This document shows positions 1-64,000 of a stretch of 64,000 bases of DNA, piece by piece. The stretch spans positions 197,649-261,648 of the forward strand of contig CALVAP010000001.1 of NCBI GenBank assembly GCA_944325625.1, written 5' to 3'. This stretch comes from Candidatus Gastranaerophilales bacterium. Its GTDB lineage: Bacteria; Cyanobacteriota; Vampirovibrionia; Gastranaerophilales; Gastranaerophilaceae. The translations under genes and the position numbers were made by a program. The notes under the pieces were generated by a model. It saw nothing but the letters and a program-made list of their open reading frames with translations. It ran no database searches and was not told where the DNA came from. The first letter of the stretch is position 1. Every line of letters starts with the position of its first letter.

Positions 1-194
1 CGAGCATATTCTTGTCCTGCACCAAAAGAGATTGACTGTCTATTTGTTTTTGACATTAAGTCTAAAAAATTTAGGAGCAGTGTGTCTTTATTTTGAGTTG
101 CACTGTTTGCTGTGATGGTATTTGTGCTGTTTGTTATTGCGTTTAGAGTGTTAAAATTAGAGTTCTTAATTAAACTTACTTGTGTTACTGTCAT
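1..194 (-). CDS. Hypothetical protein, N-terminal fragment (runs off the window)
   Basis: The first 64 codons of a minus-strand gene are visible; the rest lies outside the window. The start ATG (192-194) follows a good ribosome site, AAAGGA, about eight bases upstream. The peptide begins MTVTQVSLIKNSNF, is rich in Asn, Thr and Ser, and contains ISFGAG at residues 55-60. No family is recognised. The short I-S-F-x-G element also occurs near the N-termini of two other proteins in this window (GT5-like protein and GNAT-like protein), which is noted as a finding. Confidence 0.6.
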   Translation of the reverse strand, partial: MTVTQVSLIKNSNFNTLNAITNSTNTITANSATQNKDTLLLNFLDLMSKTNRQSISFGAGQEYA

Positions 195-331
195 TTGTCT
201 TTTTCCTTTATCTCGACTTTTTGGGCTAAGGATGCTGAATTTATTTTTTTGCTGGTTTTAAAAAAAGAGATAAACATATTTAATAAATATTTACAATATG
301 CTTGAGTTTTTTATAGGTGTTTTGTCCTTGA

Positions 332-3300
332 TTAGTCCTTCAATAGCGTTTCAAACAAATATGAGGGCTCTGTTTGCCGAAGTCGTCCGAATTTTTTATA
401 CTTTTGTGCAGCGGTAAAGATTATTCTTTTTTTTGCTCGTGTTATGGTAACGTATAGTAGGCGGAGGTTTTCTTGTAAAATCTCTTTTTTTAGTTCCGGG
501 ATTGTTTTTTTTGCGTAAGAGGCATTTAGTGATTTTAAATCTTCGTAAAAAGATGTATAGTTTCCTGATTTTACATTTTTAATTGATGATGCTAGTGAAT
601 TTTCACTAAATTCTGGAACAAATACAAAGTCAAATTCATCGCCTTTGGCTTTGTGCATTGTCATAACCTGTACAGTTCCTCCTTTTTTTGTAGAGAGTGT
701 GGTTTCATCTTCTGAAAAAAGTTTCAGCCCTGCGATTGTTGGACGAGTGGCAATTTGCTCAAGCTTGGTGGGGAGTTCATTGTGATTAGAATTTAGAGCC
801 AATTTTTTTATTATTTCTATAATTATGTAGAGATTAGAGCGCTCGAGGTCATTTTGAGCATAGTATTCGCCTATTTTTAGGGCAAACTGCTCGATAGGAC
901 AGTTTATCTGTGAAAGCCAATAGTTTAGTTCCCAGTGGAGTGAGATAAGGTTTTTGTCGTCCAAACAGCCTGCATCAATTGAGATGAATGGTACTTCAAG
1001 GTTTGATAAGTACAAATTTTCTTTTGTTGTGTTGTTAAGTATTTCATAAATTTTTTGCACAACGCTGTTGTCCCAAGGTCGGGAACAAAATTTGAGGATA
1101 TTTAATATTATGTTAAAAATTGGAATTTGTTCAGGGCAATCTGTTTTTGAGATTGTCGTAATCCCATTTTCTCGAAGAAGTGCTGCATAGTGCGAAACCT
1201 GAAAATTATTCCTTAACAAAATAGCACATGATGCGCTTGCATCAGTTTTTAAGATATCTTTGATTTTTGATATAAGGTAGTTTTTTTCGTCCTGTTCGGT
1301 TTCTGATATGTGTGTTATTAAAGGTGTTTCACTTATCGGATTTTTGTTTAGGACTCCTTTCATTTCTATTTTGTAAAAAGCTCCTTTTTTTTCTTCACTT
1401 TGTTCGCTGATTTTAATCAATTGATTTGCCAGTGTGTAGATCCCTTTTGCACATCTTTGTGAGTGGTTCATTTCTATAGAATTGTTTTGAGAAATAAAAA
1501 TTTTAAATCCGTTTGTGTCGGCATTGGTAAAAGTTGATGTTATTGCTTGATTTATGTCTCCGCAGCGAACTACATTTTTGTGTAAACCTGATAGAAGCAT
1601 TATTAGCCTTTGTTGAACAGCAGACGAATCCTGTGCTTCATCTTCAAGGATGTACTTACATAAATTCTGATAATAGTTTAAAATTTGAGGGTTTTCTTCC
1701 AAAATTTTTACTGCAAGATTAAGCATATCGTCATAATCTATCAAGTTATTTTGTGATAACTTTTTTTGATACTTTTGGTAAAAACTTATAAATTCTCGTA
1801 ATTCCCTCGTTTGCGGTTTTAGTTCAGGGGGAAGGGTTTTTGCTATGGATATTCCTTTTTCGTATTTTTCGTATTCATCATATTTTAGGTTTAGCTCACC
1901 TATAGTTTCTCTGATAAGTCTTTGTCTTGTAAGTTCGTCACAGACTTCAAAGTCATCACCAAGATTCACCTTTGTATAATTGCTATTTTCCTTTATAATC
2001 CGTAGAGCCAGTCCATGAATAGTTGATATATTGGGTGTAAGTCCGATTTTGTCAGGTGGAATTGTATTTGAGATACGTGTTTTAAGATTTTTGGCAGCCG
2101 AGTCCATATACGTCAATACAAAAATGTTTTCGCCATTTATGGAATTATCCAAAAGTTTAGTAATTAGAGCTTGAAGTACAGTTGTTTTGCCGGCTCCGGG
2201 AACGGCTGTAATTGCAAGTTTACCGTTCGTATATTCTAATACGGGTTTTTGATCGGATCTTGGTTCAAAGTTTGGCTGTTTTATTTTAGCTTCTAAGGAT
2301 TCTGGCTGTCCAAGATTATGGATTATAAATTCGTTTATTCCTTGATTATTTTCCAGTCCTAAAGGACTATAGTCGGATGAGTATGCATATATTTTATCTG
2401 TTGCCAGTAATTTTAGTTTTCTTAATACCCTTGATGTTTTGTTTTTGACGCAGTTTATAGAGTCCTCGTATGTGAACTCTTCTTTGTTCCAGCTTTTTGC
2501 AAACACCCATGCATTGTAGATTGTGCCTGTATCTTGTTTTATCCAGTCATCAGATGTGGTGTCGAGCCAAAATTGGTGTTTTGTCTTAATCTCATAATCT
2601 ATTAACTTTTGTGCTGTTGCAGCAATTATTGTATTACGTTCGATTTTTTGTGCACCGGCATCAGTTTCTGCGATAATTGAGTTTTCCAGTTGTGTTATAA
2701 TTTTGTTCTTTTCGTTTTGCGCTACTACTTTTTCGAGGTCTTGTATTTGCTTCTTTAAAAAATTGAATTCGGTTATTTCTTCCTCTGTGTTTTTTCGGCT
2801 ACAGATAAAATCTTTATAAATTTTATCAAGCTGTGCCTCTAAAGTATCGTTTGTGTGGACTTTCTGTGCTAGTGAAAGCAGTTTTTGATAATTGTTATTA
2901 TATTCTTCTATTAAAAAATCGTGTTTGATAAAACCGCCTTTTTCTTTAAATGATTTTAAAACTTGACAGGTGTGTCGTATGGGGATATTTAATAATGTTG
3001 AAAAAATACAACTTAGTTCATCTATTCCGGCATGTAGTTCTTTATCAGAATTAATCAGTTTTAAAAGACTTAATATGCTTTTGATAAAAGGACTTTCTAC
3101 CAGTTTTTTGCTCCCTGATATAAACTGAATTTTAATATCGTTGTTTGCAAGAGAGTTTTGTAGTACAAACTTGAATTGTTCATCAAAAACAGGCGAAATT
3201 ATACTTATGTCCTCAGGAGAGGAGCCTTGTTTAACAAGTGAAATAACTTCTTTTGCACATGCTTGAAGCATTTCTAATCGTTTTGTGTAATGAAATTTTA

Positions 3301-4138
3301 TAAATTTTCCAGCTGAGTTGGATGTGATGTGGGGATTTTCTTTATTATTTGGTGTGAGGGGTTTTGCGTTAATTATTTTTTCACCCCAATTTAAAATTTC
3401 AATGCAGTTTAAATCCGCACACAGATATCCGCATCTGGAACTTCCATTTGGATCAATGCCGATTGTGTAGCTTTTCAATTGGGGCTTTATGAACTTGAAA
3501 AAATCTGTGCAGGATGGGGTTTGTTCGTCGTAATCATCTATTATGATATGTTTTATATTTTTAAGAGCTTGAGTATTTTGGTAAAGCCATTGAAAAAGCG
3601 ATTGCTGTCTTAGGTAGTCAAAAGTTCTTAATTCAAGGGTTTTGGACTTAAAGATGTTCAGTGCAGTTTTTGCTTCTTGGGAAAACGTTTCGTTTAGAAT
3701 TGCGCTTTTTTTCTCAATTTCTTTTTCGGAAAGGTTGTTTTCGACAATTAAAGCGTGTCGGCGTAAAAGTTGGTGCATGAGGTTAATCTTAGAATTATAA
3801 TCTTTAAATCCAGCTTGTTTAACTGCGTCAAATAATAAATTTTGGGAAACTTCCAACCCACAAAGGGTAAAAGGATGCGATGTTTTTTGGGGAAGAAGTT
3901 TTTCCAACGCTGATTGGTTTTTCAAAATACTGTTGTAGCATAGCCCTAAAAATGTTTGTACGTTTGGGATAATACCCGGCTCAAAAGCTTTTATTGCCGA
4001 ACTAATTTGTTCTTTCTTATATCCGTTTAAAGCTAAGAATAAAATTTCACAAGGATTATTTTCAGCCTTAATTAGCCTGATATATTCTTGAATAAGCAAG
4101 TCTGTTTTATTGGTATTTAAACTCCCCACAACAATCAT
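332..4138 (-). CDS. UvrD/Rep-family SF1A helicase, double-length, with degenerate N-terminal helicase half
   Basis: A 1268-residue superfamily 1A helicase. The C-terminal half (about residue 635 onward) has all motifs: Q motif region, Walker A AVPGAGKTT near 646, a TIHGLALRI motif Ib, Walker B LEDEAQDSS near 833, motif III CGDINQAI, motif V TMHKAKGDEFDFV near 1163 and motif VI LLYVTITRAKKR. The N-terminal half has the same architecture but with ruined catalytic sites: GSLNTNKT (5-12) in place of Walker A, DDYDEQTP near 203 in place of Walker B, and a domain-2-like stretch near 300-350. This suggests one active and one inactive helicase module fused, reminiscent of AddA/AddB-type pairs, but no nuclease motif is seen. 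A likely role is DNA repair or recombination. The gene is monocistronic and appears leaderless. Confidence 0.85.
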   Translation of the reverse strand: MIVVGSLNTNKTDLLIQEYIRLIKAENNPCEILFLALNGYKKEQISSAIKAFEPGIIPNVQTFLGLCYNSILKNQSALEKLLPQKTSHPFTLCGLEVSQNLLFDAVKQAGFKDYNSKINLMHQLLRRHALIVENNLSEKEIEKKSAILNETFSQEAKTALNIFKSKTLELRTFDYLRQQSLFQWLYQNTQALKNIKHIIIDDYDEQTPSCTDFFKFIKPQLKSYTIGIDPNGSSRCGYLCADLNCIEILNWGEKIINAKPLTPNNKENPHITSNSAGKFIKFHYTKRLEMLQACAKEVISLVKQGSSPEDISIISPVFDEQFKFVLQNSLANNDIKIQFISGSKKLVESPFIKSILSLLKLINSDKELHAGIDELSCIFSTLLNIPIRHTCQVLKSFKEKGGFIKHDFLIEEYNNNYQKLLSLAQKVHTNDTLEAQLDKIYKDFICSRKNTEEEITEFNFLKKQIQDLEKVVAQNEKNKIITQLENSIIAETDAGAQKIERNTIIAATAQKLIDYEIKTKHQFWLDTTSDDWIKQDTGTIYNAWVFAKSWNKEEFTYEDSINCVKNKTSRVLRKLKLLATDKIYAYSSDYSPLGLENNQGINEFIIHNLGQPESLEAKIKQPNFEPRSDQKPVLEYTNGKLAITAVPGAGKTTVLQALITKLLDNSINGENIFVLTYMDSAAKNLKTRISNTIPPDKIGLTPNISTIHGLALRIIKENSNYTKVNLGDDFEVCDELTRQRLIRETIGELNLKYDEYEKYEKGISIAKTLPPELKPQTRELREFISFYQKYQKKLSQNNLIDYDDMLNLAVKILEENPQILNYYQNLCKYILEDEAQDSSAVQQRLIMLLSGLHKNVVRCGDINQAITSTFTNADTNGFKIFISQNNSIEMNHSQRCAKGIYTLANQLIKISEQSEEKKGAFYKIEMKGVLNKNPISETPLITHISETEQDEKNYLISKIKDILKTDASASCAILLRNNFQVSHYAALLRENGITTISKTDCPEQIPIFNIILNILKFCSRPWDNSVVQKIYEILNNTTKENLYLSNLEVPFISIDAGCLDDKNLISLHWELNYWLSQINCPIEQFALKIGEYYAQNDLERSNLYIIIEIIKKLALNSNHNELPTKLEQIATRPTIAGLKLFSEDETTLSTKKGGTVQVMTMHKAKGDEFDFVFVPEFSENSLASSIKNVKSGNYTSFYEDLKSLNASYAKKTIPELKKEILQENLRLLYVTITRAKKRIIFTAAQKYKKFGRLRQTEPSYLFETLLKD

Positions 4139-4144
4139 GTCTTC

Positions 4145-4150
4145 ATTTTA
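4145..4150 (-). promoter_or_regulatory. -10 element of the helicase gene (probable leaderless start)
   Basis: On the minus strand TAAAAT is followed by exactly six bases (GAAGAC) and then the ATG of the helicase. No Shine-Dalgarno sequence stands at a usable distance. The -35 region is poor. The six-base spacing matches several other genes in the window and implies that transcription starts at or next to the A of the ATG. Confidence 0.45.
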
Positions 4151-4202
4151 CAGGAAAAACTGCCCAAATAACTAAAAGATTAAGTAAAATTACGTACTTT
4201 TG

Positions 4203-4231
4203 TTGATTTACGAGTATGCGTGTAATAATAT
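4203..4231 (+). promoter_or_regulatory. Promoter of leuS
   Basis: TTGATT (4203-4208), a 17-base spacer and TAATAT (4226-4231) form a sigma-70-type promoter. The predicted start near 4238 leaves a leader of about 35 bases with the AAGGGG ribosome site. The leader is too short for a T-box. Confidence 0.5.
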
Positions 4232-4272
4232 GGAATTACGTTTGAAAATATATATAAAGTAAGGGGTATGTC

Positions 4273-6759
4273 GTGATAAAAGAGCAATATTTTCCGCAAG
4301 AAATTGAACCGAAATGGCAAAAAATCTGGGAAGAAAATAAAATTGATAAAACATATGATGATTCTGAAAAACCAAAGTATTATGCATTGTCGATGTTTCC
4401 TTATCCTTCGGGAAAACTTCATATGGGTCATGTCAGAAACTATACAATAACAGATGTGATTGCCAGATTTAAACGTATGAACGGATATAATGTATTGCAT
4501 CCAATGGGTTGGGATAGTTTTGGTTTGCCTGCGGAAAATGCAGCGATGCAAAAAGGTGCTGACCCTGCGGTTTGGACAGACGAAAATATTGCATATATGA
4601 AAAAACAACTCAAAATGCTCGGACTCACTTACGATTGGGATAGAGAAGTTGCTACGTGTAAACCGGATTATTATAAATGGACACAGTGGTTGTTTTTGCA
4701 GTTTTATAAAAAAGGGCTTGCTTACAAAAAAGAAGCTGCGGTTAACTGGTGCAATAAGTGTGCTACAGTATTGGCAAATGAACAGGTAATAGACGGTAAG
4801 TGCTGGAGATGTGACGAAGTTGTTGAGAAAAAATACCTTTCTCAGTGGTTTTTGAAGATAACAGACTATGCGGAAACTCTGCTTCAAGATTTAGATAAGC
4901 TTGAAGGTTGGGGCGATAACGTAAAAACTATGCAAAGAAACTGGATTGGAAAGTCAACCGGTGCTATTTTGAAATTTAAAGTCAAGGAAATTGAAGGTCT
5001 TGAAATTCCGGTATATACAACAAGACCCGACACTGTTTATGGTATAACATATCTCGTTGTTGCACCGGAGTATAAAGATATTGAAAGACTTACAACAGAT
5101 GAAAACAAAGCAAACGTAGAAGAATATCGCGCAAATGCTCGAAAAATGAGTGAAATTGAACGACTTTCTTCTGATAGGAAGAAAACAGGTGTTCCTTTGG
5201 GCACTCATGCAATTAATCCTTTTACTGGAGAAGAATTTCCTCTTTGGACTGCGGATTATGCCCTTGTAGAATACGGAACCGGTGCCGTAATGGCTGTTCC
5301 TGCTCATGATGAGAGAGATTGGGCGTTTGCTAAGGTTTATGATTTACCGGTTAAGGTAGTTATTGAAAATCCTGAAAACCCTTCTGATTGTTTAGAATCG
5401 GCTTTTGTTGAAGATGGAGTTCTTGTTAATTCAAATCAGTTTAATGGAATGAAAAATCGAGAAGCTATCAAAGCTATTACTCAATATGCAGCAGATAACG
5501 GTTTTGGTGAATTTAAGATACAATATAGGTTAAGGGATTGGCTGATTTCGCGTCAAAGATATTGGGGGGCGCCTATTCCTGTTGTTTATTGTGAAAAATG
5601 CGGTATTCAACCTGTTCCTGAGGAACAACTTCCGGTTAAGTTGCCCGAGGATGTCGATTTTTCTGTGGTCGGAAAATCACCGATTTTGACTTCTAAAACC
5701 TTTTTAAAGACAACTTGTCCATGTTGTGGCGGGGTTGCTACACGCGAAACTGATACTATGGATACATTTATTTGTTCAAGTTGGTATTATTTGCGCTATG
5801 CGGATGCTAGAAATACCCAAAAACCGTTTGATAAGGAGCTTGTAGATAAATGGCTGCCTGTAGATCAGTATGTTGGCGGGATTGAGCATGCTATTTTGCA
5901 CTTGCTTTACTCAAGATTTTTCACCAAAGCTTTGAAAGATATGGGAATGTTGAGTTTTGATGAACCGTTTAAAAATCTTCTAACTCAAGGAATGGTGCTC
6001 AAAGACGGTTCGAAAATGTCGAAGTCGAAAGGTAATACGGTTGATCCTGATGATATTTTCCAAAACTTTGGGGCAGATACAGCAAGGCTCTTTATACTTT
6101 CCGATTCGCCTCCGGCAAGAGATTTTGATTGGTCAGATGCGGGTGTTGAGGGCTGTTATAAGTTCTTAAACCGTGTATGGCGGTTGGTTTCGGCTAATCA
6201 GGATAAAGTCACTCTGGATTATAGTTTGCCAGATGTAAAAACTCTGGAAAAATCTAACAATGACCTTGTTCGCAGTACCCATATGCTTATTAAAGGCGTT
6301 ACTTTGGATGTTTCTCATGAGTTCCAGTTTAACACTGTGATATCAAAATATCGCGAATTTGTTAATACCCTTTATGATTATGTCGCAAAGCATGAGGCAT
6401 TTAGTGATGAAGATAAACAAGTATTTAGTTTTGCCGTTGTGACGCTTATTAAGCTTATGTCACCTGTAACAGTACATATGTCTGAGGAGCTTTTTAGTGG
6501 CTTGGGTTCTCAAAAATCAGTTCATCTTACGGATTGGCCAAAGTATGATGATAATTTGGCAAAAAATTCCAGTATTACGCTTGTTGTTCAGGTTAACGGT
6601 AAGCTTAAAGATAAAATTGAAGCTGATGCTGAAGCTTCTAAGCAAGAACTTGAACAAATAGCTATGCAAAGTGAAAAGATTAAAGAACTTATTGCAGGAA
6701 AACAGGTGGTGAAGGTTATTGTTGTACCTTCAAAACTTGTTAACATTGTAGTTAAGTAA
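4273..6759 (+). CDS. leuS: Leucyl-tRNA synthetase
   Basis: A class I aminoacyl-tRNA synthetase of 828 residues, the usual bacterial LeuRS length, which charges tRNA-Leu in the cytoplasm. The HIGH motif is HMGH at 50-53 within PYPSGKLHMGH, and the KMSKS motif lies near 580 (GSKMSKSKGN). A CNKC...CWRC zinc-knuckle-like pair lies near residue 160-180 and a second Cys set near 430-480. The CP1 editing domain lies between about 220 and 410. The start is GTG, seven bases after AAGGGG; an ATG five bases upstream opens only a three-codon frame. It is preceded by its own promoter and followed by a strong terminator, so it is transcribed alone. Confidence 0.98.
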   Translation: MIKEQYFPQEIEPKWQKIWEENKIDKTYDDSEKPKYYALSMFPYPSGKLHMGHVRNYTITDVIARFKRMNGYNVLHPMGWDSFGLPAENAAMQKGADPAVWTDENIAYMKKQLKMLGLTYDWDREVATCKPDYYKWTQWLFLQFYKKGLAYKKEAAVNWCNKCATVLANEQVIDGKCWRCDEVVEKKYLSQWFLKITDYAETLLQDLDKLEGWGDNVKTMQRNWIGKSTGAILKFKVKEIEGLEIPVYTTRPDTVYGITYLVVAPEYKDIERLTTDENKANVEEYRANARKMSEIERLSSDRKKTGVPLGTHAINPFTGEEFPLWTADYALVEYGTGAVMAVPAHDERDWAFAKVYDLPVKVVIENPENPSDCLESAFVEDGVLVNSNQFNGMKNREAIKAITQYAADNGFGEFKIQYRLRDWLISRQRYWGAPIPVVYCEKCGIQPVPEEQLPVKLPEDVDFSVVGKSPILTSKTFLKTTCPCCGGVATRETDTMDTFICSSWYYLRYADARNTQKPFDKELVDKWLPVDQYVGGIEHAILHLLYSRFFTKALKDMGMLSFDEPFKNLLTQGMVLKDGSKMSKSKGNTVDPDDIFQNFGADTARLFILSDSPPARDFDWSDAGVEGCYKFLNRVWRLVSANQDKVTLDYSLPDVKTLEKSNNDLVRSTHMLIKGVTLDVSHEFQFNTVISKYREFVNTLYDYVAKHEAFSDEDKQVFSFAVVTLIKLMSPVTVHMSEELFSGLGSQKSVHLTDWPKYDDNLAKNSSITLVVQVNGKLKDKIEADAEASKQELEQIAMQSEKIKELIAGKQVVKVIVVPSKLVNIVVK

Positions 6760-6780
6760 AAATTTTTATATGTACTTATT

Positions 6781-6816
6781 AAAGCAGCTCTTTACTATAA
6801 AGTAAGGAGCTGTTTT
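6781..6816 (+). terminator. Rho-independent terminator of leuS
   Basis: A 12-bp stem (6785-6796 with 6801-6812, one G-U pair) and a four-base loop are flanked by AAAG and TTTT. It lies 25 bases after the leuS stop. Confidence 0.8.
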
Positions 6817-6886
6817 GGTATTGGCGGATATTTAATTTTATGAGCTTAACAAAACTTAAATAAAGTACCTCTAAGAGTAAATATTT

Positions 6887-8101
6887 TTGTTTAGGTATTT
6901 TACAGAAAATATGAATAATGTGGTCGGTCAAATTTATAATGCTTTATATCCGAACATGGGTAATACAATCAGCAAGTGTTGCTCATTGGCAGACACAGTG
7001 GAGCGCAAGGTTACGCCATTGTATTTAAAATTGCTGGATAAAAATCGTAAGATATTAGAGCAAGATGTTTTTTCCGGCGGGTTTGAAAGAGTAAAACAAA
7101 CTATTTTAGAAGATATGAAGGATGGAGATGGTGCCGGGTTTGGAGTTGTACTTGCAAACTTCTTTAAAACGGTAAAAAGTCCCAAAGAATTTTTTAATTT
7201 TTACGATAATCTCGAAACACATATTCGTAAGACGGTGAAAAGGTTTTTAAACGGATATTTTAGCAGCCGCTCTAGAGATTTCTACTTATACGAGGATACG
7301 GATAAAATCCGTTCTCAGTTTGATAGTTCTCAAAATGCGGTTATGTCTGCTTTTTTTAGAGTGTTTTCGAGAAAAAATGCAAGCCCTAGATTGAGAGAAA
7401 TAGAAAAAACAATCGAACAACTGGGTGTTCATGAAGTACGCATTGGTAAAAGCGAAATAGAAGCAGAAAGAATTTTAGAAGCAGTAAAAAAAACCAAGAA
7501 TTCCGGTGATATGTTACCACAAAAAATCTTTGTATCGGATTATATAGAGCGAGGACATAATTCAGCTGGTATATGTTTCCCCTTAAAGCAGCCTTTTGTT
7601 GTTTATGCTTCAGCTGGGACAAAGAAATTCATTGATGAATATTATAGTATTGTATTTTCCCAACTCGAGAAAGACAAAAGATATTTGGCTTTAAGTGAAA
7701 TGGAACAAAAAATCGTACGTTCTTATTTTGGTGTGGAAAGGTTTTCTGTAGATTCTCCATCACAGGTTTATTTTCATGAACTAGGGCATATTAATCAACC
7801 TAAAAATATGCCTTGGTTGTCTTTTATGGATTTAAGCGATCAAGATAAGCAAACGGCATATAGATTAACCGAGTATCTTACAGACAAAGATATTTTGCCA
7901 GAATTGTTTGCGGAACTCTATGCCAAAATACGTATTAGTGGCGAGAGCTCTCTTAGCAAAGAAGAAGCTGATTTATTGGAAAGACTTAAGCTTGGTGCGA
8001 TTACTAAAAATCAGCATAGCAATAAAGGACAAAAAAATGGATTTTTAGGTCACATAAGCGACTTTCTGTTAAATTTTTTAGGAAAAAGTTATACTTCATA
8101 G
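6887..8101 (+). CDS. Putative zinc metallopeptidase-like protein (HELGH motif), unknown family
   Basis: A 404-residue protein of no recognised family. Residues 297-301 read HELGH inside SQVYFHELGHINQ, a classic HExxH zinc-binding and catalytic motif. A downstream PELFAE (E339 or E343) is a plausible third ligand, as in gluzincins. There is no signal peptide or clear membrane segment, so it may be cytoplasmic or membrane-associated. The start is uncertain: the longest frame uses TTG at 6887, but an ATG at 6911 (MNNVVGQIYN) is equally possible and neither has a good ribosome site. The 3' end overlaps the convergent DUF4438 gene by 13 bases. Peptidase activity is inferred from the motif alone. 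Confidence 0.6.
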   Translation: MFRYFTENMNNVVGQIYNALYPNMGNTISKCCSLADTVERKVTPLYLKLLDKNRKILEQDVFSGGFERVKQTILEDMKDGDGAGFGVVLANFFKTVKSPKEFFNFYDNLETHIRKTVKRFLNGYFSSRSRDFYLYEDTDKIRSQFDSSQNAVMSAFFRVFSRKNASPRLREIEKTIEQLGVHEVRIGKSEIEAERILEAVKKTKNSGDMLPQKIFVSDYIERGHNSAGICFPLKQPFVVYASAGTKKFIDEYYSIVFSQLEKDKRYLALSEMEQKIVRSYFGVERFSVDSPSQVYFHELGHINQPKNMPWLSFMDLSDQDKQTAYRLTEYLTDKDILPELFAELYAKIRISGESSLSKEEADLLERLKLGAITKNQHSNKGQKNGFLGHISDFLLNFLGKSYTS

Positions 8102-8955
8102 AAATATTTTTTTAAGTTAGAAGTTTCATCGATGACGGGTGAAATCTTTCCTGATGTGGAGGTTAAGATTGTGCACACCCCAGGCCCATGACCTGATATT
8201 ATACAATCAGAGTGAACAACAACGCCAATTGAAACAGCGCCTGACCTATAAATTCGTCCATAAGAATGGTCTGCATCTGTTATAGCAACGAAGTCGCCAA
8301 AGCGTAGAGACTCAAGATTAAACTCTTTTTTGGTTTTTTCATCAAAAAGTTGTATGTCGTAATCTCCGCGATTAACATTATCACGTCCAAGACCTGAGCC
8401 CATTATTTTTGCCGGAACTATATGTGTAACAGGGAACTCTAGATTTTCGCCATTGAATTTGGGGTTAATTTTTTTCAATAGATTAGGGTCAATATTGAAT
8501 ATCTTTATATCTGAATTATTAGTAAATTCAAGTCCGCAACCAAATGCGCGAATTTGTATTTTGTCACCAATAACCATTTTTTCCATAACCTCGCGTGAAA
8601 AATCTATGAGAACATGTTCACATCCTCCATGCTTGCCTGTTACAAAACCTTTCTCGCCTTTTGCGTCACCTGAGACAACAAATGCTTCGTTGCCTATGCA
8701 AGAAAATGTATTAAGTGCACCATTGGCGGTTTCTGAAGAATTTTTTATTGTTACTGCAGGTTCAACGTGGTCTGCTTTCATTTTACAAACATAATCGCCT
8801 ATTCTTTTATTATAAGTTATTCCACCGGTAGAAGGGTAAACTTTCAATGTGCCGTCGTAGCTTACTCTGTATGGATTGCTTAATTGCGGAGAGTGAATTT
8901 CTCCTATTACGGACTGCATAACAAGCTGATCTTCATTAAGGTTTATATTAGCCAT
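8089..8955 (-). CDS. DUF4438 domain-containing protein
   Basis: A 288-residue protein matching my recollection of the DUF4438 family, with the conserved HSDCIISGHGPGV stretch near the C-terminus and GKHGGCEHVLIDF in the middle. The biochemical role of the family is unknown to me. The frame extends upstream to an ATG at 8967, but GGAG inside that extension stands six bases before the ATG at 8955 (MANINLN), so 8955 is the better start. There is no signal peptide. It is convergent with the HELGH gene, with 13 bases of overlap. Confidence 0.75.
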   Translation of the reverse strand: MANINLNEDQLVMQSVIGEIHSPQLSNPYRVSYDGTLKVYPSTGGITYNKRIGDYVCKMKADHVEPAVTIKNSSETANGALNTFSCIGNEAFVVSGDAKGEKGFVTGKHGGCEHVLIDFSREVMEKMVIGDKIQIRAFGCGLEFTNNSDIKIFNIDPNLLKKINPKFNGENLEFPVTHIVPAKIMGSGLGRDNVNRGDYDIQLFDEKTKKEFNLESLRFGDFVAITDADHSYGRIYRSGAVSIGVVVHSDCIISGHGPGVCTILTSTSGKISPVIDETSNLKKYFYEV

Positions 8956-9013
8956 TTTAAACTCCATTTATGTCTTTTGCATTGTAAATTATATTATACT
9001 TTAAGGCAAAATA

Positions 9014-9035
9014 AAAGAACCGTACTCGGTTCTTT
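9014..9035 (-). terminator. Terminator downstream of tRNA-Cys
   Basis: A perfect 9-bp stem AAAGAACCG / CGGTTCTTT with a four-base loop. On the minus strand it is followed by TATTTTG. It lies 27 bases beyond the 3' end of the tRNA. Confidence 0.65.
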
Positions 9036-9061
9036 AAATAAACTTGTAAAACCTTTAAAAA

Positions 9062-9132
9062 AGGCGGCACCCAGATTCGAACTGGGGGTAAAAGCTTTGC
9101 AGGCTCCTGCCTTACCACTTGGCCATGCCGCC
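9062..9132 (-). tRNA. tRNA-Cys (anticodon GCA)
   Basis: A complete cloverleaf of 71 bases on the minus strand. The acceptor stem GGCGGCA pairs with TGCCGCC, the D arm is GCCAAGTGGTAAGGC, and the anticodon loop CTGCAAA gives GCA. The T arm is CCCAG-TTCGAAT-CTGGG. The discriminator base is U73, the known identity element for cysteine tRNA. CCA is not encoded. Confidence 0.96.
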
Positions 9133-9142
9133 TCGCATATTA

Positions 9143-9171
9143 ATCTTATTAAACATAAAGCGCAGTGTCAA
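9143..9171 (-). promoter_or_regulatory. Promoter of tRNA-Cys
   Basis: On the minus strand, TTGACA (9166-9171), a 17-base spacer and TAAGAT (9143-9148) predict a start about four to six bases before the mature tRNA. The same TAAGAT -10 hexamer precedes tRNA-Lys. Confidence 0.65.
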
Positions 9172-9232
9172 GCTAATCAGGCGGGCGATGCCAAAAAGTT
9201 AAATAAACTTAATTTAATTCTACTTATGTCAG

Positions 9233-9484
9233 TTAAAACTTTAATTTTCCCAGTTCGTAGAGTTTTATCATGTCTGTGTAACCTCCGATTCTTTCTCCGT
9301 TGATAAAGATTTGAGGCACTGTTACATCACCTTTGATGTTGTATTTTTTGCCCAATTCTTTTCTTTTTTCATCTTCATCTGCTGTTATATCGTGGTTTGT
9401 ATAATCAACATTGTGTTCATCAAGAAATCTTAATGCCTTATGGCAGTAGGGACAATAATCTACTGTGTATAATTCTACGTTCAT
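9233..9484 (-). CDS. grxC: Glutaredoxin (GrxC type)
   Basis: An 83-residue dithiol glutaredoxin with the CPYC active site at residues 11-14 and the conserved TVPQIFINGERIGG cis-Pro and glutathione-binding region. It reduces disulfides using glutathione (or an equivalent thiol) in the cytoplasm. The ribosome site AAAGGAG is correctly spaced from the ATG. The gene stands alone between tRNA-Cys and the terminator of the GT5-like gene. Confidence 0.95.
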   Translation of the reverse strand: MNVELYTVDYCPYCHKALRFLDEHNVDYTNHDITADEDEKRKELGKKYNIKGDVTVPQIFINGERIGGYTDMIKLYELGKLKF

Positions 9485-9517
9485 ATATTTCTCCTTTCAT
9501 TGCTAAATGATTTTAGC

Positions 9518-9559
9518 ACAAAACTCCCGCCACCAAATTGTCGTGACGGGTAGTTTTGA
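9518..9559 (-). terminator. Terminator of the GT5-like gene
   Basis: A long hairpin lies 22 bases past the stop of the GT5-like gene. AAAACT and CCCG on one arm pair with CGGG and AGTTTT on the other, with one bulged A, and inner pairs extend through CAC/GTG. On the minus strand the distal arm ends in GTTTT. Confidence 0.6.
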
Positions 9560-9580
9560 TAGTAATCTTATGTTATTTAA

Positions 9581-12283
9581 TTAACCGAATTTTGAAAACG
9601 TAGTTGGTTTGTTGTAGTTGTTTAGGGGTTGAGGAGTATTTGTTCGAAATGACGGATATACGGTTTTATTTTCTTTATTTTTCGCTTTTTTATTGTTAAG
9701 ATAAACCATAGCCCCTGTGCCGGCAGCAACAAGAAGAATTCCGACCCCTGTTATTACTTTTCCTACTTTTGTAGCCTTGGCACTATCTATACTTTCAATA
9801 ACTCTCATCTGTGTTTTTTGTGCAACTTCATTGAATGAACCAAGTAAGCGTTTTAGTGGGTTGGTATTTCTTTCAAGGCCTGAGATAGGTTTAAATGTTA
9901 ATTCATCTATTTGGAAACAATCTCGCATATATCTTGTATTTGCTGAAACGCCACCGTTGTAAGCTGCATTTTCATGCCAATCAACCTTCTGCAAGAATGC
10001 GTTAATGCTCATTTGCCTATAATTTTTAGTATCAAGGCTTACTGCTTGTTTGAAACATTCAGCAACCTCATCAGACGTTTTTGCTCTACGAGCATCATCG
10101 ACTATTCTAAATGCTGTTTTATCATCTTTTAGTTGTTCTTGTGTAATTCCAAGTGCTTCAGGATTTCTCAGATACGGTCCTTCCGTCAAAAATCCGGTTT
10201 CAGAATTAACTGCTCCTTTTGTTGCATCATAGTTGAATACAAATTCTCCTGCACCACCCGTATTAGTTGAAATAACTGGAGTTCCTGAAGAGAATGATTC
10301 AAAAGGAGTTATTCCGCAAGGTTCAAACACCGAGGTGAAACATGAAAAATCAGCACAGGCTACCAGTCTATTGGGGAATAGTCCGTTGACGTACATCACG
10401 TTTCCGCGGTATTTTCCGTTATCTAGTTTTTGGATTTTATCAATAAGTTTTTGAATATTTTTCCAATCTCTGGCATCTTTTTGCCATGTGTCAGCACCGG
10501 CACCGACTATAAGTTTGGTGTGTTTTTTTGTTTCTTCGCTTACAGTTGGGTCTTGCAGGTACTTGAGGAAACCTTCAAATGTTGTTGGAAACCCTTTCTG
10601 CGGGTCGGGGCGTCCCCAGCCCATAAATAGTCTGTCCCCTTCTTGATATGGAGAAAGTTGTCCAACTACGCTGGATGGTCTTTTTCCTGATAGCTGCTCT
10701 TCACTAAAGAACAAACGTTCTAATTTGCCGTCACCTTTGTCAGCATTTCCAATTAAGTCTAACAGCCATCTTTTGTTGTTCTCTTTAGCTTTGAGAATTT
10801 CGTCTATATTTTTTATCTCGCCATTTTCAATGACGGGTTTATAGGTCGTAAAGCCAGCCTTGTTTGCTGTTAAGCCGTTGTTCCCTCTGCCAAAATTTGC
10901 GCTTTCATCATCAATTCGAAGATTTGCAGGTGTTGAACCGTTTGTGATATTTATTGTTCTAACCGAGGCAAAATCATCAGTTAATCCGCCTGCTATATCG
11001 TAAGAATTGTGATTCATCATTTCTTTTCCGTAGTATTGGGAAACTGTTCCTGATGAAGTATTATGAGGGTTTACCATTGTTGATACAAGCGGAATTTTTG
11101 TGAGGTTGTATGTCCCTTTTGAGTCCTTAAAACGACCAAGGATTGGGTCTAATAATTCAGACGCCTCTTGAATTTCTTCTTTTGTTACGGTGCCTTTTAG
11201 TCTTTTTTCGTCTATTTCCTTGATTCTGTCATAGGCAGGATGGCTTTGAATAGCTTTAAGGTCATCGTTGCTGCTTCCTACTATGCGCAAAAATTGTAAT
11301 GCATCATCATAGACACCTTGATATGCTCGACCGGGGTTATGGTAGGTTCCATGCATTCTCAACCCATTATAGTACTTGTTTCCTGCTGCACTTCTGTTTG
11401 CGACTTCATTAATTATGGGAAAAGCTACTCTATCATGTGCCCAGATGTTTGCGGGGTTATAAAATCCATGTTTTTCTGTATTGAGTTTTGGAAGTGCATC
11501 AGCTATAGCTCTTGCATTGTCTGCGTAAAAACCGTCCGAGGTTCCGACATGATATGCACCGGTACTATATGCCCCGGCTACACCTTTGTTTGAATATGCA
11601 CCGTATGCTCCGTATGCGCCTGAATTGCCGTCATATGCTTGAGGAAATTTTGCCATTTCCTGAGTGTGCATAATGTATCTGGTTACACCTTTGCCTTTGT
11701 TTGGAAGTATAGCTTTAAAAAGTTGATAACCTATTGTTTCTTCTTTAAGGGCTCTGTCGCTAATTCGTGAAACTGACCCTTTAATATCATCAAGCCTCTC
11801 CAGGACTACATATTTTGATTTTCCACCATTAGGTGCACTTTGTATTACAAATTTTTCACCATCTTCAAGCACGTAGTCAACAGGTTTTGTTTTAAACAGA
11901 CTCGGATCTGCACTTGTAAGAGGCTTGCCGTCTTGTCCGTAAGGAACTTTTAAAACTTTTATGCCACCATTTGGGTTATTATAACTGTGATAGGGAAGGA
12001 AGGTTCTGACGTCTGCTTTAAGGTTTTTTGCCCAACTGTCAGGTGCTTCTTGTGCAACAACTGCAAGTCCGCCACGATTGTATTCGGGGATACCCATTCC
12101 TTTATCTTCCGGGGCTATACTTGCAAACTGTGAGTAATTCTTTTCATTACCTTTAAAACTTATTCTTACTATAGGTCCCAGAGGTTCCGAATTGTTTGCA
12201 GATGTAGATGTTCGGGTACGACTTAAACTTGTAGTTCGATTCTGGGGGGTCGAACGTACAGCAGACAAAAACTCAACTTTCAT
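9581..12283 (-). CDS. Glycogen/starch synthase-like GT5 glycosyltransferase with C-terminal membrane segment
   Basis: A 900-residue protein, much longer than typical bacterial GlgA (about 480). It has a Ser/Thr/Arg-rich N-terminus and ISFKGN at 41-46. NRGGLAVV at 69-76 sits where GT5 enzymes have K-x-GGL, with Asn replacing the Lys. The C-terminal Rossmann half contains the family hallmark FEPCGITPFESFSSGTP near 650, followed by the STNTGG turn, and LIVGAGADTW near 590. Residues about 842-865 form one hydrophobic segment followed by a Lys/Asn-rich tail, so the enzyme may be tethered to the inner membrane by its C-terminus. Presumed role: transfer of glucose from a nucleotide sugar to an alpha-glucan. 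The gene is monocistronic with its own promoter and terminator and lies 8 kb from a GH13 gene. Confidence 0.8.
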   Translation of the reverse strand: MKVEFLSAVRSTPQNRTTSLSRTRTSTSANNSEPLGPIVRISFKGNEKNYSQFASIAPEDKGMGIPEYNRGGLAVVAQEAPDSWAKNLKADVRTFLPYHSYNNPNGGIKVLKVPYGQDGKPLTSADPSLFKTKPVDYVLEDGEKFVIQSAPNGGKSKYVVLERLDDIKGSVSRISDRALKEETIGYQLFKAILPNKGKGVTRYIMHTQEMAKFPQAYDGNSGAYGAYGAYSNKGVAGAYSTGAYHVGTSDGFYADNARAIADALPKLNTEKHGFYNPANIWAHDRVAFPIINEVANRSAAGNKYYNGLRMHGTYHNPGRAYQGVYDDALQFLRIVGSSNDDLKAIQSHPAYDRIKEIDEKRLKGTVTKEEIQEASELLDPILGRFKDSKGTYNLTKIPLVSTMVNPHNTSSGTVSQYYGKEMMNHNSYDIAGGLTDDFASVRTINITNGSTPANLRIDDESANFGRGNNGLTANKAGFTTYKPVIENGEIKNIDEILKAKENNKRWLLDLIGNADKGDGKLERLFFSEEQLSGKRPSSVVGQLSPYQEGDRLFMGWGRPDPQKGFPTTFEGFLKYLQDPTVSEETKKHTKLIVGAGADTWQKDARDWKNIQKLIDKIQKLDNGKYRGNVMYVNGLFPNRLVACADFSCFTSVFEPCGITPFESFSSGTPVISTNTGGAGEFVFNYDATKGAVNSETGFLTEGPYLRNPEALGITQEQLKDDKTAFRIVDDARRAKTSDEVAECFKQAVSLDTKNYRQMSINAFLQKVDWHENAAYNGGVSANTRYMRDCFQIDELTFKPISGLERNTNPLKRLLGSFNEVAQKTQMRVIESIDSAKATKVGKVITGVGILLVAAGTGAMVYLNNKKAKNKENKTVYPSFRTNTPQPLNNYNKPTTFSKFG

Positions 12284-12333
12284 TATACCTTGTCTCCCTT
12301 TTATTCAATTTTTATGACCATTTCGCCAAAGCT

Positions 12334-12362
12334 ATGCTAACATAAAGATATACTTTTTGCAA
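12334..12362 (-). promoter_or_regulatory. Promoter of the GT5-like gene
   Basis: On the minus strand, TTGCAA (12357-12362), a 17-base spacer and an extended -10 TGT-TAGCAT (hexamer 12334-12339). This leaves a leader of about 44 bases ending in AGGGAGACAAGG before the ATG. Confidence 0.5.
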
Positions 12363-12386
12363 CCTTACTTTCTTCTTTTCTTAGCT

Positions 12387-13142
12387 TTAATTAAGTTTTT
12401 TTAAGATTTTTGAAATGTTTTCTTTTTCTTCTTTTGGTAGTTCAAATTTTATGTATTCTTCAAGATACTCTTTAGCGTCATCTTTTTCACCTCTTGCAAG
12501 AAACAGTACTCCTAAATTCTTGTATGAGTGGGGAAATTGAGGGTTAATGGATATTGCCTTTAGATGATTTGAGATAGCTTTATCCACTTCATCATTTGCC
12601 TCATAGGCAAGAGCAACGTTGTAATATATAAGCGGATTATCATCTACAAACTCAAGAACTCTCTCGTAATTTGAAATGGCCATATCCCAAACACCCATTT
12701 CAAAATATACTCGACCTAAGTCCCAATAAGCGTCGTAATTTTTTGGTGAAATTTCTAAAACTGCATCTAGTTGATCTATTGCTATATCATATCGGGAATC
12801 ATCTATGTACACTCTTGCCAGATAATGTCTTAGTGCCGGTTCATTGGGTATTTTATAGACTCCGTTTTGTAGTATTTCTATGGCTTTTAGCATCTCGTGT
12901 TGACGGTAGTAGAGGTCGGCAAGATTTATGTATACCTGCACAATTTTGTCGTCAAGTGAGATTGCTTTTAGAAAAGCTGCTTCAGCTTCTTTAAGTTCAT
13001 CAAGATAAATATGGCATAAACCTATATTATTTAAGATGTGAGGGTTGTTTTCATCTTTACTTAATTCAAAATTAAATATTTCAAGTGCTGTTTTATAGTC
13101 TTGTTTTTTAAATGCTTCCAGTGCTTTTTCAATTTCGCCCAT
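12387..13142 (-). CDS. TPR-repeat protein
   Basis: A 251-residue protein built almost entirely of tetratricopeptide repeats. At least six 34-residue units are visible, with recurring patterns such as NNIGLCHIYLDELKEA, INLADLYYRQHEMLKA and WDLGRVYFEMGVWDMA. Such proteins are protein-protein interaction scaffolds; no partner can be named. There is no signal peptide or membrane segment. AGG lies eight bases before the ATG. It is divergent from yebC, with about 85 bases between the starts. Confidence 0.85.
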   Translation of the reverse strand: MGEIEKALEAFKKQDYKTALEIFNFELSKDENNPHILNNIGLCHIYLDELKEAEAAFLKAISLDDKIVQVYINLADLYYRQHEMLKAIEILQNGVYKIPNEPALRHYLARVYIDDSRYDIAIDQLDAVLEISPKNYDAYWDLGRVYFEMGVWDMAISNYERVLEFVDDNPLIYYNVALAYEANDEVDKAISNHLKAISINPQFPHSYKNLGVLFLARGEKDDAKEYLEEYIKFELPKEEKENISKILKKLN

Positions 13143-13182
13143 ATTTACCTGCTTTAAGTTTTATTTTTCAATTTTGTTATTT

Positions 13183-13188
13183 TATAAT
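13183..13188 (+). promoter_or_regulatory. -10 element of yebC, overlapping a divergent -10 for the TPR gene
   Basis: TATAAT on the plus strand (13183-13188) is suitably placed for a 33-base yebC leader. On the minus strand TATAAA/TAAAAT overlaps the same bases and could serve the TPR gene. The -35 regions are poor on both strands. Confidence 0.4.
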
Positions 13189-13227
13189 ACAATAAAAATA
13201 TGAATTATTTATAAAAAGGATGAAAAT

Positions 13228-13974
13228 ATGTCAGGTCACTCAAAATGGTCAACAATTAAACGAAAAAAAGCCAAAATTGATTCAGCAAGAGCAGCTGAAT
13301 TCCAAAAATTTTCAAGGGAATTAATGGTAGCGTCGAAGCTTGGCGGACCTGATCCGAGTGCAAATTTTCGTTTAAAGACGGCTATCGACAGGGCAAAATC
13401 TGCGGGATTACCGGCAGATAACATTAAACGCGCTATAGAAAAGGGAGCAGGTGCTTCTAATCAAGATAATTATGAAGAACTTACATATGAGGGATATGGA
13501 GCTGGTGGTGTTGCTATATTTATAGAAGCAATGACGGATAACCGTAACCGTACAGCGGGAGATATAAGAAGCTATTTTACGAAATACGGTGGAAATTTGG
13601 GTGAAACCGGTTGTGTGGGTTGGATGTTTAAACCTGTTGGACTTATTGTGTTTCCTTCTACAGTTGATTATGAAAAATTGTTTGAAGCTGCATTAAATCT
13701 TGGCGCGGATGATATAGAGGAAGATGATGATGAATATCGTGTTCTTACATCTGTTGAAAGTTTTCAAGACGTAGCTTTGGGATTGGAAAAAGAAGGGTTC
13801 AAGGCCATTAGTGAAGAACTAACAAGGTTACCTCAAAATGAGCTTGAAGTTACTGATGAAGATACGGCTCGTAAAGTTTTACTTCTTTTAGAAAAACTTG
13901 AGGAACATGATGATGTTCAAAATGTTTATTCCAATGTTGATATAGATGATGAACTTGCAGAAAAGGTTAGCTAG
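13228..13974 (+). CDS. yebC: YebC/PmpR/TACO1 family protein
   Basis: A 248-residue protein with the invariant start MSGHSKWSTIKRKKAKIDS and the conserved YEGYGAGGVAIFIEAMTDN and GGNLGETGCVGWMF segments. Databases usually call it a probable transcriptional regulator. The mitochondrial homologue TACO1 acts in translation, so a role in translation is also possible. AAAGGATG precedes the ATG. A 56-residue membrane protein follows after 14 bases, probably on the same mRNA. Confidence 0.95.
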   Translation: MSGHSKWSTIKRKKAKIDSARAAEFQKFSRELMVASKLGGPDPSANFRLKTAIDRAKSAGLPADNIKRAIEKGAGASNQDNYEELTYEGYGAGGVAIFIEAMTDNRNRTAGDIRSYFTKYGGNLGETGCVGWMFKPVGLIVFPSTVDYEKLFEAALNLGADDIEEDDDEYRVLTSVESFQDVALGLEKEGFKAISEELTRLPQNELEVTDEDTARKVLLLLEKLEEHDDVQNVYSNVDIDDELAEKVS

Positions 13975-13988
13975 TAGGGGGACAGGTT

Positions 13989-14159
13989 ATGAAGTGGTTT
14001 GTTCTTATTTTAGTTTTAGCAGGAATATGGTGGGTTTATAATAATACAAGCATTGTGGATGATTCTGCAAAGATATTTCGCAGCAAGTCTATGGTTGATA
14101 CTGTCCAAAAAACTCGTGAAAATAGATTTAATGCTGTTGAGGAACAGTTATCTCGCTAA
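13989..14159 (+). CDS. Small single-pass membrane protein
   Basis: A 56-codon gene starting MKWFVLILVLAGIWWVYNN. Residues 3-17 form one membrane segment or uncleaved signal anchor, followed by a charged 39-residue tail ending EEQLSR. The ribosome site is strong (AGGGGGACAGG), and the gene begins 14 bases after the yebC stop, so the two are probably cotranscribed. No family is recognised. The good ribosome site, the operon position and the amphipathic tail support it being real. Confidence 0.65.
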   Translation: MKWFVLILVLAGIWWVYNNTSIVDDSAKIFRSKSMVDTVQKTRENRFNAVEEQLSR

Positions 14160-14215
14160 GTTTATTTAAAAAATTATTTCACACAAGAATAGGTTTGTTA
14201 ATTTTGTAAAACTTT

Positions 14216-14221
14216 TATAAT
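14216..14221 (+). promoter_or_regulatory. Possible -10 upstream of the 192-residue hypothetical gene
   Basis: TATAAT occurs 67 bases before the ATG at 14289. TTTGTT lies about 16 bases upstream as a weak -35. The intervening leader shows no clear structure. Confidence 0.3.
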
Positions 14222-14288
14222 ATTAGGCAATTTCTACAAAAAAAATGTTTTTTATAAGTAGAAGTGATTAAATTAGTGTGGAATAGTT

Positions 14289-14867
14289 ATGGGAAATCTA
14301 GTTAGCAGTGCAATTTTTTCTTGTAGAAGCGGAAACCAAGCAGTTGACGGAAATGCGCCAAGGGCAATTACATGTGTAGCGCAGGGAGTAAATGCGGCAG
14401 AAGGTTATGCTAAGTCGGGTTTAGCTGGATCAAAAGCAGCCGGTGCTTTTGTTAGTAATATTGATAAAATGGCAAAAGAAGATTCAATCTGGGGAAAAAC
14501 ATTCAAAGGTGTTAAATGGGCACAGACACATGTTAACCCTATTATTGGTGCTTGTGCCGGAATAAAAATAGCTATGGCGGATGACAAGGAAAAAGCCTTG
14601 TGTACAGAAGTTCCCGGCTTTTTGGGCATGCTTGCGGCGGAAAGCGGATTTAAGGCTCTTCAAGAAACAAAAGCAGTAAAAACCTTTATGGAAAATATTA
14701 CGAAATCCGCAGGTAAGCATGGTAAAGTAGCAGCTGCGCTTTTAGAAGGCGTTTCTTTTGCTGCGGCTTCAATTGGTGGTTATACTGCAGCATCTAAGAT
14801 AGGTGAGTGCGCTATTGAAGGTGAAAGAGCTATAAAGGCTCGCAAAAAGCTTGATGCCGTCGGATAG
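14289..14867 (+). CDS. Hypothetical Ala/Gly-rich protein
   Basis: A 192-residue protein of no recognised family, very rich in Ala, Gly and Lys. Weakly hydrophobic helices lie around residues 80-95 (PIIGACAGIKIAM) and 150-168 (LLEGVSFAAASIGGYTAAS), so peripheral or reversible membrane association is possible. There is no cleavable signal peptide. Four Cys residues are scattered. The ribosome site is poor (TGGA). It is convergent with the DUF4127 gene, 16 bases away. The composition resembles the neighbouring unknown membrane proteins, but no alignment could be made. Confidence 0.6.
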   Translation: MGNLVSSAIFSCRSGNQAVDGNAPRAITCVAQGVNAAEGYAKSGLAGSKAAGAFVSNIDKMAKEDSIWGKTFKGVKWAQTHVNPIIGACAGIKIAMADDKEKALCTEVPGFLGMLAAESGFKALQETKAVKTFMENITKSAGKHGKVAAALLEGVSFAAASIGGYTAASKIGECAIEGERAIKARKKLDAVG

Positions 14868-14883
14868 AAGTATTTTATGTATT

Positions 14884-16302
14884 TTATTCGGGCATGATTT
14901 CTATTTCAAAAAATCTTTTCCAAGGAAAAGTATAATTGGTTCGGGATATGTTTATCTCGAACTTTCTTTTAATTTCATCTATATATGGTGACATTAACTC
15001 AGAAATCTTTTCAATATTGGGTTCAGATATTAAGCTTTTAAGCTCTTTGCGACAAATAGCCTGATAAGCCCAATCGTCCGCAAATCTTATGAACTGGGAC
15101 TGTTTAAAGTTTTCCTTATTTGTATTGGAAAGGAATTTGAAAATTCCCATGCACAAAGCACTGCCAAGGGTATTGGCCGAGGTGTTCCAACCGGCATATC
15201 CAAGGAAGTTATTCCAATTAATTGTTTGTGCAAAAAATGCCTTTACAAAGTTAATATCAGCACCGTTGGCAAATGCGACATCCGCAAGAATATAGGGCTT
15301 GTTGGGGACTTTTAGTTCTTTATCAAAGAGTTTTGTGTCAATATTCATAACGAGTTCGCCTTGTTCTGTTTCAAAATTATTTATAATAAGAACGATGTCT
15401 GCTTCCTCTTGTGATTGACAAGTTAATGCGCCGCAAAGAGATATTTGTGCGTCAGTGGATTCTTTTATAGAAATATCTTCATACTTTGATATGATATCGG
15501 TTTGTTCAGGGCGCAGGAATTGAGGATAAATGCGTGGGTGGAGTTTTTGTGCATCACAAAAGGATCTAACAAGAAGTGTTAATGGTATTTCATCTGCACC
15601 GGTTTTAACCAGTGCATTTAGGTTGTTTTCGATGATAATTTCTTGTAGTTTTTCTGCTTCAGAGACATTTACCCCATACTGGGCGCAGTCATCTTTAGAA
15701 AAAACGAGCAAGTCCAAAATACCTTCTTTTTGCCAATCAAGGTATATTTTGTTAATTTCAAAGTTTCTTTTTCTTGTGGCAAAGTAATCTTCTAAAATTT
15801 CTGTGGGAATAACTTGCCTAATACAAGAAAACTTAGCGTTGCTGTCATAAGATTTTGTTTTTTGGGACTTATGAAGGTTAAATGAGTAGTCAAAAATTTT
15901 TTTACCCCATAAAGACCAATACTCTTTTTCTTCTTCATTGATATTATTGTTAGAAATTCGCATTATGCTGGAACAAGCATAAGTTTTTGCTTTGTTCTTA
16001 TTAATTATAGATTTTAGTCGATTAATTTTTTGTATAATTTCAAGCTCGCTTTCACTGGAGCGACGAGAAGGAACAAGTCCTCCGTACGCAATCGTATCCA
16101 AAGCGACAACCAAGATATCGAAGCTATCAAGTGCTTCGAGCCAATCTAAAATTTTTTCGCTTTGAGCGCAGGTTTTTAAGTCGCCAAGAAGTTCTCTTGG
16201 TGGAAGATACAAATCTATGTCATTACAAAACAGGTTTATATCTGTAGGTATACCATAGCATACAGGACGATTGTCTATTGGAATCATTGCAATTTTAAGC
16301 AT
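14884..16302 (-). CDS. DUF4127 family protein
   Basis: A 472-residue protein with features I recall for DUF4127: the N-terminal MIPIDNRPVCYGIP, then LDILVVALDTIAYGGLVPSR-type motifs near residues 60-80, and a conserved ILADVAFANGADINF segment near 335. The family has no established biochemical role that I know of. No signal peptide is seen. The gene stands alone, and its promoter places the transcription start at the ATG, so it is probably translated from a leaderless mRNA. Confidence 0.75.
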   Translation of the reverse strand: MLKIAMIPIDNRPVCYGIPTDINLFCNDIDLYLPPRELLGDLKTCAQSEKILDWLEALDSFDILVVALDTIAYGGLVPSRRSSESELEIIQKINRLKSIINKNKAKTYACSSIMRISNNNINEEEKEYWSLWGKKIFDYSFNLHKSQKTKSYDSNAKFSCIRQVIPTEILEDYFATRKRNFEINKIYLDWQKEGILDLLVFSKDDCAQYGVNVSEAEKLQEIIIENNLNALVKTGADEIPLTLLVRSFCDAQKLHPRIYPQFLRPEQTDIISKYEDISIKESTDAQISLCGALTCQSQEEADIVLIINNFETEQGELVMNIDTKLFDKELKVPNKPYILADVAFANGADINFVKAFFAQTINWNNFLGYAGWNTSANTLGSALCMGIFKFLSNTNKENFKQSQFIRFADDWAYQAICRKELKSLISEPNIEKISELMSPYIDEIKRKFEINISRTNYTFPWKRFFEIEIMPE

Positions 16303-16308
16303 GAATAC

Positions 16309-16337
16309 ATTTTATGGCAGTGCTATTAAAAAATCAA
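16309..16337 (-). promoter_or_regulatory. Promoter of the DUF4127 gene (leaderless)
   Basis: On the minus strand, TTGATT (16332-16337), a 17-base spacer, TAAAAT (16309-16314), six bases (GTATTC), then the ATG. There is no Shine-Dalgarno sequence. It is one of the two clearest leaderless promoters in the window, together with that of obg. Confidence 0.6.
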
Positions 16338-16374
16338 ATTTTGTTGTGAAAATGTAAAATATACAAAATTTGGT

Positions 16375-16402
16375 TTGCCGAAGTAAAAATTCGTGATATA
16401 AA
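16375..16402 (+). promoter_or_regulatory. Promoter of the membrane protein / GH13 operon
   Basis: TTGCCG (16375-16380), a 16-base spacer and TATAAA (16397-16402). The predicted leader is about 125 bases long and ends with AAGGTGAGG before the ATG. The leader contains a GC-richer patch (TACGCGTAGGGGCGCAA) unlike its surroundings, but no complete riboswitch fold was recognised. Confidence 0.4.
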
Positions 16403-16534
16403 TAGTATAGTGTTAAGGCTAAGAAATGCTTATTGTTTTTGTAAATTTTTGTTACGCGTAGGGGCGCAATGTAGCAAGGATAAATATTCACAGCAGTTTA
16501 GCATGACATAAGTTTTTGTGAAGGTGAGGTCAAC

Positions 16535-17620
16535 ATGATTTCTGCAGTAGGTCCGCAGAATACGAAGAAAATAAAGAAAAATGATGGTTTTTATACGACA
16601 CCTGAACTAGAAAAGGCTATTCATGATTCTCATGCTCACCTTGTTTCCGGTAACCCTCTAAATCAGTCAAGAATACAGGTAGATAAACTATTTAATGCTA
16701 TGACGGTGTATCCGGCAAAAGGGCTTACTGGAAGTCCTAACTCTAACTTTTATGAGTTTTTGACTATGGGAACCGTTCCATATCTTGTAGGAAGCGCCAT
16801 GCTGATGGCTGTATTTAATCTTGCTACAAAATACTTTGAACCTAATCAGGCAAAACATGCCAGAGAATTAGGTCACAAAATGGCATTAGGGGTTATTTTT
16901 TATGGTTTGATGAAATCGTTATCCAAGAAATTTATAGAGGTTCCCGTTTATTTAAAAACGGGAGTTGATATAAATACTCCATATAAAGATATGAAATCAC
17001 AACTTCCTGAATATCCGGGGGATAAAGAAGGTAAAAAAAGTGTAGAATATCATAAGGTATTTGAAAGTGTAGATTTCCCAAGATGGGACTTGCTATATGA
17101 TTATAAGAAGGACAAACCGCGCAATTATTACTATGATAGAGTTGCCGAGAATATGGGGTTGGGTAAAGACCTTCCGGCATCAGATCAGGTAGCAAAGCCA
17201 AAAATAAGGGAAATGATTATTAGAACAAGAACTTGGACAACATTAACCTCATATATTTGGGCAGGTTTGGGTGTTGCGCTTGCTGTCCAAGATGGTTGGA
17301 ATGACCTTTTGACAAGAAAAGGCGGTGGCATAGTAAAAAGAACGCTTTCTATGATTAAAGATAGAGGAAAAGGGTTCGGTGAATTTGCCAAAGATGCATT
17401 TTTGGATACAAAAGAAGCATTTAAAACTTCTTGTAAACAGTTATACAATGGAGGAGTAAATAACTCCAAGTTGAAAGCTTTGGCAGGTAGAGCATACATC
17501 TATACTGCGGTTGGAACAACTCTTGCGGGTATATTTATGTCTGCTTTTGACTTCTTCAATGACAAAACAGAGCAAGACGAATCCAAAATTGATTACAAAG
17601 ATGATTATACGGTGGGCTAG
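16535..17620 (+). CDS. Hypothetical multi-pass membrane protein, first gene of the GH13 operon
   Basis: A 361-residue protein of no recognised family. Hydrophobic segments lie near 77-97, 115-128, 235-251 and 318-338. Between them is a soluble stretch containing KKFIEVPVYLKTGVDI (131-146) and FPRWDLLYDY (181-190). The same arrangement recurs in the next gene (LFIQAPIKAMYGLDI and IPWNLYTD), so the two appear to be paralogous. The acidic C-terminal tail ends DYKDDYTVG. The ribosome site is AAGGTGAGG. The next gene's ATG follows the stop codon with no gap, which indicates translational coupling. Confidence 0.65.
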   Translation: MISAVGPQNTKKIKKNDGFYTTPELEKAIHDSHAHLVSGNPLNQSRIQVDKLFNAMTVYPAKGLTGSPNSNFYEFLTMGTVPYLVGSAMLMAVFNLATKYFEPNQAKHARELGHKMALGVIFYGLMKSLSKKFIEVPVYLKTGVDINTPYKDMKSQLPEYPGDKEGKKSVEYHKVFESVDFPRWDLLYDYKKDKPRNYYYDRVAENMGLGKDLPASDQVAKPKIREMIIRTRTWTTLTSYIWAGLGVALAVQDGWNDLLTRKGGGIVKRTLSMIKDRGKGFGEFAKDAFLDTKEAFKTSCKQLYNGGVNNSKLKALAGRAYIYTAVGTTLAGIFMSAFDFFNDKTEQDESKIDYKDDYTVG

Positions 17621-20143
17621 ATGAACTTACTAGATGCAGCATTGAACAAACAGAATAATTTAAACGGCACATCTGTACAAAAAAATGAACAGGTAGCTCA
17701 AAACAATGCTATTCATGCTCACAATTTGTTGAAGTGGGCTTCAGATACCTTTGAACCTGTTTCTACAGATGGTTTGATAAAGCCTGACAGACCACAAAGG
17801 TCATATATTGTAGATGATCCGTTTTATATGGCACCGATAAATTTTTTGAATGATATTAAGGAAAATATTATAAACATTAAAAATGGAATACAAGGTAAGT
17901 CGAATGACCATGATTTGGGCAGAATGAATGATTTTGCTATGAAAGCAGGTGCATTGGGCTTAGCGGGGTATCTTTTTACCAGAGGCAAATCTGCCAGAAC
18001 AAAAGCAATGGAATTTGTAGGTTTTGGCGCATTCTTTGCAGCTATGGCACTTTGGCCAAAATTGTTTATCCAAGCCCCGATAAAAGCTATGTATGGTTTG
18101 GATATTCACCAACGTTACGTTGATAATGAAGGACGTAAAAAAATGTTCTTCCAGGATCCTCAATATATTCCGTGGAACTTATATACTGATGAGGAACTTT
18201 CAGCTTTGGGTGACAGGTTGGGTGTGCCGAAAGATGTACATAATCGTAACGAAGTAATTAGAAAGAAAGCACATAAAATAGCATTACAGGGTAATACTTT
18301 ATGGATGTTGACAGCAGGATTTGCAACTCCATTGTTCTGTGCATTGGGTTGTAACGGTATTGAAAAATTGTTCAATCCTCCGAGTGAAAAGAGCGGATTC
18401 CCTCGCAATGTAATATACGCAATGGCATCTTCAATAGAAAAAAGAAGGATAGATAAAGCAGAAGACAAAGTTAAAAATTCTGCAGCAATCGCATCTAAAA
18501 AACTTGAGAAGTATGAGCAAAGAAAGCTTAATGCCCTTTTAGGCATGTATAAAAATCGTCCTATTGACGATGAACTTATAGAAGTGATAGCAAAAGAATT
18601 ATCACATGATTCAGATTTGTTGCAAAGTGAATACGTAAGTAAGCAAATTAAAGATATAGTAAAAAATCAATCACCTTCTTTGACTAAAGATTACGCAACA
18701 AGGCTTTATTCTTACATTATGGAAAACATTGAGACATTTGATGATGATGTAGAATTAAATGTCTTGGCGGATAAGAAGGCTCAAATCGAACAGCTTGCAG
18801 AAAAGAGTAAAAATCTTTCAGGCTTTACAAATTCTTTGTTGCATTATGTTGATAATTTAGACCCTGATAATGAAGAGCTTTTAGAAGAAGTTAGGACTTT
18901 ATGTAATGATTTTAAGGCTCAAAACTCAAAAAGAATTTTGACAATAGATGATATTGAGCAGTTAAGAGTTTTGGATAAAAAGTTGTATGAATTTTCAATC
19001 AAGAAACAACTTCTAGACCACTATAACTTGTTATATTTTAATAACGCGGAAGGAACAATAGCAGCAAATCGTTGGAATAATGTTTCAAAGGCATTTTTTA
19101 ACTCTCTGGGATTAAGCAGTGAAGAAATTGCAAAAGCAAAACAGGGTGAAGATGCTGCATATAAGTTGGTAGTTGAAAAACTTGAAAATTTAGCGAAAGA
19201 TGATGAAGCGTATAAAAATGCATTCAGTAAGGTTTATACTGCAGTTCTCGATTTTGACAAGACTGTACTTCCGGATGCGCCGGATGGCACTTCGCAGGGA
19301 ATAAAATCAATTTTGGAAAAAAGGTATACAACACTTTTTGATGAATACGCAGAGGTATTTGATAATCTGGGATTCTCAAAAATTAAAGAAAGACTTGTCG
19401 GTGGAAACACAAGGCAAGGCTGTTTAAAAGATAATGTACTTGATAGAATATCAAGAAGGATAAATGAACTCAGAAACGGAATGTATAAATTCCTTCAAGT
19501 TTTAGACTTCTTTAAACGTGCAGGCGATATAGAGAAGGAAGGTCAAAGCTCTGCTAACGGATATTTAAGCTACAGAGCTTCTAACGGGTTAGATTTGAAA
19601 GCAACAAAAGAAACCCTTATGAGTGATATCGCAAAATATAAAGCGTTGCTTGTAAAAGGTACGATTGCGGATTACACAACCAAATCAGGACTAAAGAACC
19701 CGCAGGTAGCTTTATATGACAGAATGATGAAGTATATATTCACAACGGATTTTGCGGACAGTACAAAAGAAATTTTAGGAATATCTGATAATGCAGCTGT
19801 AGAGCAAGCACAGCTGGGCGAAACAACTTTTGTAAAAACATTTACGAAAAAAATCCAAGATACACTTGCAAACCTCGGAAACTTTAGTTATCCGCATGCA
19901 GAAAAAGTAACTACATTAGGAGTTTCCGGAGGCGGCGGAGATATTCTTGTTCGTGATTCTCTTGCCGGTCCGAGAATAGATAGAGTAGTGCGAGAAACTG
20001 CATCAGAAGTATTTAACACGTCAAAATGGTTAAAAATGTTCGGTGGCGCAACGGCAGCTCTTATCGGAGTAACGCTTTTGGCTGAAGTATTCTTTGGCAA
20101 TCTTAAAAAACATGATGTATATTCAAAAAAGGATAAACGCTAG
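17621..20143 (+). CDS. Hypothetical membrane protein with long helical domain, second gene of the GH13 operon
   Basis: An 840-residue protein of no recognised family. Hydrophobic segments near 105-120, 130-150 and 223-242 frame a region resembling the preceding protein (LFIQAPIKAMYGLDI at 148-162). From about 270 to 800 it is highly charged and probably alpha-helical or coiled-coil. A last hydrophobic segment lies near 808-825, followed by a basic tail (KKHDVYSKKDKR). The likely form is a membrane protein with a large cytoplasmic domain. It starts directly after the stop of the upstream gene and overlaps the GTG of the GH13 gene by one base, so all three are coupled. Confidence 0.65.
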   Translation: MNLLDAALNKQNNLNGTSVQKNEQVAQNNAIHAHNLLKWASDTFEPVSTDGLIKPDRPQRSYIVDDPFYMAPINFLNDIKENIINIKNGIQGKSNDHDLGRMNDFAMKAGALGLAGYLFTRGKSARTKAMEFVGFGAFFAAMALWPKLFIQAPIKAMYGLDIHQRYVDNEGRKKMFFQDPQYIPWNLYTDEELSALGDRLGVPKDVHNRNEVIRKKAHKIALQGNTLWMLTAGFATPLFCALGCNGIEKLFNPPSEKSGFPRNVIYAMASSIEKRRIDKAEDKVKNSAAIASKKLEKYEQRKLNALLGMYKNRPIDDELIEVIAKELSHDSDLLQSEYVSKQIKDIVKNQSPSLTKDYATRLYSYIMENIETFDDDVELNVLADKKAQIEQLAEKSKNLSGFTNSLLHYVDNLDPDNEELLEEVRTLCNDFKAQNSKRILTIDDIEQLRVLDKKLYEFSIKKQLLDHYNLLYFNNAEGTIAANRWNNVSKAFFNSLGLSSEEIAKAKQGEDAAYKLVVEKLENLAKDDEAYKNAFSKVYTAVLDFDKTVLPDAPDGTSQGIKSILEKRYTTLFDEYAEVFDNLGFSKIKERLVGGNTRQGCLKDNVLDRISRRINELRNGMYKFLQVLDFFKRAGDIEKEGQSSANGYLSYRASNGLDLKATKETLMSDIAKYKALLVKGTIADYTTKSGLKNPQVALYDRMMKYIFTTDFADSTKEILGISDNAAVEQAQLGETTFVKTFTKKIQDTLANLGNFSYPHAEKVTTLGVSGGGGDILVRDSLAGPRIDRVVRETASEVFNTSKWLKMFGGATAALIGVTLLAEVFFGNLKKHDVYSKKDKR

Positions 20144-21912
20144 TGACAAGCTTAATTTCACAACTTAATATCGGCAACCCCGTAAAAGCACAGCAGGTAA
20201 TGTACCCCCAAGGGGCTGTTCCGGGTTCGTCTTCATCTGAGGCTAATATTTCGATGTCAAAGATTACGGAGCTTATGAATTTGCCAACGTCAAATATGCT
20301 TGCACAGTATGTTAGACATTCCCAAATGGTAAAAAATGTTGATATGACAAAGCCATTGGAGCGTTTTGAATGGCAAAATGACCTTAGAACGATGATACAG
20401 GACAATAAAGCAGTTATTTGGGCGATAGTTCCAAGGACATTTAATGCTAAGGATAAAGACAGGAATGATTTGATAGAAGCAGGGGAACAAAAAGGCACAT
20501 TCCTTAATGCAATAGAGAGATTAGACGAGCTTGTTGCGTTGGGAGTTAATACAATCCATGTTCTGCCTATTCACCCACCAGGAAAAATTAATGCAATGGG
20601 ACTGTCAGGTTCTGTGTATGCACCTAAAGATATGTTGAAGCTAGACCCTGAGTTGCGTGATCCAAGATGTCCTTATAGCGTGGAAGACCAGTTCAAAATA
20701 TTTATTGATGCTTGCCACAAAAAAGATATTCGTGTAATGTTGGATTTGCCAAGTTGCGCGTCTTGTGATTTGTTCCATGCCAGTCCTGAATATATGGCAT
20801 TTGAACGAAACGGAAATGCAAAAACCCCACAAGGTTGGAATGATATAAGAATGTTTGAGCCATGGGCTGATGAAACAAAACGAACATTAAATCCTCATCT
20901 TTTAGATTTACATAAAAAGTTTATTGATATGTGTATTGACTTAAAAGTTGATGGAATTCGTGCAGATGTTGCTCGTGCGAAACCTTCTGAGTTTTGGGAT
21001 ATAATTATTCCTTATTCGCGTTCAAAGGATCCGAACTTTGCGTGGTTGGCTGAAACTTACACATACGAAGATGCATCTCCTCAGCTTAATATGATGTACG
21101 ATAGACCCAAAGATAGTCTAAAGGCAGGGTTTGATACCTATTATGGACAATATCACATTTTCCATGAGTGGTCTAAAGCTCAGGACCTCATAAACTATGT
21201 AAAAGAAAATCTTGAGATGTCCAATGAAAAGGATATGCCCGCTAAAAAGTCGTTGATTGGTTCTTTTGCAACACATGATGATGTTACTCCGATGTTTCAT
21301 GGCGGGGTGGACTATTGCAATTTAACAACAGGTTTGCAGGCAACATTGCCTATGCTTAACCCTTATTTTGTAGACGGTTTTCAATCCGGTGATAAATATC
21401 TTTATAAATACGAAAATTTAAAAACACAAAGTATGAACCCGCATGATACTACCAAATGTGATGTTCACCGTGGAAAGCTGGATATATTTAATCATTCTCG
21501 TAAACCAGGCGGAGCTAATCCTGAAGTTGGAGAATTTATGAAGTCTGCAATGAAGTTCCGCAAGGAATACCAAGATATTATTTCAAAGGGTTCTTTTATT
21601 CCGCTTGAAACAGATGAAAATGGGGCAGACCAAATTATAGCATTTGCAAGGCATCTGAATGGAAAAACTTTACTAGTAATTGCAAATAGGGATGTGAATA
21701 AAAGACAAAAAGGTATGGTAGAAGTTCCGGGATTGAAAAAAGATAGTGAACTCAAAAATCTTGTTGGAAAGTATGGACAAAACAGTTATTTCCAAGTCAA
21801 AGAAGATGGAAAGGTAGCTGTTGATTTGGGTAAAGCAAGGTTCCATGTTTTTGAAATAGATACACCCGATATTGAAAAGTCTGGTTTGGAAGTACTTAAG
21901 CAGAAGTTATAA
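20143..21912 (+). CDS. GH13 alpha-amylase family protein
   Basis: A 589-residue alpha-glucan hydrolase or transferase-like protein. After about 80 unrecognised residues comes a (beta/alpha)8 barrel of the GH13 type. The nucleophile is D275 in GIRADVARA, the acid/base E304 in WLAETY, and the transition-state stabiliser D379 in ATHDD. Region I reads DLPSCA (201-206) and lacks the usual His. A beta-rich C-terminal domain follows (about 470-589). There is no signal peptide, so it is cytoplasmic or held by the coupled membrane proteins. The start is GTG, preceded by AAGGAT and overlapping the previous stop by one base. The exact substrate and reaction cannot be read from the motifs. Confidence 0.8.
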   Translation: MTSLISQLNIGNPVKAQQVMYPQGAVPGSSSSEANISMSKITELMNLPTSNMLAQYVRHSQMVKNVDMTKPLERFEWQNDLRTMIQDNKAVIWAIVPRTFNAKDKDRNDLIEAGEQKGTFLNAIERLDELVALGVNTIHVLPIHPPGKINAMGLSGSVYAPKDMLKLDPELRDPRCPYSVEDQFKIFIDACHKKDIRVMLDLPSCASCDLFHASPEYMAFERNGNAKTPQGWNDIRMFEPWADETKRTLNPHLLDLHKKFIDMCIDLKVDGIRADVARAKPSEFWDIIIPYSRSKDPNFAWLAETYTYEDASPQLNMMYDRPKDSLKAGFDTYYGQYHIFHEWSKAQDLINYVKENLEMSNEKDMPAKKSLIGSFATHDDVTPMFHGGVDYCNLTTGLQATLPMLNPYFVDGFQSGDKYLYKYENLKTQSMNPHDTTKCDVHRGKLDIFNHSRKPGGANPEVGEFMKSAMKFRKEYQDIISKGSFIPLETDENGADQIIAFARHLNGKTLLVIANRDVNKRQKGMVEVPGLKKDSELKNLVGKYGQNSYFQVKEDGKVAVDLGKARFHVFEIDTPDIEKSGLEVLKQKL

Positions 21913-21919
21913 ATACAAA

Positions 21920-22156
21920 ATGAAAATATATCCTATTAACAAAAATTCAGCAAAAACGCAGCAAAAGCAAAATGTTTCAGATAAATATTTTGGCAAGAAG
22001 TGCAGTTATTCTTCACAAAGGGAGATGGACGAAGATTCGTTTATTCGAAGGTATAATCTTGCGAATGAGGTTGGTATTTCCATGGGAATTGTTGCTCTTG
22101 GGCTAGGGATTTTATGGATTATGAAACGGATTAAACGCGTGGGTATTTTAAAATAA
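21920..22156 (+). CDS. Small hypothetical membrane protein, last gene of the GH13 operon
   Basis: A 78-residue protein: a polar N-terminal half (MKIYPINKNSAKTQ) with KYFGKK near 23-28, one membrane segment at about 54-69 (SMGIVALGLGILWIM), and a basic tail KRIKRVGILK. The frame is open upstream into the GH13 gene, but the ATG at 21920, seven bases after the GH13 stop, is the natural start. The ribosome site is weak. The topology resembles the tails of the GT5-like and 840-residue proteins. No family is recognised. Confidence 0.6.
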   Translation: MKIYPINKNSAKTQQKQNVSDKYFGKKCSYSSQREMDEDSFIRRYNLANEVGISMGIVALGLGILWIMKRIKRVGILK

Positions 22157-22183
22157 AAAAAGAGCCTGAAAAGGCTCTTTTTG
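22157..22183. terminator. Bidirectional terminator between the GH13 operon and flgE
   Basis: A perfect 9-bp stem AAAAGAGCC / GGCTCTTTT with a six-base loop has A-runs on one side and T-runs on the other. It can end both the plus-strand GH13 operon and the minus-strand flagellar operon. Confidence 0.8.
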
Positions 22184-22199
22184 TTTGATAACGAAATTA

Positions 22200-23564
22200 T
22201 TACTGACCAAGGTAAACAAGGCTTTGCATAACTTGGTTAGCAGTGTTGAAAACACGGCTATTTGCTTCGATAGCTCGTTGAGCAATAATCATATCAGAGA
22301 ATTGTTTTGTTAAGTCAACGTTAGATGCTTCCAAGCCACCGCTTTTTATACTACCAAAAAGGTTGGAGTCAGCAATTCCGTAGAGGGCATATCCATTGTT
22401 AGTTCCAAGTCCATAGAGGTTGTTACCTTCTTGAGATAGTCCATCAGGGTTCATAAAGTGAGCAAGTTGAAGCTGGAGATTACCTGTTGTTGCAACATCT
22501 TCACTTACGTTGACTTCATCTCCTGTCAAAGTAATACCTGCTTTTGTTGTGTATTTGAACTGGAGTTCGTTTGTGCCTTCTTTTTGTTCAACGGTTAGTT
22601 TGTCACCATTGGAATATGTAACCTCAACTGCACCATTTTCGTAGAAATCTACGCTTGATGCTTTGATATCAAGTTGACTATTGACACTTGCAGTCAAATC
22701 GGCTTTCCAATCAAGGGTTTTTGAGGAGTAAACACCTCCATCCGATTCTGCCGATGAGAGCTGAGTTTCACTTAGAAAGTTTGAAGAGCCGGCAACAAAA
22801 GTTACACCGGTTACGTCTCCTGTCGTTGTAATTTTGAATTGACCGTCAGCTACACTTGCACTTACTTCGTCTTTCACCTCAGCAGGCAGTGCCACATTAA
22901 TTTTGGCAGCAATGGCATCCATGTTTGCCTCTGTTCCATCAAGTGTAACTTCAATCTTTGCTACTTGAGGGTCACCTGCATCATCATTGTAGGCTATATC
23001 CATTCCGAATGTTCCTTTTGTAATTCCTGAGATACCGTTAAGTTCTGATATTGCCTTTGTACCGGCATTTTCATTTGCTGTTACTTCAGAGTGAATGATT
23101 TGTGGTATTTTAATTGGAGTTTTAAAACTGGCATTACCAAAAATAGTATCTGTACCCATTACTTTGTATCCGTTAGGCATTACAAGGTAGCCTTGGGTGT
23201 CGACGGTAAAGTTACCGGCTTTTGTGTATAACATTTCATCAGCAGGAGAAAGCACTGTAAAGAAACCGTTACCTTGAATCATCATGTTTGTTGAAATGCC
23301 GGTTGATTGGAATGTTCCGGTTGTAAATTTTTGTGTAATTGAGGATACTTGAGAACCGTAGCCTACTTCTTTTGGGTTAACCCCTCCGTTTGTTTGGCTT
23401 GAAGGTGCTCCTGATGATAGTGTACTGTAGAATACATCAGAAAAATTAACATGTGATTCTTTGAACGCTACAGTGTTCATGTTTGCGATGTTGTTAGAAA
23501 CAACGTTGATTGCGATTTGTGCGTTGGCCATACCGCTAGCCGATGTGTACATAGCTTGTGACAT
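22200..23564 (-). CDS. flgE: Flagellar hook protein FlgE
   Basis: A 454-residue rod/hook family protein. The N-terminus (YTSASGMANAQIAINVVSNN) and the C-terminus (AIEANSRVFNTANQVMQSL) are the paired D0 helices of hook proteins, with IQGNGFFTV in the D1 domain near 100. The variable middle is Thr/Ala-rich. The length and position after flgD favour FlgE rather than FlgF or FlgG. It is exported through the flagellar type III system and forms the hook outside the cell. It is the last gene of fliJ-fliK-flgD-flgE. Confidence 0.93.
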   Translation of the reverse strand: MSQAMYTSASGMANAQIAINVVSNNIANMNTVAFKESHVNFSDVFYSTLSSGAPSSQTNGGVNPKEVGYGSQVSSITQKFTTGTFQSTGISTNMMIQGNGFFTVLSPADEMLYTKAGNFTVDTQGYLVMPNGYKVMGTDTIFGNASFKTPIKIPQIIHSEVTANENAGTKAISELNGISGITKGTFGMDIAYNDDAGDPQVAKIEVTLDGTEANMDAIAAKINVALPAEVKDEVSASVADGQFKITTTGDVTGVTFVAGSSNFLSETQLSSAESDGGVYSSKTLDWKADLTASVNSQLDIKASSVDFYENGAVEVTYSNGDKLTVEQKEGTNELQFKYTTKAGITLTGDEVNVSEDVATTGNLQLQLAHFMNPDGLSQEGNNLYGLGTNNGYALYGIADSNLFGSIKSGGLEASNVDLTKQFSDMIIAQRAIEANSRVFNTANQVMQSLVYLGQ

Positions 23565-23629
23565 TTAGTTCCTCCCGTGTTTTATTGTTATTTATTTATA
23601 TTCTTTTCAGTGCTATATTTTGTTTTTTT

Positions 23630-24109
23630 TTATGATGTTGGTGTTTCTTCTGTATTTCCTGTGTCAGGTTTTGTTGAAGATGGTTCGGAAATTCCAAGTA
23701 CAAGACCGAGCGGATATTCTTTACCATTTACAACTATTTGTGCTGCGCCACCTGTGAATGTTACGGCTGTTACTTCCCCGGTAATTGTTTGAGTTGTGTC
23801 TTCAGGATTCATTAACGTAACATTTTTTCCCATAAGTGTACAGGCTTGTGTTACTTGTGAACTTGTGTTTAAAGATTCATTCATTTTTTGTAATTCGCTT
23901 ACTTGTGTGAAAGCAGCTTGTTGTGCCAGAAATTCAGTGTTACCAACAGGTTCTAGTGGATCTTGATATTTTAACTGTTCCATCATAAGCATTAAAAATG
24001 CATCCTGATCGAGCTCTTGAGATGCTCCGTTGGCTGCTTCTTCCGCTGCTTTCATCATATTGGTGTAACTTTGCATATTTGTTATTTGATTTTGAATGCT
24101 AGTACTCAT
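23630..24109 (-). CDS. flgD: Flagellar hook assembly (capping) protein FlgD
   Basis: A 159-residue protein with the FlgD N-terminal signature DAFLMLMMEQLKYQDPLEPV and NTEFLAQQAAFTQVSEL (about 38-75). The C-terminal half is short, GNVTLMNPEDTTQTITGEV-like, with a truncated TUDOR-like region and a Thr/Pro-rich tail. It is shorter than E. coli FlgD (231), and the FnIII domain appears to be missing. FlgD caps the growing hook. It lies between fliK and flgE on the minus strand. Confidence 0.92.
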   Translation of the reverse strand: MSTSIQNQITNMQSYTNMMKAAEEAANGASQELDQDAFLMLMMEQLKYQDPLEPVGNTEFLAQQAAFTQVSELQKMNESLNTSSQVTQACTLMGKNVTLMNPEDTTQTITGEVTAVTFTGGAAQIVVNGKEYPLGLVLGISEPSSTKPDTGNTEETPTS

Positions 24110-24133
24110 TTTGTTTACCTCTTTCTCCCATTT

Positions 24134-25909
24134 TTAAACAGTAAGGTTTATTGACCCGTTGTGTTCTTGAATTTGTTCACCTTGTGTTTGTGATGTGTTT
24201 ATGTCTTCTTCCTGTGCCAGTGTTTCTGGTACTGGTTTTGTTGTTGTGTCTGTGTTTTTATTTTGACTTTGGTTTGTTTGTCTTTCCTGATTTGATTGAC
24301 TTGATGCTTCTCTGTTGAATTGCTCTTGTTCAAATCCTAGGTTGCTATTTTGTGCTGATGTACTTTCTTCAACTTTTACGGTTATGTTATTTACGTTTAC
24401 GCCTTGAGCAGCGATGTTATTTTTCAAACTTTCTATACTTTTGTCGAGAAGTTCCTTGATTTGGGGGGTTTCTGCTGCTATTTTTGCAGCGACTCCGTCT
24501 TTAGTTTGCATTATTTCAACTGTAACTTTTCCCAAATTTTCCGGTTGTAGTATTATGTTTACTTTGCTTGTACCATTGTCTTGCGGAAGAGTTATTTTGT
24601 TTGTTATTTGATTTAGAATTTCAGCATTTGATATCGTTTTTGGCTGTGATGTTGTTGCGGCTGCTGTTATATTTTGTATACCGGACGCTCCTGTGGTTAG
24701 GGGTTCGCCTGTGCTTTTTGGAGTTGATGGTATGTCGACAAAATCTGTGCTTGTTGAAGTTGTTTCTGTCGTGTTTGTACTTTCGTATGAAGAATAATCT
24801 TCTATTGACATTTTGATAATATCTTCTTGTGCATTACTGTTTGGGTTTTTAGATTGTTGTCCGTTGTTAAGATTTTGGTTTTGTTTATTGGTTGAATCTG
24901 TTTCTTTTATTGTTACATCCATACTATCTATGATGTCTTGAGAAACCTTTGTTTCCTTCGATGTTTCTGCAGGCTTTATTTCGTCTGCTGTCGCTTCTGC
25001 TATTTCTTCTGCTTTTACAAGTATTTCTTTTTCTATATTTTCAATTTCCAGATTATCAAGACTTTGTACATCGCTATTTACAATTTCAGCTTCTTGTGAG
25101 TTTAAGGCTGTGGCGGTTGTTTGTGATGGCTCTGTTATGGTTGTTGAATTTATGTCAGTCTTTTCGTTGCTAGCAGTAGTATTATTGAGATTTGCTTCGT
25201 TAGTAATTTTGTTGTCGGTTGAATTTAGTTGGATTGTGCTGCCAGCATCAACTTTTATTTGATTTTCACCGATAGCTTCTGTTTGGGCTAATGTTTGAGT
25301 ATTTATAGTGTTTTGTACTTCTGTTTTTTGTATCGCGCCGTTTAAAACATTCGGCTCAACAGATAGAATGTTCGCTTCAGTTTCCTGATTTTCATCACTT
25401 TCGTCTTCTGCCTTTTCATCGGGGGTTAGCTCAGCTGTTGTTTGGGTTTCTTTATCTGGCGTGTCGGTTTTACTTGTTTTGGCTTCATTATTTTCTTCAG
25501 GTTTTGTATTTGTTTTTTTGTCAAATGTTTGTGTTTTTTCTTCCTGATTTTTATCTTTACTTAGTTCAGAGTTTTCTTCAGGCTTTTTTATTGCCTCTGT
25601 TTCTTTTTTGTTTTCTGCATATGTTTCTGCTTCGTTTCTTTCTATTTTAGAGCTTTGCTTCTCAAGTTCATTATTGGAATCGAGAGAAGATATTTGGTTT
25701 TTATCATTGTTAGAAGCATCTTTGCTATCATTTTTCGCAAAATCATAGTTTTCTTCTTTGGACATGTATTTTGACTTGGCGTCATCAAATACCTTTGTGA
25801 ATTGTTCATTAACTTCAAAGTTTTGTGATGTGGTTGCGTTTTGTTGTGATTGTGAACTAATGACGTTCAAAATATTGGGTATTAAATTTTGAAATAATTC
25901 TGTACTCAT
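24134..25909 (-). CDS. fliK: Flagellar hook-length control protein FliK
   Basis: A 591-residue protein. The first 400 residues are low-complexity, rich in Glu, Lys, Thr, Asn and Gln, as expected for the molecular-ruler part of FliK. The C-terminal substrate-specificity-switch domain is recognisable near 445-520, with INIILQPENLGKVTVEIM-type sequence and ELLDKSIESLKNNIAAQGV. A further 70 residues are Gln/Asn/Thr-rich. It sets hook length and switches export from hook to filament proteins. Confidence 0.9.
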   Translation of the reverse strand: MSTELFQNLIPNILNVISSQSQQNATTSQNFEVNEQFTKVFDDAKSKYMSKEENYDFAKNDSKDASNNDKNQISSLDSNNELEKQSSKIERNEAETYAENKKETEAIKKPEENSELSKDKNQEEKTQTFDKKTNTKPEENNEAKTSKTDTPDKETQTTAELTPDEKAEDESDENQETEANILSVEPNVLNGAIQKTEVQNTINTQTLAQTEAIGENQIKVDAGSTIQLNSTDNKITNEANLNNTTASNEKTDINSTTITEPSQTTATALNSQEAEIVNSDVQSLDNLEIENIEKEILVKAEEIAEATADEIKPAETSKETKVSQDIIDSMDVTIKETDSTNKQNQNLNNGQQSKNPNSNAQEDIIKMSIEDYSSYESTNTTETTSTSTDFVDIPSTPKSTGEPLTTGASGIQNITAAATTSQPKTISNAEILNQITNKITLPQDNGTSKVNIILQPENLGKVTVEIMQTKDGVAAKIAAETPQIKELLDKSIESLKNNIAAQGVNVNNITVKVEESTSAQNSNLGFEQEQFNREASSQSNQERQTNQSQNKNTDTTTKPVPETLAQEEDINTSQTQGEQIQEHNGSINLTV

Positions 25910-25917
25910 ATCTTTCC

Positions 25918-26367
25918 TTAATATGCTTGTGCAAATCGGCTTATCGCTATTTCATCCAACTCTTTTCTTTCGTATTCGAGAAACTCTTTGTAGAATTTTT
26001 CTTGTTCTTTTGCTTTTAAGTTTTCGAGGACTTTCTTTTCTTTTACCGCCTCATTGACTTCTTCTTGCTTGGCTTTGAGAAAGGTCTGGATGTTTTTTAT
26101 TCGCTCTTTTTGCTCAGCAATCCTTATTCCCAGATTGCTCCAGTAATCTCTCGCATTTTGTATTTCAAACAGACTTTGCGGTGAATCTATTGAGTTGGAG
26201 CTTATAATTTGGCTTTGTAAGGTGTTTTGCTCTATAATTAGCTGTTTTTCGATCTCAACTTCAGTATTTAAACGCTCCAAAATTTGGGCAAGCTCAAGGA
26301 GCTTTTGCTCAAGATTTTTTTCCTTGATTTCAAGAACAGTTTGCAGTCTGAACTTGTATTTCTTCAA
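25918..26367 (-). CDS. fliJ: Flagellar export protein FliJ
   Basis: A 149-residue, almost entirely coiled-coil protein beginning MKKYKFRLQTVLEIKEKNLE, the typical FliJ opening. FliJ is a soluble stalk-like chaperone that links the FliI ATPase to the export gate. The start is TTG, preceded by AAGGTGAGG. It is the first gene of the hook operon; fliK follows after eight bases. It is divergent from obg, with 110 bases between the starts. fliI and other export genes are not in this window. Confidence 0.85.
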   Translation of the reverse strand: MKKYKFRLQTVLEIKEKNLEQKLLELAQILERLNTEVEIEKQLIIEQNTLQSQIISSNSIDSPQSLFEIQNARDYWSNLGIRIAEQKERIKNIQTFLKAKQEEVNEAVKEKKVLENLKAKEQEKFYKEFLEYERKELDEIAISRFAQAY

Positions 26368-26442
26368 TTTTCCTCACCTTAAAAAGTCTAGTTTAGATAT
26401 TTGACATCTTACACCATGAGTTTTTTCTTCGGCTCATACAAA

Positions 26443-26471
26443 TTGAGGATATTTTGTGTTTGTAGTATAAT
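26443..26471 (+). promoter_or_regulatory. Promoter of obg (leaderless)
   Basis: TTGAGG (26443-26448), a 17-base spacer, TATAAT (26466-26471), six bases (TTCTGT), then the ATG at 26478. No Shine-Dalgarno sequence is present. Transcription should start at or within a base or two of the start codon. Confidence 0.65.
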
Positions 26472-26477
26472 TTCTGT

Positions 26478-27743
26478 ATGTTTTTAGATAAGGCAAGAAT
26501 AAAAATACTCTCAGGCAAAGGCGGAAACGGAATGGTTGCCTGGAGACGGGAAAAATACGTAGACAAAGGCGGTCCAGCCGGTGGTGATGGCGGCAAGGGC
26601 GGCGATGTTTATCTTGTTGCATCTTCGGATATTTCAACGTTGCTTGATTTTCAGTATCAGTCGATTTTTAAAGCTGAAAATGGTGAAAACGGACGGGGAA
26701 AATCACAACACGGACATTGTGGCAAGGATATATATATAAACGTGCCGTTGGGAACTATTGTCAAAGATGCCTCCTCGGGGAAAATTATTGCGGATTTAAC
26801 TGAAGAAGGGCAAACGGCACTGGTAGCAAAAGGCGGTCGCGGTGGTCGTGGTAATGCGAGGTTTGCTACTGCTCAAAAACGTGCACCTCAGTTTTGCGAA
26901 CCGGGTGAAGCAGGAATAGAAAGAACTTTGGATTTGGAATTAAAACTTATTGCAGATGTGGGGCTCTTGGGAATGCCTAATGCAGGCAAATCCACTCTTA
27001 TTAGTGTTATAAGTTCCGCAAAACCTAAAATTGCGGATTATCCCTTTACTACTCTTGTTCCCAACCTTGGCGTTGTGAAGAAAAAGGACGGGGATAGTTA
27101 TGTTGTTGCAGATATTCCCGGGTTAATTGAAGGCGCGTCTATGGGAACGGGGTTGGGGCATGAGTTTTTGCGACATGTCGAAAGATGTCGCTTTTTGCTG
27201 CACGTAGTGGATTTAACCCTTGATAACCCTATTGATAATTATAAAAAAATTAATCAGGAATTGAAAAAACACGATACAAGGCTTTCTGAGGTTTATCAGG
27301 TAGTTGTGCTTAATAAAATTGATGCTGTTTCTGCTGATGCTGTTCAAAACTATGTTAATGAATTTAAAACTGTTTCGAATGATGTCTTTTTGATTTCAGC
27401 AGTTACAAGAGAAGGAATAGACGACCTTTTGGCATTTATGTCAGTTAAGGTGGATGAAATTCCAAAGCCTGAGATTGTTGTTGATGTGCATGAGGATGAT
27501 GCCGCGTTTGACAATGATGATAGTGCGTTTAGTATTTATAAGGTTGACAAGAATAGCTTTGTAATTGAGGGCGGGAAGCTTTTTCGTCTTGCTAATGTTA
27601 CGGATAGCCGCAATACAGAGCAGATTAATCGGTTTCAAAATATTTTAAAATCAATGGGAGTTTTTGAGGCTCTGGTTCAAGCCGGTGCAAAAGACGGTGA
27701 TAGCGTCAAAATCGGTCATATAGAATTTGATTATTACGAATAA
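26478..27743 (+). CDS. obg: GTPase Obg/CgtA
   Basis: A 421-residue ribosome-assembly and stress GTPase with all three Obg domains. The glycine-rich Obg fold occupies 1-158 (KGGNGMVAWRREKYV; GGRGGRGNARF). The G domain follows, with G1 GMPNAGKS near 165, G3 DIPGLIEGAS and G4 LNKID. A C-terminal OCT domain spans about 340-421 (RFQNILKSMGVFEALVQAG). It binds the large ribosomal subunit. It is monocistronic, divergent from fliJ and probably translated from a leaderless mRNA. Confidence 0.97.
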   Translation: MFLDKARIKILSGKGGNGMVAWRREKYVDKGGPAGGDGGKGGDVYLVASSDISTLLDFQYQSIFKAENGENGRGKSQHGHCGKDIYINVPLGTIVKDASSGKIIADLTEEGQTALVAKGGRGGRGNARFATAQKRAPQFCEPGEAGIERTLDLELKLIADVGLLGMPNAGKSTLISVISSAKPKIADYPFTTLVPNLGVVKKKDGDSYVVADIPGLIEGASMGTGLGHEFLRHVERCRFLLHVVDLTLDNPIDNYKKINQELKKHDTRLSEVYQVVVLNKIDAVSADAVQNYVNEFKTVSNDVFLISAVTREGIDDLLAFMSVKVDEIPKPEIVVDVHEDDAAFDNDDSAFSIYKVDKNSFVIEGGKLFRLANVTDSRNTEQINRFQNILKSMGVFEALVQAGAKDGDSVKIGHIEFDYYE

Positions 27744-27752
27744 TCGAAAAAA

Positions 27753-27980
27753 TTATTCCAAATCCACAAGCTCTTTTAATGATAAATCAAAGGCAACTGC
27801 AATTCTTACCAGTGTTGAGAAGCTAATTTTTTGTTTCCCTGTTTCAAATTTATTTACAAACTCTCTCGACCGATTGATTTTTTCGGCGAGGTATTCCTGT
27901 GTCCAGCCTTTTTTCTCTCTAAGTGATTTAATGCGCTGGCGGATTATGTTTAGATAATTTTCTTCAACTTCCAACATCAT
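27753..27980 (-). CDS. XRE-family HTH transcriptional regulator
   Basis: A 75-residue protein consisting of one Cro/CI-type helix-turn-helix: RIKSLREKKGWTQEYLAEKI, then NRSREFVNKFETGKQKISFS, then LVRIAVAFDLSLKELVDL. It resembles small stand-alone regulators, including controller (C) proteins of restriction-modification systems. The N-terminal ATGATG leaves the exact start open by one codon. It is on the same strand as the methyltransferase gene 77 bases upstream but has its own -10. Its targets are unknown. Confidence 0.85.
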   Translation of the reverse strand: MMLEVEENYLNIIRQRIKSLREKKGWTQEYLAEKINRSREFVNKFETGKQKISFSTLVRIAVAFDLSLKELVDLE

Positions 27981-27986
27981 TATAAA

Positions 27987-27992
27987 AGTATA
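27987..27992 (-). promoter_or_regulatory. -10 element of the XRE regulator (leaderless candidate)
   Basis: On the minus strand, TATACT is followed by six bases (TTTATA) and the ATG at 27980. There is no Shine-Dalgarno sequence. The -35 region is not recognisable. Confidence 0.4.
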
Positions 27993-28057
27993 GTTCTAAA
28001 AATCAAAAATGACTGTGAATAATACTTCTCTAATATACAAAAGTTTACAATAATCAA

Positions 28058-28933
28058 TTATATTTTTTGAAAAATCATAACATATTCATGTTTAAAAATA
28101 TAGAAACCGCCGTACAATGCTCGATAGCGCCACAGGTTGGCTTGTTTGCCTTTTGCTTTTTCGTTTCCTTCTATGTTTTTAACAATTATCGATTTAAGCA
28201 AGAATCCCATTCTTTGCATGCGCTCCATGCAGCCAAATCCCAAAGGAACAAGTTCTCCGTTAGCATACTTGTCGCCTATAATAAGGGCTGCAAATCTTCC
28301 TTTTTCAAGTGCGTCATAGCCGTTTCTGGCTACATTTTCGAATAATTCATAAAATTCTTCTGTATTCTCGCAATTCGATAAATCTTCTTTTCTATCGGAA
28401 AATTTAATTATATCATCATATGGCGGGTGTAAAACCAAAAATTGAGCCTGTTTTCTGCCCATAATATCAAGTCTTGCCTGGATTTTATCTTTTATCTCGG
28501 CTGAAGCACTGTCTCCGCAGATAATGTTTACGTCAGTTACAAGTTGTTTTTTTGTAAATTTAGCGCTAACGTAGTCCACAAGTTCATCTTTAAGTTCAAC
28601 GCCGATGCATCTGCGGTTCATATTTACGGCTTCAATTCCTGATGTTCCTGAACCAAAAAACAAGTCCAAAACTATATCGTTCTTTTTGGTAAATCTTTCA
28701 TACAGTTGTTGCGCCAACTGAGGAATATAGTTTCCGTGATAGTCATAACTATGTCCATTTGATTTTTCACGTGACTTAAATTCCCATAGCGTATCCGTCA
28801 GAACATGGGGATAATCTTTCCATTTCTTTAAATTAATATCGTTGTAGGGCTTTGTTAGTACTTGCTCCTGTTCAACAATTCTTAAGTCAGCCTGTTGCTT
28901 TTGTTCTTTTATTTTCTTCTTTGCTAGAGCCAC
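28058..28933 (-). CDS. DNA methyltransferase (N4/N6 amino type), solitary
   Basis: About 291 residues. The SAM-binding motif I is VLDLFFGSGTSGIEAV, followed by RRCIGVEL. The catalytic motif IV reads HPPYD (VLHPPYDDIIKF), a variant of the D/N/S-PP-Y of amino-methyltransferases that modify adenine-N6 or cytosine-N4. Motif I precedes motif IV. The frame is open to 29029, but GTG at 28933 follows GGGGGA and lies downstream of a TATACT, so it is the more likely start. No restriction endonuclease gene is adjacent; an XRE regulator lies downstream on the same strand. Its recognition sequence is unknown. Confidence 0.8.
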   Translation of the reverse strand: MALAKKKIKEQKQQADLRIVEQEQVLTKPYNDINLKKWKDYPHVLTDTLWEFKSREKSNGHSYDYHGNYIPQLAQQLYERFTKKNDIVLDLFFGSGTSGIEAVNMNRRCIGVELKDELVDYVSAKFTKKQLVTDVNIICGDSASAEIKDKIQARLDIMGRKQAQFLVLHPPYDDIIKFSDRKEDLSNCENTEEFYELFENVARNGYDALEKGRFAALIIGDKYANGELVPLGFGCMERMQRMGFLLKSIIVKNIEGNEKAKGKQANLWRYRALYGGFYIFKHEYVMIFQKI

Positions 28934-29014
28934 GATTCCCCCAGTCTTTAAGTCTACGCGAAAAAGTATAGCGAACTTTAATTCTATTTTGACCGTAGAT
29001 ATGGAGGATTTTCG

Positions 29015-29023
29015 TGTTATAAT
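29015..29023 (+). promoter_or_regulatory. Extended -10 promoter of proB (leaderless)
   Basis: TGT-TATAAT (hexamer 29018-29023) is an extended -10. Six bases (TCTCAT) separate it from the ATG at 29030. A GGAGG lies farther upstream than a ribosome site can act and would not be in the transcript. Confidence 0.5.
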
Positions 29024-29029
29024 TCTCAT

Positions 29030-30166
29030 ATGAATGAACTAATAAAAAATGCTCAAAGAATTGTTTTTAAGTTTGGTACAAACGTACTTCGTAACGATGC
29101 GGGTGAGATTTCGCTCTCTCGAGTTTATTCTTTTATTGAGGATATTTCAAAGCTCCAAAAACTTGGTAAAGAAGTCATCATAGTTACATCAGGTGCTGTG
29201 GGATTGGGAGCTAAAAAACTTGGTGTGGACAGTTCTGAGAGTATGGCTCTTAAACAGGCTTGTGCAGCGTGTGGTCAGAGTTTGCTTATGTCTATTTATG
29301 CGCATGGTTTTGAGGCTTATGATATTACCGTTGCCCAAATATTGCTTACAGAAGAAGATTTTTCTAATCGCAGAAAGTACTTAAGTCTTAATAATACTCT
29401 TAACACCTTACTGGGGCTTAGGGTTGTTCCTGTTATTAATCAAAACGATACGGTTTCGACTGAAGAGTTGGAACTTTATCATGAAGAATTGCAGATATGT
29501 TTTTCTGACAACGACAAAATGGCAGCGTTGGTGGCAAGTAAGTTAGATGCCGATTTGTTAGTTATATTATCAGACGTTAATGGGCTGTATGACGATAATC
29601 CAAAGGAAAATCCGAAGGCTCATATTATTCCTGTTGTAGAGAAAGTAGACGAAACTTTGGAAAAATATGCACAAGAAGCATCTGCAGGAGGAAGAGGCGG
29701 GATGAAAACGAAGCTTGAGGCGGCAAGAGTTGTCACACGCTCAGGTGGTAGTGCAATTATCGCCAATGGCAAAATTCCTCAAATTATTTCTAAAATTTTT
29801 GACGGAATTGAGACAGGCACCGTGTTCTTACCGACAGAAAGTTTACCCGGAAAAAAACGTTGGATTGCCTATGCTACTAATGTTTTGGGACAAGTTGTTG
29901 TCAATGATGGTGCTAAGAAAGCTATCTTGGAAAAGGAATCAAGTCTTTTGCCAATTGGAGTTGTTGAGCTTAGGAATGATTTTAAGCGAGGAGACGTTGT
30001 AAGTATAGTCGATTTAAACGGGGTTGAATTTGCTCGCGGAGTGGTAAATTACAACTGTAGTGATGCGCAAAAAATTGCAGGGGTTCACTCTGATAAAATT
30101 CTTGAAACGCTCGGGTATAAGAATTACGACGCGCTTATAACTCGGGATAATATTGTATTTTTATAG
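29030..30166 (+). CDS. proB: Glutamate 5-kinase
   Basis: A 378-residue enzyme catalysing the first step of proline synthesis, the ATP-dependent phosphorylation of glutamate. The amino-acid kinase domain (about 1-255) has VFKFGTNVLR, IVTSGAVGLGAKKLG, NQNDTVSTEE, FSDNDKMAALVA and the GGRGGMKTKLEAA nucleotide-site motif. A C-terminal PUA domain occupies about 280-370. proA follows 12 bases after the stop, so proBA is an operon. Feedback inhibition by proline is typical of the family. Confidence 0.97.
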   Translation: MNELIKNAQRIVFKFGTNVLRNDAGEISLSRVYSFIEDISKLQKLGKEVIIVTSGAVGLGAKKLGVDSSESMALKQACAACGQSLLMSIYAHGFEAYDITVAQILLTEEDFSNRRKYLSLNNTLNTLLGLRVVPVINQNDTVSTEELELYHEELQICFSDNDKMAALVASKLDADLLVILSDVNGLYDDNPKENPKAHIIPVVEKVDETLEKYAQEASAGGRGGMKTKLEAARVVTRSGGSAIIANGKIPQIISKIFDGIETGTVFLPTESLPGKKRWIAYATNVLGQVVVNDGAKKAILEKESSLLPIGVVELRNDFKRGDVVSIVDLNGVEFARGVVNYNCSDAQKIAGVHSDKILETLGYKNYDALITRDNIVFL

Positions 30167-30178
30167 TTAAGGACAGAT

Positions 30179-31480
30179 ATGAGTAATATTAAAGAAATTG
30201 CAAAACTTGCAAAAAAAGCTTCGTATCAGCTTTCATCGCTTCCAACAGAGCTTAAAAACAAGGCTCTGGATGCTATTGCGGACAAACTTGAGGTCAATTC
30301 CGATAAAATTTTTGAGGCAAATGCTAAAGATTTGTCTGAAGCAAAAAAGTTTCTGGCATCAGGTGAGATATCTCAAGCTGTATATGCAAGGCTAAAGCTT
30401 GATGAAAATAAGCTTAGGGATATGATTTGCGGTATTAGAGATGTTAAAAAACTTCCTGATCCGGTAAATAAAAAATTATGGGCTATGAAATTGGATGAAG
30501 GTTTGGATTTGTACAAAGTTAGTTGTCCAATAGGGGTTATAGGAGTAATTTTTGAAGCAAGACCGGATGTCATTGCTCAAATTTCTGCGTTAGCTGTTAA
30601 GTCTGCAAACGCAGTTATCTTAAAAGGCGGAAAAGAGGCCGTAAATACTAATACTATAATTTTTGAGCTGATTGTTTCGGCTTTAAACAGCATTAAAGAA
30701 TTTCCTAAAAATTCCATTAATCAAGTATTTTCTCGTGAAGATGTAGCTCAGATGCTGGAGCTGAGTGATTATATTGACTTGATTATTCCTCGAGGCGGAA
30801 ATGCTTTGGTTCGGTATATCAAAGAAAATACTAAAATTGCAGTTCTTGGGCATGCGGATGGAATTTGTCATATATATGTTGATAGAATGGCGGATTGGGA
30901 AAAAGCAACACCTGTTATAGTTGATGCGAAAACTCAATATCCAAGTGCTTGTAACGCTGTAGAAACGGTTCTTATTCATAAGGATATTGCTAAAGAATAT
31001 TTGCCTGTTTTGATATCGGCTTTGAGAAAGTCAAATGTTAAAGTTAGAGGGTGTGAGAGAGCTTGTGCAATTTGTGCGGACATTGTTCCCGCGAATGGTA
31101 ATTGGGCGTGTGAGCATTCTGACTTAGTCTTGGCGATAAAGATTGTAAACGATTTGATTGAGGCTGTTGGACACATCAATACTTATGGTTCAGGGCATAC
31201 GGATTGTATAATTACTGAAGATAAAGCAGCTTGTGATGTATTTATGGACTTGGTTGATAGCGCAGGGGTTTATAACAATGTATCAACAAGGTTTGCAGAT
31301 GGATTTAGGTATGGATTTGGGGCAGAAGTCGGGATTTCGACAAACAAAACGCATGCCAGAGGTCCTGTCGGTCTTGAGGGGCTCACTATTTATAAGTACA
31401 AACTCTACGGTAACGGTCAAGTAGTTGACGATTATGTAAGTGGCGAAAAATCATTCATACACCAACCGATAGAAATATAA
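30179..31480 (+). CDS. proA: Gamma-glutamyl phosphate reductase
   Basis: A 433-residue aldehyde-dehydrogenase-superfamily enzyme that reduces gamma-glutamyl phosphate with NADPH to glutamate semialdehyde, the second step of proline synthesis. The catalytic Cys lies near residue 258 in YPSACNAVETVL. Other family motifs are GVIGVIFEARPDV, LKGGKEA and IIPRGGNALV. It is cotranscribed with proB; AAGGACAG precedes the ATG. proC is not in the window. Confidence 0.97.
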   Translation: MSNIKEIAKLAKKASYQLSSLPTELKNKALDAIADKLEVNSDKIFEANAKDLSEAKKFLASGEISQAVYARLKLDENKLRDMICGIRDVKKLPDPVNKKLWAMKLDEGLDLYKVSCPIGVIGVIFEARPDVIAQISALAVKSANAVILKGGKEAVNTNTIIFELIVSALNSIKEFPKNSINQVFSREDVAQMLELSDYIDLIIPRGGNALVRYIKENTKIAVLGHADGICHIYVDRMADWEKATPVIVDAKTQYPSACNAVETVLIHKDIAKEYLPVLISALRKSNVKVRGCERACAICADIVPANGNWACEHSDLVLAIKIVNDLIEAVGHINTYGSGHTDCIITEDKAACDVFMDLVDSAGVYNNVSTRFADGFRYGFGAEVGISTNKTHARGPVGLEGLTIYKYKLYGNGQVVDDYVSGEKSFIHQPIEI

Positions 31481-31502
31481 AAAGGAGCATAATAAAAGGG
31501 CT

Positions 31503-32543
31503 TTAGGCTGAGGTTTTTCGATTGTGGAGTATTGAAGATACCAATGCAGCTAAAATGAATACCAGACCCAGAAGTCCTGTTATTACTTCCGGTACTTCGT
31601 GGAATGTTGTGAAAAACATAATGGAAGCGAGTGCACCGATTGCCCAATGAGCACCATGTTCGAGGTATAAAAACTGTTTTAGGGTGTTTTTTTCAACCAA
31701 CATAATAGTTAATGACCTTACGAATATGGCGCCGATTGCAAGACCTATTGTGATTATAACTACATCCTTGCTCAATGCGAAAGCACCAAGAACTCCGTCA
31801 AGAGAGAATGATGCGTCTATAAGTTCTAAATATAAAAATGCGACAAGTCCACCAGTTCTGGCGGCATCTCCAACAAGCTTTGCAGTTCTTTGTCGTTCTT
31901 TCTTTTCCAAAAATTTGCTAATTCCATCAATAAGAAGATAAAGGATTATTCCAAACATTCCGGAAATAACGACACTTAGTCGGTTTTCTTCCGCAACATG
32001 CATTTGTGTAAAGTAGATTACCAAAAGGGTTATAATTGTTTCAATTCCCTCTATATGTGCTGCGTGGGCGAGTTTTTCCTCAATCCATTTTATCCAATGA
32101 ACTTCTTTTTCGTGGTTAAGAAAGTAATGTAAAAACAGCATCATTAAAAATGAACCGCCAAATGCCACTATTGGAGCATGTGTGAGATGAAGATAGTGTG
32201 CATATTCATTGGCATCATTTATTGCCATTTTGGTAACGTCAATCATTGAAAGCTTTGCAAAAATTGAAACGATTAAAACCGGGAATAAAAACCTCATTCC
32301 AAATACAGCAATGGCAATACCCCATGTTAAAAAGCGGTGGCGCCATTTGTCAGACATATGTTCGAGTTTCATTGCGTTTACAACGGCATTGTCAAATGAC
32401 AAGCTTACTTCGAGTGCGCTGAGAACGAAAACAATAAACAGACTAGCAAATCCCGAGCCAGGAGTAATATGTTCTGCCCAAAAATATGCGCAAAAAAGAC
32501 CTATAACTGTTAAAACAATAGACTCACCAAAATATTTCCACAT
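31503..32543 (-). CDS. DUF475 / TerC-superfamily integral membrane protein
   Basis: A 346-residue protein with about nine membrane segments. It carries the DUF475 pattern FVLSALEVSLSFDNAVVNA near 40-58, and LIDASFSLDGVLGAFALS near 240-257 with acidic residues inside helices, as in TerC-type proteins. These families are linked to metal ion homeostasis or tellurite resistance, but the transported substrate is not established. The ribosome site is AAAGGG. It is convergent with proA, 22 bases away, with no obvious terminator in between. Confidence 0.8.
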   Translation of the reverse strand: MWKYFGESIVLTVIGLFCAYFWAEHITPGSGFASLFIVFVLSALEVSLSFDNAVVNAMKLEHMSDKWRHRFLTWGIAIAVFGMRFLFPVLIVSIFAKLSMIDVTKMAINDANEYAHYLHLTHAPIVAFGGSFLMMLFLHYFLNHEKEVHWIKWIEEKLAHAAHIEGIETIITLLVIYFTQMHVAEENRLSVVISGMFGIILYLLIDGISKFLEKKERQRTAKLVGDAARTGGLVAFLYLELIDASFSLDGVLGAFALSKDVVIITIGLAIGAIFVRSLTIMLVEKNTLKQFLYLEHGAHWAIGALASIMFFTTFHEVPEVITGLLGLVFILAALVSSILHNRKTSA

Positions 32544-32587
32544 AGTTTACCCTTTATTCCAATCACTAAGACTTCAACCAAATTCAC

Positions 32588-32842
32588 TTATGAATGAAAG
32601 TAGTCGGAAATAAGTTTTTTGTTTTTGGGGCGTACGAGTTTGAAGAGTTTTTCAAATAGGCCTGTCTTTTTTCTTCCGAGATTATCAAGCTCATTTTTGA
32701 CTATAGCTTTTTCAATAAGCATTTTGTTATACATACTGTTAATCCTGTCTGAGGACTCGACGTGGGGTTTTAGATTTTCTATTTTTATTTTCAGCAACGC
32801 CATCGTCTGCTTCAAACGTTTTTGCTTTTCTCTGTTACTCAT
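32588..32842 (-). CDS. Small coiled-coil hypothetical protein
   Basis: An 84-residue, strongly basic protein, predicted to be mostly helical (KQTMALLKIKIENLKPHVES; KAIVKNELDNL). It has no signal peptide, membrane segment or recognisable family. AAGG lies eight bases before the ATG. It lies 44 bases upstream of the DUF475 gene on the same strand, possibly cotranscribed. Confidence 0.55.
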   Translation of the reverse strand: MSNREKQKRLKQTMALLKIKIENLKPHVESSDRINSMYNKMLIEKAIVKNELDNLGRKKTGLFEKLFKLVRPKNKKLISDYFHS

Positions 32843-32934
32843 AATAGTGCCTTAAAAAACAAATTTAACAAATTACTCAGTTATCATAATATATAAGCCA
32901 AAAAAAATCACTACTCTAAAAGATTTAAAAAAAA

Positions 32935-32963
32935 TTGCATTATCAAAAAAGCAGTGATAAAAT
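32935..32963 (+). promoter_or_regulatory. Promoter of the heptosyltransferase gene
   Basis: TTGCAT (32935-32940), a 17-base spacer and TAAAAT (32958-32963). Six bases later is GTG (32970), in frame; the family-typical ATG (32982) is 12 bases beyond that. The mRNA is therefore leaderless or has a very short leader. Confidence 0.5.
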
Positions 32964-32969
32964 TTTGAT

Positions 32970-34025
32970 GTGGATAAGAATATGAAAATATTGATAATAA
33001 GACTTTCAGCAATAGGGGATACAATACATACGCTTCCATTAGCCTGTGCGTTGCGTGAAAAATATCCTGATGCTCAAATAGACTGGTTGGTGGAAGACAA
33101 AGCGGCAGAGTTTGTTCAAAACAATCCGCTTATTGATAATGTTCATATTTTGCCCCGTCGAGATTGGAAAAGACGCGGATTTTCTTTCAAAAATTTTGAT
33201 GAATTTAATAAACTTGTTGCAGACTTAAGAAAACAAAAATATGATATAGCGATTGATACGCAGCAGCTTTTTAAGAGTGCAGTTTTTTTGAGCTTAAGTC
33301 AAGCGCCCAGAAGAATAGCTTTAAGCGGAGGCAGAGAATTTTCTCGGATATTTGCAAACGAAATTGTTACTTCAACGCATAAACTCTTTGACAGTAACTA
33401 CCATGTTGTTAATAGAACCCTTGAACTGGCAAAGTATTTGGGATGTGAAACCGATGAAATAAAATTTGTCCTCCCCCAACTCGATAAAATAAGCAAAAAA
33501 CGTGTAGATGGGTTATTGTTGCCATTGAAAAAAGACCGACCGACGCTGGTTATTGCGCCTGCAACAACTTGGGATACAAAGCATTGGCAAAATAAGTCTT
33601 GGGCTGAAATTATAAGGGCGTTCGAAGATAAGGCAAATATAGTGATAACGGCAACCAAAGCGGATAAAGATTTGGTTGATGATATTTTGCTTTTTGGTAA
33701 ATTTAAAAATATTTTGAATTTGACAGGGAAAACATCACTCGGTGAATTGGCTGAGGTTTTTAGGCGAGCTGATGTGGTTATTGCTCCCGATTCCGGGTCT
33801 GCTCAAATTGCTTGGGCTTGCAGTAAACCTTATGTCATTTCGATTTTTACTTCTACCGCCAAAAATCGTACGGCACCTTTTGGAGAAAAAGCTATTTGCT
33901 TCTCGCCTGAAATTCCTTGTTATCCTTGCCATAGAAAAAAATGTTTTTCAAAAGATTTTGAATTATGTAAAAAATCTATTAATTATTACGATATTATAAA
34001 ATTTTTGGAAAGCCTCTTTAAATAA
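32970..34025 (+). CDS. Glycosyltransferase family 9 (heptosyltransferase I, WaaC-like)
   Basis: 351 residues. The N-terminus MKILIIRLSAIGDTIHTLPL is the classic ADP-heptose:LPS heptosyltransferase opening, and IDWLVEDKAAEFVQNNPLID follows. The second Rossmann domain has TTWDTKHWQNKSWAEII and VIAPDSGSAQIAWA (nucleotide-sugar binding). The C-terminus is Cys-rich (CYPCHRKKCF). It should add heptose or a similar sugar to the LPS core at the inner face of the inner membrane, so the cell has an outer membrane. Start: GTG at 32970 fits the promoter spacing; ATG at 32982 fits family alignment. Confidence 0.88.
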   Translation: MDKNMKILIIRLSAIGDTIHTLPLACALREKYPDAQIDWLVEDKAAEFVQNNPLIDNVHILPRRDWKRRGFSFKNFDEFNKLVADLRKQKYDIAIDTQQLFKSAVFLSLSQAPRRIALSGGREFSRIFANEIVTSTHKLFDSNYHVVNRTLELAKYLGCETDEIKFVLPQLDKISKKRVDGLLLPLKKDRPTLVIAPATTWDTKHWQNKSWAEIIRAFEDKANIVITATKADKDLVDDILLFGKFKNILNLTGKTSLGELAEVFRRADVVIAPDSGSAQIAWACSKPYVISIFTSTAKNRTAPFGEKAICFSPEIPCYPCHRKKCFSKDFELCKKSINYYDIIKFLESLFK

Positions 34026-34074
34026 AAGGATTTTGGGTTTATAATGTTATTTTGTAATTGGGCATTAAGTACGA

Positions 34075-35982
34075 ATGAAGATTTTTGATAAATTTAAAAG
34101 TTACGTTAAGCAGTTGAATGATTTTGAAGATAATATAAGCGAAAATCGTCGTGAACTTCAAGCAATATATGAACGTAACCAGATACTAGAAAAAGAAATT
34201 ATAGAAAGAACGCAGCAGTTAAATCAGGCGAATAAAGCCCTGCTTACTTTGCAAAATATATGGGATATGATGAATTCATCTACCCCGTTGTCAAATGCGT
34301 TGGATAAGATAGTTGAAAGTTTGCATGGTGAGTTTGGATATCTTTTTGGAGCGATAGTGGAGAAAGTTGATAATACGGAGCAAGATCCTTATTTTTTGAC
34401 TACATCGTATACAAAGTGTCCGTTTTTTAATGCAATGAAAGTATACTTTAAGAGGGAAGTGGAAGCGGTTAAGCTTCGATGTGAAAACGATGGGATACTT
34501 ATGCGAGCATTGGAAAATCGTTCTGTGCTCTCAACAAATGATATATCCGGCTTTGTAAAATCAATTTTGCCTGAGATAACGAATGAAACTCGACTTAATG
34601 AAATTATTGAAGAAAGCGGGAGTAAGCTATTAATTGTGCTCCCGTTGAAGCCAGAATCTCGACCTTTTGGTTGTATGCTCGTGTTTTCTCCCCGTACAGA
34701 AGTTTTGGAAGATGAAGTAAGATTCTTGGAACTCTTTGCTCAACAGATGGAACTTGCAGTTACGATTGCGGATTTGTTTGAAAAAGTTAAAAAACAAGCT
34801 ATAACTGACCCGTTAACAGAGTTATATAATCGCAGATATTTTGAAGATTCTATGCAAAGAGAAGCAGAGCGTTCTGAACGTTTAAATCAGCCTTTTACCC
34901 TTATTTCGCTGGACTTGGACCATTTAAAACAGATAAATGATACATATGGACATAATTATGGCGATATGGCAATAAAAACAATAGGCAAAGTTTTAAAGAG
35001 AAATGCCCGCTCGATTGATATTCCTGCTCGTATTGGTGGAGAAGAGTTTAATGTTATGCTTCCGGGGATTGATTCTGCAGGAGGACTTATTGCGGCAGAA
35101 CGTATCAGGGCTGCTATTGAGTCGGAAAAACTTGAAAAAATCGGTAAAATTACTGCAAGTATAGGTGTTTCAACATATCTTGAACATACAAAAAGTCTTG
35201 ATGAGTTACTTGAGATGGCTGATCAGGCTATGTATAGAGCAAAAGTCGCTGGGAGAAACAGGGTTATTCTTGCAAAAGAACACGAAAGAGGCAACTGGCA
35301 GCAAATCGCCATTGATGCTTTTATGGATATTTTATCAAAACAGCGTATTCCTGTTTCTAAGTCTTTGTCAGAACAAATTCGCAGTAAGCTGGAGAGAGTT
35401 TCTACTTCTGGAGCAACTGTAAAGGAAATGCTTTATTCAGTTTCAGATGCAATAGCCAGAACATATGACCCTGTTCATGAGGAGGGGATAACTAAACAAA
35501 AGGTTCATCTTGCGGTAAAGCTGGCGAAGCAGCTTAATATGAAAAAAGAAGAGCAGGATAATCTTAAGCTTGCTATGTTGCTGTATGATATAGGAAATAC
35601 GATGGTGCCTGATGAAATATTTAAAAATCCTAATCCACTCAATGAAAAGGAACAAAACTTTATTCAAAAACACCCTGTTATTGCAGCAAAAGAAATTCTT
35701 CAGCCTATATCTTCAATTGCGGAGGTTATACCAATTATAGAAAATCATCACGAAAACTGGGATGGTTCAGGTTATCCAAATAAGATGACAGGGGAACAAA
35801 TCCCCTTGAGTTCTCAGGTTGTTTTGCTTGTTGATGCATATACAGCCTTGATAAAACCTCGCAGTTATCGGCCTGCTATGACTAAAGCAGAAGCTTTGGC
35901 TGTTATTAAAGGAGAAGCAGGTAAAAAATGGAATGAGCAGCTCGTTTCTCAATTTATAGAGATGATGAAAGATGAAAAGTGA
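34075..35982 (+). CDS. Diguanylate cyclase with degenerate HD-GYP domain
   Basis: 635 residues: an N-terminal coiled coil (1-60), a GAF-like sensor domain (about 70-235), a GGDEF domain, and an HD-GYP-type domain (about 465-620). The GGDEF active site is GGEEF (321-325), with an RxxD product-inhibition site (RSID) five residues upstream, so c-di-GMP synthesis is expected. In the HD-GYP part the HD pair is replaced (LYDIGN, 503-508, for LHDIGK), while NHHENWDGSGYP is kept. The hydrolase is therefore probably inactive and may bind c-di-GMP or a partner. No membrane segment is seen. The next gene overlaps by 11 bases. Confidence 0.9.
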   Translation: MKIFDKFKSYVKQLNDFEDNISENRRELQAIYERNQILEKEIIERTQQLNQANKALLTLQNIWDMMNSSTPLSNALDKIVESLHGEFGYLFGAIVEKVDNTEQDPYFLTTSYTKCPFFNAMKVYFKREVEAVKLRCENDGILMRALENRSVLSTNDISGFVKSILPEITNETRLNEIIEESGSKLLIVLPLKPESRPFGCMLVFSPRTEVLEDEVRFLELFAQQMELAVTIADLFEKVKKQAITDPLTELYNRRYFEDSMQREAERSERLNQPFTLISLDLDHLKQINDTYGHNYGDMAIKTIGKVLKRNARSIDIPARIGGEEFNVMLPGIDSAGGLIAAERIRAAIESEKLEKIGKITASIGVSTYLEHTKSLDELLEMADQAMYRAKVAGRNRVILAKEHERGNWQQIAIDAFMDILSKQRIPVSKSLSEQIRSKLERVSTSGATVKEMLYSVSDAIARTYDPVHEEGITKQKVHLAVKLAKQLNMKKEEQDNLKLAMLLYDIGNTMVPDEIFKNPNPLNEKEQNFIQKHPVIAAKEILQPISSIAEVIPIIENHHENWDGSGYPNKMTGEQIPLSSQVVLLVDAYTALIKPRSYRPAMTKAEALAVIKGEAGKKWNEQLVSQFIEMMKDEK

Positions 35983-36334
35983 GCAAAATAAACGCAGGCG
36001 CGAGCAGATTATAACCGCTTTATATAATTGGGTTTGCACATTTAATGGTACGCCGGTTGTTCGTGATACTACAAACCTTTCGAATACAAAGTTTGATTTT
36101 TATATAGACAGTAGCGCAGTCAGCCCTTTGTCTTTTACGGTATTTGAGATGTCAGACAGTGGTGAACTTATTATAGATGAACCGCAAAGAGTTGTTGAAA
36201 GTACAGCGGCTTTCTTTATATTTGTTAATCCTAAGACAGGTTGGATTTCGGCAGTAAAAAATAATACTGAAAATCAAAAAAGACTTATCAGACAGGAAAA
36301 CATTCAAAATTTAAAGGTAAGAATTATTCCTTAA
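35972..36334 (+). CDS. Hypothetical protein coupled to the GGDEF gene
   Basis: A 120-residue protein, probably a small alpha/beta fold (FDFYIDSSAVSPLSFTVFEM; FFIFVNPKTGWISAV). It has a basic N-terminus (NKRRREQ) and no membrane segment. Its ATG lies inside the end of the diguanylate cyclase gene (11-base overlap), which implies translational coupling and a related function. No family is recognised. Its 3' end overlaps the convergent next gene by 11 bases. Confidence 0.6.
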   Translation: MKSEQNKRRREQIITALYNWVCTFNGTPVVRDTTNLSNTKFDFYIDSSAVSPLSFTVFEMSDSGELIIDEPQRVVESTAAFFIFVNPKTGWISAVKNNTENQKRLIRQENIQNLKVRIIP

Positions 36335-36575
36335 AATCAATTCCCGCATCTTCTTCTCTTGCAGCCATTTCAAGAAGAATATATGTCATATAAGCACCAA
36401 GAGCAACGGCCTTAGGGTCAAGGTCGGTATTGTTTGCTGCTTCTATTATTGCGGAGTTGATTTCAGGATTTTCGTCTTTTATATAGTGAATCATCCTTTT
36501 TCTCCAGGCGTGAACGTCCTGAAAAATTTCCGCAAAAGCTAAAGATGCATGATCTTCCGTAATGATTGGTAACAT
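36324..36575 (-). CDS. Small hypothetical acidic protein
   Basis: An 83-residue acidic, helical protein (MLPIITEDHASLAFAEIFQD; AAREEDAGIDF). The frame is open to 36623, but GGAG seven bases before the ATG at 36575 identifies that as the start. There is no signal peptide, membrane segment or recognised family. It is convergent with the preceding gene and overlaps it by 11 bases. Confidence 0.55.
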   Translation of the reverse strand: MLPIITEDHASLAFAEIFQDVHAWRKRMIHYIKDENPEINSAIIEAANNTDLDPKAVALGAYMTYILLEMAAREEDAGIDFKE

Positions 36576-36693
36576 TTGATATCTCCATATCTCAGACATT
36601 GTATATTTTAGATTATATAACAATTTATTTAATCATGCATATAAACTAATTTTTATGATTTTTATGTGTTTTTTTTTGATATAAAATGAAGGA

Positions 36694-37239
36694 ATGAAAA
36701 TAACAATCAGAGAAATATATCTTGTATTTTTAAAGGTAGGGATTATTTTACTTGGCGGCGGGTACGTAATACTGCCTTTATTAAGCAAAGAATTGGTTGA
36801 AAAACGTAATTGGATTACAAAAGAAGATTTGGTGGAATTTTATTCCATAAGTCAGTGTTTGCCTGGAATTATTGCAGCAAATACGGCAGTTTTTACGGGC
36901 TATAAACTCAAAGGAAAATACGGTGCAGCTGCTGCGGTTGCGGGTATGTGTACATCTCCGTTTTTGGCAATTGTTTGCCTTGCGACTGTATTAGGGCAGT
37001 TAACAAAAGTTCCTCTGGTTGTTGATATATTTTGGGGAGTAGGAATTGGGATATTAATTTTATTATTGCTTACTGTTCAAGAAATTTGGGAAACAAGTAT
37101 TGTGGACAAATTTACACTGTTCTTGTTTTTAATTGTTTTTGCGCTGACCGTCTTTTGCACATTTTCACCTGTCTATAGTATTATAGGAGCTGCATTTGCA
37201 GGGATTATTTATAAACTTATTAAAAGGAGGGTGGAATAG
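36694..37239 (+). CDS. Chromate transporter family protein, N-terminal-type half (short ChrA)
   Basis: A 181-residue CHR-family membrane protein with about five to six segments. The CHR signatures are FLKVGIILLGGGYVILPLL and SQCLPGIIAANTAVFTGYK. Short-chain ChrA proteins work as heteromeric pairs, and the second half-size gene follows with a one-base overlap. The family is associated with chromate/sulfate efflux; the physiological substrate here is unknown. TAAAAT lies six bases before the ATG, but GAAGGA in those six bases could serve as a ribosome site if transcription starts farther upstream. Confidence 0.88.
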   Translation: MKITIREIYLVFLKVGIILLGGGYVILPLLSKELVEKRNWITKEDLVEFYSISQCLPGIIAANTAVFTGYKLKGKYGAAAAVAGMCTSPFLAIVCLATVLGQLTKVPLVVDIFWGVGIGILILLLLTVQEIWETSIVDKFTLFLFLIVFALTVFCTFSPVYSIIGAAFAGIIYKLIKRRVE

Positions 37240-37814
37240 TGGTTTGCCTTCTTTTATTTTATGAGTTTTTTAAGGTTGGTCTGTTTTCGGTAGGCGGCGG
37301 GTATGCAACGTTACCGTTTTTGTATCATATTTCTGAGATTTATCATTGGTATAGTGCAAGAGAGTTGGTTGATATGCTTGCAGTTTCCAGTATTACGCCC
37401 GGACCTGTCGGGATAAATGTTGCTACATTCGCCGGATTTAAGTCGGCAGGGCTTTTGGGGGCATTTGTTTCTACTTTTGCAATAATTTTGCCATCTTTTT
37501 TGTTAGTTATATTAATTTATAAACTTCTTAACAAATTTAGTGAGAATTTTTATGTTCAGGCTGTACTTTATTCAATAAAACCTGCGGGTTGTGCTTTGAT
37601 TGCGGCTGTAGGTGTGCGATTGTTTCATGATTATATTCTTAGAGATATTTCTGTTTTTGATATACACAGACTTACTGCTTTTATTGATTTTAAGGCTTTA
37701 TTTTTGTTGGTTGGACTTCTTGTTTTGAGTATTAAGGTAAAGAAAAATCCGCTTTTGTATTTGGGGATTTCAGCCTTATTTGGAATTCTATTGCATTTAA
37801 AATCCTTGTTTTAA
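37239..37814 (+). CDS. Chromate transporter family protein, C-terminal-type half (short ChrA)
   Basis: A 191-residue partner of the preceding protein. It repeats the CHR motifs in the second-half form: FFKVGLFSVGGGYATLPFL and SITPGPVGINVATFAGFK. About six membrane segments are present. It starts at GTG overlapping the upstream stop by one base, with AAAGGAGG as ribosome site. The two halves are expected to insert in opposite orientation and form one transporter. Confidence 0.88.
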   Translation: MVCLLLFYEFFKVGLFSVGGGYATLPFLYHISEIYHWYSARELVDMLAVSSITPGPVGINVATFAGFKSAGLLGAFVSTFAIILPSFLLVILIYKLLNKFSENFYVQAVLYSIKPAGCALIAAVGVRLFHDYILRDISVFDIHRLTAFIDFKALFLLVGLLVLSIKVKKNPLLYLGISALFGILLHLKSLF

Positions 37815-37816
37815 AC

Positions 37817-37843
37817 AAAAAAAAACCGACTGGAAGGTCGGTT
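37817..37843 (-). terminator. Minus-strand terminator
   Basis: A 7-bp stem AACCGAC / GTCGGTT with a six-base loop. On the minus strand it is followed by nine T residues. It lies 180 bases beyond the stop of the secreted protein gene, which already has a closer hairpin, so it may end a separate short transcript. Confidence 0.6.
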
Positions 37844-37986
37844 AAGTTTACCACATATTAGAGAGAGGAATTAGAGAGAAATTAAATAAATCTTTTTTAT
37901 CCTCTATTATGCATGTACCCATTTTTTCAAATTTATAACATAATTTGTGTCAAAGATTTACATAACTTAACAATAAAAATAATAAA
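37844..37986 (-). other. Unassigned AT-rich stretch; possible small RNA or tiny ORF on the minus strand
   Basis: This stretch lies between two minus-strand terminator-like hairpins and holds no ORF of normal size. On the minus strand there is a 24-codon frame beginning MGTCIIEDKK and ending shortly before the T9 terminator. TTGACA occurs upstream, but without a -10 at standard spacing. It may be a short noncoding RNA, read-through leader or nothing. Confidence 0.2.
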
Positions 37987-38021
37987 ACCAATTTTTCTTT
38001 TAATTTTACAGGTAAATTGGT
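37987..38021 (-). terminator. Putative terminator of the secreted protein gene
   Basis: An 8-bp stem ACCAATTT / AAATTGGT with a 19-base loop begins two bases after the stop codon and is followed on the minus strand by TTTATTATTTTTATT. Confidence 0.4.
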
Positions 38022-38022
38022 A

Positions 38023-38721
38023 TTAGTAATTTCTGTAGTAAAATTCCTGAACACGTACTGGTGCGGGAGTTTGCATGTTTTTATATTTATCCATGTCCGT
38101 GCGAACATTTATAAGAAGATACGGATATTTTTTTTGTAGGCAAATATCGCCTTGTTTAATAAATTTAACAGGCCCGGCTTGTCTTACTGTAAACATTCCT
38201 TTAATTGGAGAGCGTTGCAGTGATTTTGGAGAAAATACATAATCAGAATAATCAAAGTCTGTATCATTTACGATTAAATATGCTTTAACCGAGAATGGGT
38301 CACGTTTTATCTTATCCGGTTCTTTTTGTAACGCAGATGTGCTGAAAACTTTGACGTCATCAAACATTGACTGAACGTCATTTGGTGTCATCTCTTTTGG
38401 GGTGAATTTACCGTCTTTATACTCAGCTGTATAAAATTTTAGATTTGTATTATTAACTGCAGCAAATTGATTTTTGCTTATAAAATCATAGTCGGATTTA
38501 ATCGAAAAAGCATACTTTCCTGCTGCATAGTATTTTTCGCCTCGTTTAGAAATTTTGATAGCATCAGGCGAGTTCGAAGTCCTGGACCAGGAGCTGTCTG
38601 AGGGAGAATAGTAAAAGGAACCTCCATCATGGAGTGTTTCCATTGTGTCTTGAGCAATCGCGGTTTGTCCCAAGATAATCGTTAACATTATCAGTAAAAA
38701 TGAAACAAGTACTTTCTTCAC
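38023..38721 (-). CDS. Secreted hypothetical protein
   Basis: A 232-residue protein with a clear signal peptide: MKKVLVSFLLIMLTIILGQ, then TAIAQD with cleavage after AIA (about residue 23). The mature part is soluble, basic and Asp/Lys-rich (SPSDSSWSRTSN; KISKRGEKYYAAGKY), with no repeat or known motif. The start is GTG, six bases after AAGGGG. It is probably periplasmic. No family is recognised. Confidence 0.65.
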   Translation of the reverse strand: MKKVLVSFLLIMLTIILGQTAIAQDTMETLHDGGSFYYSPSDSSWSRTSNSPDAIKISKRGEKYYAAGKYAFSIKSDYDFISKNQFAAVNNTNLKFYTAEYKDGKFTPKEMTPNDVQSMFDDVKVFSTSALQKEPDKIKRDPFSVKAYLIVNDTDFDYSDYVFSPKSLQRSPIKGMFTVRQAGPVKFIKQGDICLQKKYPYLLINVRTDMDKYKNMQTPAPVRVQEFYYRNY

Positions 38722-38817
38722 AGTTTCCCCTTGTTTTATCTGTTATTATTAAAAAAACATGATAAACACTTTTCATGATAACACAGCAGAGGGATTATTA
38801 CAATTTTTTACAAATTA

Positions 38818-40689
38818 TTATTTTAAGGCACGAAGCGAGTTAAGTATGGCCACAAGACATACTCCGGTATCAGCAAAAACAGCCCCCCACATGGTTATCA
38901 AGCCAAATCCTCCTAGGATAAGAAATAAAAATTTTATGCTTATTGCCAAGGCTATGTTTTGATTTGAGATAGAGATGGTTTTGTCAGCGATTTTAATTGC
39001 GAGTGGAATTTTAGAAATTTTATCATCCATAATTACTATATCTGCCGCCTCGATTGCAGCATCTGACCCTATTGCTCCCATTGCTATGCCTATGTCTGCT
39101 CGACTTAATACTGGGGCGTCGTTTATTCCATCACCGACAAAAATAGTTTTGCTTTTATTTTGGCGCATAATTTCTTCTATTTTTTCTACTTTTTGGTGTG
39201 GTAAAAGATTTGCGTAATACTTATTTATGTTTAGAGTTTCTGCGGTCATTTTTACTGTCGGCAGGTTATCTCCGCTTAGCATTATTAATTTTATTTTGTG
39301 CTTTTTCAAAGAATTGATTGCAGCTTTTGTATTATTTTTAATCTTATCTGAAATAATTATTTCACCTATAAAGTTTTTATTCAGTGCAACTAAAATGCTT
39401 GTTTTGCCTAATGTATTAGAGTGTGAATAGTTTACGTTGTTATCTTGCATTAGTTGTTCGGTTCCGACCAGAATCTCTCCGGTATTTGTCAAGGTAATAA
39501 TACCTTTTCCTGTTATTTCATTAGTGCTTTGTATAAGGCTTAGTTCAGGCTCTTTGCTTGCAGCTTTTTTTATAGAAATAGCAATCGGGTGATTAGAATG
39601 GGCTTCAGCTAAAGCGGCAGTGTTAATAACATCTTGTTTGTTATAACCATTTTGGGGAATAATTTCTGTAACTTCAAAGGATCCATGTGTTATTGTTCCG
39701 GTTTTATCAAACACTATTGTCCCCACTTTACTGAGAGTTTCAATGTATTTGCTACCTTTGATTAATATCCCTTTTTTTGCAGCTTTGCCTATTCCGGCAA
39801 AAAAACTTAGCGGAACAGATATGACCAATGCACAAGGACATGAAATGACCAGAAAGGTTAGTGCTCTTTGTATCCATATTGAAAAATCATTATTTGTTAA
39901 TATTGGGGGAATTATAGCTATAATAGCGGCAAATAAACATACTATCGGGGTGTATATTTTTGCAAACTTTGTTATGTACTTTTCAGATTTTGATTTCTTG
40001 TTTTTTGCGTTTTCAACAAGTTCTAATATTTTGCATACGGTTGAGGCGTTAAACTCTTTTTCTGCTTTGACTTTAATTAATCCGTTAAAATTTATGCTGC
40101 CGCTTAGGACATTATCACCGATTTTAACCGGAGTTGGGATACTTTCGCCTGTTAATGCGCTGGTGTCGATATTTGAGCTTCCTTCTATTATCGTCCCATC
40201 CAGTGGTATTTTTTCGCCGGCTTGAACTACAAATATTTCCCCGATTTTTACTTTTTCAGGTGAAATTTTTTCCAGTTTACCGTTCTTTTCAATATTTGCG
40301 TAATCTGGTTTTATGTCCATTAAATCTGTAATGGATTTTCGTGACTTTTCGACAGCTCTTTCTTGAAGGTGCTCTCCGAGTTGATAAAGAATCATAACCA
40401 TTACTGCTTCAGGGTACTCTTGTATTCCAAAAGCCCCAATGGTTGCGATGGACATTAAAAAGTTTTCATCAAATATTTCCCCTTTTAAAATATTTTTTAT
40501 TGCCGTAAAAACAACGTCATACCCTGCTATAAGGTAAGCTAAAAGGAAGATAATGAATTTTGCAAAGTTTTCAACATTGGAAAATATTCCCAGTAAGAAA
40601 AATATAACTGCAATTATAATTTTAAACAATGTGTAATTTTGGTTTATTGTTTTTCTGTGATTGTGGATGTTGTCTTTATCTTCGCACAT
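38818..40689 (-). CDS. P1B-type metal-transporting ATPase (Zn/Cd/Co/Pb class, ZntA/CadA/ZiaA-like)
   Basis: A 623-residue heavy-metal efflux ATPase. LTGESIP is the actuator motif, SCPCALVIS near 281-289 the metal-site helix, FDKTGTITHG near 326 the phosphorylation site, and GDGINDAPVLSRADIG the hinge. The last helices carry the P1B-2 signature Lys and Asp (ISIKFLF; MWGAVFADTG), which fits Zn2+/Cd2+/Pb2+. The usual N-terminal metal-binding domain is absent; only a short Cys/His stretch remains (MCEDKDNIHNHRK). It is divergent from an SmtB-like repressor, with operators in between. The ribosome site is AAGGA. Confidence 0.92.
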   Translation of the reverse strand: MCEDKDNIHNHRKTINQNYTLFKIIIAVIFFLLGIFSNVENFAKFIIFLLAYLIAGYDVVFTAIKNILKGEIFDENFLMSIATIGAFGIQEYPEAVMVMILYQLGEHLQERAVEKSRKSITDLMDIKPDYANIEKNGKLEKISPEKVKIGEIFVVQAGEKIPLDGTIIEGSSNIDTSALTGESIPTPVKIGDNVLSGSINFNGLIKVKAEKEFNASTVCKILELVENAKNKKSKSEKYITKFAKIYTPIVCLFAAIIAIIPPILTNNDFSIWIQRALTFLVISCPCALVISVPLSFFAGIGKAAKKGILIKGSKYIETLSKVGTIVFDKTGTITHGSFEVTEIIPQNGYNKQDVINTAALAEAHSNHPIAISIKKAASKEPELSLIQSTNEITGKGIITLTNTGEILVGTEQLMQDNNVNYSHSNTLGKTSILVALNKNFIGEIIISDKIKNNTKAAINSLKKHKIKLIMLSGDNLPTVKMTAETLNINKYYANLLPHQKVEKIEEIMRQNKSKTIFVGDGINDAPVLSRADIGIAMGAIGSDAAIEAADIVIMDDKISKIPLAIKIADKTISISNQNIALAISIKFLFLILGGFGLITMWGAVFADTGVCLVAILNSLRALK

Positions 40690-40704
40690 TAGATTGATCC
40701 TTAA

Positions 40705-40720
40705 TTGAGTGGTTGTTCAA
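40705..40720. promoter_or_regulatory. Third repressor operator, in the ATPase leader
   Basis: TTGAGTGGTTGTTCAA, an imperfect palindrome with the same TTGTTCAA half-site as the two promoter operators. It lies just downstream of the predicted ATPase transcription start and upstream of its ribosome site. Confidence 0.45.
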
Positions 40721-40730
40721 CTATAATAAT

Positions 40731-40760
40731 ATTATAATTGAGCAATTGTTCAACTGTCAA
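40731..40760 (-). promoter_or_regulatory. ATPase promoter with operator palindrome in its spacer
   Basis: On the minus strand, TTGACA (40755-40760), an 18-base spacer and TATAAT (40731-40736). The spacer contains the palindrome TTGAGCAATTGTTCAA (40738-40753), which fills it almost exactly. A bound repressor would block RNA polymerase directly. Confidence 0.75.
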
Positions 40761-40788
40761 TACAAAAAAGTAAAATCTTTACAATAGT

Positions 40789-40818
40789 TTGACAATTGAA
40801 CAATTATTGAACTATAAT
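40789..40818 (+). promoter_or_regulatory. Repressor gene promoter with operator palindrome in its spacer
   Basis: TTGACA (40789-40794), an 18-base spacer and TATAAT (40813-40818). The spacer contains TTGAACAATTATTGAA (40796-40811), which shares the ATTGTTCAA half-site (read on the minus strand) with the ATPase operator. This implies autorepression. Confidence 0.75.
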
Positions 40819-40855
40819 AGCCATGTGTTATTTTGGGCAAAAAGCCGGGGTAAAT

Positions 40856-41206
40856 ATGGAGAATAAAAAATCTGATTGTGAAGCAATAAATCTTGATTTG
40901 GTAGAGAGAATTCGACCAAACATGCCTGAGATGAATACACTTTATGAACTATCTGATTTTTTTAAAGTTATGGGAGATGGCACAAGGATACAGCTTTTGT
41001 GGGCATTAGAAGAAAGTGAGATGTGCGTTGGAGATCTTGCTGTATTATTGAATATGACAAAGTCTGCAGTTTCTCATCAATTGAAGGTTTTAAGAACTGC
41101 AAAGCTCGTCAAAGCGCAGAAAAAAGGAAAAAATGTAATCTATGCGCTAGATGACTACCATGTCAAAAACATTCTGGAAAAGGCGCTGGAGCATGTTCGA
41201 GAATAG
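40856..41206 (+). CDS. ArsR/SmtB-family metal-sensing repressor
   Basis: A 116-residue winged-helix repressor. The recognition helix region is LLNMTKSAVSHQLKVLR. Both metal sites of SmtB-type sensors are visible: the alpha-5 site D100-x-H102-x10-H113-x2-E116 with exactly SmtB spacing, and the alpha-3 region EMCVGDL (C57-x2-D60) plus N-terminal C8. It should release DNA when Zn2+ (or Cd2+/Co2+) binds, turning on the ATPase and itself. The frame is open to an ATG at 40823, but that lies at the transcription start; CCGGGG before the ATG at 40856 decides the start. It abuts the convergent WG-repeat gene. Confidence 0.93.
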   Translation: MENKKSDCEAINLDLVERIRPNMPEMNTLYELSDFFKVMGDGTRIQLLWALEESEMCVGDLAVLLNMTKSAVSHQLKVLRTAKLVKAQKKGKNVIYALDDYHVKNILEKALEHVRE

Positions 41207-41208
41207 GT

Positions 41209-42105
41209 TTAAATTTTCTTTTTAAGGTCGGACTTAATATCTGTAAGCGGACCGTTATACGGATTTCTTATATTTTGGTAGTATTTTTGTGCATAAACAA
41301 TCGGGAACCGAGGCAGCCAACCGAGTTTCATAAAAATATTAACAGTTTCAGCTCCTTGAGAAAGCATAAGTTCATCGATTGTTTGTTCATATGCCGTCGA
41401 GAGTGATGAAAAGATTTTCAGAGTATAGTCAGTTGCTGTAACAACTGAATAGCCTGACGCAGCGCCGGTAGCAGCTACCAAATGTGTGATTTTAATTCCG
41501 TCTTTTACTCTTACTTGCTCTTGGTTTTGAGGAAGTTCTATCTCATTTTCTGCAATTCTTTCCACCTCAAACCATTCTCCATCTGATTTTATTCGCATTG
41601 TCTTTGGTGTTGGCATGTAGATATCTTCAAAAATATTATCTAAAAGTATTTGTCCGTCTTCGCTAATTACTCCGTAGTGATAGTTTTTGCATGTCAAAAA
41701 CATCTTTCCAAAAAGCGGATCAATGGATGAGTATTCAGGTTCAATTATTGTTTTTCCCGTTTCATCATAAAGTCCATAATCATTACTGTTGCCAAGTTTT
41801 ACGTATTTGCCGAAAATTCTGTCAGCATGCCGATATTTAGGTTTAATTAGGTAGTTTCCGTTGGAGTCCATAAGTCCAAACTTTGAACCCTTTTGAAAAA
41901 GCCAGGAAGATTCACCTATTCGTATTAATTTTTTGTAATCAGCTTTAACTGTTACTTGTCCTTGGTTGTCTTTCAACCCGAATTTTCCGTCTTCGCTAAA
42001 AGCTTGAAATTTAGTATTATCAAGTGCATTAGAAACTGAGGCTTGTGCAAAGCCCGTTTGTTGAACAATAAAAATTAAACCTAGTATAATCAATATCTTT
42101 TTCAT
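41209..42105 (-). CDS. Secreted WG-repeat protein
   Basis: 298 residues. The signal peptide is MKKILIILGLIFIVQQTGFA, cut before QAS. About five WG-type repeats follow, with the recurring pattern G-K-F/Y-G-L-x-D-x-x-G and a second half like IKPKY or IEPEY (for example KFGLMDSNGNYLIKPKY). The last 110 residues lack repeats (HLVAATGAASGYSV). The repeats form a beta-structure of unknown partner. It is likely periplasmic. The gene is probably leaderless. Confidence 0.8.
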   Translation of the reverse strand: MKKILIILGLIFIVQQTGFAQASVSNALDNTKFQAFSEDGKFGLKDNQGQVTVKADYKKLIRIGESSWLFQKGSKFGLMDSNGNYLIKPKYRHADRIFGKYVKLGNSNDYGLYDETGKTIIEPEYSSIDPLFGKMFLTCKNYHYGVISEDGQILLDNIFEDIYMPTPKTMRIKSDGEWFEVERIAENEIELPQNQEQVRVKDGIKITHLVAATGAASGYSVVTATDYTLKIFSSLSTAYEQTIDELMLSQGAETVNIFMKLGWLPRFPIVYAQKYYQNIRNPYNGPLTDIKSDLKKKI

Positions 42106-42111
42106 AATTAA

Positions 42112-42120
42112 ATATTAGCA
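42112..42120 (-). promoter_or_regulatory. Extended -10 of the WG-repeat gene (leaderless candidate)
   Basis: On the minus strand, TGC-TAATAT (hexamer 42112-42117) is followed by six bases (TTAATT) and the ATG at 42105. There is no Shine-Dalgarno sequence. Confidence 0.4.
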
Positions 42121-42189
42121 TAAAATTGTTATGTTATAATTTTAATGTAAATTTATTTTATATGAAAAACAATTTTATTGGGGTCGGAA

Positions 42190-44994
42190 ATGCCAAAATT
42201 TAGTAATTTAACGAAGAGGACAAAAGTTTTAACTATTAGTGCTGCGGTAGTGCTATTTGTGACGGCTATTATTTTTTCAATATACATGGTGCTTTTACCG
42301 GCAGTAGTATCGAGTACAAGAGTTATAAATTTTATTGAAAATTATGTTCAGAAAAATTTTAATGCTCAGCTGGAAATAAAAAACCCTAAGTTATGGACAG
42401 GTTTTTCGCCAAATATTGGGTTTCGTGTAGGGAAAATTGCACTTAAGAAAGATAATAAAGATATTTTGGTTGTTATAAATTACAATACTGTTCTTTCGTT
42501 TAAAAAAATTTTGAGCCATAAGTTGATATTAAAGCAGATGGGGCTTGATTATATTTTTGTGGATGCGGATAAGTTGGCTGAAATATTTCCTCAGCAAAAG
42601 GAAGATGAACAAGCAAAACCTCTTGATTGGAAAGTCGAGTGGTTTGATTCTTTGTTTTATATAAAACGCATGATTATACTTTGCAGCATAAACGAAGATG
42701 CAAAGATTAAGATTAATGGTGGCGGTATTTCGATATCAGGTACCAAAAATCCAAAGTATGTGAGATTTAAGATTGCTGCAGATATTACTAAAGGTGATCA
42801 GGTTGTCCATTTGGGTATAAATGATAATGACACCGTTTATCTTAAAGATAGAAAACTCATTGTAGAAAATGGAAAAATGAGGGTTAATGATTCACGTGTG
42901 GCAATTAATTATGTCGGTGATGAGCAAAAGAATTTTGACTTGACGCTTTTTTCTAAGAATTTTGACTTAATGCACATTGTCAATATCTTGGAAACTAATT
43001 TAATAATTCCTAATGGTAAAGAAATTATGTCATTTTTTGAAGATACACAAGGTAAGTTTGATTTCAACATTAATATGACGAATAAGGGTTTAAATGGAAA
43101 AATTGATGTTAAACAAGGCTCTTTTAAGCTTGTTCCTCTGGCAAATTTGCCTGTTAAAGTTTTGGGCGGGGTTATTGATATAACGTCTAATCAAATTGTG
43201 TTACATGATTTTAAGGGTTATTACGGAAAAAGTCTAAAGAATAATGTTTCGCTTAAGGGAACGGTTGATGATTATACAAAGTCGGTTAAGACAAATATAG
43301 AAATTCAGGGGCTTGCTACAAACGAATTTTTTGGCACTTATATTTCAAAACTTGTTGGATATCCGCTTGAATTGACCGGTAATTCAGGTATGAGATTATT
43401 TGTAAATTCGATTTATGACAAAGTAGATGTACTCTGGCAGTTTAAAATTCCGAAGGGGTACGATATACTCATAGACGGTGCTTCTCTTAGCCCGGTTAAT
43501 TACGATAGAGCTTTGACTGCAGATTTGCACCTTGAAGATAATATTTTGAATATAAAAGCTATAAACTATTATATTGCATCTGTTATTGATAAAAATTTAA
43601 AGGGTATTAAACCACTTTTAACCATTAACGGAAATTTGGATATGGCAAAAAATGCTCAGGTTCAAAATATTGGGTTTGAGATTCCTAAACCTTTGCCAAG
43701 TGAATTTTTAAATGTTCTTATCGGGCAGAAACTCTTTAGAAAAGGTACTATTTATGGTAACTTGCAGATGGTTAATACCGGTGAATATCCAATTCTTGAC
43801 GGCAATCTTGGAATGGAAAAAGTTCGTATTCCATCTCAGCGGTTGTCCATAAAAAAAGGCAGCTTTAAAACCGATAAAAAGAATGTTTACCTGAATGCAG
43901 AGGGACGGTTTAAGCGTTCTGAATACAAGTTTGATGGTAAAATCAGAAATGCGTTGGTATTACCAATGGTTGTCAGAGACGTTAATTTGACTGTTGATAA
44001 TATTGATGTAGATAAAATGATGGCATCAATGAACGAACAGAATACAAAAGCTGTGTCTGACTTGAGTACTGCTTCTCAGTCACAAATAGCGGATGCAGAT
44101 GAAAATGATACTGCGGCAGATGACGCTTTTGTGTTCGATACAGGGTTGTTGATTGTTGAGAGATGTATTCTTCATGTGGTTAAAGGTTTTTATAAAGACA
44201 TAAATTTTGGGAACTTATATGCCAATTTGACTTTGGATAAAAATGGACTTTTGGAGATAAAATCTAACAAGTTCGATTTTGCTGAAGGTACATCATCGCT
44301 TAAGGTTGCGTGTGATCTCAAAAATCATCTCTACAGTATACTTTTGGGCGCAAAAGATATAAATTCGGACCTTATAGCTTCAACTTTGTTAGGTTTGAAA
44401 AAAGAAATTTCAGGTAAAGCCGCAGGTATAATTAAGTTAAATACAGACGATTCACTAAAAATTAACGGTGAGATGAAGTTTGCTATCTTTAACGGAACAA
44501 TCGGTAAAGTAGGTTTGGTTGAATATGTGCTTAAGTTTGCAGCACTATTTAGAAATCCGCTTGCAATGATTAGCCCTTCAACCCTTGTTGATTTGGTCAA
44601 TATTCCAGAAGGTAATTTCGACAAAATTAATGGTGAACTTATGTTTAAGGATAACGTAGTTGAAAAAATTATGATAAAATCTTCTGCGCCTCAGTTGAGT
44701 TCCTTTATCGTTGGTCGATTTGACTTAAATACCAGAGACGCAACATTGCGAATTTATACAAAGTTTAGCAGCTCAAATAAAGGTTTGGCAGGTGTGTTGA
44801 GGAATATATCTTTAAACAGCCTTGCTAATAGGGTTCCGCTTAGTAGTCGCAATGATAGCAATTATTATGCTTCTGAGCTTAGTCAGCTTCCGCCTATTGA
44901 CGCTGATGAAAAAGATTGTCAGGTCTTTTTAACAAAAGTTGATGGCGAAGTTGAAACAGGAAACTTTATATCTTCGCTGAAAAAAATCAAGTAG
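42190..44994 (+). CDS. AsmA-like / bridge-type lipid transport family protein (first copy)
   Basis: About 934 residues. One N-terminal membrane anchor (about 10-35, VLTISAAVVLFVTAIIF) is followed by a very long periplasmic beta-rich region. The C-terminal quarter has the AsmA_2/DUF3971-like pattern (GKAAGIIKLNTDDSLKINGEM; FNGTIGKVGLVEYVLKFAA; GRFDLNTRDATLRIY). Relatives such as YhdP, TamB and YdbH span the periplasm and move phospholipids to the outer membrane. The frame opens at TTG 42178, but GGGG six bases before the ATG at 42190 marks the start. It is convergent with atoA. Confidence 0.78.
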   Translation: MPKFSNLTKRTKVLTISAAVVLFVTAIIFSIYMVLLPAVVSSTRVINFIENYVQKNFNAQLEIKNPKLWTGFSPNIGFRVGKIALKKDNKDILVVINYNTVLSFKKILSHKLILKQMGLDYIFVDADKLAEIFPQQKEDEQAKPLDWKVEWFDSLFYIKRMIILCSINEDAKIKINGGGISISGTKNPKYVRFKIAADITKGDQVVHLGINDNDTVYLKDRKLIVENGKMRVNDSRVAINYVGDEQKNFDLTLFSKNFDLMHIVNILETNLIIPNGKEIMSFFEDTQGKFDFNINMTNKGLNGKIDVKQGSFKLVPLANLPVKVLGGVIDITSNQIVLHDFKGYYGKSLKNNVSLKGTVDDYTKSVKTNIEIQGLATNEFFGTYISKLVGYPLELTGNSGMRLFVNSIYDKVDVLWQFKIPKGYDILIDGASLSPVNYDRALTADLHLEDNILNIKAINYYIASVIDKNLKGIKPLLTINGNLDMAKNAQVQNIGFEIPKPLPSEFLNVLIGQKLFRKGTIYGNLQMVNTGEYPILDGNLGMEKVRIPSQRLSIKKGSFKTDKKNVYLNAEGRFKRSEYKFDGKIRNALVLPMVVRDVNLTVDNIDVDKMMASMNEQNTKAVSDLSTASQSQIADADENDTAADDAFVFDTGLLIVERCILHVVKGFYKDINFGNLYANLTLDKNGLLEIKSNKFDFAEGTSSLKVACDLKNHLYSILLGAKDINSDLIASTLLGLKKEISGKAAGIIKLNTDDSLKINGEMKFAIFNGTIGKVGLVEYVLKFAALFRNPLAMISPSTLVDLVNIPEGNFDKINGELMFKDNVVEKIMIKSSAPQLSSFIVGRFDLNTRDATLRIYTKFSSSNKGLAGVLRNISLNSLANRVPLSSRNDSNYYASELSQLPPIDADEKDCQVFLTKVDGEVETGNFISSLKKIK

Positions 44995-45022
44995 CAGCGC
45001 AATAAATAACTAAAAATAACTG

Positions 45023-45706
45023 CTAAATTTCCATATATTTTAAGTTGGGGCTGACGATAAAATCAGCTTCGACTGTTGCTTTTATATCATCTATTGAGAA
45101 CATAGGGTTAATATCAGTCAAAACCAAGCCGTCCGGTGTAACATCAAAAACACATCTCTCAGTAATTATTTGGTTTACTTCCCGATATGCGGTTAGCGGC
45201 AAAGTACACTTTTTGAGAATTTTGATTTCGCCCTTAGAAAGGTGTTCCATTGCAACTATAACCTTTTTAGAGCCAACGATTAGGTCCATAGACCCACCCA
45301 TACCGGGTACAAATTTGCCCGGAATAAGCCAGTTTGCAAGACTTCCTTCTTGATCTACCTGTAATGAACCTAAAACAGTAGCATCAATATGCCCGCCTCT
45401 CATCATAGTAAAAGCCATTTGTGAATCGTAAAAACAAGCTCCGTGATGTGCTTCTACACAGACACCGCCTGAATTTATAATTCTCGGGTCAAGATTGTCC
45501 TTGGATTGTTTTTTCCCTACTCCAAGAATACCGTTTTCAGATTGAATAATTACATTGATATTTTCTGGAATGTAATTAGCTATCTCTGTGGGAAGCCCTA
45601 TTCCGAGTGTAACGGTATCACCGTTCTTGAACTCTTTTGCGGCTCTTCTGGCAATAATCTCACGAGTTTTTTCTTTTGATAAAGTTTCTTCTGCAACCGG
45701 ACTCAT
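45023..45706 (-). CDS. atoA: CoA-transferase subunit B (AtoA/ScoB-like)
   Basis: A 227-residue beta subunit of a class I 3-oxoacid/acetate:acetoacetate CoA transferase. The catalytic Glu is E57 in QSENGILG, the family's E-N-G motif that forms the glutamyl-CoA thioester. GLPTEIANYIP and GGHIDATVLGSLQVD are other signatures. The start codon overlaps the stop of the alpha subunit gene by one base. The reaction moves CoA between short-chain acids (acetate, butyrate, acetoacetate or succinate); the sequence does not decide which. Confidence 0.93.
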   Translation of the reverse strand: MSPVAEETLSKEKTREIIARRAAKEFKNGDTVTLGIGLPTEIANYIPENINVIIQSENGILGVGKKQSKDNLDPRIINSGGVCVEAHHGACFYDSQMAFTMMRGGHIDATVLGSLQVDQEGSLANWLIPGKFVPGMGGSMDLIVGSKKVIVAMEHLSKGEIKILKKCTLPLTAYREVNQIITERCVFDVTPDGLVLTDINPMFSIDDIKATVEADFIVSPNLKYMEI

Positions 45707-46359
45707 TAATCTTTTTCCTCCCGAATTACAATGTAATCAATAAAAATTCCGGGTATGATGACTTCGTTGGGGTCTATGCAATCGACGAATTCTTCTGCCT
45801 CCACAATAACAGTTTCTGCAGCTGTTGCCATTACTACGTTACTGTTTCTTGTTGTTCCATAATAAGAAACATTACCAAATTTGTCAACCTTAGAACCGTA
45901 AATTAGGGCAAAATCGGCGCCAATTGGAGTGTCTAGTATGAATTTCTTTCCGTCAACCATCATTGTTTGTTTGTTCTCTTCCACCAATGTGCCGACGCCC
46001 GTCGGGGTAAGAACTCCGCCCAGACCGGAACCCTTTGCTCTTAATCTTTCGTAGAAAGTCCCCATTGGAACTAAATCAACCTCTATTTCTCCGCTGTTGT
46101 ATTGTCTAACAGTTTCAGGGTTTGTCCCTATATGCGTTGTTATAACTTTTTTAACTTGTTTGTTGACTATGAGTTTACCTCTGTCTTTGTCAGGAACTGA
46201 GGTGTCATTGGCTATCAACGTCAAATTTTTGTGGTTTTGGTGCACAAGCTCATCGATAAGTTTATCGGGAGCTCCACAACTCAAAAAACCGCCTATCATA
46301 ACTTTTGAGCCATCTTTTATAAGATTTATTGCTTCTTTTGCTGTTAAAATACTTTTCAT
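45706..46359 (-). CDS. atoD: CoA-transferase subunit A (AtoD/ScoA-like)
   Basis: A 217-residue alpha subunit partnering the gene downstream. Signatures are VMIGGFLSCGAPDKLIDEL near 20-38, SGLGGVLTPTGVGT near 112-125 and GADFALIYGSKVDKFGNV near 147-164. AAGGG precedes the ATG. It lies 74 bases after the hydrogenase-4-like operon on the same strand, with no clear terminator between them. A weak TTCAAA-17-TAAAAT could give it its own promoter. Confidence 0.93.
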   Translation of the reverse strand: MKSILTAKEAINLIKDGSKVMIGGFLSCGAPDKLIDELVHQNHKNLTLIANDTSVPDKDRGKLIVNKQVKKVITTHIGTNPETVRQYNSGEIEVDLVPMGTFYERLRAKGSGLGGVLTPTGVGTLVEENKQTMMVDGKKFILDTPIGADFALIYGSKVDKFGNVSYYGTTRNSNVVMATAAETVIVEAEEFVDCIDPNEVIIPGIFIDYIVIREEKD

Positions 46360-46433
46360 ACGTTAATCCCTTGTTTTGAGATTTTAACATGAAAACCGTA
46401 TCTTTTGAATTTTTCTTAACGTTTTTTAACTGA

Positions 46434-47195
46434 TTAATGTTTATTGCGGATGTAACCCAGTATGCCGTTTATAAACGTAAGAGGGTGTACAGGACAGCCT
46501 GGGATATACAAATCAATTGGATACTTTTCCAAAAATTCTCTATCAATCTCTGTGCTGTTGGTAAAGATGCCGCCTGATATGGCGCATGCTCCGCAAAGGA
46601 TTACCAATTTGGGGTTTGGTACGGATTTATAACAATCTTCCAATGCGAATGCCATATTTTTTGATATCGGGCCGGTTATAACTATTCCGTCCGCATGTCT
46701 TGGAGATGCGACAAAATCTATTCCAAATCTACCCATATCAAAGTTTACGTTTGAGCAGGCATTCAACTCCATTTCGCATCCGTTGCAGCCTGCAGCTGAA
46801 ACTTGACGAAGCTTGAGCGATTTTGAGAATATTGATATTATTTCTTTTTTTACTTCTATTGCTGTCTTTTCAAATTCTTCAGCGCTCATATCTTCGGTTA
46901 TAATAAGGTTTTCGCGTTTTGAGGCTGTTAATTTATAGAAGTTTGAAAACGTTATTCCTCTGTTTTTACAAGCGTTCTGGCAGGCTCCGCAAAATGTGCA
47001 TTTACCCATATCAATTGACAGCGGATTAAGTTTTAATGCTCCGGTTGGGCATGCTTTAGCACAATTTTGCCAATTTTCTCCTTCTGTATCTTTAATAATA
47101 GGAAAACCTCTAAATTGCTCTCTCATTGGTGCGTTTGGGATATCTTTTATAAATTGTTTTCCTTGATAGATTCTTGATTTTAGTGTATCAAACAT
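46434..47195 (-). CDS. Ehr/hydrogenase-4-like small subunit fused to a ferredoxin domain (HyfH-HyfI-like)
   Basis: 253 residues. Residues 40-85 are a ferredoxin-like domain: C66-x2-C69-x2-C72-x3-C76, plus only C45 and C49-Pro from the first motif. One 4Fe-4S cluster (C66, C69, C72, C49) can be complete; the second lacks two ligands. Residues 125-253 are a NuoB/HycG-type small subunit with GCNGCEMELNAC, LCGACAISGG and PGCPVHPLT holding the proximal N2-like cluster. It should carry electrons at the cytoplasmic face of the complex. AAGGAAG precedes the ATG. It is the last gene of the six-gene operon. Confidence 0.88.
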   Translation of the reverse strand: MFDTLKSRIYQGKQFIKDIPNAPMREQFRGFPIIKDTEGENWQNCAKACPTGALKLNPLSIDMGKCTFCGACQNACKNRGITFSNFYKLTASKRENLIITEDMSAEEFEKTAIEVKKEIISIFSKSLKLRQVSAAGCNGCEMELNACSNVNFDMGRFGIDFVASPRHADGIVITGPISKNMAFALEDCYKSVPNPKLVILCGACAISGGIFTNSTEIDREFLEKYPIDLYIPGCPVHPLTFINGILGYIRNKH

Positions 47196-47212
47196 AATAT
47201 CTTCCTTGTTAA

Positions 47213-48679
47213 TTATAGATCATTTCCTGCGTATGATAAGTTGAAGCTTTTGTTACAAAGCGGAAAGTCTGAAATACCGTTGTTCCTTACTGCAAGAGCA
47301 AGTCCGTACCAGTTGTTAAATGATGGGTCTTTGATTTTGTATTCTGAAAGTTTTCCTTCCCAATCAGTTAATGCTACATGAACAACTTCACCTCTCCAAC
47401 CTTCTACAATAGATATAGCAAAGGCGTCTTTTGCACAAGGAACATTGGAGTCAACTAATATTGGCTCGTTTTGATGATTTTCCAATTCCAAAAAGAATTT
47501 TTTAATCATTGATATTGATTCTTTGATTTCTTTGTAACGTAGTTTGAACCTTGAATTTACATCTCCGCTTCCTTGAATAGGCGTTCTTACGATATCAAGC
47601 TTTTGCATCCATTTGTCAGGAAAGTCGAAGCGGCTGTCAAGGTCTAAGCCTGATGCTTTAGCTGCCATTCCAACAAGTCCTGTTTCTTGGGCTCGTTCTG
47701 TGCTTACGGTTCCTGTCTTTTCAAGTCTGGACATAACGGAGGTGTTTTTCAACATTGTTTCGCACATTCTTACAACATCTTTTTCAACCTTTAATAGAGT
47801 TTGTTTTGCTCGTTTTATGGTTTCTTTATCTAGGTCAAAATTTACTCCGCCAACATTAATTAAGCCTCGACCAAACCGGCTTCCCGAGAATTCCAGCATT
47901 GTATTGATAACGAGTGTCCTTGTCGCTCCAAAGACTGATGCGCCCATAAGATAAGCTATATCACCTGCTATTGCACCTAAATCACCAATATGAATTGCTG
48001 CGCGTTCCATTTCCAATGCAAGTTTTCGAATAAGCTGTGCTTTATCTGAAATATGAATGTCTTTGAGGGCTTCCATAACCTGAGAATATGCACTGTTATA
48101 GGCTATTACGCTATCTCCGCATATTGATTCCGCAAGTTGGTTTGAGGGCTTTTTTACCATTAATGCTTCAACACCACGGTTTTGATATCCAAGCATAATT
48201 TCAAGGTGGTATACGGTTTCTCCATGACACATAAACCTAAAATGTCCTGGTTCTATAACGCCTGCGTGAATTGGACCTACTGCCACCTGATGAACTTCTT
48301 CTCCATCCATTTCAAAGAATGGGTATTCTTTTTGATTTTTTCTAACTGGTTTTAACCAAGGGTGATTGAGCGGCTTTATGCCAAAGTTTTCATAAAATTC
48401 TCTTTCAAAGATATGAAAAGCTGGTATTTCGTTTGTAATACATTCGTATGTTTTTTCATTAGCGTCAAATAGCGCTGATGAAACCAGTAGTTGAGAATTT
48501 TTATCATCAGCAAGTATACAGAAAAGTTTTACTCTGCCTTCTCCCCAGTCCTTTCCAAAAAAGCCTATGGGTCGTTTTTTTTCTTCAATTATTGCTGCTC
48601 TGAGCTCCCTTATTTTTAGTGTTGGGATATCGTTTAGATTTATTTTTGTGTTATTTGTAGTTCTAATCCAATTTGTCAT
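47213..48679 (-). CDS. Ehr/hydrogenase-4-like large subunit (NuoCD / HyfG-like), lacking NiFe ligands
   Basis: 488 residues: a NuoC-like N-terminal domain (about 1-135) fused to a NuoD/HycE-like domain. In group 4 hydrogenases the NiFe site uses two C-x2-C motifs. Here the first reads ESICGDSVIAY (near 183-193), with Ser for the second Cys, and the C-terminal one reads DFPLCNKSFNLSY (471-483) with a single Cys. These match energy-converting hydrogenase-related (Ehr) complexes rather than hydrogenases. It keeps the PIHAGVIEPGHF segment near the quinone/N2 interface. The reaction is unknown. AAAGGAT precedes the ATG. Confidence 0.88.
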   Translation of the reverse strand: MTNWIRTTNNTKINLNDIPTLKIRELRAAIIEEKKRPIGFFGKDWGEGRVKLFCILADDKNSQLLVSSALFDANEKTYECITNEIPAFHIFEREFYENFGIKPLNHPWLKPVRKNQKEYPFFEMDGEEVHQVAVGPIHAGVIEPGHFRFMCHGETVYHLEIMLGYQNRGVEALMVKKPSNQLAESICGDSVIAYNSAYSQVMEALKDIHISDKAQLIRKLALEMERAAIHIGDLGAIAGDIAYLMGASVFGATRTLVINTMLEFSGSRFGRGLINVGGVNFDLDKETIKRAKQTLLKVEKDVVRMCETMLKNTSVMSRLEKTGTVSTERAQETGLVGMAAKASGLDLDSRFDFPDKWMQKLDIVRTPIQGSGDVNSRFKLRYKEIKESISMIKKFFLELENHQNEPILVDSNVPCAKDAFAISIVEGWRGEVVHVALTDWEGKLSEYKIKDPSFNNWYGLALAVRNNGISDFPLCNKSFNLSYAGNDL

Positions 48680-48697
48680 CTCTATATCCTTTAAATA

Positions 48698-50131
48698 TTA
48701 AAATCCGGCTAAAGTATTGTTTATCAGTGTATTCAAAAATGGTGGAATATATATTCCTAAAACAAATACAATAATAAGCATTATTACCTGTGGGGTGTAC
48801 ATACAACAACAAAGTTTGTTTTTGTTTTCTTTGACTAGTTCTTCTTTGTCCTTGCTTTCTTCCCCAAATGCCATATTAATTACCACTTTTCCTATGCCAA
48901 ATAATATAATCGTCAATAGCAATACAAATAAAATACAAAGTATGTAATGAGATTGATTAAGCATTGTTTTTATCATTAAAAATTCACTTATAAACAACAC
49001 TGATGTTGGAAATGCACAAATAGCGAGGAAAGATACGACCCAAAGCCAACCTGTTTTTGGGTCGGCTTTAATTAAGCCTTTTACTGATTTTGTCCTTTTA
49101 GATTCAAATAGTTCCAAAATATTCCCCGAGGTCAAGAAGAAAGATGCCTTAGCCAAAGAGTGTCCTATAAGGTGCAGAATAACAGCATAGTAAGCTGCTC
49201 CACCCAGAGCTGTTCCTATTGCAAGTATTCCCATGTTTTCGATAGATGAATACGCAAGCATTCTTTTGTAATTTTTTATATGGTATACAAAAACTGCGGT
49301 GATGAAAAGCGAAGCAAATCCCATTACTGTTAAAATAAGTCTGGCATAGGTGTCAACACCGGCTATATTCATTATTTTAAACACTCTTACTATCACAAGA
49401 AAAGCGGAGTTTAAAAGAGTTGCTGAAAGTAGTGCCGAAATGGGTGATGGAGATTCTGAGTGTGCATCGGGGAGCCAAAAATGTCCCGGAGCAAGCCCCA
49501 TTTTTACCCCAAAACCAAACACCATAAATACAAAGGCAAGTTTTAACCAGAATGGGTCAAATTGAGTTGCATTTTGGTATAAAACAGCATAATTCATAGA
49601 ATTTGTTTCACCTGCAGCAAGATTTAGTAAAATTAATCCCACAAAGGCTAGAGCGATACCGATTGAACATATAAACACATATTTCCAAGCTGCTTCTATT
49701 GCGTTTTTTGTTCGGTTGAAATATATGAGGTAGGCACTTGATAGGGTTGTTGCCTCTATGAATATCCATGCAATACCCAAATCTGTGCTTAGCACGGTCG
49801 CGCTCATTGACAGTACGAAAATCATTGTCATAAATATATAACGTCGTATTCTTTTTTCATCAAACGGCAGATGTTTTACATAGCCGTTGTTAAAAATTAC
49901 AGTCATCAAAAATACTAATGAGAGGACTAAAAGAAATATTTTATTTGTATTATCTACTGCAAAATATGGTATAAAAGTATTTTGCGCATTTGCCTTAAAT
50001 ACAAGAAAAATTGTTGCTATAAAATGCCCTAGCGCATATATGTTGAGCATGAGTTTATCAAAACATTTGCGTCTTACTAGAAACATCATTATGAAGGCTA
50101 ATATTGGAAAAAGTAAGATAGTATTAATCAT
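48698..50131 (-). CDS. Antiporter-like membrane subunit (HyfF/NuoN/MrpD-like)
   Basis: A 477-residue proton/cation-pumping-type subunit with about 14 membrane helices. Antiporter-family signatures are GLAPGHFWLPDAHSESPSPI (near 215-235), with the conserved Lys and His region KRMLAYSSIENMGILAIG and the acidic IFIEATTLSS (the TM5 Glu equivalent). It is expected to translocate H+ or Na+ across the inner membrane, driven by the redox arm. It overlaps the HyfE-like gene by one base. Confidence 0.9.
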   Translation of the reverse strand: MINTILLFPILAFIMMFLVRRKCFDKLMLNIYALGHFIATIFLVFKANAQNTFIPYFAVDNTNKIFLLVLSLVFLMTVIFNNGYVKHLPFDEKRIRRYIFMTMIFVLSMSATVLSTDLGIAWIFIEATTLSSAYLIYFNRTKNAIEAAWKYVFICSIGIALAFVGLILLNLAAGETNSMNYAVLYQNATQFDPFWLKLAFVFMVFGFGVKMGLAPGHFWLPDAHSESPSPISALLSATLLNSAFLVIVRVFKIMNIAGVDTYARLILTVMGFASLFITAVFVYHIKNYKRMLAYSSIENMGILAIGTALGGAAYYAVILHLIGHSLAKASFFLTSGNILELFESKRTKSVKGLIKADPKTGWLWVVSFLAICAFPTSVLFISEFLMIKTMLNQSHYILCILFVLLLTIILFGIGKVVINMAFGEESKDKEELVKENKNKLCCCMYTPQVIMLIIVFVLGIYIPPFLNTLINNTLAGF

Positions 50132-50772
50132 TATTCATAATCCTTTAATTCTGATAAGTGAGAAACTTCCAAATCTTTAAATTCTTTGTTTATTACGTTT
50201 ACAAACAATCCGAGAATATAAACAGCTATAAATACATCAAGTAAAACGCCCATATTCACTAGCATCGGCATTTCTTTTGCAACCGAAAGTGACAGCAAAA
50301 ATATACCGTTCTCCATTGTTATGAAACATATTACGTTCGAGATTATGTGATGCTTTATTGTAATGAGCCAAAGACTTATCACAATCGTTGCAACAGATAC
50401 TCCAAAGTGTATTGGAGATATCATTTTTACTGACGACATCCAGTAATTGGAAACCAAAAAGCCGCCAAGAAGTATAATGCTTGCGATAACCAAACTGTAA
50501 AAATGAGGAACGTTTGGTGCATAATCTCGATTTGAGCCTGTTTTCTTCTGTACTTTACATAAAAATAACGGAATTAATATTGACTTAACAATCAAGGTTT
50601 CAACTGTAAGAAAAGCAAAGTTCAATATTTCAGTATGTGCAAAATTCGTGCAGCATATTAAAAATAAAAGTACACCTTGTGCAATTAAAAGTCTAATGTG
50701 CGAAATAATCCGACTGGTTGCCGCCAGATATAACATTGTTAGTCCAAAAAGTATTATAAAACCTTTCTCCAT
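50131..50772 (-). CDS. HyfE-like membrane subunit (NuoK-related)
   Basis: A 213-residue integral membrane protein with about seven helices (LTMLYLAATSRIISHIRLL; ITMENGIFLLSLSVA). The MENGIFLLSL segment in the C-terminal half is the NuoK/MrpC-like motif found in HyfE. It links the antiporter-like subunits in the membrane arm. It lies two bases after the HyfC-like gene, with GGAGG as ribosome site, and overlaps the next gene by one base. Confidence 0.87.
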   Translation of the reverse strand: MEKGFIILFGLTMLYLAATSRIISHIRLLIAQGVLLFLICCTNFAHTEILNFAFLTVETLIVKSILIPLFLCKVQKKTGSNRDYAPNVPHFYSLVIASIILLGGFLVSNYWMSSVKMISPIHFGVSVATIVISLWLITIKHHIISNVICFITMENGIFLLSLSVAKEMPMLVNMGVLLDVFIAVYILGLFVNVINKEFKDLEVSHLSELKDYE

Positions 50773-50774
50773 TT

Positions 50775-51692
50775 TTAGCCTCCAAACATTCTCGCAATAA
50801 CCAGCGAAAGTATAATAAGAGCAAACGAGCTCATTATAAATACAAATTCAAAAACGTGCGTCATTCTTATTCTTGCCATAGCGGATTCTACTGTTCCTAT
50901 GGCAAGTGAAATTATCAAAATAGTTGCCAGATAAGCTAATAAGGCATCAAATGTCCCCAATGTTGACGGAATTACAAGATTTGCGATTAGAGAAGAAATC
51001 AAAAACATTTTGATTGAGTTACCCCAAGTGTAAAGTGCTAAATCACTCGCGGAATTGTCTAAAATCATAACCTCATGAATCATTGTAAGTTCCAAATGGG
51101 TTGTAGGATCATCTACAGGAACTCTTGAACCTTCAATTAAAATCATTAAGAACAGGGCAATGACTGCAAAAATTATAATCAAAAATCCGTAACTTCCGGC
51201 ACTATCCAAAACTTTTGTTAAACTTTCGAATGAAAAGTTTCCGCTTAAAACCATAATTGAAGCCATTATCATGAAGAATGCCGGTTCAACTATAGAAGTA
51301 AAACTTGCTTCTCTGGATGCTCCCATTCCTTCAAAGCTGCTTCCTGTATCCATTGCGGATATTAGCGCAAAAAATTTTCCCAAACCCAATATGTAAGCAA
51401 ATATTATGAAACCGGCTTGAATATTTATTATCGCTTTTCCGTATAGCATCGGTACAAACATAGCTGCTGTAATTGTGGAACAAATAACTATGCTTGGTGC
51501 CAGTCTAAAAACGTTCGAGGTTGTTTTGCTTATTACAAAATCCTTTTTAAGAAGCTTTACAAAATCGTATAAAGGTTGCCATACCGAAACGCCCTTTCGT
51601 CCGCCCCAGAACGCTTTTGTCTTTTTTATCACCCCTATCATTAAAAAAGGAATGATTGCTAAAATTATTAGGTTTAAAATTATTGTTGTCAT
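50775..51692 (-). CDS. HyfC/HycD-like membrane subunit (NuoH-related)
   Basis: A 305-residue subunit of the NuoH family, which joins the hydrophilic arm to the membrane arm. About eight helices are present. The signatures are GRKGVSVWQPLYDFVKLLKK (31-50), EGMGASREASFT, and the acidic loop IEGSRVPVDDPTTHLELTM near 190-210. The acidic residues near the ion path are retained. AAGGAAAG precedes the ATG. It follows the HyfB-like gene by 18 bases. Confidence 0.9.
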   Translation of the reverse strand: MTTIILNLIILAIIPFLMIGVIKKTKAFWGGRKGVSVWQPLYDFVKLLKKDFVISKTTSNVFRLAPSIVICSTITAAMFVPMLYGKAIINIQAGFIIFAYILGLGKFFALISAMDTGSSFEGMGASREASFTSIVEPAFFMIMASIMVLSGNFSFESLTKVLDSAGSYGFLIIIFAVIALFLMILIEGSRVPVDDPTTHLELTMIHEVMILDNSASDLALYTWGNSIKMFLISSLIANLVIPSTLGTFDALLAYLATILIISLAIGTVESAMARIRMTHVFEFVFIMSSFALIILSLVIARMFGG

Positions 51693-51710
51693 CGTTCTTT
51701 CCTTAATTTC

Positions 51711-53687
51711 TTATCCGATAAAGCATCCTGCCAGTAGCAAAATTAAAAATATCAGACCGTATTTTATGTAATCTTGCATGTTGCCGCTTTGAATTTTTTC
51801 AAATTTTGACAGAAACCATTCGTCAAATTTTACAAGCGGATTAATGAGGTAAGCCTCCTCTATATCGTCAATGTGAAGACTGAAGTGAGCACTTGTTGGA
51901 AAAAGCTTTTTAGGCTTTTCAATATCATATACTTTTTTAAAAAGTGGTCTAAGCATTGTCAAAAACGGATTTGCATAAGATGATGCACTGTATTGCATGC
52001 GATTATTAGGTCTGTCATAACCGCAACCCCAAGTTTGGTGCATTTCTATTTTTTGGTTGTTTAATTTTATTCTCATAATACAAATGCCTGCGCATACTAC
52101 CAAGAATACAAGCGCAATTATTGCAATTTGGTGCATAATTTCAACAGGTTCAGTACTTAATGTTATATGAACTCCGGTAAGTACGCTCGTAGGCTGGATT
52201 AGGAACGCAAATACATATTGGGGAAATACACCGATTAAAAGAGTAAGCGCAGCCAAAAAACTCATAGGAAGTATCATTGAAGCACCGGTATCACTATCGA
52301 CATGCTCGGCTGCTTCACTCCTTGGCATTCCTAAAAAGATTATGCTGAAAGCCTTTGTGAAACATAAAATTGCCATTGTTCCAACAAGTGCGAGACCCGC
52401 AATAGAAAACATAATTACCGTTAAAGCAAAAAAGCTGTTTATTGTAAGTCCCTTAAGCATTCCAAAGTATATAAGAAATTCACTTATAAAACCGTTAAAC
52501 GGTGGAAGACCGCAGATTGCGACAGAACCCACAAGAAATAAAACTGCGCTTATGGGCATTGATTTAATCAAACCTCCAAGTATTTCTATATTTCTGGTAT
52601 GGGTTTTAGTATAAACACTTCCGGCAGCAAGGAATAACAATTCTTTGAATATTGAGTGGTTTAATATGTGTAAGATACCTCCGGCAAATCCCAGAAGTGC
52701 AACAAGATTATTGCCGTAAGCCAATCCCAGCATTCCTGCGCCTATACCAATACCAATAATTCCAATATTTTCTATACTGTGATAAGCAAGAAGCCTTTTT
52801 AAATCATGTTGAGTAATTGCGTATAATACCCCATATAAAGCAGAGATAACAGAAATAATTAAAACACTGTAAGCAAGAGCTTTTGAAGGTGTTCCAATAA
52901 GATTTATTACTCTTAAAATTCCATAAATTCCGGTTTTTATCATAACTCCTGACATAATAGCACTTACATGGCTTGGTGCTGCCGGGTGTGCGTCAGGCAG
53001 CCAGTTGTGAAACGGGACAAAGCCTGCTTTTGTACCAAATCCGACAAAAGCAAGTGCAAAAACAATATTGGCAAGATATTGGTTATTGTGAAGAACTTGC
53101 GCAAAGTCGGAAAAATCAAAACTACCTGCATTTAATGCGCATAGAGCAAAAGCAATGATTATAAAAATTACGGAAATATGCATAAATACAAGGTATTTTA
53201 TTCCGGCTTTGAGTGTTTCTTTTTTTTCGCTTTCGAAAATAACCAAGAAGAAAGAGCTCAGCGACATAATTTCCCAACAGATTAAAAACATCAATGCATT
53301 ATCGCAAGTTACAACCAAAAGCATTGATGCAATTAGTGCAGGTAAAAATATTAAGTGGGAAGACAAGCTTTTTTCTTTTGCCATATAAGGTTTTAAGTAT
53401 CCATTTGAATATATAACCGAGGCTAGACTCATTATGCTTATTACAACTATGAAAAAAGCACTAAGCGGGTCTATTGTGAAATTAATTTCACCCAAAATAG
53501 GGTTAAAATTAAATACTCGGGTTAAATTTTCACCGTGATGTATAACGCTCAAGGCTGGTATAATAGAAAAGACAGAAGCAATTGTGACAAAAATACTCAA
53601 CGCTGATGTTTTTATCTTTTGAGGTAAAAATGCACAAATTATTCCGCCTAAAAATAGGATAGCTATTGCGATAAAGTAATTATTCAT
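51711..53687 (-). CDS. HyfB/HycC-like antiporter subunit (NuoL-related)
   Basis: A 658-residue antiporter-type subunit with about 16 helices. The signatures are CWEIMSLSSFFLVIFESE (TM5 Glu), GLVPFHNWLPDAHPAAPSHVSA-type sequence near 225-245, and DLKRLLAYHSIENIGIIGIG. The last 170 residues include a soluble tail before a final helix (GLIFLILLLAGCF). It is the first gene of the operon; GGTGGG precedes the ATG. Only two antiporter-like subunits (this and HyfF) are present, as in short Hyf/Ehr clusters. Confidence 0.9.
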   Translation of the reverse strand: MNNYFIAIAILFLGGIICAFLPQKIKTSALSIFVTIASVFSIIPALSVIHHGENLTRVFNFNPILGEINFTIDPLSAFFIVVISIMSLASVIYSNGYLKPYMAKEKSLSSHLIFLPALIASMLLVVTCDNALMFLICWEIMSLSSFFLVIFESEKKETLKAGIKYLVFMHISVIFIIIAFALCALNAGSFDFSDFAQVLHNNQYLANIVFALAFVGFGTKAGFVPFHNWLPDAHPAAPSHVSAIMSGVMIKTGIYGILRVINLIGTPSKALAYSVLIISVISALYGVLYAITQHDLKRLLAYHSIENIGIIGIGIGAGMLGLAYGNNLVALLGFAGGILHILNHSIFKELLFLAAGSVYTKTHTRNIEILGGLIKSMPISAVLFLVGSVAICGLPPFNGFISEFLIYFGMLKGLTINSFFALTVIMFSIAGLALVGTMAILCFTKAFSIIFLGMPRSEAAEHVDSDTGASMILPMSFLAALTLLIGVFPQYVFAFLIQPTSVLTGVHITLSTEPVEIMHQIAIIALVFLVVCAGICIMRIKLNNQKIEMHQTWGCGYDRPNNRMQYSASSYANPFLTMLRPLFKKVYDIEKPKKLFPTSAHFSLHIDDIEEAYLINPLVKFDEWFLSKFEKIQSGNMQDYIKYGLIFLILLLAGCFIG

Positions 53688-53926
53688 ATTCCCACCATAA
53701 AACTAATGATATACCGTTACAGTCAAAATTACTGCGGTTTATTTTCAACAGAAAAAAATATATTCCCCAATATAACTTCGGCTGAGTGTTATGAATTCTG
53801 TTTTATTCCTAACAAAAATCATTGTCAAGTGGTTAAATTTAGTTGAATAAAGATGTTTAGAGTTAGATGAAAAAATCGCTTGCAATTAAAATTTCACGTA
53901 CTACAATTTTTTCAGATTGTAAAATC

Positions 53927-53932
53927 TATAAT
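53927..53932 (+). promoter_or_regulatory. -10 element of the formate/nitrite transporter gene
   Basis: TATAAT, with a T-rich weak -35 about 16-17 bases upstream. It gives a leader of about 85-90 bases. Confidence 0.4.
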
Positions 53933-53970
53933 TGTTTAAAAGACATAGCCGAGTTGGAGATTAAATGAAT

Positions 53971-53990
53971 TCAAGCATATAAGTGCTTGA
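53971..53990 (+). repeat. Inverted repeat (hairpin) in the transporter 5' leader
   Basis: TCAAGCA and TGCTTGA form a perfect 7-bp stem with the six-base loop TATAAG. It ends 34 bases before the ATG. No T-run follows, so it is not a standard terminator; a regulator site or mRNA-stability element is possible. Confidence 0.45.
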
Positions 53991-54024
53991 TGGTTCAGCA
54001 TTAATAAACAAAAGGGGAAATAAA

Positions 54025-54891
54025 ATGACAACAACACAAACACAACACTTGGACACAAAGGACTGTATAGCCCCCAGCGGAGTAGCGCATGAGCTTACAG
54101 ACAGTGTAATGCCGGCTAAGGCAAATTTTAGGAAATCAAAAACCTTTGTACTGGCGATAGCGGCAGGTGCTCTAATAGCTTTCGGGGCACAAGTTTCGCT
54201 CACCGTTATGACAGGTTCTGAGAGCATCAGTTGGGGGTTTGCAAAACTTATAGGCGCTATGACATTTGCAACAGGGCTGATGATGGTTGTTTTGACGGGC
54301 GCAGAACTTTTTACAGGGAACGTTATGATGACTTTTTCGGTAATAGAGAGAAAGACAAGTTTTGCTAAGCTTCTTAGAAACTGGTCATTGGTTTATGTTG
54401 GAAACTTTGTTGGCTCGATGATATTAGCAGCATTGATATATTTTTCGGGAACTTCGCACAATTCGCATGAAGAGCTTGGTGTTATGGGATTGACCACTGC
54501 GTATACCAAGGTTAATCTTCCTTTAGTAGAGGCATTTACCAGAGGCATTCTTTGTAACTGGTTGGTTTGTCTTGCTATATGGATGGCATCTTCATCAAGG
54601 CATGTTATTGGAAAAATCTTCGCTATTTTCTTTCCAATAATGACTTTCGTCGCATCAGGGTATGAGCACAGTATTGCAAATATGTACTTTTTAACAAACG
54701 GATTATTTTTGAAGAATACTCCTGCGGTTGTTGCAGCATCAGGTTTTACACCCGAGCAGTTAGCAACATTGAGCGTAAAGAGTTGTATCTTGAATAACCT
54801 TATACCTGTTACATTAGGAAACCTTGTCGGAGCGTTAGTTTTTGTAGTTCTTCTTTTCTGGACTGCTTATTTGCGTGACGATAAAGAGTAA
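54025..54891 (+). CDS. focA: Formate/nitrite transporter family (FocA-like) channel
   Basis: A 288-residue, six-helix FNT family pentameric channel. The signatures are LTGAELFTGNVMM near 85-97, RGILCNWLVCLAIW, and GYEHSIANMYF with the pore His near 205-215. It moves formate or a similar monovalent anion (nitrite, hydrosulfide) across the inner membrane; the motifs favour formate. The frame is open to 53983, but AAAGGGG correctly spaced before the ATG at 54025 decides the start. It is divergent from the Ehr operon and followed by a strong terminator. Confidence 0.88.
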   Translation: MTTTQTQHLDTKDCIAPSGVAHELTDSVMPAKANFRKSKTFVLAIAAGALIAFGAQVSLTVMTGSESISWGFAKLIGAMTFATGLMMVVLTGAELFTGNVMMTFSVIERKTSFAKLLRNWSLVYVGNFVGSMILAALIYFSGTSHNSHEELGVMGLTTAYTKVNLPLVEAFTRGILCNWLVCLAIWMASSSRHVIGKIFAIFFPIMTFVASGYEHSIANMYFLTNGLFLKNTPAVVAASGFTPEQLATLSVKSCILNNLIPVTLGNLVGALVFVVLLFWTAYLRDDKE

Positions 54892-54906
54892 GTGAATAGA
54901 GAGCTT

Positions 54907-54939
54907 AAAGGCAGAAGTTTTGGCTTCTGCCTTTGTTTT
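54907..54939 (+). terminator. Terminator of the formate/nitrite transporter gene
   Basis: An 11-bp perfect stem AAAGGCAGAAG / CTTCTGCCTTT with a six-base loop, followed by GTTTT. It lies 16 bases after the stop codon and immediately before the porin start. Confidence 0.85.
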
Positions 54940-54949
54940 AAGAATTGTT

Positions 54950-56212
54950 GTGAAAAGAATATATCTTAAGTTATTAATATTGAGTTTAGGTTTTATATTA
55001 AGCGCCGGCTGTTCTGTAGAAGCGATTGAACAGGCGCAGGATGATGTCTACAAAGAGATTTATGATGATGTTATAGATTCTCAAATTTTATACGAAGAAC
55101 CTGTTTTATTGGAAACAGAAGCAACGCAAATAAGAATAGTTGATGAACCGATAACAGAAAATCAAACGCTAAGTTCAAGGTTTAAAGAACGTATCAAGAC
55201 CACTGCCCAAAATGTCTACGAGCTCCAGATAGAAAACACAAATGTTCCCTCAAGCCTATTGGAAGATACATTCACTTGGGATTTTGAAAAAGGTCCGGTA
55301 GAGAAGTTGCATGTTTGGGGTGTTTTACAGACAAACAGTAATTTTGAGTTTTATGAGGACGGAGATACAAACCAAAAATTCAAAGTTGGACTTATAAATA
55401 TGTTGTTTGATGGGAAGTTTAGAGGTGGAAATGAGGCGTTTAGGTTGATGTTAGACCCGACGCCGCAATCTCAGACTGGTTTTTGGCATATGTTTGTGCA
55501 AGATGCATATATTCAGACCAAAAGAATTCCGCATCATACGGTATTATTTGGTAATTCACGCCCCGGAGTCGGAATAGAGGGGGCTCAATCTCCTTATACA
55601 TTACCATTGATTAACCGTTCTCAAATTTCAAGACATTTTGCAAATGCAAGAAAAGCAGGTATTAGGGTTAAAGGGGATTATTCTCTTATAGAATATGATT
55701 TTGGCGGGTATAGCTCTGATACGTACTTTACGGAGTTTATGCCCGGAGTTGAGTTTAATGGCTGGGTAAATGCAAAACCATTGGGAAAAACAGATGGAAG
55801 ATATGGAAAAGTTGTTCTGGGCGGGGGGATAGCTACAGGACAAAGAAATTCATCAGATTTCTTTGTTGCAGGCGCAAATTTAGGATATGAATACAAAAAG
55901 TTCTGGATGCGAGCTGAATATGCTAATGCTGATGGTTCTAACGGGTCAACCGGGTTTTCTTCAAAGCAACGGGAAGGTTGGTACGTTACTTTGGGATATC
56001 ACCTTACAAAAAAACTGGAGTTAATTGCCAGATATGATGAATTTGACCCTGATAAAAAAATAAGCAACGATCATAGAAGAGAATACACAGCGGGCATTAA
56101 TTATTACATAAAGGGACAAGCATTAAAGCTTGTTTTAAACTATATATATGTCCAGACCCAAAATCAAAGCGATGCGCACCGTTTGCTTTTTGCGACACAA
56201 ATTGCACTGTAA
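54950..56212 (+). CDS. Outer membrane porin (OprO/OprP-like)
   Basis: About 420 residues. From GTG 54950 the N-terminus is KRIYLKLLILSLGFILSAGC, a signal peptide; the Cys could be lipidated, although the lipobox is imperfect. A polar linker of about 80 residues is followed by a beta-barrel with alternating strands and aromatic girdles (FWMRAEYANADG; GWYVTLGYHLTKKLELIARYDEFD). The end, LVLNYIYVQTQ...LLFATQIAL, resembles phosphate-selective porins O and P. The substrate is unknown. The frame is open to 54920, inside the upstream terminator, so that start is rejected. The ribosome site is weak. Confidence 0.75.
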   Translation: MKRIYLKLLILSLGFILSAGCSVEAIEQAQDDVYKEIYDDVIDSQILYEEPVLLETEATQIRIVDEPITENQTLSSRFKERIKTTAQNVYELQIENTNVPSSLLEDTFTWDFEKGPVEKLHVWGVLQTNSNFEFYEDGDTNQKFKVGLINMLFDGKFRGGNEAFRLMLDPTPQSQTGFWHMFVQDAYIQTKRIPHHTVLFGNSRPGVGIEGAQSPYTLPLINRSQISRHFANARKAGIRVKGDYSLIEYDFGGYSSDTYFTEFMPGVEFNGWVNAKPLGKTDGRYGKVVLGGGIATGQRNSSDFFVAGANLGYEYKKFWMRAEYANADGSNGSTGFSSKQREGWYVTLGYHLTKKLELIARYDEFDPDKKISNDHRREYTAGINYYIKGQALKLVLNYIYVQTQNQSDAHRLLFATQIAL

Positions 56213-56292
56213 AGGATATAAAACTTTACAATCACTGTTTATATTTTTAATTTTACTGTAATTTATATTAAGCGGATAGTTGGGGGTAATGT

Positions 56293-59200
56293 ATGAAAAA
56301 GTTTTTCAGAATATTATCAATAATAGTTTTAGTGATTTTGTTGGGGCTATATGGAGCATTTTTATTTGTAGTTCCAAAAGTGGTTAATCTTAATCAATAT
56401 AAGCCAATGATACAAAAATTGGTTAAAGAATATTCAAGATTGAATATTGATTTTTCTAAAGTTAAGGTATCGACGACTCCAACTTTGGGCGCGGGGGTTA
56501 AGGTTTATGATGTAGATGTAAAATTTGATGATGCGTCAGAACTCTTTAGTGCTGATAAGGTCACATTGAATATATCCTTACCATCATTGCTGGGGCTAAC
56601 TTTGCGTGTTTCAACAGCAGAAGTTTTGAATCCAAAGGTTAATTTGGATATTGTTGATGACAGGCAGTATAAGGTGGTTAAGCTTGTTGAAGATATAGCA
56701 AATTCGCAAAAACCTGCTTTTACAAAGGTTAATACGGCTCCTGCCTCTCAGGTCCCGTTTGACCCGTCTTGGATTAGGATTTTAGTACCGGCGTTTACGT
56801 TAAAGAATTATGAGTTATCGGTAAATGATATAAAAAACAAACAAAATATGGTATTAAGCGGAGATAAGATAGCGCTGGGCTATTACAACGGTAAGAAAGC
56901 AAAAGTTCAGGCAGACGCTGAGCTTTTGGTTGATGGACAATCCAAGATTAATGCGAATGTTTTGATTGATTCCTTTATACCTGAGTTTCAACCATCGCTG
57001 GATGAGGAGGACGACCCGACACAAAGGTTGGAAATCCCATTTGTAAATCCGATTAAGCTTTATAAAACGTATGATTTAAAAACGAATGTCAATGCTAAAG
57101 TAAAAGTAAGAGAAAAAAATAAAAGGTTATCTCTAAACGGTTTTGCTTATATTGATGACTTGACTATGAACCTTTCGGGATATCAATTGCCAAAAAGTTA
57201 TATGCATTATGGTTTTTGGGGACAAAAAGTCCAGTTGGACACGGATTTGTATATAACACCAAATCAACATATCCAAGCTCAAGGAGCAATTAATTATGGT
57301 AAACGATTACAAGCGGATATGAAAATTCTGACAACAAAAATAGGTTTTAATGAAGTAATTCTTTTGGCAAAATCTGTTTTGGATACTTTTGCGATACCAA
57401 ATAATCTTGAGAATATAAAAGCTCAAGGCTATTTCCAAATAGATACAGAATTTAATACAAATTTAAAGAAATTAAAGTCCCAAGGCTACATTTTGGTTAA
57501 GGACGGTGCACTTTTTAATAAAAAAGCCGGATTATTCATAAAAGATGGAAATGTTGATATTAGTCTTGATGATAATGCTTTTGATATTAAAAAGGCAGGA
57601 GTTTTGGTAAATGGAGTTGGGATTAATGCGCACGGAAAAATAACCCAAGATGCGGTTTCTGATTTGCAATTGAAAACAAAAGGGTTGTCGTTGAGGGAGC
57701 TTTATAGTGTATTTGCGCCAAGAAAGTTGAAATCTCAATTTGAGGTAAAATCAGGACTTTTATCTTTGGATGCCAGAATTCAAGGTGAACTAAAACAAGC
57801 ATCAGCAGAAATAAATGCAGGATTAAAGAATTTTTCTATGGCAGAATCTAAGAATGCTTTTGTTTTATCAAATGAGGATTTGGCTATAAAAATCAATGCA
57901 CATTCACCGTCATTAGAGGGCGTAATAGCTAATAAAAGCTTTAGGATAAATATTCCGTCTACATCATCATCGGTGTATTTTCCCTATGTAGCGGTAAATC
58001 TTGATGAGAATAATATAACTATTCCTCGTTCGGGACTAAAATTCAATAACTCATCGGTAATAAACTTTGACGGTAATATCTTCGATTATATGAAAAATCC
58101 GAATATAGATTTTAATGTAGACGGCAGAGTGGCGTCCAATGATCTTAAAATGTTTGTTGGAAAAGAAATATCAGGATTTATTGACGGAAAAGGCGCAATG
58201 CCGCTAAAAGCTCAAGTTAAAGGACCGTTAAATAAGCTTTCAATAATCCTCCAGTTAATGACGGACGGTACAAATTACTTTACCCCGATAAATTTTGATC
58301 AATTGAGAGGGAAACAGAACATAATACAATTTAATGCAGATTATAAAGGAAACAGGATAAAGATTAAGGATACAGGAATATATACAAAAACCCCAAGTGT
58401 TGAGTTCGGTGATGATTTGGCAATGAATATTGCTGGTGCGACGCCGGTTGTTTATCTTTCATCAACGATAACAAGACTTGATTTTGAACCGTATATCAAT
58501 TTATTAAGAATATCAATTCCAAAGAGTTTGACCGGTGATATTTATGCTTTGAAAAATTCTAAGTTTAAACTTGATAAAACAATGTTTTTTGCATTTGGTG
58601 AAGCGATAAATCCAAGGTTAAGAGGCGTGTTGCAAATTCATAATCTCTCCATGCCTGAATTATTTACTGCAGTAGAAGAAATAAGATTGGATTTGAGAGC
58701 CAGAAGGTTGATGTTTAATGTTACGGGAGCTCTTGTCAATGATTCTGATTTTAACATTGACGGAAGTGTTAACTTAAATGCCTTACCGCTGATTGTTATA
58801 CCGGAATTAAATGTCATTTCAGAAAGGATAGATGTAAATAAACTTTTGTTAGTAAGTGAGGCTGCGACAAAATTGTTATCATCTCAGCAGGCTTCGAATT
58901 CGCAGTCAGGCAATTCTTCAAATGTAGAAATACCTGTTGTTGTTCAAAACGGAAGAATCGATTTTAAAAAGATTATAGCTCCGCCAATAGAGGCAACAAA
59001 TACGCGTGGTAGAATTTGGCTTCGCGATAACATATTCCATTTGGATAATCTTCGCACATCTGCTCTTGGGGGTAGTGTCAATGGCAGTGTTAATATGAAC
59101 CTTGTTAATTCATTGCTAGGAGTAAAAGTGCATGGTGAAAATTTTGATGTAAAAAATGCACTTTTGGTGCTTGCCAATATGAAAGATGCCTTAGAAGGTG

Positions 59201-60045
59201 TTGCATCGTTTGATACGGACATCACACTAGATGCTGCAGCAGCGACTCAGGCTCAGCAAATGAAGTCTATTAAAGGAAGTGTTGATTTTGAAATAAGAAA
59301 AGGACAGCTTGGACCATTTGGTAGAATTGAAAATCTTATACTTGCAGAGAATATAAGAAACTCTAAATTCTTTGAAACAGCTATAGGGTCTGTCATAAAC
59401 TCTATTACAACTATCGAGACCTCACATTTTAATGTTATGAATGGTCATTTAACATTCTCAGACGGTGTTGTTAAGATAAATCCTATAACAACAGTTGGAG
59501 ATGTATTATGTTTGTATATTGCAGGCGATATGAATCTTTTGACGAACGATGCAGATATGAAGCTAAGGGCAAGAATGGGTTCGCAGTTGTTTAACATGCT
59601 TGGACCTTTGGCAGCAATAAATCCTGTTAATCTTGTAAAAGTTACGCCCGGACTTAATGTTATGGCTGCTCAGGCGTTTCAATTCTTCTGTGAACCTGTT
59701 ACGTTGGAAGAAATGAATTTGTTGCCTGATTTCAATGATGAGTTCTCGGCAATGAGTACAACAAAATTTCAAGTTGTTCTCAAGGGAAATATGGAAAAAC
59801 CGCTCTCTATGATTAAGTCATTCAAGTGGCTGGCATTAGACAGTGAAATTGCGGCAGCAGAAACATTTGTAAGTTCTTTGCCGGATCCTACTATAGTTGA
59901 AAATCCGCAAAATGCAACTTATGAAGAAATTATGGCGGCTAAAGCAGAACAAGAAGCCTTGCAGGCTAAAGAAGATGCCAAACTTATTAATAGAGTTAAA
60001 CGTTTATTTAAGCTTGGAAAATATAAGGAGCAAAGTGAAGAGTAA
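56293..60045 (+). CDS. AsmA-family protein (second, larger copy)
   Basis: 1250 residues. An N-terminal anchor (FFRILSIIVLVILLGLYGAFLF) is followed by the AsmA N-terminal pattern (VNLNQYKPMIQKLVKEYS; VKVSTTPTLGAGVKVYDV). A very long repetitive beta-rich periplasmic region and a C-terminal AsmA_2 domain follow (SIKGSVDFEIRKGQLGPFG; DMKLRARMGSQLFNMLGP). The final 50 residues are charged. It belongs to the AsmA/TamB/YhdP group, linked to phospholipid transport to, and assembly of, the outer membrane. GGGGG precedes the ATG. It lies between the porin gene and pgi. Confidence 0.85.
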   Translation: MKKFFRILSIIVLVILLGLYGAFLFVVPKVVNLNQYKPMIQKLVKEYSRLNIDFSKVKVSTTPTLGAGVKVYDVDVKFDDASELFSADKVTLNISLPSLLGLTLRVSTAEVLNPKVNLDIVDDRQYKVVKLVEDIANSQKPAFTKVNTAPASQVPFDPSWIRILVPAFTLKNYELSVNDIKNKQNMVLSGDKIALGYYNGKKAKVQADAELLVDGQSKINANVLIDSFIPEFQPSLDEEDDPTQRLEIPFVNPIKLYKTYDLKTNVNAKVKVREKNKRLSLNGFAYIDDLTMNLSGYQLPKSYMHYGFWGQKVQLDTDLYITPNQHIQAQGAINYGKRLQADMKILTTKIGFNEVILLAKSVLDTFAIPNNLENIKAQGYFQIDTEFNTNLKKLKSQGYILVKDGALFNKKAGLFIKDGNVDISLDDNAFDIKKAGVLVNGVGINAHGKITQDAVSDLQLKTKGLSLRELYSVFAPRKLKSQFEVKSGLLSLDARIQGELKQASAEINAGLKNFSMAESKNAFVLSNEDLAIKINAHSPSLEGVIANKSFRINIPSTSSSVYFPYVAVNLDENNITIPRSGLKFNNSSVINFDGNIFDYMKNPNIDFNVDGRVASNDLKMFVGKEISGFIDGKGAMPLKAQVKGPLNKLSIILQLMTDGTNYFTPINFDQLRGKQNIIQFNADYKGNRIKIKDTGIYTKTPSVEFGDDLAMNIAGATPVVYLSSTITRLDFEPYINLLRISIPKSLTGDIYALKNSKFKLDKTMFFAFGEAINPRLRGVLQIHNLSMPELFTAVEEIRLDLRARRLMFNVTGALVNDSDFNIDGSVNLNALPLIVIPELNVISERIDVNKLLLVSEAATKLLSSQQASNSQSGNSSNVEIPVVVQNGRIDFKKIIAPPIEATNTRGRIWLRDNIFHLDNLRTSALGGSVNGSVNMNLVNSLLGVKVHGENFDVKNALLVLANMKDALEGVASFDTDITLDAAAATQAQQMKSIKGSVDFEIRKGQLGPFGRIENLILAENIRNSKFFETAIGSVINSITTIETSHFNVMNGHLTFSDGVVKINPITTVGDVLCLYIAGDMNLLTNDADMKLRARMGSQLFNMLGPLAAINPVNLVKVTPGLNVMAAQAFQFFCEPVTLEEMNLLPDFNDEFSAMSTTKFQVVLKGNMEKPLSMIKSFKWLALDSEIAAAETFVSSLPDPTIVENPQNATYEEIMAAKAEQEALQAKEDAKLINRVKRLFKLGKYKEQSEE

Positions 60046-60108
60046 AAATTATTTATTCTTTTGCTAAAATATTATTGTAAATATTAAGAGTAAATGAGGT
60101 AATTATTT

Positions 60109-61410
60109 ATGTTAACCAAAAATTCAAACGTTATTACAAAGTTTAGCGGGGTAGATTTTAGCAAATATTCTGCTAATGTAAGTGCATTTGTTGAGGAATT
60201 TTCATCACGTGCAAATAAAAAGGGACAGTTTTTAAACTGGGTTAACCTTCCCCAAGAGCAAGCTAAAAGAGTTGATGAAATTTATACTCTGGCACAAGGC
60301 TTGAAATCTCAAACCGGTGCAAAAAAACTTAGCGTTATGGGTATAGGTGGTTCGAAACATACGGTTGAGCATATGTTATCAATTAACGGGCTAAATGTTA
60401 GGGGTGATGTTGTTGAATTTTATTCTGATGTCGATTCTGCAAGTTTAGAAAGATTTTTATACAGGCTTTCAAATAATGTATTAGAATCAAATTTCTTAAT
60501 TGCTTCAAAATCAGGTTCTACATTTGAAACAAAAGACGGATTTTTAAGAGTTTTGCAAATGTTGGTTGATGCGTATAAAGCACAGGGTAAAACGGAGGCT
60601 GATGCTAAAGTTGCCGCAAATAGACACTTTATCGCAGTTACTGACGCTAATGCGGAAAAAAGTGAGCTGAGAAGAACTTCTAACGAAAATAATTGGTTAG
60701 GTGACTTGTTTATCCATGATGATGTGGGTGGACGTTTTTCAGCATTTGATGATCATGCATTATTTACGCTTGCTTATGCAGGGATGAAAAAAGAGGATAT
60801 GATTTCAATGCTAAATGCAGCACAAGAAGTTTCAACTATGTCGCTGAGTACGAATTTAGAAGTTAATGATGCGCTGAAAGAAGGAATTTTTTGGGCAGAT
60901 GCAAGAATGAATGGAATATTAGCATCCGTGCATCAATATATGGGTTCAATATTTGAAAATACTGTATACTGGCATGCTCAAATGCAAAATGAATCTGTAA
61001 AAGATACCTTAAAACAGGTAGCAAAAGTTCCCGATGCAATGCATCACAGTGCGGAGGCTCATTTTAACCCTGCAAATAAGCTTTGTTTTGCTCTTAGCGT
61101 CCCACAAGACAATGGAGTTTGTCGTGAAAATGCACAAAGTTATATCGAAGCCCTTACAAAATCTTATGAAGTTTCAGGTGCATTTTTCTTAGAAACAATC
61201 CCGACGAGAGGAATGGGGCTAACTCCGGAGGCTGCGGGCGCAATGACACAGCTGAGGGCGTTTGCAACAGTTTATCAAGAAATTGTTGAAAAAATTACGA
61301 CAAAAACTTCATTCCCCGAAGTTCTTGATAGTGTACTTCAACCTCATGTCGAGTTCTATAAAAAGAACCTTAAGGGTGGAGTTGTAGTTCCGGGTAGGAT
61401 TTCAAAGTAA
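60109..61410 (+). CDS. pgi: Glucose-6-phosphate isomerase
   Basis: A 433-residue enzyme interconverting glucose-6-phosphate and fructose-6-phosphate. Two SIS domains carry VMGIGGSKHTVEHM (near 80), SKSGSTFETKDG (near 138; phosphate-binding Ser/Thr) and HDDVGGRFSAFDDHAL (near 203). The length fits the shorter PGI type of many Gram-positive bacteria rather than the 550-residue enterobacterial form. GAGG precedes the ATG. It connects glycolysis to the storage-glucan genes of this window. Confidence 0.93.
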   Translation: MLTKNSNVITKFSGVDFSKYSANVSAFVEEFSSRANKKGQFLNWVNLPQEQAKRVDEIYTLAQGLKSQTGAKKLSVMGIGGSKHTVEHMLSINGLNVRGDVVEFYSDVDSASLERFLYRLSNNVLESNFLIASKSGSTFETKDGFLRVLQMLVDAYKAQGKTEADAKVAANRHFIAVTDANAEKSELRRTSNENNWLGDLFIHDDVGGRFSAFDDHALFTLAYAGMKKEDMISMLNAAQEVSTMSLSTNLEVNDALKEGIFWADARMNGILASVHQYMGSIFENTVYWHAQMQNESVKDTLKQVAKVPDAMHHSAEAHFNPANKLCFALSVPQDNGVCRENAQSYIEALTKSYEVSGAFFLETIPTRGMGLTPEAAGAMTQLRAFATVYQEIVEKITTKTSFPEVLDSVLQPHVEFYKKNLKGGVVVPGRISK

Positions 61411-61426
61411 TATTGATATTTATGTA

Positions 61427-61457
61427 TGCGGGAGCTTTATTAGCTCCCGCATTTTTT
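61427..61457 (+). terminator. Terminator of pgi
   Basis: A perfect 10-bp GC-rich stem TGCGGGAGCT / AGCTCCCGCA with a five-base loop, followed by TTTTTT. It lies 16 bases after the stop codon. Confidence 0.9.
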
Positions 61458-61491
61458 ATAGCTGTTTTATATGTATCTTTATTTTATCTTC

Positions 61492-61513
61492 TTGTAAAAA
61501 TTATTTTTTACAA
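61492..61513. repeat. AT-rich inverted repeat
   Basis: TTGTAAAAA and TTTTTACAA form a perfect 9-bp stem with the loop TTAT. It is not followed by a T-run on either strand. Its function is unknown; it lies between the pgi terminator and tRNA-Lys. Confidence 0.35.
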
Positions 61514-61611
61514 CAAGGTTATTTGCTAAGGACATTCTCAGAAGAAAGTTAACACTGACTATTACTCAAAAAATAAAAGCCAAAAAGGCAATAATAAAAC
61601 AGAAGAAAACT

Positions 61612-61684
61612 TGAGTCGGGTGGGGCTCGAACCCACGACCGAGAGCTTAAGAGGCTCCTGCTCTACCGACTGAGCTACCGACCC
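61612..61684 (-). tRNA. tRNA-Lys (anticodon CTT)
   Basis: A complete cloverleaf of 73 bases on the minus strand. The acceptor stem GGGTCGG pairs with CCGACTC (one G-U pair), the D arm is GCTCAGTCGGTAGAGC, and the anticodon loop CTCTTAA gives CTT, decoding AAG. The T arm is GTGGG-TTCGAGC-CCCAC and the discriminator base is A. CCA is not encoded. Confidence 0.95.
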
Positions 61685-61704
61685 AAGGTTTTTAACATAT
61701 TATT

Positions 61705-61732
61705 ATCTTAGCACTAACTTTTTTTAATACAA
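61705..61732 (-). promoter_or_regulatory. Promoter of tRNA-Lys
   Basis: On the minus strand, TTGTAT (61727-61732), a 16-base spacer and TAAGAT (61705-61710), starting about 15 bases before the tRNA. The -10 hexamer is identical to that of tRNA-Cys. Confidence 0.45.
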
Positions 61733-61738
61733 CTTTTT

Positions 61739-62329
61739 TTATTCAAGGTTTACTTTTTTTAGTATTTTTTTGACATTTCTGCCAAAATCTTTTGTTGTTG
61801 AAATGAGTTTTATAAAACCGAATTCATCTTCAGTGGCGTAGCTGTCATCAAAGCCTATTCGTTTATAAAGTCTTTGATTTGAATTATTGCGAGCAGATAC
61901 AAAGCAGCTTATAAGACTTTTATGACCCTGTATTGCTCTTTCTTTAATCTTTTCTTGTATTTGACCTAGTGCAACAATTGCGGATTTTTTGCACCTTATG
62001 GCCTTATCCAGAAACATTGTATTAACATGATAGTACATGGGGTTGTTATATCCTGTGTAACCTCCAACTATTTTTCTGGTTTTGTCAAATAAACAATAAG
62101 CATCGAATTTGGGATTGATTGCATGCAAAAGGGCTGTTAAGGCGATGTTAGCTTTTAAACCTTTAAGATTGTTTCTGGGGTCATCAATAATTGATGAAAG
62201 CGAAAGATAATTTAATCTGTATCGTTCAAAGAGGTTTGCTTTTTTTACAACAAAGTTGCCGCAAAATGTTGCGGGGGCGGTTTTGGTATATTTGTTGTAA
62301 GGCGTTATACTTATCATCTGGAAAGACAT
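61739..62329 (-). CDS. Putative GNAT-like acetyltransferase
   Basis: A 196-residue protein. The C-terminal half has a GNAT-type ending, SARNNSNQRLYKRIGFDDSY (about 145-164), matching the N-x-x-A/S-x-x-L-Y-x-x-x-G-F pattern. The usual acetyl-CoA pyrophosphate loop is not obvious, so activity is uncertain. The N-terminus contains TFCGN (21-25), similar to the I-S-F-x-G elements of two other proteins here. There is no signal peptide. It is divergent from the flippase gene and lies just upstream of tRNA-Lys. The ribosome site is poor. Confidence 0.55.
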   Translation of the reverse strand: MSFQMISITPYNKYTKTAPATFCGNFVVKKANLFERYRLNYLSLSSIIDDPRNNLKGLKANIALTALLHAINPKFDAYCLFDKTRKIVGGYTGYNNPMYYHVNTMFLDKAIRCKKSAIVALGQIQEKIKERAIQGHKSLISCFVSARNNSNQRLYKRIGFDDSYATEDEFGFIKLISTTKDFGRNVKKILKKVNLE

Positions 62330-62464
62330 AAACCATAAGATAAAAAAATATTTTGGAAAAACCTCTTTTATTTTGAAAAATTTTACAAAGATTTATATTT
62401 AAAAATCATTTTATATGTTATGATACAGAAAGATTTGTACACAAATATAGTTTCAGAGTTTTGT

Positions 62465-63925
62465 ATGAGTGAGCACGTTAACAAATATATTACCGAAGTA
62501 GCCCTTCCTATGCGAGAAATTTTCAAGGATATGGCAAAATATACCCCCTCTAAGCTATGCGGATTGTTGGGAAACACTGTGTTAGTACCGGTTTATACGA
62601 ATTTACTCTCAAGGGAAGAGTATGGAGTTTATACTGTTTCTGTCGCGGTTTTGTCTTTTCTATGTGTTATTTTTTCCGACTGGATTGGTTTAAGTGGTCT
62701 TAGATTTTTTAGAGAACACCAGTTGCATCATCAAATTTCCAAATATCTATCTATTTTGGTTATGCTTTTGGGAGTGAATATTTTTTTGTTATTTCTTGTC
62801 GCATTTATATTCCGGCATAATTTTTATGAGTTTTTTAAAATACCTCCGGCATTGTTTATGGGTATAGTGTTTTTGACTATTCCCGTTGCGATACGGGCAC
62901 TTCTTTTCCAAATTTTAAGGGCGCAGATTAAGCCCAGTGCTTTTACTATATCAACGATTGTTAACCAGATTACCACCATTATCTTTTCGGTATTGATTAT
63001 TAAGTATTTGCATTTGGGTGGTGCTTCTATATTGTGGGGTATGGCTATTTCTATTTCTTTGATTGATATTTTACTTATTTATCAAAGTAATATTCTTAAA
63101 CACTTCAAGCTTGAGCCGATTTCGGTTTCAACGCTTTTGTCAATAATAAAATATGGTATACCTATAGCGATTGCCTCTACAAGTTTGTGGGTAATTACGC
63201 AAAGTAATAAGCTTATTATTCAGCATCTTAAAGGACTTTCAGAGTCGGCAATTATTGGGGTCGGGTATAGTTTAACTTTCCCAATACTGATGACGTTTTT
63301 TGCCATTTTTACAATTGCATCTTTCCCCAGAATTATTAATATGTACGAGGATAAGATGGATGTAAGACCGATTATATCTAAGATAACCGGATATTACTTT
63401 TTGGTTTCGTTACCGTTGATTTTGCTTTCTTCTCTTTATGCAAAAGATATTACAATGTTAGCAAATGCTAAGTTTCAAGAAGCTTATGTTCTTATACCAT
63501 ATCTAGCGGCATCTTGTTTCTTTCTTAGTCTTGCGGAATATACTACAATGCAGTATATGTTGTCAAAAAAAACTTATATTAACACGATAATTAAAGTTAT
63601 TGCTGGACTTATTGGTGTTGCGCTTAATTATGTGCTAATTGTCAAAATGGGTGTTGTTGGTTCGGGTATTGCGACTTTGGCAACTAACGCATTGTATTTT
63701 GTTTTCAGTTTAATGATTGTTATGCCGGGGCTTGAGTGGAGGGTTCCTTACAGAAGAATAGAGCAAATTCTTATTAGTTTTATACCGATGATGATTTTCT
63801 TCTATATTTTTAAGTTCCGCACTAATATTCATCCTTGGATTCAGATGACACTTTTGTTGTTGATATATTCTTTTGCCTTTGCAATAATAAGACGTATAAA
63901 AAAAGATGATAAATATGTTGTTTAA
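62465..63925 (+). CDS. Polysaccharide flippase (Wzx/MATE-like oligosaccharide exporter)
   Basis: About 486 residues from the ATG at 62465, with 12-14 membrane helices and the flippase opening LLGNTVLVPVYTNLLSREEYGVY-type sequence (polysaccharide synthase family). It should flip undecaprenyl-linked oligosaccharides across the inner membrane for capsule or O-antigen. The frame is open to an ATG at 62420, but that lies within a likely -10 (TATGAT), so 62465 (MSEHVNKY) is preferred; the ribosome site is weak at both. The wecB-like gene follows after eight bases, so this begins a polysaccharide operon. Confidence 0.85.
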   Translation: MSEHVNKYITEVALPMREIFKDMAKYTPSKLCGLLGNTVLVPVYTNLLSREEYGVYTVSVAVLSFLCVIFSDWIGLSGLRFFREHQLHHQISKYLSILVMLLGVNIFLLFLVAFIFRHNFYEFFKIPPALFMGIVFLTIPVAIRALLFQILRAQIKPSAFTISTIVNQITTIIFSVLIIKYLHLGGASILWGMAISISLIDILLIYQSNILKHFKLEPISVSTLLSIIKYGIPIAIASTSLWVITQSNKLIIQHLKGLSESAIIGVGYSLTFPILMTFFAIFTIASFPRIINMYEDKMDVRPIISKITGYYFLVSLPLILLSSLYAKDITMLANAKFQEAYVLIPYLAASCFFLSLAEYTTMQYMLSKKTYINTIIKVIAGLIGVALNYVLIVKMGVVGSGIATLATNALYFVFSLMIVMPGLEWRVPYRRIEQILISFIPMMIFFYIFKFRTNIHPWIQMTLLLLIYSFAFAIIRRIKKDDKYVV

Positions 63926-63933
63926 GGGTAAAT

Positions 63934-64000
63934 ATGGTTAAAAATATTCTGTTTGTATTTGGAACAAGACCGGAGGTTATAAAGCTTGCACCTGTAATAT
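63934..64000 (+). CDS. wecB: UDP-N-acetylglucosamine 2-epimerase, N-terminal fragment (runs off the window)
   Basis: Only the first 22 codons are present: MVKNILFVFGTRPEVIKLAP, then VI. The FGTRPEVIKLAPV motif is diagnostic of the non-hydrolysing UDP-GlcNAc 2-epimerase (WecB/MnaA), which makes UDP-ManNAc for surface polysaccharide. AAGGG precedes the ATG. It is in operon with the flippase. Confidence 0.85.
   Translation, partial: MVKNILFVFGTRPEVIKLAPVI

Follow-up and report, generated by a model that had tools for sequence, protein, structure and literature searches.

A conserved operon for two predicted membrane proteins and a GH13 enzyme in Gastranaerophilales and related bacteria

Genes and proteins at the locus

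We analyzed a 64-kb stretch of DNA, referred to below as the window, from a member of the Gastranaerophilales, which belong to a class of nonphotosynthetic relatives of cyanobacteria. Genes were taken as open reading frames (ORFs), and many of the genomes used for comparison are fragmented assemblies. About one-quarter of the window's own genome was sampled, in stretches. An ORF check of the window confirmed the sizes of all five ORFs described in the initial annotation, and the ORFs and hydropathy analysis bore out three of its other observations: a membrane segment at the C terminus of a glycosyltransferase, a one-base overlap between a GH13 gene and its neighbor, and the lack of a signal peptide in the GH13 protein. 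The features are as follows.

3..194, − strand: start of a second giant GT5 (820 aa, extending left of the window), with N-terminal motif ISFGA
9581..12283, − strand: giant GT5-like glycosyltransferase, 900 aa, with motifs HNPGRAYQG, GRPDPQKG, and EPCGITPFE
9701..9757, − strand: C-terminal hydrophobic segment of the 900-aa glycosyltransferase (residues 843 to 861), from hydropathy
12149..12163, − strand: N-terminal motif ISFKG of the 900-aa glycosyltransferase (residues 41 to 45)
16535..17620, + strand: protein A, 361 aa, a helical membrane protein of no known family
17621..20143, + strand: protein B, 840 aa, with an A-like N-terminal membrane domain, a long helical middle, and a C-terminal hydrophobic segment
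17780..18439, + strand: domain of B shared with A (residues 54 to 273), from hhalign
20039..20095, + strand: C-terminal hydrophobic segment of B (residues 807 to 825), from hydropathy, adjoining the GH13 fusion point of the sister order
20143..21912, + strand: GH13 enzyme, 589 aa, GTG start, no signal peptide
20965..20967, + strand: GH13 nucleophile Asp275, invariant in 38 homologues
21052..21054, + strand: GH13 general acid/base Glu304, invariant
21274..21282, + strand: GH13 region IV, His378-Asp379-Asp380, invariant
21920..22156, + strand: 78-aa protein, ATG start, with one C-terminal hydrophobic segment

Genes A and B abut (gap of 0), the GTG start of the GH13 gene overlaps the stop codon of B (gap of −1), and the 78-aa ORF begins seven bases 3′ of the GH13 gene. 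The mean Kyte-Doolittle (KD) hydropathy was 1.59 for residues 75 to 93 of A, 1.69 and 1.78 for residues 132 to 150 and 807 to 825 of B, respectively, 1.93 for residues 50 to 68 of the 78-aa protein, and 1.92 for residues 843 to 861 of the 900-aa glycosyltransferase. The latter had been placed with the downstream genes in a single 12.6-kb module. Four unrelated genes intervene (encoding a TPR protein, YebC, a 192-aa ORF, and a DUF4127 protein), the linkage is confined to the genus of the window, and the corresponding genes are on other contigs in other genera; the glycosyltransferase was therefore rejected as a member of the operon. Flagellar hook genes (FlgE-, FlgD-, FliK-, and FliJ-like; 22200 to 26367) directly follow the operon on the opposite strand, a neighborhood specific to the genus. 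Elsewhere in the window (45023 to 53687), inspection by eye revealed CoA-transferase-like subunits adjoining a block of NuoL/hydrogenase-like membrane subunits, which is suggestive of an energy-converting hydrogenase.

Profile searches with the 361- and 840-residue proteins A and B returned no Pfam or NCBIfam family, transporter families included, so that their initial description as unknown stands. Alignment by hhalign revealed that residues 28 to 260 of A are homologous to residues 54 to 273 of B (probability, 96%; E value, 1.3e-9; 193 columns). By sequence comparison, A and B are paralogous, predicted membrane proteins. Their AlphaFold models are helical (pLDDT of 84 and pTM of 0.77 for A; 79 and 0.69 for B). 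Comparison of the models with the PDB returned nothing convincing, the best Foldseek E values being 0.16 for A and 0.029 for B, with Z scores of 6.1 over 68 residues for A (VIA) and of 7.7 for B (a designed helical protein). PDB sequence searches gave no match for A and only stray coiled-coil-like matches for B. In a positive-inside analysis, positive charge was found on both flanks of the last hydrophobic segment of B, a pattern compatible with either orientation.

The third protein was assigned to family GH13 based on the presence of the catalytic Asp/Glu/Asp residues of regions II to IV and on a PF00128 score at the cut-off (22.0 bits). Residues D275, E304, H378-D379-D380, and R273 were invariant in 38 GH13 sequences. 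The enzyme scored below every NCBIfam cut-off for the named subfamilies (GlgE, TreZ, TreS, MalA, and cyclomaltodextrinase), the best score being 51.3 bits for NF041321 against a cut-off of 875. Matches to PDB sequences were obtained with 1gju (E value, 3.5e-18), 4gkl (3e-14), and GlgE (about 1e-6), and the nearest solved relatives act on maltodextrins. Hydropathy analysis detected no hydrophobic segment in the enzyme or in any of its homologues (38/38), indicating that the protein has no signal peptide. A second GH13 protein (L182:1234-2775, contig C13 of genome G000), ~41% identical to the operon enzyme, does carry a signal peptide, indicating that the operon enzyme is the nonexported form. 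Relatives of the signal-peptide form are kept even where the operon has been lost.

Conservation and distribution of the operon

The order A-B-GH13 on the same strand was found in 41/41 neighborhoods (40 relatives plus the window), with gaps between the genes ranging from −127 to +48. A and B recurred in all 41 neighborhoods and GH13 in 38, the other three being contig ends, while any other neighboring family was present in at most 10. The recurrence of three families in all or nearly all loci, with the next commonest in 10, indicates that the operon is conserved far beyond chance. Another 80 named loci were compared; the full order was present in 71, and contig ends cut the other nine. Among 59 relative genomes, which are not fully independent of one another, searches detected B in 48 and both A and the operon-type GH13 in 47 each; the sets disagreed solely at contig ends. 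Homologues of A and B, for which co-occurrence with the glucan enzymes had been proposed as a check, were always located beside a GH13 gene rather than mostly without one. The coupled operon of the initial annotation also included the 78-aa protein. Coupling of A, B, and GH13 held at all 41 loci, but the sequence of the 78-aa protein is not conserved beyond the genus, outside which no clear homologue was found; small one-TM proteins with a similar layout but an unlike sequence follow GH13 in genomes G001 and G033.

The profile of A detected homologues in 169 of the 170 genomes sampled from the same family and also in the wider order, with no match in the photosynthetic cyanobacteria sampled and none in phage records. 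The closest named relatives of the operon GH13 were nearly all gut assemblies of Gastranaerophilales or Melainabacteria. Since the profile search missed divergent copies in a sister order, later recovered by searching that order, the absence of A outside the class is provisional.

In the sister order, searching recovered all or part of the module from another 13 genomes, one by a short, weak match only; in most of them, A is adjoined by unfused B and GH13 genes. In total, A, B, and GH13 are present in about 10 of 18 sister-order genomes, three of which encode a B-GH13 fusion. In the first of these (G375), the gene with a weak match to A overlaps by four bases the next gene, which encodes a single 1,030-aa protein that matches B over residues 117 to 517 and GH13 over residues 520 to 1030, with intact catalytic motifs. 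The two other fusions consist of 986 and 1,082 aa. These fusions are the strongest evidence that B and GH13 work together physically, and they provide direct evidence, from gene structure, for a putative tether.

Bacterial glycogen enzymes are normally regarded as soluble. Searches of the open-access literature revealed no report of an A-B-GH13 operon and no report of a membrane-anchored bacterial glycogen synthase. Thus, the proposal of an undescribed system holds for A-B-GH13, which is conserved, matches no described family in its A and B components, and apparently has not been described.

Giant enzymes, the N-terminal motif, and ordinary glycogen metabolism

The 900-aa glycosyltransferase did not match PF08323, only PF00534 and PF13692 passing their thresholds, and its TIGR02095 score (41.6 bits) was below the cut-off (328). 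Motifs RGGL, HNPGRAYQG, GRPDPQKG, and EPCGITPFE are present, with another residue in place of the Lys typical of the first motif. Since most GT5 motifs are present but the PF08323 match is missing, we refer to this protein as GT5-like only. The 820-aa protein at the window edge scored 83.1 bits with PF08323 (cut-off, 22.7) and belongs to GT5 on that basis. Giant GT5-like proteins (750 to 1,200 aa) are encoded by most operon-bearing genomes, about a dozen of these genomes having none detected. In searches with two queries, which may miss distant members, every clear representative came from a genome with the operon, and the proposed co-occurrence with GT5 genes was supported to that extent. A hydrophobic segment near the C terminus is present in 14 of the 22 proteins of the 900-aa group and in none of the classical GlgA proteins.

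A giant GH13-like protein (about 1,100 to 1,500 aa) is encoded directly downstream of the operon, on the same strand, at six loci from several genera, and a related, divergently oriented gene (1,355 aa) adjoins A and the fusion gene in G375. Most operon-bearing genomes encode the giant GH13. Genomes G013, G017, and G019, which also lack A and B, do not, and neither does the window's own genome, although two species of its genus do. The amylase domain is split in the giant GH13-like proteins encoded at L141:2795-6817, L142:12466-18987, and L138:11413-15567. In G041 and G046, the next gene in line encodes a third GH13 protein with amylase and weak CBM48-like domains.

The motif [ILVA][STAGP]F-x-[GA] was found within the first 100 residues of 19/24 giant glycosyltransferases and 9/10 giant GH13 proteins, compared to 0/12 classical GlgA proteins and 10/310 and 11/282 background proteins. 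The density in the giant enzymes is ~25 times the background, for a pattern chosen after seeing examples. The motif follows an Asn/Ser/Thr-rich leader and immediately precedes the folded domain. Its enrichment in two unrelated folds indicates that it does not belong to any single fold. A and the N termini of some GH13 proteins carry looser forms. The motif (a hydrophobic residue, Ser/Thr, Phe, any residue, and Gly/Ala) may be a localization tag of the giant enzymes. Specificity for glucan enzymes was weakened by its presence in unrelated proteins without a glucan link, and it may therefore serve as a general-purpose sorting signal in these bacteria. Mutually unrelated, nonexported Gastranaerophilales proteins with the motif are encoded at L171:7555-9168, L180:6363-7544, L141:2795-6817, and L126:15962-17239. 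A GNAT-like protein of the window (61739 to 62329) carries the form ATFCG. The form VSFGA occurs in a family of 425 to 437 aa with C-terminal repeats and no Pfam match (L126:15962-17239 and L155:3-1313), encoded near the operon in two genomes.

Glycogen storage has been predicted for the group (PMC5877343). The initial annotation had reported no other glg gene, which is correct for the window but not for the genome, since classical GlgA and GlgC are encoded on contigs C4 and C13, respectively, and the second giant GT5 gene lies at the left edge of the window. None of glgB, glgX, glgC, glgA, and glgP was among the recurrent families of the operon neighborhoods. In the 59 genomes, the curated cut-off was reached by GlgC in 51 and by the GH13-type branching enzyme GlgB in none, suggesting that glucan branching may rest on another enzyme. 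Where A and B are absent, the operon GH13, the giant second GH13, and clear giant GT5-like synthases are also absent, whereas GlgC and the secreted GH13 remain. A GlgC tree requires no fewer than four changes to account for the genomes without the operon; two of these changes fall within the family of the window's genome, with GlgC kept each time. Short GlgA-type frames are also found in operon-less genomes. These repeated co-losses indicate that the module was lost as a unit, is separable from ordinary glycogen synthesis, and is dispensable for it.

Proposed role and comparison with known systems

Any proposal for the role of the operon starts from features read directly in the sequences, namely, the homology of A and B, the constant gene order, the fusions, the intact catalytic residues, and the missing signal peptide. 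We favor, with moderate confidence, a single membrane-bound α-glucan complex of A, B, and GH13, with the giant glycosyltransferases and giant GH13 serving the same glucan and with a role in starting or organizing storage-glucan particles. A and B would form a complex building a membrane platform, and the C-terminal end of B would hold the catalytically intact GH13 at the membrane, probably on its cytoplasmic side. GH13 would cut and rejoin, or trim, maltodextrin chains, as do its nearest solved relatives. The giant, often membrane-anchored GT5-like synthases and the giant second GH13 may supply or remodel the same glucan, as suggested by phyletic co-occurrence, partial gene linkage, and the common N-terminal motif. 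The simplest role of such an assembly would be to start and organize storage-glucan particles at a membrane. The initial proposal of membrane organization by scaffold proteins is thus retained in the form of a plausible hold of A and B on an α-glucan enzyme, suggested by the fusions and the constant operon; in this form it is neutral between synthesis, processing, and degradation and names no particular membrane.

A degradation or uptake complex, with A and B serving as a conduit or receptor in the membrane and GH13 breaking down maltodextrins there without any part in synthesis, appears unlikely. Fermentation of starch and glycogen has been predicted for Melainabacteria (PMC3787301), the closest genomic paralogue of GH13 carries a signal peptide and is presumably exported, and the retention of GlgC where the operon is lost would also fit such a complex. 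However, the operon GH13 itself has no signal peptide, A and B have neither a transporter family nor a convincing fold match, and every clear giant GT5-like synthase came from an operon-bearing genome. That the glucan is an envelope component or exported polymer rather than a store is quite improbable. The membrane location, the separately encoded housekeeping GlgA and GlgC, and the KdsC-, QueD-, and UppP-like genes upstream of the operon in many genomes are consistent with this, but these neighbors occur at 10 or fewer of the 41 loci, and neither signal peptides nor export genes are linked. A transporter-like A/B pair with GH13 as a nonenzymatic partner, as in the GH13-like 4F2hc/rBAT heavy chains that partner amino acid transporters, is very improbable, since the similar layout of the fusions, with a membrane segment directly before the GH13 domain (a comparison from general knowledge), is offset by a nucleophile, acid/base, and region IV that do not vary among 38 sequences and persist in the fusion, unlike in a purely structural subunit, and by the lack of a transporter family match for A and B.

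The membrane-bound α-glucan complex can be extended to a dedicated assembly of A, B, the nonexported GH13, the giant GH13, and the giant anchored GT5s, in which the N-terminal motif would be an address tag recruiting unrelated enzymes and which would parallel, in prokaryotes, the initiation of starch granules at membranes. We consider this extended version distinctly doubtful.

The association of two membrane-protein families that have no known relatives with an intact α-glucan enzyme is constant across two or more bacterial orders, including one that is common in animal guts, pointing to a conserved core function. The B-GH13 fusions define a protein pair that can be tested directly, and the N-terminal motif is a candidate targeting signal that can likewise be put to the test.

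Like the classical bacterial glg cluster, the system described here comprises GT5-like and GH13 enzymes, but the operon has no linked glg gene and membrane proteins A and B are new. The operon GH13 shares its core and D/E/D residues with the Thermotoga maltosyltransferase (1gju), an α-amylase (4gkl), and GlgE, and differs from them by its low similarity, its variable N-terminal extension, and its genetic attachment to two membrane proteins. In plants, MFP1, which has an N-terminal TM anchor, sets where starch forms and acts together with PTST2 and SS4 to locate the initiation of starch granules on thylakoids (PMC10801857). The likeness is in the mode of working only, in that a membrane-anchored coiled-coil protein positions both a starch synthase and the beginnings of a glucan particle at the membrane; no clear relation in sequence or fold emerged from the PDB searches, and the enzyme recruited by the plant system is a synthase, whereas the enzyme directly tethered here would be a GH13 protein.
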